DNA of 64,000 bases from Antedon mediterranea. Its lineage: Eukaryota; Echinodermata; Crinoidea; Comatulida; Antedonidae. The translations under genes were made by a program, and so were the position numbers. Where the stretch lies: the NCBI RefSeq assembly GCF_964355755.1, contig NC_092674.1, forward strand, positions 21,416,001 through 21,480,000, given 5' to 3'. Each line of letters opens with the position of its first letter. Within the stretch, counting starts at the first letter, position 1. Positions 1 to 64,000 of this stretch are shown one piece after another. A model generated the notes under the pieces. The model saw nothing but the letters and a program-made list of their open reading frames with translations. It had not been told where the DNA came from and made no database searches.

Positions 1-116
1 ATAGTGAGAGAATCATACATACTCTCCAATACCAAATCTGGCTTTAATAACCTTTCTTATTATGTACATGCATACATGCGCAGGTGAAGGCAATCTAGTA
101 TTTTGTTCTCAATAGT
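1..116. other. Downstream flank of GTF2F2
   Basis: Short AT-rich sequence after the GTF2F2 stop codon, presumably its 3' UTR. No clear polyadenylation signal is evident and no other gene is seen. Confidence 0.4.
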
Positions 117-3100
117 TCATGTACTATCAGCCTTTTCATAATGTCTGTATTCGTGTTTAAGTTCCCACATATATTTGTGTGGTGCTTTCAGATTATAAAT
201 AGCAACTTCTTTCAGAATCTCCTTCAGATACGTCTGTGAAAAAAGAACATATTATTTATATATCAAATGAATTAAAATGCAGACAGAAATAATTTATATA
301 TCTACCAATATTTCGAGTGATCTCCATTCTCCAGCTAAAAGTGCTTTGCTTTTTTTTTTGGTATACAAAAAACATCCAGTGCATAGATTGCCATATTTAA
401 AAGTGTGGTTCCCACTAGAGACCAGGACATACACGCAACGCAGGCGAGTTGATCAATGACCAGCCACTCTTCAAATATGATTGGTCAAATCACTTACGTT
501 ACGTTACGTCCTTGAGTTGCAAATGAATACTAGATCTCATTAATTTACTGTTTATCAAATGCATTTCCACAATACACATCGGCACAATATATGTCATGTT
601 GGAAAACGCTTGGTATACCATTATTTAAATAGATGCAGATGCCTAAGATTGTTTAAATAGAGGTCTCTATGTTTGGATGTACAGTATTTAAAAAAAACTA
701 TAGCAGTGTTATTTAACGACAGTGTTATTTAATGGCAGCAATATTTTATGGCAGTTTTATGGTAGTGTTATTTGATGGTAGTATTATTTGATGATTGTGT
801 TATATGATGGTAGTGTTATTTGATGGTAGTGTTATTTGATGGTAGTATTATTTGAAGGCTGTGTTATTTGATGGTAGTGTTATTTAATGGTAGTGTTATT
901 TAAAGGGGGATTCTGGGTTTAAAATTGCTTTTAAATATCGTTTATTTATTAAATAAAAAATATTATAACAATATAGACATGTCAGAATGAAGAAGTAATA
1001 ACGAGAAATTAAAAAAATTAAATTTCATATACATTTTAGGGTAAATTCATAGAAAGTCTGTTTTTCAGCAGCTTAGGGAAGCTCATTAATATTCATGAGA
1101 TATTCACAAAATCACGTCATCAGTGGATTCCAACTCGCGACGTCAAGCTTGTACGTTGTGTTCTCTCTCCTCTGTCAAACGACGACCACCCGATCATTGT
1201 GAAATACATTTTTTGTAGATTTGCTAAGCTAGGCCTAAAGTGTAATAATAACAGTAGTAGCATATATTTATTTGACATTTAATGAAATACAAAATTTAGT
1301 ACACAGATTACGGAGTCATAAATTATACTATTTTTATACCTCGAAGTAATAGTACAGATCGTATATCGGCTTCACGTACTAGGCTAGGCCTAGCCTAAAT
1401 CATTTTATTCATGCCGGGGTGAGAGCCATTTCTGACTAGGGATTCCATGCCACGATGGCTACGTTAAAACATTGGGTTGGGGCCATCATTCATGGGCCTA
1501 GCTAGCCTATTACTAAACGATTGGCCCATAAATAACAAAACTCAGTGGATTCCAAACCCATCCTATCAACCAAACTCCTAAACAATCTAAACCTAAAACG
1601 TTCTACAAAAATATTGAGGCAAAACAAGATCCGATCGCCGTCCGCACGTATATGGTGTCACGATCGTCTAATAAGTAGGCCTAGTTTACTCTCCAAAAAA
1701 GCGCATACTGCATCAAGCAAGTAGACCGGTAGTAGGAAGGAGACCTAGCCTAGCCTAGCCGATCCGGCCCAGTTAAAAATTGAGCTAGCTAGTGTAGTAG
1801 ACCCTATGCGAATTGATACTACCAGGCCTTTTACTATAGGCTACACTTGTTAAAATTAGCAATACTGTACTTATGTTTACAAATATTCCAACTCTCTCAT
1901 TCGAGCTATATTATCTATACCATTCCGGTAGGTTGAGTCGACCTTCAATCAAATACTATACTGTACATCGTTCATGTTGTGATTATAGACGGGGTATACT
2001 CGACCCGACCAGTTTGGTATTGTATACTGTATCTGCTTATCACGTGACGATGCCAGGCATGGGCCGGGCAGAGAGAGCACGTGTATCGTCGTCTCGTTCT
2101 CCTCGCTCAGCAGGAATGTATACGTTACGCTTCATTGATTTTGAAGGCTTTCCCTAAGTCAGTGCAAAAATCGGCAAACGTAAAGTGCAAACTTATCTAA
2201 TTTTTCACTGTTTTGATGGATTTTCATAGAAAATTGACTTTATAAATGGGAAGACCGACTAAAATTACATCAGATAAGTATAATTTTACAAAAGTAATTG
2301 ATATGGTTAATGATAACGAGTCGTCGGAAGATTGACCATTTCACGAATTTCCTATTCTGTAACCACAGTGTGATTTTGCCGTAGCTGCACTTGTAATCTG
2401 GCCTCATTTCACAGCCTTCGTTCTGCTTCACTGGGCGCTTATATAAATTGAAACTTTTACCGTTCAAGAGACAAACAAATATATTTTACATTTTTAGTCG
2501 CGTGGAAGCGACTCTATAGTTCACTAAGTCGGTCGGTCGGTCTGTCTGTCTGTCTGTCGGTCCGGTATCACTATGCGTTTTATCGCTTTATGACCTTATC
2601 TTGATATCAGTTTAATCTAGCTAAGTAAATTTTTCACAGAATATTCCTTATGGCCAGGAATCGATGTGGTTATGTTTTCACGGTGCGCAATAAAAAATTA
2701 CGCGGTCTACGCACGATTTAACGAAATCACGTTTGTAATCATATCTTAACAACCATGAATCACAATTAAATAAAATTTGGTACTCATAAATTTCAGGGCA
2801 TAAATCATCATATGGCAATACAATTACGTGCGTAGCGCATGTAACGCATGCGTACGCGCGCTTAAAATTTTCAAAATTTATTTTCGATGAAATAAGAGTA
2901 CGTTTCAGGCAATTTTAAGCGTTTACAAAATTGCCATGAGTGCGCAGATTTTTGCGCGCGCACTGCGCGTTAAATGTTATTGCGCACACTTTTTGCCCGA
3001 TTTCTGTTTTCTTGAAATATTTTTCAACTCGAAATTACGTTATACGAGCACGTCAAATGTGACAGGCTACGCACGTGTAAATTAAAAAAATATAAATGTT

Positions 3101-6100
3101 TTTAAACATTTCAACATTTTTAAACATGTTCAGTAATTTCGGTCAGTATAGTTCACTATGTCGGTCGGTCCGTCTGTCTGTCGGTCTGTCTGTCTGTCTG
3201 TCGGTCCGGTATCACTATGCATTGTAGCACGCGACTTAATGGCTGTTGGCCTTGTTTACTATTCATTTTAAACCCGGAACCCCCCTTTAATGGTAGTGTT
3301 ATTTGATGGCATTGTTACTCAAAACCAGTGTTACTTGATGACAGTATTTAATGGTAGTATTATTTGATGTCAGTGTTATTTGATGGTAGTATTATTCGAT
3401 GACAGTGTTACTCAGTGGCAGTGTTATTTGATGGCAGCAATAAATCATGTCAGTTTGATGGCAGTGTTATTTGATGGTAGTATCATTTAATGGCACTGTT
3501 ACGTAATTGCAGTATTTTAAATTAAAAATAAAATAATAAATGTGATATACAGTACTTACAACAGGCTGATTAGTCAGCTTGACTAAATCTTTTAGTTGGT
3601 AATACTGATGTTTTTCAAATGCTTGATACAGTTTTTCTAAAACATAATCTTTATCAGCTCTGGATCTCTTTCCTTGTTCTTTTTTGCGAGCTTCATATTC
3701 TTTCTAAGAAAAAAAAAAAATGAATCTGTATTAGGAAAGTGGAGGTGTAGTGTAGTGGTTACCTTTCTTGCCCTCCAAACTCAAGGTCCAGGGTTCAATT
3801 CTGACCTACAGTAATACCAGGGTTGTAACTCCACTAAGCCTCAAGACTTTGTTAAAAATAGTTTATCCAGGGAGTTGTAAAATAATTTATTTTACAACTC
3901 CCTGGTTTATCCATCCTGTAATTGGCGAGTTACTCACTGTTGGATGCGTACGAAAAAAAAATTGTTCAAAAGAAAAAACAAACATCAGTCATGACATTAA
4001 CTTTAATAATAAAAGGTAGAGATGTTGTTGTTGTATATTTTCATGATTGAGGATGAATAAAGAATATTTGAATTTGAATTTGAGATGAGTCCCATGTTCA
4101 TTCTTAATAAAAAATAATGAGCTGTGAGGAGCTCATTGCACTAGCCTCAGCATAATATGGTAGGGTTGCCAGTCCTTTCCACGCCACATTTTCCTCCCTA
4201 GTATTTTTAACCAAGTACTTATTTACAGCTTAGTGGACAGGGAATTACAGTAGTACTTTGGAACAACCCTGTTCAGGGGATATCCCTACTAATGAGACAC
4301 TTGTTTGTGGAACGAATGAGAGAAATAATATGACTAACCACTGTTCAGGGGGCAACACTTATTAGGGGACAATGGTTTGGACCCTGAATGTGTCCCATAG
4401 GGGTTGTATTGCAGTTGTTGCAATTTACATTTTGATATATAGATTTCACCTTGTTAACTTACATTACTTGCATGGTCCGACACTGGTTTGTATCTATTCC
4501 CCACTCTAGTAACCTGAACCACTGTTCGACCAGGCTTAGAAGCATTTTGCATTTGTTGTCTAAAAGAAAAAGTACCAATTTAAGTTGTGATCTATCTGTT
4601 AACACCAATAAAAGTAGATAACATGTAATCTTGATAGAGGAGAGTAAACTTTACAACATCTGATCCACCATGTAGTGCCTCAAATTTTTTCACCTCAGCT
4701 CCAACCTAACCCAGCATCCAGGTAAATTACTGCCCATCTACCGTCTGACCCATCAGGTCTTTGCCATCCGTTTGACACCACTTATTAAGAAACCCTCATC
4801 AGACCCAGAAATATTGAAGAATTACCGTCCAATCTCCAATCTATCTTTCATCTCAAAATTACTTGAGAGATGTGTTGCCGCTCAGTTAACTAAACATCTT
4901 GTAACAAATGACCTGCACGGCAAGAGGCAATCAGCCTATCGTAAACACCATTCTACTCTGAAACTCTCTGATTCGTGTCGCTAATGATTTACTTTGCGCT
5001 GTTGATGTACACAGTGAAGCAGTACTAGTGTTACTTGACCTAACTGCAGCATTTGACACCATAAACCACAAAATACTACTGAAGAGACTATCAAATAAGT
5101 ATGGAGTCGATGGCACAGTTCTCAAGTGGTTTCAATCATACATGCTCAACCGCACTCAATCCGTTGCTAATAAAGAGTCAACACCGAATCCGTCTCCGTT
5201 ATTGGATGGTGTTCCACAGGGGTCTGTACTGGGCCCTCTGTGTTTCACGCTTTATATATCACCCTTAGAAGATATTGTTAGTTCTTATGATGGAGTTGAT
5301 CTGATGGTGTATGCGGATGATACACAACTGTATATGTTTAATCCTTTGCAAATAGATAGTGCTACTTCACAACTTGAATCTTGCATCTATGAAGTCAAGA
5401 AATGGATGGTACAGTATACAATGAATGTTTATGAGTGCAATGGTACAAATAATGGCACGAGATGAATGATGAAAGGTTATATCAACGAGGCAAAGCTGAA
5501 ATCTGCTAAAAAGCTCATTCACGCGTTTGTCAGCTCGCGTCTTGACTGTTGTAACAGTCTTTTATGTGGCTTACCGGACTATGAGATTGCAAAACTCCAG
5601 CTAGTTCAAAACACTGCTGCAAGGATGATCACTTTGACTAAAAAGCGGCACAGTATTACACCGGTGTTGAAAGAGCTTCACTGGCTGCCAGTGTGTAAGA
5701 CAGACAATAACGTTTAAAATCTCGCTGATCACTTACAAAGCGTTACATGGGCTTGCCCCTGATTATATTCGCGAGCTCATATCTGAATACATCCCGTCGC
5801 GCTCTTTAAGGTCTGGTGATCAATTTCTTCTAACATTACCAAAATCATCCACTGCTTATGGTAGAAGGTCTTTTGCAGCAATAGCACCTTCTTTATGGAA
5901 TAAACTTCCACACTTTGTGAAACTTACTCATTCAGTCAGTATTTTTAAATCACGACTGAAAGCCCATCTGTTCTCATCTGGTATTAACTAACTTATTCAT
6001 TCATTCATTCCTTCCCCGAAACCTTTACTCAGAAATACCGGGATGGTGTCCGGCAGGGGATAGTTTAACCCTAGTTAAGTTAGTGCATGCTTCATTTACT

Positions 6101-8707
6101 CTCTATTCTTAATTCTGGCCCCGAAACCTTGACTCAGAAATACCGGGATGGTGTCCGGCAGGGGATAGTTTAACCCTAGTTAAAGCCCCATTCCCTACGT
6201 TTTTTAGATCTAATTTAAGATCACAAACTATATTTAATGTAAAAATAATACTATATGGTCCTATTGCGATAACTTTTTTCGTCTTTAAACGGTTAAAAAT
6301 GTGAAAAATAAATCGATTCTAATAATTATAGCGGCTCGCTATAAATCCCAAAATGCATTGCGCGCGGATTGATATTTTTGTTTTTCACCTGTAATTCGCC
6401 CACTTTTCGAACGATCGTGAAGCCAAAACAAATGGAAGACTCCTAACTTTTCAGCGAAAATACCGGGTTTTCCCCAATTTGTATCAACGGAGTCTGGCAA
6501 AAATAGAAAGACAATTAATGCAGCAACTATACAACGTCAGGCTAGGTATATAGCTAGCGTACGATGTTCGTACGTTATCGATGTTTACCAGCTAGGCCTA
6601 CAAAACTAAGCCTAGCTAGGCTAGGCCTAAGACCGTCCACGAGAGGTCGATCGCCGCGAGCTACTTAGGTAGTGCATTGTTTCTCACTTTTTATCATAAT
6701 TTACCATAAAACGTATATTTAAGACAAGGAATGACATGGTTTAATGTTTTTAAAGTGATATATATGTATTATTTTCCAAAAAACGTCCAAAATTGCAGGG
6801 AAGGGGTCTTTAAGTTAGTGCATGCTTTATTTACTCTTTATTCTTAATTCTGGCCCCGAAACCTTGACTCAGAAATATCGGGATGGTGTCCGGCGGGGGA
6901 TAGTTCATTACCATTAGTTAGGGTCTAATGTAAAGCACCTAGAGGGGTCAGTGATTCATTAGGCGCTATATAAATATTGTTTATTATTATTATTATCCCA
7001 TGGCTTAATTTCTTACAATGGAAACATCTGCATATTTACTTTTTAAGTCGCATATAACCTTCTGTTACAACTGGTCTGCACTCTCCCTTTTGAACAACTT
7101 TTCCTTCTATTGCCACTTTCCCTATAAAAAGAGGTGCATGTTAAATAGAATCATTTCCTTTAAGTTTACAACTTTTAAAATATTGAATAGCATTGTTTGT
7201 CATCGATCAAAGATGTCTTCAGTTTCGTTAAAAAAGGCCTATTGCAAGATTGATACACTTTACATAGGTTCTTATTCCTACTGAAGATGACCAATTTAAG
7301 TCTCATCTAGTAAATGAAATTTGTATTTTATAGGTAGGATTTGCCTAAAATTAGCTAGGCATATTCACAATCAGGATATACTGTGTAAGAGTTTTTGTTG
7401 AAAAACCCTACAAAACACCCTCAAGGGTTTGTCACACCTTTTCCGTTCGGCCAATTGAACGCTCCACATGGCTATGCGCCAATCGATATGCGCATAGCCG
7501 GGTGAACATAAAACATTGACATTCGATTGGATTTGCCAGCGCTGGACCGGAACCGTGCCAGTACAGGTTTAAAAGACTCTTTACTCCGGGATTGTATTGT
7601 AGCAGCTCCTTCTTTAGCATACTCGTCAGTCATCACAACTAACTCACTCAATCTCCCTCAATCCGATCCACTGTATAATTTTGTATTAATTTATTTTTTT
7701 TATTATTACCACTTGAAGTTGCCTCTGAGAAAACATTCAGCATTTGTTGTCCTGTACTGGACAATTGAAAGTTATGGTCAACTGGGGCATCTAAATCCCC
7801 TGGACTTTTCTTCTTCTTGGCAAGATCAGCATCTAATGCAAATGATACTGCAGCTTTACCCATTTTCCTGATAAATAAATGAATATAAATAGTCATCATG
7901 TGAAAACGCACCTGTAGGTACTGTCTGTACTGTAGTGACAGTGTACTTAATACTACTTTGTACTAACTACAAATAAAGTTTCTTTATTACTTTCCAATTC
8001 GAAGTTTTCCAACAATTCCACTTTCTCCTACTTTTTCCCATTGTTCAGATAAATATTTTGGTACCTAAATTATAGTTAAAAAAAAAAATAGTGTTGCAAA
8101 TTACTGTGTTAGTGTTACAATTACTGTACTATTAAACCACGGAGTATGTAATTAATAATTTACTAATTGATACCTCCATGCTACAGGACAGGTACCTGAC
8201 CTAACTAATACTAAATAAATAGGATAGATAGTAGGGAGGCGAGCTCTCTAGATGTATATACTTATTTATAGGCCTAGAGTTCATTTAATTATTAATATTA
8301 ATTAAGAAGAGTTTTCATATCAGAAATGGTATGCGACTGAACAAAACAGAATATCAATAAGGCCTAGGTTAATTAAATACCAGTTTATTCAATTTACAAA
8401 ATAATATACAGTAGCCTACAATAATATTTCCTCTCTTCCTCTACCTATTTTAGGCCTCCTAGGCTAGTATTACGCTCTCCTTCTATTCATCCATGCCACG
8501 GACGGGTGCTGGTCTTCTCTCTTTAGAGTGACGGGGTAGATGGCTAGACGCCTAGCTTAGCTAGCTATGAGATTACTAGTCTACTTACTTAGGAGTCATT
8601 ACTCATACATATGCCTGCACTCTAGTAGTATATGAAACCACACACACCTTTACTAACCAAACCCCTCGTTCGGCTCCACTCAAGTCCAATTCACCCTCAG
8701 AATTCAT
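117..8707 (-). CDS. GTF2F2: General transcription factor IIF subunit 2 (TFIIF beta, RAP30)
   Basis: Seven exons on the minus strand join in frame: 8707-8648, 8064-7991, 7867-7710, 7121-7040, 4559-4472, 3703-3560, 233-117 (723 nt, 240 residues; human protein 249). The product follows human RAP30 end to end: N-terminal MNSEGELDLSGAERGVWLVK, then VPKYLSEQWEKVGESG of the RAP74-binding dimerisation region, ECRPVVTEGYMRLKK, the linker RYKPVSDH, and the C-terminal winged helix (ADKDYVLEKLYQAFEKHQYY, YLKEILKEVAIYN, KYMWELKHEYRHYEK). TFIIF escorts RNA polymerase II to the promoter and acts in the nucleus. The start is the ATG of the first exon, which matches the family N-terminus. All introns are GT-AG except the one after exon 5, which reads frame-correct only with a GC donor at 4471-4470. 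Identity is read directly from conserved blocks. Confidence 0.96.
402..537. repeat. Foldback MITE-like repeat
   Basis: The left end GTGTGGTTCCCACTAG is the inverse of a CTAGTGGGAACCAC end seen at 21966-21975, and the right half (TTGGTCAAATCACTTACG to ACTAG) is an imperfect inverse of the left half. A partial copy lies at 21918-21977 in the second segmental-duplication copy. It is intronic in GTF2F2. The family is not identified. Confidence 0.4.
707..903. repeat. Minisatellite, left part (about 17-bp unit)
   Basis: Degenerate tandem copies of a unit close to GATGGTAGTGTTATTT in the last intron of GTF2F2. The same array resumes at 3287 after an inserted element, so the two arms were one array. 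Confidence 0.8.
904..3286. mobile_element. DNA transposon-like element with TTAA target site, nested
   Basis: The ends are inverted repeats: AAAGGGGGATTCTGGGTTTA at the left, and the right end read inversely gives AAGGGGGGTTCCGGGTTT. TTAA flanks both sides (900-903 and 3287-3290), as expected of piggyBac or Kolobok insertions. It splits a minisatellite. The interior has no transposase that I can see but contains CpG-rich sequence, TAGGCCTA palindromes and a second nested element at 2496-3236. The superfamily is inferred only from TTAA and the terminal bases. Confidence 0.6.
2496..3236. mobile_element. AGTCGCG-ended repeat element, copy 1
   Basis: Starts AGTCGCGTGG and ends GCACGCGACT, a short perfect inverted terminus. 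Inside the left end are tandem GGTC/TGTC tetranucleotides (TCGGTCGGTCTGTCTG), then a conserved non-coding body rich in CpG (TGCGCGCGCACTGCGCG), then a second copy of the GGTC/TGTC block. A 701-bp relative lies at 23822-24522. No coding capacity is seen. Confidence 0.7.
3287..3500. repeat. Minisatellite, right part
   Basis: Continuation of the GATGGYAGTGTTATTT array that begins at 707. Units vary by substitution and by partial loss (GATGACAGTATTTAATGG and similar). Confidence 0.75.
3741..4085 (+). mobile_element. tRNA-derived SINE
   Basis: The head resembles a tRNA with an A-box-like GTGTAGTGGTTA at about 3747-3760 and a B-box GGTTCAATTC at 3792-3801. The tail ends in repeated TTTGAAT (4057-4083), as in LINE-mobilised SINEs; the LINE fragment at 12030 has a comparable tail on the other strand. 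A 39-bp inverted repeat sits in the body (3867-3905). It lies in a GTF2F2 intron. Confidence 0.6.
3867..3905. repeat. Near-perfect 39-bp palindrome
   Basis: Arms CCAGGGAGTTGTAAAATAA and its complement meet with about three unpaired bases at the centre. The flanking TTTATCC is repeated directly on both sides. Confidence 0.85.
4690..6996 (+). mobile_element. LINE (L2/CR1-like) remnant
   Basis: Reverse-transcriptase blocks appear in order but in different frames: NYRPISNLSFISKLLER (about 4830), LLDLTAAFDTINHKILLKRL (5031), GVPQGSVLGPLCF with YADDTQLY (5208-5330), then the thumb-side region (DYEIAKLQLVQNTAARMI, LHWLPV) and a C-terminal tail to about 5990. An in-frame stop near 4982 and frameshifts near 5465 and 5700 show that it is dead, and no endonuclease is visible, so it is 5' truncated. 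The 3' UTR consists of three tandem units starting CCGAAACCT and ends in GCGCTATATAAATATTG plus TTATTA repeats, typical of L2/CR1-type LINEs. It lies antisense in the fourth GTF2F2 intron. A TTAA MITE interrupts the UTR. Confidence 0.88.
6184..6809. mobile_element. TTAA-flanked MITE, copy 1
   Basis: Termini AGCCCCATTCCCTAC and, inverted, AGACCCCTTCCCTGC, flanked by TTAA at 6180-6183 and 6810-6813. The empty site CTAGTTAAGTTAGTGC is visible one tandem unit upstream (about 6073). A second copy is at 11293-11924 in opposite orientation. Both contain a conserved block CCCAAAATGCATTGCGCGCG and no ORF. Piggybac- or Kolobok-type by target site. Confidence 0.8.
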
Positions 8708-8970
8708 TGTTTTTGTACCTCTCTCTACCCCCCTTCTGCTTTGTGTGCGAAGTTAGCGAAAAATGTCTGCGGTTGTGTATGGAACGCCAAAAGGGAAAAA
8801 CATCGAGAAACGAGTACGCATGTACTGTAAACACTGTACCTTTATTTATTTCCAAATATTCTGAGAAAATTAAACAAAACAGATGAGCAAAAGGACAGGG
8901 GCACTGAAGTAAACTCATAACTACTAGGCCTACGAGTTAAGCCTTGATTTACTATCATAAATGTATGTTA
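8708..8970. promoter_or_regulatory. GTF2F2 upstream region
   Basis: Sequence immediately 5' of the GTF2F2 start codon on the minus strand, expected to hold its promoter and 5' UTR. No canonical TATA box is evident. The stretch GGAACGCCAAAAGGG (8780-8795) resembles GGAGCGCCAAAAGAG inside the foldback element at about 9519. Confidence 0.35.
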
Positions 8971-10056
8971 CGGGTGTCACGAAACCTAAGACCACGAAAG
9001 CTCAGACCCCCTAAGACCTAAGACCACGAAAGCTAAGACCCAACACCTAAGATTACAAATACTAAGATATACTACAGCTTAAAAACAATACTTGTTTATC
9101 CATACATAATTTTAAACACAGTGGGTTTCATTTATTACCATAAATATAATTTAATACTACCGCAAAACATAGATAAACTCACATTATTTTTGCCCGTTGA
9201 GTAAATGTATATTTTTTCTTACAACAAACAAACTTGACAGGTTGTTTGTTGGTATATATTTACTCCATTGTGTTGGTTCAGAGGATGTTTTTCTTACGCA
9301 CCTGCCTTTCTTGTATTTTGACTCCAAATTTGTTGACTAACTTTATCCTGAACACCACACTTTAAAATTAGGACTTATAAGTACTTTCAGAAGGAGAAAC
9401 ACATAATAACAAATAAATAAATCCTTTAAATTGATGATTTTACAGATGTGTTTCTTTGTATACTGTAATACTAATGTAACCCCTCGAGCTCCCCATGCTC
9501 AATGTTTTTGTTTCTATGGAGCGCCAAAAGAGCAACAATAATAGTACAAGTATAAAAACAGAAAGAAAACGAAACAAAAAAACTTATCATGATTTTTAAA
9601 TTAAAATTTATTTGCCAGTATTTATTTCTTCGTACTTGCATGATTATACTATTATCATTACAATTTTAATTTTACATTGTTCCATCCACACTGTAGATGG
9701 ACTCCACAGAGTTTTCAGCCCTCTATATAATTTTTGATCTTTTGACGTTCCATAGAAACAAAAACATTGAACATGGCCCATGGGGTAGGCCTACTGTACT
9801 GTAGGCTAGTCATTTTGTGTGCGAGAAAAACGTCTGTAAAATCATCAATTTAAAAATGTATTTGTTACTTTTTATGTGATTCTTTTTCATGAAAGTGCCA
9901 ATTCTAAGGTGTGGTATTCAGAATAAATGTTGGGAGTTAAAATACAAGGCAGGTGCGAAAGATAAATATTTTTAATCTTAGGTGTTGGGTCTTAGCTTTC
10001 GTGATCTTAGGTCTTAGGGGGTCTGAGCTTTCGTGGTCTTAGGTTTCGTGACACCC
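8971..10056. mobile_element. hAT-like foldback element (about 1.09 kb)
   Basis: The terminal inverted repeat is about 85 bp: it begins GGGTGTCACGAAACCTAAG and runs through repeated CTAAGACC motifs; the right end is its inverse. Nearly the whole element is an imperfect palindrome, including the CTCAATGTTTTTGTTTCTAT and ATAGAAACAAAAACATTGA blocks around a central AT-rich loop. The flanks carry TATGTTAC on both sides (about 8964-8971 and 10059-10066), fitting an 8-bp hAT-type duplication. There is no transposase. Confidence 0.7.
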
Positions 10057-10835
10057 TGTATGTTACTAGCAGAAGTTCAATTGGCAACAGATTGACAAAC
10101 AAGCCTACTGCAACAATGGAAGATATAGAGTACACAAATGATGAATAATAACATACAGTATTAAGGTTAAAACCAATCAATAAATTAACTACACTACAAA
10201 ATAGTACTTAATGCCTTTTTTTTTTATTCAACAATAAAATACGAACAAATCAAAAATGTACAATTCTTTAAAAATACTTTTGTATTTTATAGGCAATAGA
10301 AACAATTAATAAAGAAATATTGAATTACCACAACATATATAATACTGGGGCTGTGGCATGAAGAAAGTGTCCCCTTAAGTCCCATAGGGGTTGTTCATAA
10401 TATGTTATAATATATATTATACTTCCCCTTGTCAGTATCACATGATATTGTCCCCTTATAGAGGTTCCCTAAAAAGGTGTCACAAAGGAGAGGCTTCTAT
10501 CTAAAGTTAATTTAATACTTGATGGCCTTCTTTTACACCAAAAAATAATAATCTACAGTTAGCTCTAATTGTCAATTTTATTTTTTTTTATGGCATGCCT
10601 CCATCCAATGTACTGCACTGTATTCCAACAGCATATTGAAATTAAATGAATCAGTATATTTGATAGCACACAAATGCTGATAACTGTGCTGTTTATGTTC
10701 GAATCTGCACAGTGAAAAATGTCTGCAAAGAACAAGCCAACTCCAACTCCTCCCCTCCCCACCCACCACAATCCCCTCCTGTATCAACATTAACAGCAGT
10801 GTAGTAGTAAGCATGAAAATCCACGCCAAATTAGA
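10057..10835. other. Intergenic AT-rich sequence
   Basis: Between GTF2F2 and the 3' end of NCBP2. It holds AT-rich sequence and the likely 3' UTR of NCBP2 (immediately below 10836). Short ORFs here overlap the NCBP2 terminal exon in other frames and show no conserved protein. Confidence 0.4.
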
Positions 10836-13800
10836 CTATCTTCTGAAAGATTGTTCTTGAGAGTTTTTGTTTCCCATTTTACTGAATCCACCTCTGCCTG
10901 GATCAAACTCTGTTCTGTACTCATCCCGTACCTGTAGAAGAAATGAAGAAACATGTTATCAAAGACAAGTACAGCCTACATGTATCTGAAAAAGTCAGGC
11001 GCCTAAAAATGTTATGTGTAAGTATACAAGCGCCAACAGTCAGATACTGGGTATAGGTAAATTACTGATAAAACTACCGGTATATTGAGGTACCGAGTGA
11101 TAATTTTTTGCTTGAGTTAACACGATAGTAACAGTAGAAATTTCCCCAAAGTGATTATAATAAAGAAACAAATCTATTCTAATCAATTTATTTGGAGATT
11201 ACACTTTTACTGTAAATTGGTGGCACACACACACACAGTTGTGCATCCATAGGCAAACATGTAAATTGAATGTTTTAACTGGATAATGTTAAAGACACCT
11301 TCCCTACAATTTGTGACGTTTTGTAAAAATAATACATATTACTGTAAAAACATTAAACCAGGTCATTCCTTGTCTTTAAATGTACGTTTTATGGTAAATT
11401 ATGATAAAAAGTGAGAAACAATGCACTATCTAGGTAGCTCGCGGCGACTGACCTCTTGTGGGCGGTCTTTAGGCCTACAGTAGCCTAGCTAGGCTTAGTT
11501 TTGTAGGCCTAGCTGGTCAACATCGGTAATGTACGAACATCGTACACTAGCTATATATCTAGCCTGACGTACGGTATAGTTGCTGCATTAATTGTCTTTC
11601 TATTTTTGCCAGACTTCGTTGATACAAATTGGGAAAAACCCGGTATTTTCGCTGAAAAGTTAGGAGTCTTCCATTTGTTTTGGCCTCACGATCGATCAAA
11701 AAGTGGTTGGTTTTTACAGAAGAAAAACAGAAATATAAATCCGCGCGCAATGCATTTTGGGATTTATAGCGGGCCGCTATAATTATTAGAATCGACCTAT
11801 TTTTCACATTTTTAACCATTTAAAGACGAAAAAAGTTATCGCAATAGGACCATATAGTATTCTTTTCAGATTAAATATAGTTTGTGATCTTAAAATAGAT
11901 CTAAAAAACATAGGGAAGGTGTCTTTAATTATCCTATATGACAATATCTTTGTACAGTAGTACCAGACTGATTGTCATGAAACCTCAAAACATTAATAAT
12001 AATATGCAAGCCCATGCTTTTAACAAAGATTCAAATTCAAAATTTTATTAACATTCACCTTAACATCAAGGTATGATTAACAACAACATTAACAAAACAA
12101 AAAAAAACAACAAAAAAAAAACAAATATATAAAAGAAAAAGCAATAATAAAAGCATTCAATGTTGCATAAAGGTCGCTCAGTATCAGGTGGAGGCCTGAA
12201 TAGTCGAGCGCCTTTCAAACGCCGAACATACATACTTCATCACTGGCTTGATGATATCGGGATCATTTGCACCCATAATAAATATAAACTTATCATTTTG
12301 TGACATATTTTTTAAGTTTACATTAAAATCTAGATCCGAGAATAATGCCGTTCTGATGTCATCATAAATGGGGCAATATAGCATGAAGTGGATCTCATCT
12401 TCAATATCGCCGCCTTTACAAAGAGTACACAATCTATTGTTTGCATCTGTTTTGGGGATTGTGTAGCGACCTCTCTCGATTTCGAGAGCATGCGCACTTA
12501 CTCTTAGCTTGCTAAACTGACATCTTTTATTTCTTTTATATAATAACGTATAATTCTCTATACAGAAGGAATTTTTATACGTACAAAAGGATCGTAATTT
12601 AGGTTGAAATTGACATGCATTTTGAAATATTTTAGACAGTCAGACATTGACCCCTGACCTAGGTAAACTACAAGATCATTATTATACAAAGAACTCACTG
12701 CTAGATTGAATTTACTAATGTCATCTGTATAAAGGCTAATTTTCAAAAACGATAAGGTAAGCGAAAAACAAAATATATAGAATCAATATTATTTCTTATG
12801 ACCTGTTAAACAAAGACGGATTTTATCAGACACAGATTCTCCCCAGTGAGCGATCACATCCTACAAACACAATTTTCACTGGCCTACAGTACAACCTTTC
12901 TATCAGATACAGTGGTCTGTACATAATCTGTGTATTATATAACAAAGTTTAATAATACACTTACCTGTCCTCCACTTTTGCCTCTACCATATTGTCTACC
13001 TTCAACAAACCCTGCATCCCAATCTGTTCTAACAATTCTGTCATCTAAACGTGTACCATTTACATAGCGAAGTGCGTTCTCTGCGTGTATCCGTGTGTAA
13101 TATCTGACGGTCGCATGTTAAGGTTGAATGATTACAACAATTTTAAATGTAAATATGTTTATGTTTGTATGATGTAATGTTTAAGCAGATATTAGCCCTT
13201 AATGGCACTTGCAGCAATAAAAAAAATTGAATTTATGTTTGTTATGACTAATCTATATTTATTACAATTATAAACTCTACACTATGTCCATTGATATAAA
13301 GAACAAATATAAATTAATTTTAAAAAGCAGCAATGTCAATGATAAAGTTAAAAGCAATGAATACCAAAATTTGGTATTATTATTTAATAATATAGATTGT
13401 AATGTAACATTTTTTTTGATTGACATACTAAAAAAAAAATAATAAAAGGCTAAATTACCTCATCAATTAAATCTGTAAAAAATGTACTGTATAGAAAGTA
13501 TATGTATGTATCCTCACTGTCACAGTGGTTTGAGGTGCTGCTGATTTAGCCTACAGTAATGTACTTACAGTATTATCTTTTGCAATTGTTTAATATTCAA
13601 ATACATGCACAATTACATCTATTTCATGTGGACTTCAACTTCAACTTTAAGTGAGATTGACAATTAATACACATTGTTATTAATTGTTAAAACTTAAAGG
13701 CCAGGTGCAGTCAAAAAATTTCTATTGATCATACATTCCAATAATTATCGATACAGTATGTTTCATAATTTTTGGGATTTTATTTGAGTTAAACGAGCTT

Positions 13801-15202
13801 GTTGAAAATAAACACTTTCTTATCAGTGGGGGGATAGTTCAAATTACACAGTAAAATCTCTATCCTTTTGTACACAAATTTTGTAAAAATAGAGAGGCAT
13901 TTTAAAAGCTATGAAAAATAAACGGTGTGGTAAAAAATGTTATCAGTTGACTAAATATAGGTAAAATAACTTGAATTTTACATTTCTGGTATTTTTATTC
14001 AACTTTCAACATTTTTATTTTCATGCTATAGGAAAAATTATCCACCGTATATCCACCATTTTTTTTCACCTTCTAGGGAGTCACCAGACATGTTATTACA
14101 TTAGGTTAAAATACCTAACTACTGAAAAAAGGTCTTCCTGGTTTTTATAGCAGAATTTTGCCAAATTTTGTATTTGACCATATTAAGGGAAATTCATGTT
14201 TTTTCATTTTGATTTCTGTTACAAATATTTGATTTATGTACAATTAACCAGATATTATATTTAAAATTCATGCCTGTATCTGAGCTTTAAAGGATACTCA
14301 AGAAAACAAAAACCACAAGGTGTCTTGTTTATTTTGTCTAGCCCCATAATGATGCGCTTGATATCACCGCATTTTGAAAAGAGTTCATAGATTTGTTCTT
14401 CGGTTGTGTAGAATGATAAGTTTCCAACATATAATGTGGTACTTTTACTTAGTCGATGTTCTTGGTCATTTAATGTACCCTGTACAGAAAAAAAGTAGGA
14501 CAATATTTATTTTTAAATGAGAAATTCTACGAAGTATAAACATGTATTAATATATGCAAGCCCATGCTTTTAACATGCATTTTGAAACATTTTAGACTAA
14601 ACATGTGCATCATTATTACTGTTTTGTACTAGCTAGACACATCCTGGTACTGTATGTAGTGTAACTATTCTATTGGTCGCTTGACGAATGCACGGAAAAC
14701 AAAGTTTTCGAAGTAAGAAATTGAATATAAAATTACGTTTTTTTAGTAATTTATTTTATAGGGGCCTGGCCCTCGGCTATCAACATTTTCAATATTTATT
14801 AATAATATTAATAATTATAAAATACGGATTGTTAAATCCCTTTCTTTAAAAACTTGATAAATACCAAAAAAAATGAATATGGATTTGGGCTAAAGTGAGA
14901 AGTTTCGGCCCTCAAAGTAGGGTTTTTCCGATTCGTCCCACCAAAAATGGGCCGAATCGTCTCAGGGCCGAATCGTCCCGGATTCTAACTAGGGCTAGGG
15001 CCGAGGCTAGTAGTAGTAGTAGTAGATAGAAGTAGCCTAGCTAGCTAGGGGGCCTACCTAGGCCTAGCCTAGCTTATTTCTCATATTTAAATTGAGTCCA
15101 GTATTGCTAAAAAATCTTAACGATAGTAAGAAGTTATATTACCTTAAAATGTTGATCTCTATATGCACTAAGTTCAGTCATACGATCGGAACGGAGAGAC
15201 AT
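10836..15202 (-). CDS. NCBP2: Nuclear cap-binding protein subunit 2 (CBP20)
   Basis: Four minus-strand exons, 15202-15143, 14479-14298, 13103-12965 and 10931-10836, join in frame (477 nt, 158 residues; human 156). The N-terminus [20 protein letters not shown], the RRM with RNP2 [20 protein letters not shown] and RNP1 CGFCFLEY, and the C-terminal [26 protein letters not shown] match CBP20 closely. The protein binds the m7G cap of nuclear RNA together with NCBP1 and serves splicing, export and pioneer translation; the aromatic cap-stacking tyrosines lie in the conserved N-terminal and RNP blocks. All introns are GT-AG. Intron 3 is about 2 kb and holds a MITE and a LINE fragment. Identity is unambiguous. 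Confidence 0.97.
11293..11924. mobile_element. TTAA-flanked MITE, copy 2
   Basis: Inverted relative of the 6184-6809 element, with ends AGACACCTTCCCTAC and, inverted, AGACACCTTCCCTAT. TTAA flanks both sides (11289-11292, 11925-11928). It is located in NCBP2 intron 3. The shared core contains CGCGCGCAATGCATTTTGGG and an imperfect copy of the same TAGGCCTA-rich middle. Confidence 0.82.
12030..12760 (-). mobile_element. LINE 3'-end fragment with zinc-finger-like RT tail
   Basis: On the minus strand a reading frame around 12184-12500 encodes [16 protein letters not shown], then [20 protein letters not shown], the Cys/His motif found after the reverse transcriptase of many LINEs (C-x2-C-x9-H-x4-C). 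A second piece, in another frame, spans 12558-12746. The element ends in AT-rich sequence with a GAATTTGAATC-type tail. It is non-functional and intronic in NCBP2. Confidence 0.75.
13690..14250. other. NCBP2 intron 2, non-coding
   Basis: AT-rich intronic sequence. A possible degenerate element begins near 13697 (AAAGGCCAGGTGCAGTC), but I find no matching right end. Confidence 0.3.
14553..14600. repeat. Short composite duplicate of LINE flank
   Basis: The segment TATGCAAGCCCATGCTTTTA also occurs at 12003-12022, beside the LINE fragment. Here it is joined directly to ATGCATTTTGAAACATTTTA, which matches sequence inside that fragment (about 12614-12633). This suggests a second, internally deleted insertion. 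Confidence 0.5.
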
Positions 15203-15485
15203 TTTAACAGTTTTTTTTGTATGCTTTTGTAGGATAAAACAACGCGAGGAAGGAGTAAAAATTTAATAGAATATACTGCCCTCAACAGGTTCTGGGCGCC
15301 AAAAACACATACACAAGTTACAACACACGAAATAAAACTTTGGCAAACAGAAAATAAAAATGTATAACCTACCCACATTCGTAAAAAACATTGACCAATA
15401 GAGGAAGGATTGATTTGACCATCATTCAATTCAAATTTGTGCAAAACCACATTGTAAACATGGAACCCTAAACTGTGAAAATATG

Positions 15486-18400
15486 TAAACATTCGTAATT
15501 AAATGTGCAAAAATCACGCCGTTAAATGTAAAAACGATCAGTTTTGAGGTAAAATGTGCAAGAGAAATTCTACAAATGTGCAAATCATTTAACTTTCTTT
15601 TAAAAATCAAGAAATCAACATCAAGAAAATGTGTTATTTGGAAATGCGCAAGGAAATCTTTGCTCAATTTTAATAACGTTTAAATTATCTTTTACATTTT
15701 TAATAAAGGTATGCGTAACAGATTAATTTGAGTTGAAATTACATTGCGTTATTTGAAATTGCCACCTAACCCTAAATGTTAATAGTTTTATTAGCGGCTT
15801 TCTACAAGAAAGTTCAAATATAAATTCTGTTTTTGCAAGCTAGCATAGGAAACGCGAGTCTCTTCATTGGGATGGGTTAAGCGTGATGCTGTTAGCCATC
15901 CTTGGTATCATTTTTATTGATACCAATGATGTTGACACCAGTCTACCACGATGAGGTAGCATCTCCGACTTCAGACTGGAAATTTTGTTTTCTTTCCAAA
16001 TTGGCCAGATTAGTGAAATAATATTTGAAAAGAACTGTTAAGCCTACTTTTGCAATTTAAAATGTGATCATTTTAATAATACTGTAGTTTAAAAAAAAGA
16101 ATGTTTCAGTAAGTAAAAGAACAACACCAGAAAAAACAATAAATATTATGCGATTATTAGTAATCCATAATCTAAAAGTATATTCTATCAGCACAGTGGC
16201 CTATTCGCATGTATATACGTATATCAAGAGGTGGTAGGTTTCCTCGTGTACTGTATAAATAAAAGTGTATTTCAGGGTTTGGTTGCCATGGTTTTCAATA
16301 AATTTAAGACCTACACGCGCGTGTATACCACCCTTACACGATACGCCTTTAATACCTAGTGAATTACATGGCTTAATGTCTGCCAATGGATTTAGATCTA
16401 TAGTGAATAAATATCCTTCTTATATTTATGTTCGTTATGTTAAGTTTAAAATTCTTCCGTAGTTCAATTAGCCACTGATATTGCACCTTAACTAAACACG
16501 TAGACTTACTGATTAAACGTATACTTACGCAATGGTACCATCATGTCGAATAGAGCTATGTATGATCGTTGGTATTGATGGTATTACAGCTCTCTCACCT
16601 TTGCTACGCAGTGGCACTTTTCTTTGGCATCTCCGATCAGCGTGTCAAGCATTTCATCAATTGATGGCAGCTCTGGTGTGTCGTCGTGAATGTTAAAACA
16701 CACCCGTTTAGATTGCCTAGAGCTGCTATACAAGAGTGTTGGTATCATGATGGTACTGCAGATTACATTAGACATCTTACGCAGTGGCAACTTTCTCCTG
16801 CAACTCCGATCAGCATCTAGCATTTCATCAACTGATAGTAGCTCTGGTGTGTCGTGAATGTTAAAACACACTCGTTTAGATTGCCTAGTTGAGCTGCTAT
16901 ACAGGAGTGTTGGTATCATGATGGTACTGCAGATTACATTGGACATCTTACGCAGTGGCAACCTTCTCTTGCAAATCCGATCAGCATCAAGCATTTCATC
17001 AACTGATGGTGGTAGCTCTGGTGTGTCATGAGTGCTGAAACATACCCGTTTGGATCTCCTGGTATGGATACTAGAAACTGTTGAATGTCTAAGACGGTTT
17101 TCATTACAGAGCAAATCAATGTTACCAATGTTTATACCTACTTCTTGAGTTTCCGACTTGCAGTGAGGAGATGCATACTTACCAGCCATTCTTTTGGCAT
17201 TCAATTTAGCAATGTCTTTAATACTCTCATCAACGTACGTATGGACTTTCTGTTTGGTTTGGTACCAGCCACATGATGTCTCAGCCAGCTCCAGTACGGT
17301 GAGTTAGTCTTAAAACATTTCCTCGACTTCTGGATGGAGTGGACGGTTCTATCGTAGCGTTTCTTGCAACGCGAAGCTCGAGAGAGCGGCGATAAAGATC
17401 TGTAATAAAAAGTACGATGAACTATATTTGTAATTATTATATCTTTTTTTACATTTAAATTGTTACCATCATAAAGACTCTTAGCTGGCGAACGAGTGGA
17501 TGCACATAAATTGTTATCACTTCCGTCAATGTAGACAAAACTCGGCTTCTCCTCATGGATACCTAAAATAAACAATTTTTTTTAATGACATTTTGGTCGT
17601 ACAACAAGTTAGTTACACATGAGAGACGAGATTAGATTGTAGCTGCCAAACAAAATATCCTAAATTGCCATGATTTAAAAAGAAATAAAAATTTCATTGT
17701 AAGACGCCATCAAAGTTATGACTAATGTACAGTAGTATATTGTACAAGCAATGAAAACAAAATTTATAATATTGTTATACACAAATACAGTTTACATTAT
17801 AAAGACTTTACTGTAACTTACTGTCAGAAAGTTGTGGAAAGTGGTCAATATTGTAAGCTGCGCGGTACATCTTTAATGTTTCTTCAACAACATGACTTAT
17901 AGATTCATTTTTCTACAATAAAAACATTTTTTTTTCTATTTTCCCTGTTTTTTCAATTGTATTTTCTATGTATTACTAAAATAACCTTTAAATAAATTAA
18001 CTAATAAGACATAAAAGCTTTAAGAATTACAATGGAAATAATACTTTTTACAGTATATAACCTTATGTTAAAATAATGTTCCACATTTGGGAAACATTCT
18101 TACTGTTTGTCGACTGTACAATCTTTGTATAAAATTGAATGCATGTTAAAAACCACTCACCTTCAGTTTAGTTGTTGAACTTCTCAGTTCATCATTGGTA
18201 ATGTTGATTTCCCGCCATGGTCGCTTGATTTTGATTGGACCTTTGTGGCTTATGGCTGATGTTAATGGCTTTAAGTTTCGCCATTTTCGCTTCTTTCTGA
18301 GGGCATTATTATAATGTGATTTTCCATTATCCGTTGAAGGAACATCACGGAACTCTCCAGAATCTGTCACATGTCAATATATCAATTTTTTATAAATGTT

Positions 18401-19090
18401 TAAGACTAGGCTAGGCCTATAGTTTTTAGGTAGGTCAGGCTAATTACAATTTCAATGTATATGAATTAGACTGAAACCCAAACTTGCATGGATATTCAAT
18501 GTCAATAAAAACAATGATTGCCAATGATGTAAATCACAATTTTGAAAATTGATAGGCCTGGCCTAGGCCTAGGCCTCGAATATTAACAATTGATACACAT
18601 TGTTGTGGGTATAGGCCTAGCCTAGGCCTACGTTACATACAGTATGTACAACATATGCCAATGTAAATTTTGGAGGGCGGGGATATGGGGGCTCTGGGCG
18701 AGGGGTGTTTTAGTGCGGGCGGGTGTCTAGTGGCACGGTACGTTTGAACCGATGATGTTGGAAATTAATTCAGTGGTGGCTACAAAAATTGTATAATAAA
18801 ATTTGCAATTTAAGATATTGTTCACTACCTTTTGAAGTAGTTGTACCATTAAAGATGTTCTTGATCTTTTTCTTGTTACTTCCGATCATATTTCTTAGTA
18901 TGATATTAAAAATATATCGATAATATTCAAATAATTTAAGAGCTTTTTTTAAATAAGTTTTCTGTGAGAAATATCAAACAGAAATGGCGTCCGTTTATTC
19001 TACGGTTACCTTAGATATAGAATAAACGTCACAATGCATTGTCTACGCGAGCGTAATTTGCGCGTTATTGCTATGGCGATTCTATAGACA
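15486..19090. repeat. Segmental duplication, copy 1
   Basis: Collinear with 21370-25255 over almost its whole length, from GTAAACATTCG at the left to GCGTTATTGCTATGG at the right. It differs from copy 2 by a unique 430-bp stretch (about 16057-16490), by retaining exon 3 of the enclosed gene, and by lacking the AGTCGCG element. Confidence 0.88.
16584..18889 (-). CDS. Unrecognised protein with RVxF-type tandem repeats (copy 1)
   Basis: I do not recognise the family. Exons that splice in frame: 18889-18829 (MIGSNKKKIKNIFNGTTTSK), 18363-18161 (basic, KSHYNNALRKKRKWRNLK), 17912-17822 (SHVVEETLKMYRAAYNIDHF), 17562-17467, then 17399 to about 17331 (YRRSLELRVARNATIEPS). The 3' part is an open frame from about 17266 to 16584 containing three repeats of 50-57 residues, each with SKRVCF and a TPEL...DEMLD block. 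RVCF fits the R-V-x-F docking motif of protein phosphatase 1, and basic residues dominate the N-terminus, so a nuclear PP1-binding protein is possible. The join between exon 5 and the repeat exon (a putative 67-bp intron) is tentative, and the last repeat is frame-shifted by two bases. Confidence 0.6.
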
Positions 19091-19333
19091 ATGGGCCTTT
19101 CTCATTCAGAGAGCAAAAACTGCGCGCTGTGCTTAAACTGGTGATCTACTTACCTGTTTTTGTTGAATTGAATTTAAAACTAAGCAAAGCACGTAAGAAA
19201 AAAGAAACGGTTTAGTTAAAACATCGGAGACTAGAATTGGGTTGAACTAGTCTCTAGTTAGATAGTCGCATTCTTACAAACCCTCAAAACCTTACCACTG
19301 GTGCTCATATTGGTTATAATTCAACAAAATATC

Positions 19334-19349
19334 AGGTTCTACTGAGACT
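19334..19349 (-). pseudogene. tRNA-Gln 3'-end remnant
   Basis: Only the 3' acceptor and part of the T arm remain (AGGTTCTACTGAGACT on the plus strand). The upstream linker is the same as that before the complete tRNA unit at 20906, so this is a truncated unit next to an inserted element. Confidence 0.6.
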
Positions 19350-19375
19350 GTTTTTGTTAAGGCCCATTTACACTA

Positions 19376-20503
19376 GGACGATAACGATCGACGATAAATA
19401 AACAAATATGCATTGTTCATACATAAAACAAAAGAAATCTAAAAAGTGTTTATTCTAGAACTATTTAGGAACCATCTATGCTTCCTTTAATAAAATGATA
19501 TTTTCACACGTCCAATCCAATGAAGTCATGATTAGTAAGAGCAATATAGTCCATGGGATTTAGACTTTTAACTCACACAAATTGCAAGAAAAGGTTTTTT
19601 TGATGAAATGTGTTCTTTAGACCCTACTGAACACATTTATCAACGTTAGGACATTTTTCGACAACGGGAAGTAGCCTAATTTACATAATTAAAAATGGCC
19701 GCCATTTTTAATAACGTACTCTGTATCTTGGAAACCGCTAGTCACAGATACTTAATTTTGGTGTCAAAATCGTTAGAATATATGTTTTTATATTCACTTT
19801 ATTGAAAAAGTTTGTCCAAAAATGAATGGAAGTGCTATTTCTAACATTATTGACCTTTGACCTTGATTGATCATATCTCAGCAACCACTAATCGGAGATA
19901 TACAAATTAGGGCTTAAATTGTTCAGAAACTACACATTTATATCCAGTCTAATGGCATGTTTTTTGCAAAAAATGGCGGATTCTAACACTATTGACCTTT
20001 GACCTTGATTTATCATATCTTAGCAACCACTAATCTGAGAGACACACAATATGTCTCAAACTGTTCAGAAACTACATATTTATATTTAGTCTAATGGCAT
20101 GTTTTTGCAAAAAATGGCCGATTCTAACATTATTGACCTTTGAACTTTGCACTACATAAAATCGCATAACTTTGAAAATATTGTACATATGAAATTATTT
20201 TTAGTGTCAAATTGTTCAGAACATACATGTTTCTATAGAGTCCAATGACACATTATGTCCAATAATGACCTATTGTATGGTTATTCACATTTGAACTATA
20301 TTTGAAACCGGGATTTTTAAACCCGGAATCTTCTTCATGTTGCTTTATTGGTCATGACGTCATTTGATTGGATTTTTTAAAATATTATTTTTATCAAAGA
20401 CAGCATAAATAAGTATTCCATAATAGAACGAAAACGTTTCTAAAGTCTTTTATTTTATGTAAGAAATGCATGCTTATCTATGTATCGTCGATCGTTATCG
20501 TCC
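19376..20503. mobile_element. TIR element with internal 142-bp tandem repeats
   Basis: The outer 21 bases (GGACGATAACGATCGACGAT and one more) are perfectly inverted at the two ends, and the similarity runs on for about 60 bp. The interior has three units of about 142 bp, each with ATATCTCAGCAACCACTAAT-like sequence, TCTAATGGCATGTTTTTTGC and a TGACCTTTGACCTT block. It sits at the boundary between tRNA-Gln units. No coding sequence is seen. Confidence 0.75.
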
Positions 20504-20692
20504 AAGACATTGGATTGTATTTTAAACTAAGCAAATGCACGTAAGAAAGAAGAAACGTTTTATTTAAAACATTAGAGACTTGAATTTGGGTTTAAGTATT
20601 CACTAGTTTGTTAGATAGTCGCGTGCTTACAAACCCTTAAAACCTACTGGCGCTCATATTTGGTTGTACTTCAACAAAATATCAGGTTTTTT

Positions 20693-20749
20693 TACCGAGA
20701 CTTGAACTCGGATCACTGGATTCAAAGTCCAGAGTGCTAACCATTACAT
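20693..20749 (-). pseudogene. tRNA-Gln pseudogene
   Basis: T arm, anticodon arm (CTTTGAA loop, anticodon TTG) and D arm are present. The 3' acceptor strand is degraded to a T run, and the 5' acceptor and part of the D stem are missing (the sequence breaks after CCATTACA). Confidence 0.8.
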
Positions 20750-20905
20750 GCTTGACAACCAAAGCAGAAGTAAACAGAATTCGAGACGCGTTACGAAATA
20801 GAATTTGGTTTACCACTGGCGATAATTGGTTGTAACTCTTTTGAAAAAGAACAACATCACACTTCATTATTTTGTTTTAAAAAAGGCATGACCAAGAAAA
20901 TAATC

Positions 20906-20977
20906 AGGTTCTACCGAGACTTGAACTCGGATCGCTGGATTCAAAGTCCAGAGTGCTAACCATTACACCATAGAACC
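20906..20977 (-). tRNA. tRNA-Gln (TTG)
   Basis: A 72-nt cloverleaf on the minus strand beginning GGTTCTATGGTGTAATGG. The acceptor stem GGTTCTA pairs with TAGAACC, the D loop has GTAATGGTTAGC, the anticodon stem CTGGA/TCCAG encloses CTTTGAA with anticodon TTG, and the T arm is CCGAGTTCAAGTCTCGG. The discriminator is T. It matches animal tRNA-Gln throughout and is the only fully standard copy of the five in the window. Confidence 0.95.
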
Positions 20978-22017
20978 GATGCTTGATAAAAGTGAAAGTC
21001 AAAAGAATTCGACGAAACCCATTACAAAATAGAAATTGGTTTACCACTGGCTCTCATATTTGGTTGTAATTCTTTTGAAAAGGAATAACATATTATGCTT
21101 AATTATTTTGTTTAAAAAATCAGTATTTCTGAGCACAATTAAAAAACAAAGCTCTCTCACAAAAAATAGTAAAGTATCAAATAATACACCAAGAAAACAC
21201 TCAAAACATAGTTTAGTATTACTTTCGTTATTGTCAGCGCGTCATCATCTAATTTCGGTACCGGACCATACTTATTGTTCAAAGTGCATGTCCCTCTCAT
21301 CTACTTCTTGCCCTCATTCGACATGTCATGCATGTCACTTTTCTTTAGCACCCTCAAATGTACAAATCGGTAAACATTCGTATTTCAATGTGCAAAAATC
21401 ACGCCGTTAAACGTACAAAACGATCAGTTTTGACGTAAAATGCGCAAAAAAAAATTCATTTAATCAACATCAAGTAAATGTGTTACTTGAAAATGCGCAA
21501 GGAAATCTTTGCTCAATTTTAATAATATGTTAATCTTTTACTTGCATTGAAAAAAAATGTATGCGTAACAGATTTATTTGAGGTGAAAATACATTGCGCT
21601 ATTTGAAATTGTCTAACGTGACCCTGAAAGTTTTAGTTTCATTAGTGGCTTTCTGTGTGTACGAGAAAGTTCAAATATAAATTCTGTTTTTGCAAGCTAG
21701 CATATAGGAAACGCGAGTCTCTTCATTGGGATGGGTTAAGCGTGATGCTGTTAGCCATCCTTAGTATCATTTTGTGTTGATACCAATGATGTTGACACCA
21801 GTCTACCACGATGAGGTAGCATCTCCGACTTCAGACTGGAAATTTTGTTTTCTTTCCAAATTAGCCAAAGTAGTGAAATAATATTTGAAAAGAACTGTTA
21901 GGCCTACTTTTGCAATTGGTCAATTCACTTGCATTGCGTTACGTCCTTGCGTTGTGTCGCTAGTGGGAACCACGCTTATCTAAACATGTAGACTTACCGT
22001 ATCAAACTACTTACGCA

Positions 22018-25000
22018 ATGGAACCTCTCCTGCAAATCCGATCAGCATCAAACATTACATCACGTCTAGTAGAGTTACCGGTATGTATGATCGTTGGTGT
22101 TATGATGGTACTACAGCTCTCACCTTTGCTACGCAGTGGCACTTTTCTTTGGCAACTCCGATCAGCATCAAGCAATCAATCGATGGTAGCTCTGGTGTGT
22201 CGTGAATGTTAAAACACACTCATTTAGATTGCCTAGTTGAGCTGCTATACAAGAGTGTTGGTCATGATGGTAGGCTACTGCAGATTACATTGGACCTCTT
22301 ACGTCGCAGTGGCAACTTTCTCCTGCAACTCCGATCAGCATCTAGCATTTCATCAACTGATAGTTATAGCTCTGGTGTGTCGTGAATGTTAAAACACACT
22401 CGTTTAGATTGCCTAGTTGAGCTGCTATACAGGAGTGTTGGTATCATGATGGTACTGCAGATTACATTGGACATCTTACGCAGTGGCAACCTTCTCTTGC
22501 AAATCCGATCAGCATCAAGCATTTCATCAACTGATGGTGGTAGCTCTGGTGTGTCATGAGTGCTGAAACATACCCGTTTGGATCTCCTGGTATGTATACT
22601 AGAAACTGTTGAATGTCTAAGACGGTTTTCATTACAGAGCAAATCAATGTTACCAATGTTTATACCTACTTCTTGAGTTTCCGACTTGCAGTGAGGAGAT
22701 GCATACTTACCAGCCATTCTTTTGGCATTCAATTTAGCAATGTCTTTAATACTCTCATCAACGTACGTATGGACTTTCTGTTTGGTTTGGTACCAGCCAC
22801 ATGATGTCTCAGCCAGCAACAGTACGGTGAGTTAGTCTTAAAACATTTCCTCGACTTCCGGATGGAGTGGACGGTTCTATCGTAGCGTTTCTTGCAACGC
22901 GAAGCTCGAGAGAGTGGCGATAAAGATCTGTAATAAAAGTTAAGATGAACTATATTTGTAATTATTATATCTTTTTTTACATTTAAATTGTTACCATCAT
23001 AAAGACTCTTAGCTGGTGAACGAGTGGATGCACATAAATTGGTATCACTTCCGTCGCTGTAGAAAAATCTCGGCTTCTCCTCATGGATACCTAAAATAAA
23101 CAATTTTTTTTAAATGACATTTTGGTCGTACAACAAGTTACTTACACATTAGAGACGAGATTAGATTGTAGCTGCCAAACAAAATATCCTAAATTGCCAT
23201 GATTTAGAAATAAATAAAAATGTCATTGTAAGTTATGACTAATGTACAGTAGTAGATTGTATAAGCAATGAAAACAAAATGTATAAATATTATATATTAT
23301 TACATGTTAGTATAATATTGTTATACACAAATACAGTTTACATTATAAAGACTTTACTGTAACTTACTGTCAGAAAGTTGTGGAAAGTGGTCAATATTGT
23401 AAGCTGTATTAATAAATAACCTTTAAATAAATTAACTAATAAGACATAAAAGCTTTAAGAATTACAATGGAAATAATACTTTTTACAGTATATAACCTTA
23501 TGTTAAAATAATGTTCCACATTTGGAAAACAGTCTTACTGTTTGTCGACTGTACAATCTTTCTATAAAAATAGAATGCATGCTAAAAACCACTCACCTTC
23601 AGTTTAGTTGTTGAACTTCTCAGTTCATTGGTAATGTTGATTTCCCGCCATGGTCGCTTGATTTTGATTGGACCTTTGTGGCTTATGACTGATGTTAATG
23701 GCTTTAAGTTTCGCCATTTTCGCTTCCTTTTGAGGGCATTATTAGAATGTGACTTTCCATCATCCGTTGAAGGAACATCACGGAACTCTCCAGAATCTGT
23801 CACATGTCAATATAAAGTTTTAGTCGCGTGGACGCGACTCTATAGTTCACTATGTCGGTCGATCGGTCGGTCGGTCGGTCTGTCTGTCTGTCGGTCCGGT
23901 ATCACTATGCATTTTATCGCTTTCTGACCTTATCTTGATATCAGTTTAATCTAGCTAAGTCAATTTTTCACAGTATATTCCTTATGGCCAGGAATTGATG
24001 TGGTTATGTTTTCACAGTGCGCAATAAAAAATTACGCGGTCTACGTACGATTTAACGAAATCACGTTTGTAATCATATCTTCACAACCATGAATCCCAAT
24101 TAAATAAAATTTGGTACTCATAAATTTCAGGGCATACATCATCATATGGCAATACAATTACGTGCGTAGCGCATGTAACGCATGCGTACGCGCGCTTAAA
24201 ATCTTCAAAATTTATTTTCGATGAAGAATACGTTTCAGGCAATTATAAGCGTTTACAAAATTGCCGTGAGTGCGCAGATTTTTGCGCGCGCACTGCGCGT
24301 TAAATGTTATTGCGCACTCTTTTTATCCGATTTCTGTTTTCTTGACTTACTTTTCAACTCGAAATTACGTTATACGAGCACGTCAAAAGTGACAGGCTAC
24401 GCACGTGTAAATTAAAAAAATATAAATGTTTTTAAACATTTCAACATTTTTAAACATGTTCAGTAATTTCGGTCAGTTGGTAGGTTGGTCGGTCGGTCGA
24501 TAAACACAATGAGCACGCGACTGCAGCCATTTGTTTATATAAATGTTTAAGACTATAGTTTAAGGTAGGTCAGGCTAATTAAAATTTTAATTTATAGGAA
24601 TCAGACTGAAACCCAAACCTGCATGGATAATCAATGTAAATAAACAATGCTAATGATGTAAATCACAATTTAGAAAATTAATAGGCCTACTAGGCCTAGG
24701 CCTAGACCTAAAGGGCATAGGCCTAGGCCTAAAATAATAATAAATTATACACATTTTGAGCATTGTTGGTATAGGCTAGGCATACGTTATTGTGTACAGT
24801 ATAGCCTATACAACCAATGTAAATTTTGGAGGGCGGGGATATGGGGGGCTGTGGGCGAGGGGTGTATTTGGTGCGGGCGTAAGTTTGAGTGCCAACCCCC
24901 GAAGGGCGTCTACGTATAAACCGATGTTGGAAATCTAAATCAGTGGTGGCTTACAAAAATTTGCAATTTAAGATATATAGCCTATTGTTCACTACCTTTT

Positions 25001-25053
25001 GAAGTAGTTGTACCAATAAAGATGTTCTTGATCTTCTTGTTACTTCCGATCAT
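22018..25053 (-). pseudogene. Copy 2 of the RVxF-repeat gene, exon 3 damaged
   Basis: Exon 1 (25053-24996) and exon 2 (23796-23597) are intact and each is exactly 3 nt shorter than in copy 1, so the frame is kept. Exon 3 retains only about 39 bp at 23368-23406: its acceptor and 5' part are deleted. Skipping this 91-nt exon would break the frame into exon 4 (about 23090-22995). The repeat exon is open from 22819 to 22364 and then stops within TPEL of the second repeat; further decayed repeats continue to about 22018. I therefore call it a probable pseudogene, although a shortened product cannot be excluded. Confidence 0.65.
23822..24522. mobile_element. AGTCGCG-ended repeat element, copy 2
   Basis: Same termini (AGTCGCGTGG...GCACGCGACT) and same body as the element at 2496-3236, inserted in an intron of the copy-2 gene. 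The orthologous empty site in copy 1 is near 18380 (CACATGTCAATATA followed by TATAAATGTTTAAGACTA). Confidence 0.75.
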
Positions 25054-25424
25054 ATTTCTTAGTATGATATTAAAAATATATCGATAATATTCAAATAATT
25101 TAAGAGCTTTTTTGAAATAAGCTTTCTGTGAGAAATTTCAATCAGAAAATGGCGTCCGTTTGTTCTACGGTTGCCATAGAAATAGAATAAAGGTCACAAT
25201 GCATTATTTACGCGAGCGTAATTTGCGCGTTATTGCTATGGTGATCCTTAGACAATGCCATTGGATTGTATTTTAAACTAAGCAAATGCACGAAAGAAAG
25301 AAGAAACGTTTTAGTTAACGGAGACTAGAATTGCGTTTAACTAGTCACTAGTTAGATAGTCGCATTCTTACAAACCCTTAAAACCTTACCACTGGCGCTC
25401 GTATTTGGTTGTGCTTCAACAATC

Positions 25425-25499
25425 AGGTTCTACGACCGAGACTTCAACTCGGACCACTGGATTCAAAGTCCAGAGTGCTAACCATTACACCATAGAACC
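25425..25499 (-). pseudogene. tRNA-Gln degenerate copy
   Basis: Anticodon arm with TTG is intact, but two extra bases (CG) sit in the 3' acceptor side, and the T loop reads TTGAAGT in place of TTCAAGT, losing the invariant C of the B box. The 75-nt length is also off. Probably not functional. Confidence 0.7.
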
Positions 25500-25733
25500 G
25501 ATGATTGACGACCAAAGCAGAAGTAAACAGAATTCGAGACGCGTTACGAAATATGATTTGGTTTACCACTGGCGCTAATTAGTTGTAATTCTTTTGAAAA
25601 AGAACAACATCATATCGCGTTACGAAATATGATTTGGTTTACCACTGGCACTAATTAGTTGTAATTCTTTTGAAAAAGAACAACATCATACTTTATTATA
25701 TTGTTTAAAAAAAGGCATTACCAAGAAAATACA

Positions 25734-25804
25734 AGGTTCTACCGAGACTTGAACTCGGATCGCTGGATTCCAATCCAGAGTGCTAACCATTACACCATAG
25801 AACC
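25734..25804 (-). tRNA. tRNA-Gln-derived copy with 6-nt anticodon loop
   Basis: Acceptor, D and T arms are identical to the intact copy at 20906, but the anticodon loop between CTGGA and TCCAG is TTGGAA (six bases), so the Gln anticodon TTG is displaced. A scanner might report a Pro (TGG) anticodon. Total 71 nt. Either a pseudogene or a variant tRNA with unclear decoding. Confidence 0.6.
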
Positions 25805-26680
25805 GATGATTAACAAAAGGAGAAGTCATAATAACATTTTGACAAAACGCATTATGAAATAGGCTTTCATGTTTGCTTTTAATTCTTTTGCAAAAAAACA
25901 TTCTTAATTATTTTGTTTAAAAAGGCACTACTTATGAGCATAAATAATTTAATCCAGATTAATATTCACACAGTAAATTTTTTTAGCATCGCTTATATTC
26001 GTCTTAACACAATAAAGTTCCTTATTGAGTATTGCTTTCATTTTTTAGCTTACAGATATTTCAAAGAGAATTTTTCAGAGTACTTCTATTATACTTACAC
26101 CTCACATACGAATTGTATAATCACAAGGCAGAAAAAGACCGCGCGGAGCACGGGTAACTGCCTAGTTAATTTATAAAATTGAGGAGTATTTTGTGTAGAT
26201 ATTAATTAATAGATTATCGGATAACAATTATTCAATCTATAAATAAATCTTCATTTAATCAATTTCTAGGTTATTGTGTATATACGGTATTTATATAACG
26301 TAATTCCCGTCTCTTATCACGGAAAAGGCAAATTCTTTGTTAACTTTATTTTAAATGGAGAGGGGTTAACGTGTCAAGATAAAGCAACTTCTATTAAACA
26401 TGAGTATATTCTATTTATTTTTATTCGTATCTCAAAAATAGTGTGAATAATAAAAGTAGTATATTAGGCCTAACTTTATCTAAAAAGTAAAAATAGGGAT
26501 AGCCAATTTGACACCCATCGCCCTCTTTTTCTATAATATTTGTTGTTTATTGTTTTTTCTTAAACAAACATTTTGACGGTTTCTCGGCCGGTCACACTGA
26601 CAATATTTACTTTTATAAAATCTTCAAATCAAAAGAAATTATGAAATAATAAATGTTGGCTCTAGTTACAAGAAATGACG
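25805..26680. other. Intergenic AT-rich sequence
   Basis: Between the tRNA cluster and the 3' end of the TMEM256-like gene on the minus strand. I see no conserved ORF, repeat pair or RNA gene. Confidence 0.4.
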
Positions 26681-29005
26681 TTAAATAGCCATCAATAACC
26701 AGGATATGATCAGAATTGTTCCACCCCAAGGAGTCAGGCGAACAAGAGACGAATCCCCGGTTAATCCTTGGTAATAACACGTGCCACAGAATATCATCAT
26801 TCCAATAGCCATCAGTGATCCGGCCTATGAAGGAAAATTTGAGAATAAAGTGAGATACAACGTTTACTTATATACCTTTTACACCGCCGAGCTTATAACA
26901 AACCTGTGTCATGTCTGGCGGTGTAAAAGGGGTATAACTCTGTTGTTTTATACCACATGTTTTCCAGCGAAACTCATTGTAACATATAAAATGAATTAAA
27001 TTAATTTATATAGGTCCGTGATCCAACATCAATTTGCCGACTGCCAAGATGAGACATGATGACGTCAAATACGTACGTTACTGTCTTTTACAAGAGGAAC
27101 TTGTCATATGTATTTGTTGTTCATTCTTTTACGATCCAACTAAACTAAAAAATGTCCATGTTATAATTACGACCATATAATATTGACTACTTGAATATGT
27201 TTCCATGTTTTATTCTCGAAAATCATAAAACCATAGGGCCTAATAAGATTCTCTATTGAAAGCCAGATCAAAAACATCATTCTTGATGGATATTTAAAAA
27301 AGTTGGTTTTGGCCAGCATCTGGGATGAAATGTTATATTATTTGACATACACGAAAATTAATAAATACCGTAAATCTTTTTTGTAGTTTTGTAGCCCTGG
27401 GTTATTATTCTTTGATTGTTTTTTTTAGGGTGGGTTACTACTAAAGGGGGGTTAGAGTAGTGGGTTACTATTACTAATCTTAAATTAGGCACCTGAAAAT
27501 AGTAACCCACACCAACTTTTCCGGTCAGCAACTCATAGCAAAATAATAAAACAGTACGAATAATTTGGTTGAACTCTACCTTTTTATTTTATAAACTCAA
27601 AAACACTCAATCCTCCCCACTCCCAAGATCAACATTGTATTATCTCCTTATTTTCAAAATACGGCTGCATCATAAGTTTTTGTGACACTCCCAGTAACTC
27701 CCATGGGGAACTATTAGAGTAGTGGGTTATTATTATAGATTGACTTATAAGGTGGGTTACTATTAGAGTGTGGGTTACTATTAGAAGGGGGTTTACTATT
27801 AGGGTATGGGTTACTATTAAAAGATTTACGTTACATTCAATCGACAGTCCGTGATCATGAGGTTACGCTCATTCGCGTCTGATCGCAACGTCCCAACGTG
27901 TGGGGGGGGGGGGGGATATATTTATATATAATTTTTACTTACCAAGATTGGTCTATTGCAGAGGGGCATTGCTAACAGTGCGAAAGTGTGATAGAAATGA
28001 TATCGACTTGCAGTTTCAAATACCTATGAATTGCAAAAAAAGGATCCGATTAAGGAATCGAATGTCATCAACTCGCATTTATGACATTTAAAAAACCACA
28101 AATCCGCCAGTAGGCCTAAAAGTTTCAGTAGCCTACACAAGCATTATAAAATATTCTTGTCCAAGTAGGACAAACATTGTAAAATCTGTTAGGCCCTATA
28201 CAAATAATAATAGGCCTACAAAGCCGACAATTATGCCTAAAAAAATGTGAACTAAATTTGAATAGGCATAGGCCTAATTAAACCCAAAAAAAACAATCTA
28301 TAGTGACATTAAAATGGCACGTAAAAAGATGTTAAAACATTATTTCAATATTTAATTTAAAAAATATCTAAGTTTGCATACTTGTTTATTATGTTCATTT
28401 CCATCTTTATTCTTTAGTACTGTGAAAAAAAGAAGAATTTAAAGTTGCGTCAGCAGGTCTAAATTACAAAATATGACATATTAGTTTGAGAAGAGCCACG
28501 CTATGACAATGTATATTGTATTGATGCTATCATATCTCTATCACTATATTAAGCTGTAGCACATTCATGAACAGTAAGGGGTTAAGTGGATAGGCCCTAT
28601 ATACTTGTTTTTGTAGAGTCAGAGCAGCACTTAGTCGGTCATTAATAATGAAAATGAGCCGTTTATTAGTTAGTTACACTGTAGGACTATGCCCTACGAC
28701 GAGAACTACAGCACATGGGTAAATAAGCGTAAAGATTAAAGAATGTGTCCATACATGGAGGAGGTAAAACTCCATCCATCCATGGTCCATCTACAATTAC
28801 ATTGAATTGGCTCATGATAGGACGGTATCTTCCTATCATTTGTTGTAAACGACTAAGACCGGCATGATACAGTTACCTAGATAGGCCTATAAATATACTT
28901 TTAGGCCTACATACCATGTGCTCCGTATGCACCTAAGGTGACAGCAATTGCACCAGAAACACCTGCTAATCTAACAAACAAATGTCCTGGGTGGATAATA
29001 ACCAT
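26681..29005 (-). CDS. TMEM256-like protein, paralogue B
   Basis: Four minus-strand exons, 29005-28915, 28419-28382, 28023-27943 and 26824-26681 (91, 38, 81 and 144 nt), join in frame to 117 residues. N-terminus MVIIHPGHLFVRLAGVSGAI with the LGAYGAHG block, then KNKDGNEH, SRYHFYHTFALLAMPLC, and a last exon with MIFCGTCYYQGLTGDSSL and PWGGTILIISWLLMAI. These follow the TMEM256 family (human 113 residues), small multi-pass membrane proteins. Exon lengths and phases are identical to paralogue A on the plus strand, 139 bp away. Molecular function is unknown. All splice sites are GT-AG. Confidence 0.93.
26863..26933. repeat. Hairpin-forming inverted repeat
   Basis: TATACCTTTTACACCGCC and its inverse GGCGGTGTAAAAGGGGTATA flank a loop of about 30 nt in the third intron of paralogue B. 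A looser relative (TATACCTTTTTCACACC ... GATGTGAAAAGGG) occurs at about 30343-30440 in an intron of paralogue A, so this is probably a small MITE family. Confidence 0.6.
27366..27837. repeat. MITE with GGGTTACTATTAG repeats
   Basis: Ends ACCGTAAATCTTTT and, inverted, AACGTAAATCTTTT. The inside is built from both orientations of GTGGGTTACTATTAGAG, so it can fold back on itself. It is intronic in TMEM256 paralogue B. A run of 14 G lies just outside at 27902-27915. Confidence 0.55.
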
Positions 29006-29144
29006 TTTAAAAATCTCCTCTCGGTCAATTATATCTCAACAAGCTGCTCTTCGATCCGATCCTCTGAGCTGCTGGTACTTTAAAGATCAGGTGATCAAAG
29101 AAATTGTATAGTCACGTGATCATAACAAATACTGTAGTTAAATC
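29006..29144. promoter_or_regulatory. Bidirectional promoter region of the TMEM256 pair
   Basis: The 139 bp between two divergent start codons must contain both core promoters and 5' UTRs, unless upstream non-coding exons exist. It holds the palindromic E-box TCACGTGA (29112-29119), a class bound by bHLH-zip factors, and two copies of GTGATCA. There is no clear TATA box. Activity is inferred. Confidence 0.6.
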
Positions 29145-30808
<1,664 letters not shown>

Positions 30809-30935
30809 TGGGAGAGTGACCCTCATATGGGAGAGTGACACGCATTGCTGCTATAGTGGGAGAGCAGCACTCATTGCTGCCTGCTGAATAGCTATGTTGC
30901 TGTAATGAGAAGAGTGGCACTCATTGGATAGTTTT
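30809..30935 (+). repeat. Degenerate copies of the TMEM256 coding 3' end
   Basis: Three partial reiterations of GGGAGTGACCCTCATTGCTG ... ATAGCTATGTTGCTTTAATG follow the stop codon, at about 30809-30830, 30831-30862 and 30860-30935. They show deletions and substitutions. Confidence 0.8.
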
Positions 30936-32488
30936 CTAATGGTTGTCATGGTACTGTATATTAAGAAGATGGCTATTAATCTAAAGAGAGTAAACTGATT
31001 GGACCTCTAATTTGGTCCTGGGGATATTAGTAAACTGGCAGTGGGTCCCTTTAGTGTGTGAATGAATTAACTGCATTTTCCTGGCTTTTATTGGCATTAA
31101 GTACAGTAGGTAAAATATGAACAAAAACAATATTTCTATATTTATTAACATAGACAAAAATCATTACAAAATTTTTCACTTTGAAAGTGATGTGGCTACG
31201 TTAAAATTGACTGTTTTCTTATATCTTAAATATTATTTTGACACTTTGACACATTTAATACTTTTAGTTATATTAAAATCATCGGTAAATTACAACATTT
31301 TTACTTTATAAGTTATTTAAAAACATCAATGACGTTTGCTTATATTTTGAATATTAAAATGTACTCGATTCTATAACACTTAATTTGTGATGGACAACAT
31401 TTTTTTAACAATAATCAATGGTTTATATTGTCAATTAATATTTTGCAAGATAATCTACTCTAAAAGTTATTTTAATACATAAAATTGACAGTTTCTTATA
31501 CTGTATTTTGAATAATAATATAAATCATTCTACAACACTATTTTTATACAATAAAATCGCTGCTTTTTATATTTTGAATGTTAATCAAATGTATTAAATA
31601 TACATTTACTAATCAAATGTATTAAATATACATTTACATATTAAATTATATCTATTTACACTATAAAATGTAATGAAATGTATTATATTGAACTGGCCTA
31701 CAGGTTCAGCTGCAAGTGTTGCCTCTCAGCCTAAATAAAGTTGAAATAAAAAGATATTTGATTATGAGTCACTGAAATAGAATTCAAAATACAGCAGGAA
31801 TACTGTACTCTATCAAAATGTGAATACAGGTATACATGGTTAAAACAGTTTAGACTTGAAATTATGGAATGTGAAGAGTTTTCTATTTTCGCATTTAACA
31901 AACCCGAAACCAGAGTAATTTATGACTTTTAAGGAAATATTGGCAGTCGCTTATTGTACACCATAAATTCATGGCACACCACTCTTGTAATAAATAAAAC
32001 ATTTACTAGCTAGCTAACATTGTCTTTTCTTAGAATTGCCTAGAGGAATGTTTCTAAGTGTAGTACGTTCTCTTGGCAGTACTGTAGCTACCATTTACCT
32101 TAGCCAATTGAACATAATATTTCTTCTTGGTGGCATTCCATACCCTTTGTTCGAAATGAGAGATGGCCGATATGCACTGTGACCAATAAATCAGCTAATT
32201 GAAGAAACAGAAATAGCATTTGGACTGACGATTTTGATTTAGAAGGTTTTCCAAGACGGAAGAAAGAGTTTGGAAAAGATTGTTCGGGATAAAACTGATC
32301 TTTGATCAGGATAAAACTGATCTTTGATCATAAAACATATACAGCAAAACAAGGAGAATATGAGAAATTACAACCAACAATATAAAGTTTCTTAACTAGA
32401 AAAGAAGTTATTTTAGTATGTGTTACCAGTGCTGTAAACTCATAGCCACCTATGCTCAGATATACAGTTGAAGCATAATTATGGCAAT
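30936..32488. other. Intergenic sequence between convergent genes
   Basis: Contains the likely TMEM256 3' UTR (an AATAAA at about 31733) and that of the HEPN-dsRBD gene. Two short exact tandem duplications are present: a 28-bp unit at 31583-31638 and a 22-bp unit GGATAAAACTGATCTTTGAT(CA) at 32287-32330. No further gene is supported. Confidence 0.45.
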
Positions 32489-35400
32489 TCACTTTTTGAA
32501 ATTGAAATATTTACGATTGAATAGTGTCTTATCCTGAATTTTTTCGAATGCCTCCTTAGCAGCCTGCTGCTCAGCATGCTTTTTTTTTGCTGCTAATTTA
32601 CTTGTGTCAACTTTCAAAGGCACGTTTAGAAACACTATGCAAGAAAATGTCTTTGTCGCGCCATCATTATTGTCTTCAACAACAAACTGAACAGCTTTGT
32701 GCGGAAACACCTCCAGTAACCGTCCCTTTGTGTTTGATTCTGAATAATCTGTAATATCCAATTCAGATAAAACTTCTTTTGCTGCCAGCATCTCTGCTTT
32801 CTTTTTAGTGTTAGAAGTTTCGTTGCTGGTGAACTGAAATCTATAGTTGAATTCTACAACTCCTCTGAAACATTTTGTAGAATTGTGCTTTGTTTCTTCC
32901 ATCTTTGAGTAGTCTGGGATAATACTTGTTTCACCTTGCTTTTGTAAATGTTCTTGTAGTTTGTTCTTGTAAATGGTATCAACCTCCTTTAGGATTGTGA
33001 TTTCTAAATTAAAAGATTAGAAAGCAGAATTATAATCCCCTAAATTTTATCCTCCCCCAACCAAACTACAGTATGTCATGAGAAAAGAGTGAGAACATGA
33101 GTTAATGTCTAGCAAAGGTGGAAAATGTTGAGAATACTGTATTTTTGCGGGAAATGACACGAAATATCGAGAGACTATCATTATCAGGATATTTTTTTAT
33201 CCAAAATATCGGGAGAAATTATATTTTACAGAGAGACCGGGAGATGACATGAAATATCGAGAGTCTCTTGTTGTGCCCAATGATACAAACTTGTGTGGAT
33301 TTCCAACAATTTAACTCAAGATTTCTCATAATTATTTTTTAAATTCTTTATTTCTTTGAATAAAATAAGAAATGGAAAAAAATGGATTGTACCTTGATTT
33401 TCTGGGGCATCTGCTTTTGCTGTCACAGGGTCTGTACTTGATAGAACTGCTTTTAATTCTTTAGGTTTTCCACTAGATGACAATTCTTTGTTACTTTCTG
33501 AACTGAATTTTCCAGGTACTGCTACATTTCTTGTGGTTTCAGAATTGGATGAATCTCTCGGTTTGGACTCTTCCAGTTTTTCATTAGATTGCATTTCTAC
33601 ATTGTCTGGTTTAGTAGTACTAAATTGCACTGGTTCTCCACTTGGTGGTACAGTTGCTCCAGATTTAGTAATGGAATTCTCTAATACTATACCTGCAATC
33701 ATGGAACTTTCTGAACTGAATTTTCCAAGTACTGCTACATTTCTTGTGGTTTTAGAATCCAGTTTTTCATTAGGTTGCATTTCTACATTGTCTGGTTTAG
33801 TAGTACTAAATTGCCCTGGTTCTCCACTTGGTGGTACAGTTGCTCCAGATTTAGTACTGGAATTCTTCAATAATATACCTGCAATCATGGGTTCTGTACA
33901 GACTGCTACAGTTGATGTATGAGCTGAAGAGTATTCATCAGATGTCACAGGTTTTGCAGATATAATACTGGAATTCTCTAATCCCATATTTGCAGGCATG
34001 GATTCAGCAGGAGATTTTATACTGGATGATGGCACAACCAAATCAGATGTCACAGCTTTTTTATCTGATAAAGAAGCTTCTGGCACAGAGCGGGTCGATT
34101 CTATACTTGAAGGGTAATCCTTTTGGATTATTATTTCCTGGATTGCTTTCCATGCAGCATGTTGTTTGGCAGACTTCTTAGAAGTACTAATTTCTCCTTC
34201 AAAAGTATGGGCTCCATTTACAAACTGTATGGTAACAGTAGCAAAGAATCTTTCATTTGCTACCTTTTCATCAGTATAATTCACACTCTTGTAGTAGTTA
34301 CTGTTTTTGTCACAGTATTCTTTGAGACACTGCACAGCGGACTTCCCTGTAAGAAAACACAATACAATATACTGTACATACTAACTTGCTTAATCAAAAT
34401 GAAATGTACAAAACAGCATGCTAGCCAATTAAAATCGGGAAATTGTATTTAAAATTTGTATTTAACAAACATGATACTGGTAGCAGTCATAATTGGATAT
34501 CATTGTGAATTTTCTTTTAATTTATTTGATTATTCAATTTTTTGGCAAAATGAAAATTAGAAATACACAACAATAAAGTAAACAAAATGGCCTTTTTTTT
34601 TACTGTTAAAAGTGAGCTAAATTGAAAAATAATATATAACCAGTATGATTCACTGTACAAGTTAAAAGAATTATATATTATATATATTTGTATATATTTA
34701 TTATAAGTTCTTTATTTTAGATAATTAAATCAATAAAACACTAACTTTACCTTTAAGGAATGTGTCCCTTTCAGAATCATTTGTTTTAGCTGCTGTAGAC
34801 TCTTCTTTTTTAGTGGTTTCTTTTTTGCCTGGTTGGTGAGGCAATGATGTCGAACTAGTATCAGGTAATTCTAAAAAAAGGAAACCAATCAATACTTGGC
34901 ACTCAAAATCACCATTACACAAAAAGATGTTAAAGATCAATTGGGGGCGGGGAAGTATATTTTTCCAACCTCAATACCGTATAGTGAAAAAGGAGCAATT
35001 TGATTAAAATTGATATGCACCAGCACTTTTATAAATCCTAACAGCAGCATACACTTTATCAAGAGTTAATTTCCATGACCTTTCTAACCATTATCATGAT
35101 CATGACTAGTTAATAAAGCAAAAACTTCTTTGCCTTATGTCTCTTCCCATTATTTTAAATGAAATTCAACTTTTCCATTACAGTACAGGCCTGGAAATTA
35201 CTCAAAGTTAAAATTCTAGATTTTCCAATACCCATATGAACCTTGATCTAAATAGCACTTTATGTTCTCCTTTGAAATATGTAACTTACTAAGCCATCCA
35301 AAATGCAGCAATGCTTTCTTAGCTACCTTTTGTTGTGCATCTACTTTTTTCTGAGATGGTTCATCCGTTTCAAATGTTTGTTCATTCACATTCAAAACGC

Positions 35401-38400
35401 AACCATGCCCCCCTAAAAGACAATGATATTTACAAGTAGGAATTTCAACAAAAAAGTTAAATTAATACTTCTCCAAAAATGTTTCAGACAAATATCAAAG
35501 GTACTATATAGATTTTGCACTTCAGGTGCGTAAAGCCGGGTGACAGGACAGGACACACCCATCACCATTGATCATTGATTATGATTGGTCAATTACTTGC
35601 ATTGTGCGCTGTAATAAATTACCATTCCTTACATATACAGTAACATCTAAGTATCTACATGAACATTCTAGAATAAGACACACCTATCATCAAAACGTTT
35701 GATTACGATTGGTCAATTACTTGCTTACTGATATCTTTTTTTTGACAGCCTTTTAATAATATATGTTAGTGCTCTATTGTTTAATTGATAAAAGGGACGC
35801 TAGAAATGCATCATACAGTCTTAAAATGCCACTAACCTTTATGATCATAAACAAATTCTTCATAAACTGGTAGAGGTAATTTATTTTTTATACAATAATC
35901 CTGCAGAAAGTTCTTGTACATTTTTTGCTGACCAGTGTTTCCTAAAAGATTACAAGAAATGATATGCAATATTCCATTATTAATTCATAATAATAAATTT
36001 AACATTTATACTGACATTTTACAAAATTGATAAAAAGCTGATGTAGTCGAATCTACAGTAGGACACAAAGTGTAAACATTTTCATATACCAATCACAAAC
36101 GTCATGTCTTACGCATCTGGAATGAGGCACACACTTTTTGGCTAAAGCTCTCATACCACACACCTCAAGAAGCAAAGTATTTAGAGAGACAGCCCATAAA
36201 CTTGAAAAGAAAAACAGGACAACAGGAGAACCGGAAACTGAACCAAAAACTGGAATGGAGACGTAGAATTTCAGAGTACCAAAAGAGTAAAATATAAAAT
36301 ACAGTATATAAAATATAAATCCAATATAGGATATGATACCCTATATAATACCTTGGCCTTTAGACGATTTCTTTTCAAGATTTTGCAGTCTGCTGTCTAA
36401 TTCACTAACTTGACCTTCGACACCTTGCAGTCGATTCTCAAATATCTCAGTAAGATCATTGTTAAATATATGTTTCAAATCAGGGTTCTGATTGAAAAAC
36501 TCATTAAGGCTTTCCTTCAGGTCTTCTTTATTCTGAATAAATTATAGAGTTTATTATAGCTCTATAAATGTCTTATAAATTATGATTTAATTATGTCATG
36601 GTGACCGCAATTTGGATGTTTCAAAACAGTGAAGTCAGAAAATTAGAAGATGCATTTAATATACAAGATGGCCTGCTGTTTCTGTTTCTATATAGTTCAT
36701 AAAGAACTACAGTTCAATTGGATGTATTTGAATCTGGATTATATTGCGGCAATCTCACCTGAGTGGATAATTGATCTTCTATACTATCAAATTTTTGTTC
36801 CAATGCTTTGAAACGTTGAGAAATAAGATCTATCTCAAGTAGTTCAAATTCACTTGAGGTTGCACTATAAATAAAAAGTAATAGAGTTGACAAATCAACC
36901 ATTATTTTTCGGTTCTTTTACTGGACTGAATGTATGTGTATCTGGTAGTACTGGAACCAGGGAAAGCAGTTTGACATACAGTGATACATGATGGGATGAT
37001 TAAATGCCTGTTTCACACTAGGTTATTATCAATGGTTATCCTATAGAATAAAATATTTACAAATTTCTTTTGGTTTATTAAAGAAAAATGTATGTTCATC
37101 TATTTATCTTAATCGTTAACCTCCTAGTGTGTCGCAGCCTTAAATTTTGGTTTTATATATTTACCCTTTACTGTCAGCTGAATCAACTGCTTCTGAGCAT
37201 ACTTTAAACTCAAACGTATCTAACTGAAAAGTAAATGAAACAATGTTACTTGTATTATTATTATTTATTATTTTACTGTTTTTATATTATGTATTATAGA
37301 TTTTAATATCTCTGAGTTTAGGTACCGTCATTTCCATAGTAGTGTATATAAAGGTGCCAGAAAATTAAAAACTAATATAAAATATTTCACAAATAAATTG
37401 AAGGCAATCTTCATTTGATCAATGATAATAGTTAGTATTTGATACAGTACCTCAGTAACATTCTGCATATTGAGCCGAACTTGTTCGCTGGCGGCATTTG
37501 GTAAATTTACTAATCTATCAAACATTTTCAGAATTGTGTCTAAATACTCCTTCAATTTGTCATGCGATACTTTCATGTCAGTTGAATGCATTATAGAGTT
37601 TCTTACAGAAATGACCTACAGTAATAAATGAAAAACATGAATTTTTTTTCAATATATATATATATATATATACATACACATGTTATACAGTACAGTATAA
37701 AAAAAAACACAGAACAGATGAGTACAATTTAACAAATGTCATAAAACAATAAAAGAAGATTTATAAAATATCCTCCTAAAAATGTCCTCTCTCTTTTCAA
37801 TTTCTTTAGGATATTATATTAAAGATGTATTGTCCCTTTGACTAATTCCAAAAAAATAAAATATAAAAGATTTCGAAAAAAGATGGGTCATTTTGAAGTA
37901 TCATAATAGTTATTAACTATCACCAAAAATTTTTCAAAAAAAAATAAAAATTTAACTGAAATACAGACGTTTTTTTGTTAAAAAAATAACTTTGACTTCC
38001 AGTCAAAGTTTTCAATCAAAACATATCCCATAATGAAACGCGCTTGTTTGGATACTCTGTATGCATAATCATAAAACTTCCTCATGATCTGTGTGAAAAT
38101 ACCTTCTTAACCGTGACGAGTTGTAAACAATCCTAATTTAGCATATGCATAATGCGTACTCATGGTTTGAAATCTTTGTTTACTTTCGCTCGTGACGATT
38201 TTCCAGATGAAATGTAATCAAACTAATTTACCTGTTAATTACGTAAATTTGTTGTTTTTGGCTCAAATTTTCGACTTAAAGTGAATAACTTTAATATTAC
38301 TTTGATATGGCCACTTTAAATTTAGAATATTTTGACCTTCATTTTTTTGTGTTTCAAGGGACAATACATCTTTAAATTATAATATTTTCAATCCCACACC

Positions 38401-41400
38401 TCACCGCCTCCAAAAAGGAAAGAAAATAGAACAGCAATTTGGTTAGGTGATGTTCCTGTAATGATTCAAAATAGTACTCTACAAACACAATTTCTTGTTA
38501 TCTTATGCTTGCCTTTTTTAGCACAGGTAGCCTCGACAAGAGGAATGAATTAATAAGATAAATATTAATTCTGTTTTATAAAAATGTTTGTTAGGTTAGT
38601 AAGTTACAACTCACTAGTATCTATATAACAGTAGTTCTGCAGACCTCCCAACTCGAAAAAATGAAATATTGGGAGTTTTTATGAGCATTTCCAAACTATA
38701 GAGGGTGTTTAAAAAAAATGACATCAAACCATGTGGTTGCTTTAAAAATGGAAAGATATTGGCATCTATAAAAGTAAACATGTTGGATGTCATAGAATAC
38801 TAAAAGCGAGAAAATGCAGAAACTCAATATTTTATTATTATTTTTTTTCTCTTTTGTGGCGCAAACACCACTTTTATTCACATTCATATTATTATCTCAT
38901 ATTACATAAAATCGTATTATTTAACTTGTAAATGTCGTTTGATCGGCCGCCGTAACTTAACATCGCGCGCATTGTGATAAATTTCTGTTTTTATTTTTGG
39001 GGTTAGTGTAACCTTCTCTGTGCATACTAATATACACACAAATATGCCACACAAATAAAATATTGAACCTCTAAAAAAAGGGCACCTTTAAAATTTAGGG
39101 GGGGTCCGGACCCCGTGGACCCCCCCCCCCTTGGATCCGCCCCAGTCATATGAAGCCTAGAGGTAGTAGAAATTTTATTTTTATCCCTAAAGAAATTGAG
39201 TGGAAGATATTTACAAAATATCGGGAGTCTTCACGATTATCGGGAGAGTTGAGAGGTCTACAGTAGTTCTAATACAAGTGGATTCTGTGCAATCTTAAAA
39301 GATTAAAACACTGAAGAATGTGTTTTTTTCATATGTTATATTGTGCTATATAATTTACAATAGACGAAGCCTTTAAAAAAGTTTGTTTGCTGTTAACGGG
39401 AGAAGTTCCCCTGAAATCAAAATTACTAACAATTTAATTTTTTTTATCTTTGTAAAATGTTTTTCTGGGCTGGAAGGGTGCTTGTAAAGAGGGAAAGGGG
39501 ATCCAGAAAACAAACAAGTTTTTTTGGCCTTGTTTATTATGGTACAGTTTAAATATTAACATCTCCAATATAAATTATAAAGTAAAGTAGGATAGAGTGC
39601 ATTTAGAGTGAATAGGGAACCAATCACAATTTATCTTATTATTTGAAGGGTTTAATGTTCCTCAACATTAGCAGGTGTGCACCATTTCTCACCTCTACTT
39701 CAACCATGGGATGGTTTCGGTTGAATATTCTGATCATATACTTTCTGGAAAGTTTTCTACATATTTGATCATTTAAAAATATTAACTAATTGAAATTGAT
39801 TGATTAAATAATGATACAAAGAAAAACACACACTTTTCTAAATGGTTAAAGTTTACAAAAATAGGAGGAAATGGGAATTAGAAAATTCAAAAGGAAGAAA
39901 ATATTATTATGGTATAGTTTAAATATTAACATCTCCAATATAAATTATAAAAGTAGAGTAGAATAGAGTGCATTTAGAGTGAATTGGGAACCAATCACAA
40001 TTTATCTCATTATTTGACTGGTTTAATGTTCCTCAACATTAGCAGGTGTGCACCATTTCTCACCTCTACTTCAACCATGGGATGGTTTCGGTTGAATATT
40101 CTGATCATCTACTTTCTGGAAAGTTTTCTACATATTTGATCATTTAAAAATATTAACTAATTGAAATGTATTGATTAAATAATGATACAAAGAAAAACAC
40201 ACACTTTTCTAAATGGTTAAAGTTTACAAAAATAGGAGGAAATGGGAATTAGAAAATTCAAAAGGAATAAAATATTATTATGGTATAGTTTAAATATTAA
40301 CATCTCCAATATAAATTATAAAAGTAGAGTAGAATAGAGTGCATTTAGAGTGAATTGGGAACCAATCACAATTTATCTCATTATTTGACTGGTTTAATGT
40401 TCCTCAACATTAAGAGGTGTGCACCATTTCTCACCTCTACTTCAACCATGGGATGGTTTCTGTTGAATATTCTGATCATCTACTTTCTGGAAAGTTTTCT
40501 ACATATTTGAACATTTAAAAATAGTAAAATGGGTTAAGTTTACTATACTTTATAATTATCTAAAACAACATTTGTAATAAGAAATAAGTAACACTATTCT
40601 AGTACGTGAAATAACTGTAGTAATAATTTAATTTCTTTACTATAAAACGTATGCTGGGTCAACAAAATTAAACCATTACTGAAGAACCAAATCAATTCAA
40701 CAACAGGAAGCTGAGCTCGCCTTGCCAAGATAGGAACTTATAACAGTTCTTTGATCTTATGTCTGGATGTGACAAATACTATTTGCGGTTACAGTACAGT
40801 ACATTATTCTCCAGTTTCTGTTTAGGGCGTGAAACTGATCGTGTCGCAACCAAACATAAAACATTTGATCTAATTGAGCTCAGCTTCCTGTTGTTAGATT
40901 GCCTACAGTTAGTGTCCACAACTCCTGGAAAATAAACAAAGTGCAGCAAAATATGCTAACTGAAAAATAATTAATCTTGGTGATAACGCAGTGTAACATG
41001 GTGGAACCAAACCCTATCAGTTATTTAACTTGGAACACTACATTCCTGAGGTGGGTCTTCCAAGGAAAGTCAATCAGGATGTGGTACCATTTAATTAGTC
41101 ATCCTTTCTGTCCCCTTAATATAAATATATGTTTTGTAGTTAAGTTAGTTAGTTCGGATATTGATTCTTGAGACTATAACATCAGTCAGAATCACTACAT
41201 TTTCACATCGTTTTATCCTCTAACTTTTGATTGAATAAATATTATATTTTGTACATTGAATAATTTTGTGCCATCGTTATTGTCTTGGCCCTCGACACGA
41301 CTACCGTTACATGGTGGCAGTGGTTTTTCAGAACTCACGAAGAAAAAGAAAATTTATACAGTATAACCAAGCTGTTAGAATTTAGAAGAAACAAAAGAAA

Positions 41401-42046
41401 AGTAACGCAAGTAAAGAGTGAGTAGTGACCACAACTCCTGGAAAATACAAAAAGTGCAGAAAAAATATGCTAATTGAAAAATAATTATTCTTGGTGAAAA
41501 CAACACATTTCCAATAGCAAAAATAGGAGGAAATGGAAATTAGAAAATTCAAAAGGGAGAAAATACATTCAATTAAATCATTAATCTACAGTAACTTACC
41601 TTTTCAATTCGAGTCTTTGCAACATCAGGTTGAAATATTTTACATGTATGCATGAGATTTAAGATAGCGCTTATATCTGGTTCGTAGGCTCCTCCTGGCT
41701 TTTGTCCACGTGGCATGTATGTCTTCGCAACTTCCCACTTGTTTATTGGCCAGTCCTTTGGGTCGACGTTCGACCAATATGTCATTTTTCTATTACTGTG
41801 TTTCTCAAATATATCAGTTTTCCATGCATTGCATATTTTACAATTATCAGGTGGTTCTTTTTTTGGTTTACACGATTTGCATTGTCCAAGATGCATCTTA
41901 TCTGCCTTTAACTGGTCATGAAATTGTGTTATCTTTTGTTCTGAGAATGGTTTTAAACTTTCATTTAATAGATTAAGTGCTTGACCAGATTTTATCCAAT
42001 TCTTGTACTCCGAATTGTTGAGACGTTGCTGTAAACTTGTTGGCAT
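32489..42046 (-). CDS. HEPN (CXorf38-like) domain protein with coiled coil and four dsRNA-binding domains
   Basis: Ten minus-strand exons join without a break to 924 residues: 42046-41600, 37615-37451, 37223-37165, 36864-36759, 36532-36352, 35941-35837, 35412-35290, 34870-34751, 34346-33393, 33003-32489. All introns are GT-AG. Residues 1-204 follow human CXorf38: NNSEYKNWIKSGQALNLL, paired CxxC (C56, C59, C69, C72), WPINKWEVAKTYMPRG, VISVRNSIMHSTDMKVS. R154-N-x3-H159 fits the HEPN R-x4-6-H ribonuclease motif. Residues about 225-318 are a coiled coil. dsRBDs: about 323-393 (YKNFLQDYCIKNKLPLPVYE; QQKVAKKALLHFG), 436-512 (TSKKSAKQHAAWKAIQEI), 756-830 (KKKAEMLAAKEVLSEL) and 843-910 (AAKKKHAEQQAAKEAFEKI). 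A Ser/Thr-rich linker with a two-fold repeat separates dsRBD2 and 3. No signal peptide, so probably cytoplasmic or nuclear. Inference: dsRNA-triggered RNA cleavage or sensing. Confidence 0.88.
33525..33895 (-). repeat. Two-fold coding repeat in the HEPN-dsRBD linker
   Basis: Two tandem copies of about 60-70 codons share SGATVPPSGEP, QFSTTKPDNVEMQ, TTRNVAV and GKFSSES. They differ mainly by a 9-codon insertion (ESKPRDSSN) and by scattered substitutions that keep the frame open. Confidence 0.85.
37006..37140. repeat. Small foldback MITE in a HEPN-dsRBD intron
   Basis: GCCTGTTTCACACTAGGTTA at the left and TAACCTCCTAGTGTGTCGCA at the right are imperfect inverses; the interior is AT-rich. The motif CACACTAGG resembles the CACTAGGACGATAACG end of the 19376 element. 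Confidence 0.5.
37823..38371. mobile_element. TTAA-flanked MITE in HEPN-dsRBD intron 1
   Basis: Ends AGATGTATTGTCCCTTTGA and, inverted, AGATGTATTGTCCCTTGA, flanked by TTAA (37819-37822, 38372-38375). Its interior is unrelated to the 6184/11293 pair. No ORF. Confidence 0.78.
38639..39262. mobile_element. hAT-like non-autonomous element
   Basis: An 8-bp duplication GTAGTTCT flanks the element (38631-38638, 39263-39270), with ends GCAGACCTCCCAACTC and, inverted, GTAGACCTCTCAACTC. Inside is a GC-rich inverted patch (GGGGTCCGGACCCC, about 39103-39116) followed by a C run and TTGGATCCGCCCC. No transposase. Confidence 0.75.
39535..40550. repeat. Triple tandem repeat of about 370 bp
   Basis: Units begin TATTATGGTAYAGTTTAAAT at 39535, 39905 and 40276, with only a few differences between them. 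The third is broken near 40550 and its tail (ATAGGAGGAAATGG...) reappears at 41520-41565, so about 960 bp was inserted into it. It is intronic in the HEPN-dsRBD gene. Confidence 0.9.
40551..41512. mobile_element. Composite insertion with LTR and foldback
   Basis: Interrupts the third 370-bp unit. It holds an inverted pair CAACAGGAAGCTGAGCTC (40701) and GAGCTCAGCTTCCTGTTG (about 40876), an LTR with leader (40992-41427), and a direct duplication of CACAACTCCTGGAAAAT (40918 and 41430) with about 75 bp of following sequence. Confidence 0.55.
40992..41311 (+). mobile_element. Orphan LTR and primer-binding site
   Basis: A 320-bp segment with TGTAAC...GTTACA ends, followed directly by TGGTGGCAGTGG, which resembles the primer-binding-site start of Ty3/gypsy elements. 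About 115 bp of leader follow, and no gag or pol. It is a 5' LTR fragment. Confidence 0.6.
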
Positions 42047-43160
42047 CGTGGTTTTTAAAGTCTAAATAAAAATAGCATTCAAATAAATTCTTCATTATTA
42101 TAGATAACAGTAATTAGTATCTCTTTTTTTTGGTACAACCCAATTCAGGATTAAAAAAATGAGGGTAAATAAAATATGTTTTACCACTACTACGGCAAAC
42201 CTCTATTCAAGAAACCTGCCTCAGCAGATTTTCCACTAGGCGAATTTGTTGAAACCATTCAAACTATTTTCTTAGCGCTATATGCACATGTTCACTGGAC
42301 CCTGACTTCGCTCTCTTCCGTGCCAAACTTTCGAAAAGAATCCCCTCTTCAGTTTGGTTATGTTGAAAAGAAGCCCATCATGCAAAGAAGCCAATCTTGA
42401 AAAGAAGCCTTACACAAGAGTCTAAAAATCGAGGTTTATGGTAAATGCTATAAACAGCAATTAACAAATTGATATTTGGACAATGCAAGGCAATTATATC
42501 AGCACATCATGCCCACCAAATGTTATGCTCCTCCACAAAATAATCTTAAATCTTATATACAATAATCAATCTGTGGTAATATTACAAGATCAAAAGACGA
42601 TCCAAAATGTTTCACTAATGATCACTATTCTGTGTTACAGCTAAAACGTGTATGGATTGGTTATTTTTTGTTGAAACAAAGAATTATGTGTTTCAATTGA
42701 TTAATTGAAACCAATTATTCTTGGTGGACCTTGGCTTCAGAAACAGCTGGCACTTTAATGTTGACAATACTATTGCTACTGTAGGTTGTTTAGGGTATGT
42801 TCATTATTTTTGTGTCTGAACTAAGCTACAAGCGTTAAGCCTAAATTCCACTAGGTGAAATTGTTTGCACAAATCAAAAGCATCAACTTTTACACACATG
42901 CATATTCATGTTTTCGTCTTCCAAATCCCTCTCTGCAAAATTCTAGTTCCTTGAGTTCAAATCACAACCAATCAAAGCTCACTCATTTGAATCAAAAAGC
43001 TCAGCAGAAAGGCGATGAACATGAAAATAAAAATGTTGAAAGGGTAGTGCGATTTTTTTCTCTGCAAAAGTTGGATTGGAGCAAACAAATTCGCCTAGTG
43101 GAAAACAGTATTTAGACCTTGCATTGGCATTCATACAATGCTAGCAGACAAGGGCAGTTG
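42047..43160. other. Upstream region of the HEPN-dsRBD gene
   Basis: A plausible 3' splice site (TTTATTTAG on the minus strand) lies 15 nt before the start codon, at about 42062-42070, so an upstream non-coding exon is likely. The rest holds no conserved ORF or repeat that I can see. Confidence 0.4.
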
Positions 43161-43182
43161 ATGGCTCATTGATTTCGGCCGC

Positions 43183-43560
43183 CAGTAATTTCGGCCACTG
43201 ATTATGGAACGGCAAAAGTCATGGCACGTCACCCAGCAGAACTTTAAACTATTGTATATTGATCATTTCGGCCGCAAGAATATGTGTGACAAGCCATTTG
43301 TGCCAAAATATTTATAATTTTACTTATATTCCCTGAAATATAAACTCATACAGTTTTGATATTTTAGTACACAAGGAAAAATCGTTATAGTCTATTTTAT
43401 TATCAATTACAAATTAGTATTAAAAAACGTCATCATTACCAAAAAAATAATGTTGTGTTAAAAAGGGGAACCCCAGACTCATAACGCATGATACTGTACA
43501 TGTGGCATTGCATGAATTTTGCTGTTCCATAACTGGTGGCCGAAAAGCAGTCTGGTGACC
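43183..43560. repeat. Foldback repeat with TTTCGGCCACTGATTATGG ends
   Basis: CAGTAATTTCGGCCACTGAT with TATGGAACGGCAAAAGTCAT at the left is matched inversely by TTTTGCTGTTCCATAACTGG with TGGCCGAAAAGCAG at the right. Short ATTTCGGCCGC motifs recur inside. Non-coding. Confidence 0.55.
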
Positions 43561-44914
43561 CCATGACTTTGCTGTCAAAGTTCACTGGTCTAGCTAGTAG
43601 GCCTAGCTTGAATGAAGTAGGCCTAGATAGGCCTATACACTCAATACTTTCGTAGAGGAAAATCAGGTAATGACCTAAATGCCCAGATATGTATGTTGTA
43701 GCCAACATTTTGACATTGTATCGCATGAAACGTTTTAGGAGGGTTGGAAATACTGAAAACATACAAAATAGTCTGAGCCAAAAAGTGAATTTTATGATTA
43801 ATTTTATATTTAAAAGACCTGTGTGTGACGTCACAACAAAGCATGTCATCTTCAGCATGTCTTCGGAAGCAACATCAATAAATGTACAGGTAGCCCCTTT
43901 CATCTGGCCAGACGCAACACATCTATGCCTATCGCTAGTTCCGAAAACTTAGTAGACCACCTCTAGGCTATCTAGGCCTAGCCCTTATCTTATACTTCAG
44001 GCCCTGGTTAGCAAGTTTTAGGCCTACCTGTCTGTAACCTCCTACTACTACACAGAGGGCCTAGCCTAGCTAGCTAGCATAGCCAGGCTTCTTTATCATT
44101 TATTTTATGATGATTATATTAAATCTTACTTACCAACTCAATTGAAAAACTGATTATTTCTTAATTTATTTTTAGCTTATATACCTTGCTAGGCCTATAG
44201 TAGTCTATATAGTAGGCTAGTAATGTATAGCAATTACAATTTGGATTTTCTTTCCGGTTATTTTCATTTTATTATCAGAATAGGAAATTCCAAATAATGT
44301 TGGTGGCGCTGTTCTATAAAGTTTAAAACGCCGTTTACGCCCGAGTAATTTGTGAGGATAAAAATTACATCGATTAAATTCCTGCCATTATTATATCAAG
44401 ATTTTTTTAATGAAAAATTACAATCATCTCCAATAAGACTTGTCTTGTGAACAAGATTGCCAGCTATAATGATAAATTTGCTTATGGTTATCTTTGGCAA
44501 TTTACCTACATAATAAACAAGAAATATTTCTAACAAAAAACGCCGCTCGACATTTTAAAATTAATCATTGTTCTTTTGATTAATTTATGATAAATTATTA
44601 AAAGGATGTCATACAATCTTCACATGAATACCGGCCATATAGTTCTTTAATTATGAATCACATGCCCATTTTTTCACTAGGTAATTGTATACATACACAG
44701 CATTTAAAAGAAGACATGTGTACCTTTCCAACAATGTTTTATTTGCCAACAAATATTAATCTACTAATTCAAAAATGGCATTTAAAAATGGTCAATTTTG
44801 AACTTTAATGTGCTGTAGGCCTAGCCTGTTTGTCTGTGACCTCAACCTGAACTGTAGGCATGCAACTGAATACCCTCTAGAGACAACGTGACTTCAAGTT
44901 GGTTGGTACTGTCA
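43561..44914. other. Intergenic sequence rich in TAGGCCTA
   Basis: Contains many TAGGCCTA/CTAGGCCT palindromes (43600-43635, 43965-44060, 44190) and AT-rich sequence. A first exon of the HEPN-dsRBD gene could lie here, but nothing marks it. Confidence 0.35.
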
Positions 44915-45095
44915 CACCCGAAATCAGTCCGGGCCAAAATTTGGCTGCCAAAATCAGTCCGGGGGACCATTTATGGCTGCCAAAACCTGTCCGGCCGGAC
45001 CAATTTTGGCCACCAAAACTGGTCCGGCCTAGATAAAATCGGTCCGGGCAGTAGGACTGTTTTTGGCCGCCAAATATGGTCCGGTCTTACAAAAA
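44915..45095. repeat. GC-rich minisatellite (CAGTCCGGGCCAAAATTTGG-like)
   Basis: Six to seven degenerate units of about 25-33 bp alternate a TCCGG core (AATCAGTCCGGG, CTGTCCGGCC, CTGGTCCGGCC) with TTTGGCNGCCAAAA. The open frame across it is a by-product of the repeat. Confidence 0.75.
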
Positions 45096-46170
45096 TATAT
45101 GGTGCGCAAAATGAGTCATAATGTATATATCATTAAAAAAAGGCCATGATTAGTTATATTATATTGAAAACTACGGGGTTTTATTTGTTATTTTAATATT
45201 ATAAATTAAGCCTGTTTTTTTTATAATCATTGTAGTAACTCATCAGTACTAATTGCTTTTTGTATACAATATGTATCTCTGCCTGTTTTCCAGTTTTTTT
45301 TTTAACATCTTCGTTTCCCCATGATGTTAACAACAATTAAATTTATTAATTATTTATGGTTAATCAATCAATATATAAATTCAATACAATTATTATAAAA
45401 CAACTATCCAATATAGGCTGAGGAAGAAAAAAGGCCCAATCATAAATAAAATCTAGCTGGCAATGCAGCGTCTCATACCAGTTTATGTGAGTGTGTGGCA
45501 GGCTGAAATATGAGTGAACACTTAAGTCATGTTTTTATATAAAATACATTTATTTATAGTATTTATCCGACAAGATAACTTACCTCGGACCATATTTATC
45601 GTGACAGTACAAGTGGAAATTCTTCCACAATCTGTTGATTCGCGTCAACCAATCAAAGAATCAAGAATCCGAAATCGTTCAAACGTGAGCCCTCATAGAC
45701 TCTTTTCCCAGACGTTTTTTTTTTTGGGTCCAGCAGCTGGGACCTACTGTATAAATATTATAGTCGAGTATGCATTTTAGCAAAAACGTCAGTCTCTTGT
45801 TGGCCTACTATAACTGCTGCTTGCTTTCAGCTTATAAATGATCAGTCATCTCTTGTGACGTAGCGGTAGCGGGCTAGCAGCAGCGTGAATAAAATGTACA
45901 TACTTTATTATATTATTATATATAAAGATGATTAGGTATTTATTTTTGTTCGAACAGCCTGTCGTGTTACTTTGTAGAAACAACCCGGTATCGACGAGCA
46001 AAATAATGACACTCCTGATGATCATATTACGTTTTACTTTGCGCCCTCAACCGTCGGATAGCACTCCGCCCTTCATTTGCATAAGAGGTGGTGCGGTATG
46101 CATAGCACGAAACGCACTCGCAGAAACCACATCATATCACGTCGCTACCTCTAAATATATTTTTACAAAA
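45096..46170. other. Upstream flank of the transporter relic
   Basis: AT-rich sequence with a weak open frame (45928-46236) whose last part overlaps the transporter N-terminus. No repeat or other gene is evident. Confidence 0.35.

Positions 46171-64000: not shown

Follow-up and report, generated by a model that had tools for sequence, protein, structure and literature searches.

A CXorf38-family gene of the crinoid Antedon mediterranea with four predicted double-stranded RNA-binding domains

Introduction

CXorf38 was classed as an HEPN family with an inserted Zn ribbon, and was marked as active, by Anantharaman et al. in 2013 (PMC3710099). Fusions of CXorf38 to DSRBD, NACHT, Ankyrin, CARD and DEATH domains are listed in the same paper. 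The fusions to dsRNA-binding domains (dsRBDs) were found in vertebrates, cephalochordates and hemichordates, and defence against RNA viruses was proposed for them (PMC3710099). The taxa tabulated for CXorf38 are vertebrates, Saccoglossus, Branchiostoma, Ciona and Nematostella, and in the available text of the paper the word echinoderm occurs in references only (PMC3710099). The domain of human CXorf38 is known as DUF4559 (PMC4554924). Human CXORF38 has been recorded among the low-titre ORFs of a lentiviral library (PMC3520899). By term search, the words HEPN and RNase were absent from the main texts of two recent human CXorf38 studies (PMC12196990, PMC9623088).

HEPN RNases act without metal, usually as dimers. 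RNase L with OAS resembles the CXorf38-dsRBD proteins by analogy only, in that RNA sensing leads to an R-x4-6H nuclease. In PKR and other dsRBD-effector proteins, tandem dsRBDs could drive dimerisation of the effector on dsRNA. In a 2018 survey, four sponges and eight further lower Metazoa, among them an acorn worm, were reported to have OAS without RNase L; echinoderms are unmentioned in its available text (PMC6307210). The RNase arm of dsRNA defence is therefore open outside vertebrates. The gene structure, domain content and conserved motif residues of a crinoid CXorf38-dsRBD gene were determined here by computation.

Gene structure

The window analysed is a 64-kb stretch of the 354 Mb genome of Antedon mediterranea (contig 5, 21416001-21480000). 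It contains one minus-strand CXorf38-type gene (42046..32489) with ten exons totalling 2775 nt, or 924 codons and a stop. All nine introns are GT-AG and the phases match across all exons, confirming the ten in-frame exons and 924 residues read in an earlier note on this DNA. The exons are as follows.

41600..42046, minus strand: exon 1, residues 1-149; beginning of the CXorf38 (HEPN) domain, Zn ribbon-like insert with C56/C59/C69/C72, WExAKxYMPRGQ motif
37451..37615, minus strand: exon 2, residues 150-204; putative catalytic R154-x4-H159
37165..37223, minus strand: exon 3, linker
36759..36864, minus strand: exon 4, coiled-coil-like helix 1; spacing I235-I238-F242-L245-F249-I252-L256, read from sequence
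36352..36532, minus strand: exon 5, coiled-coil-like helix 2; spacing F290-L294-V297-V301-L304-L308-L311, read from sequence
35837..35941, minus strand: exon 6, first half of dsRBD1
35290..35412, minus strand: exon 7, 123 nt; second half of dsRBD1, skipped in frame in isoform X2
34751..34870, minus strand: exon 8, linker between dsRBD1 and dsRBD2
33393..34346, minus strand: exon 9, dsRBD2 (residues about 436-508) with a long S-rich linker of low confidence
32489..33003, minus strand: exon 10, dsRBD3 (about 758-836), dsRBD4 (about 842-909; below Pfam cut-offs when taken alone) and the stop codon

A 43-residue segment is present twice, in slightly altered form, in the dsRBD2-dsRBD3 linker (window 33393-34346), at residues 589-631 and 651-693. 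Intron 1 carries a tandem repeat (window 39534-40527) of 2.7 copies of a 371 bp unit with 97% matches.

Related proteins

Across three protein searches, with 7993, 2101 and 5010 candidates, four different proteins came up. Scoring in the first search was confined to the candidates with the most words in common, and a protein missing from its list is therefore of little significance. The best match was a public uncharacterized protein of Antedon mediterranea, isoform X2, of 883 aa. It corresponds to the window protein without residues 355-395, which are encoded by exon 7, and has one altered residue at the new junction. The label X2 implies at least one further isoform. As exon 7 encodes the second half of dsRBD1, the annotation includes at least one form whose dsRBD1 is broken.

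A protein of 859 aa from Anneissia japonica has the same domain order as the window protein and agrees with it at 202 of 365 positions in the first part. Its Pfam matches are DUF4559 and only three stretches of dsrm; the fusion thus recurs in a second crinoid. Two shorter relatives named CXorf38 homolog came from the fish Siniperca (308 aa) and the axolotl Ambystoma (327 aa). These vertebrate solo proteins share the whole of DUF4559 with the window protein, including its C-terminal helical part, but differ in length and are without a dsRBD match in Pfam.

The earlier note knew of no described protein with this architecture. That claim was wrong, since HEPN-dsRBD members of CXorf38 were described in 2013 (PMC3710099) and the protein itself is already public. 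The window gene is real; its class was already described and an antiviral function already proposed in that year, and catalysis is putative. The reasoning of the note otherwise agrees with published thinking (PMC3710099). The window protein shares the N-terminal HEPN region, the inserted cysteine module, R-x4-H and the dsRBD fusion with the published members (PMC3710099). It differs from them in coming from a crinoid echinoderm; its dsRBDs number four, and one isoform is short of half of dsRBD1. The new points are a four-dsRBD member from a crinoid, the skipping of an exon that encodes half of dsRBD1, and R-x4-H in all eight sequences compared.

The CXorf38-type region

A Pfam scan of the 924-residue protein matched DUF4559 (PF15112) to residues 8-314 (197.7 bits, cut-off 27, E 4.3e-58). 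The CXorf38 relationship drawn in the earlier note is supported by this score. The paired CxxC and R-x4-H were present as the note described them, with C56-x2-C59, C69-x2-C72 and R154-x4-H159 identical in the window, Anneissia, Siniperca and Ambystoma proteins (4/4). Cysteines C56, C59, C69 and C72, kept in all four, would make up a putative Zn ribbon inserted in the HEPN part. The alignment of these four sequences has 49 identical positions within residues 1-190.

R-x4-H was kept in 8/8 compared sequences, including the five DUF4559 loci of the Antedon genome; its loss in orthologues, which would have counted against the earlier reading, was not seen. A motif of this form occurred in 33% of 20,000 shuffles of the window protein. 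R-x4-H alone is therefore weak evidence, and it is its conservation that counts.

Named HEPN families matched the N-terminus below their curated cut-offs, HEPN_Swt1 with 23.8 bits (E 5.8e-5, cut-off 27.5) and HEPN_RiboL-PSP with 20.6 bits (E 4.4e-4, cut-off 28.4). Foldseek gave no match better than E 0.53, and in a second structure comparison HEPN proteins were matched weakly and only among other helical bundles. The structure matches were not used as proof of HEPN for these reasons. A Condensin match to the N-terminal profile (E 0.08-0.09) was judged to be chance. An Stc1 match (E 0.003, in 1/4 members) was judged to be a resemblance of the cysteine module. An HEPN fold, dimerisation, catalysis and an antiviral role are all compatible with the window protein.

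The coiled coil of the earlier note was found as a coiled-coil-like stretch inside the DUF4559 match, with 3-4 hydrophobic spacing at residues 235-256 and 290-311. A crude heptad count over the stretch was only slightly higher than the overall hydrophobic content (0.38 vs 0.30). Because the DUF4559 model spans it, this region belongs to the CXorf38 part.

dsRNA-binding domains

Pfam found dsrm in four stretches of the 924-residue protein, in agreement with the four dsRBDs of the earlier note, the fourth being weak. Scanned singly with dsrm (cut-off 23), dsRBD1 scored 35.4 bits, dsRBD2 29.6 bits and dsRBD3 39.4 bits. On its own, dsRBD4 fell below the cut-offs of both dsrm (19.9 bits, cut-off 23) and DSRM_2 (21.0 bits, cut-off 27). 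On the whole protein DSRM_2 reached 29.6 bits, above its cut-off of 27, and its best stretch was dsRBD4. A helix-strands-helix order was predicted for dsRBD4, which is the least certain domain of the protein. The dsRBDs of the window protein agree with the dsRBD fold, and some of the solved dsRBDs matched are those of Dicer, Dicer partners and Staufen. dsRBD2 also matched Dicer_dimer with 36.1 bits (cut-off 23.7), overlapping the dsRBD match. Lysines at the start of the last dsRBD helix, the KKxAK rule, serve in dsRNA binding. The putative equivalents are kept in both crinoids, as KKSAK in dsRBD2 and KKKAE in dsRBD3.

DUF4559 paralogues

Genome-wide, DUF4559 gave six matches, including two in the window gene. 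They represent five loci, of which contig 5 carries three and contig 10 the other two. With a profile made from the crinoid dsRBDs, all four domains were recovered in the window, and nothing significant appeared in the 19.5-20 kb examined around each of the four paralogues. A genome-wide Pfam dsrm search at E up to 0.001 had 10 matches; two fall in the window gene, and the paralogues have none nearby. As only two of the four window dsRBDs were reported by this search, single weak domains can be missed. Of the five DUF4559 loci, the one in the window is the only one at which dsRBDs were detected. The YMPRGQ motif is clearly altered in three paralogues, yet R-x4-H is kept.

At paralogue L009 (C10:12412500-12422499, 4367-10000) DUF4559 exons are followed on the same strand by coiled-coil-like, NACHT (E 1e-20) and LRR frames. 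This is probably a CXorf38-type NLR, a single transcript being suggested by order and strand only. At L010 (C10:12393000-12402999, 1883-9333) the DUF4559 exons have a weak Death match below cut-off (E 0.0087) downstream on the same strand, and from order and strand only the two may form one transcript. The first DUF4559 exon of L007 (C5:20602000-20611999, 9081-9576, minus) lies in two overlapping frames, which may reflect a small intron or a damaged copy. A tblastn search of the 64-kb window with the window, Anneissia, Siniperca and Ambystoma proteins found no further copies, with a best E of 1.9 outside the gene.

OAS and KEN loci

Two OAS C-terminal domain loci and one KEN nuclease locus were found in the Antedon genome.

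C11:1247533-1247862: OAS C-terminal domain
C9:7768640-7768972: OAS C-terminal domain
C1:23263024-23263677: KEN nuclease

All solved structures matched by the two OAS loci were OAS or OAS-like (7/7 and 6/6). The KEN locus, the only one found genome-wide, consists of two neighbouring matches, and open frames upstream of it match the IRE1 luminal domain. It looks like IRE1, order and strand suggesting one gene. No RNase L was detected in the genome at the sensitivity of the KEN search, and by the searches made here Antedon mediterranea fits the case of OAS without RNase L. RNase L combines ankyrin repeats with kinase-like and KEN domains, whereas none of these was among the 10 Pfam families matched by the window protein at E up to 1, and its sensor would share a chain with the nuclease. 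PKR resembles the window protein in its tandem dsRBDs and the possible dimerisation of its effector on dsRNA, but the effector here is a predicted RNase and not a kinase. With two OAS loci and an IRE1-like sole KEN locus, a single-chain route from dsRNA to an RNase is worth testing.

Proposed function

The leading reading, held at about even confidence, is of a CXorf38-family HEPN protein in which four dsRBDs load RNA and pairs of HEPN domains cut it with no 2-5A messenger. Loading onto RNA that is long or structured would be the task of the dsRBDs. HEPN domains would then be brought together by the coiled-coil stretch and by crowding on the RNA, and their paired R-x4-H sites would cut RNA, making 2-5A unneeded. 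That the protein dimerises, cleaves RNA, is activated by dsRNA and acts against viruses is inferred.

A possible but rather unlikely alternative is a non-catalytic dsRNA-binding adaptor, whose HEPN-like domain binds only RNA or protein partners while the protein signals or acts as a scaffold. The sub-threshold profiles and weak fold matches on which HEPN membership rests would suit it, as would the receptor-like setting of L009, which adjoins NACHT and LRR exons. A purely RNA-binding role has been suggested for some HEPN domains, though for ones without the motif (PMC3710099). A pure adaptor has no obvious need for both residues of R-x4-H, which persist in 8/8 sequences, even in the three paralogues with altered YMPRGQ.

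An RNA-processing or RNAi-linked housekeeping protein, similar to a Dicer partner or Staufen and trimming or binding cellular structured RNA with no role in defence, is improbable. Conservation of the gene in Antedon and Anneissia is in keeping with such a role, and so are the solved dsRBDs of Dicer, its partners and Staufen among the matches. The Dicer_dimer score of dsRBD2 points the same way, but that match overlaps the dsRBD match, and the 10 Pfam families matched at E up to 1 include no helicase, RNase III, PAZ or Piwi. Published fusions of relatives to NACHT, CARD and DEATH (PMC3710099), and the presence of DUF4559 on 45 of 99 NLRP members of a clam (PMC8298618), also argue against housekeeping. 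A false joining of two neighbouring genes (exons 1-5 and exons 6-10) by gene prediction, for which the 4 kb first intron might speak, is highly improbable given nine canonical in-frame introns and public Antedon (883 aa) and Anneissia (859 aa) proteins that cross the exon 5-6 join; the two separate genes that the earlier note had allowed for were therefore not found.

For the dsRNA-loaded HEPN nuclease, a wider and more doubtful extension can be offered. In animals with OAS and without RNase L, the CXorf38-dsRBD protein might be a one-chain dsRNA-activated RNase replacing the OAS/RNase L pair, with exon 7 splicing tuning the response to dsRNA. The locus offers a candidate that is conserved and full-length, and R154 and H159 are obvious residues to mutate. 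Controls are available in the natural isoform that has lost half a dsRBD and in the paralogues without detected dsRBDs. The locus also bears on the possible role of human CXorf38, which is almost unstudied as a nuclease.

Other features of the window

Output of a promoter scan was disregarded as the scan was built for bacterial signals. Near-alike segments at 16587-17581 and 22367-23109 contain long minus-strand open frames and 171-174 bp tandem repeats; no Pfam family matched the frame at 16587-17303. Amino acid permease exons lie on the plus strand at 46281-47806, upstream of the DUF4559-dsRBD gene. An RRM match was found on the minus strand at 14264-14506. Open frames at 4962-5462, 56992-58722 and 61878-63980 have reverse-transcriptase matches and are retroelement-like.
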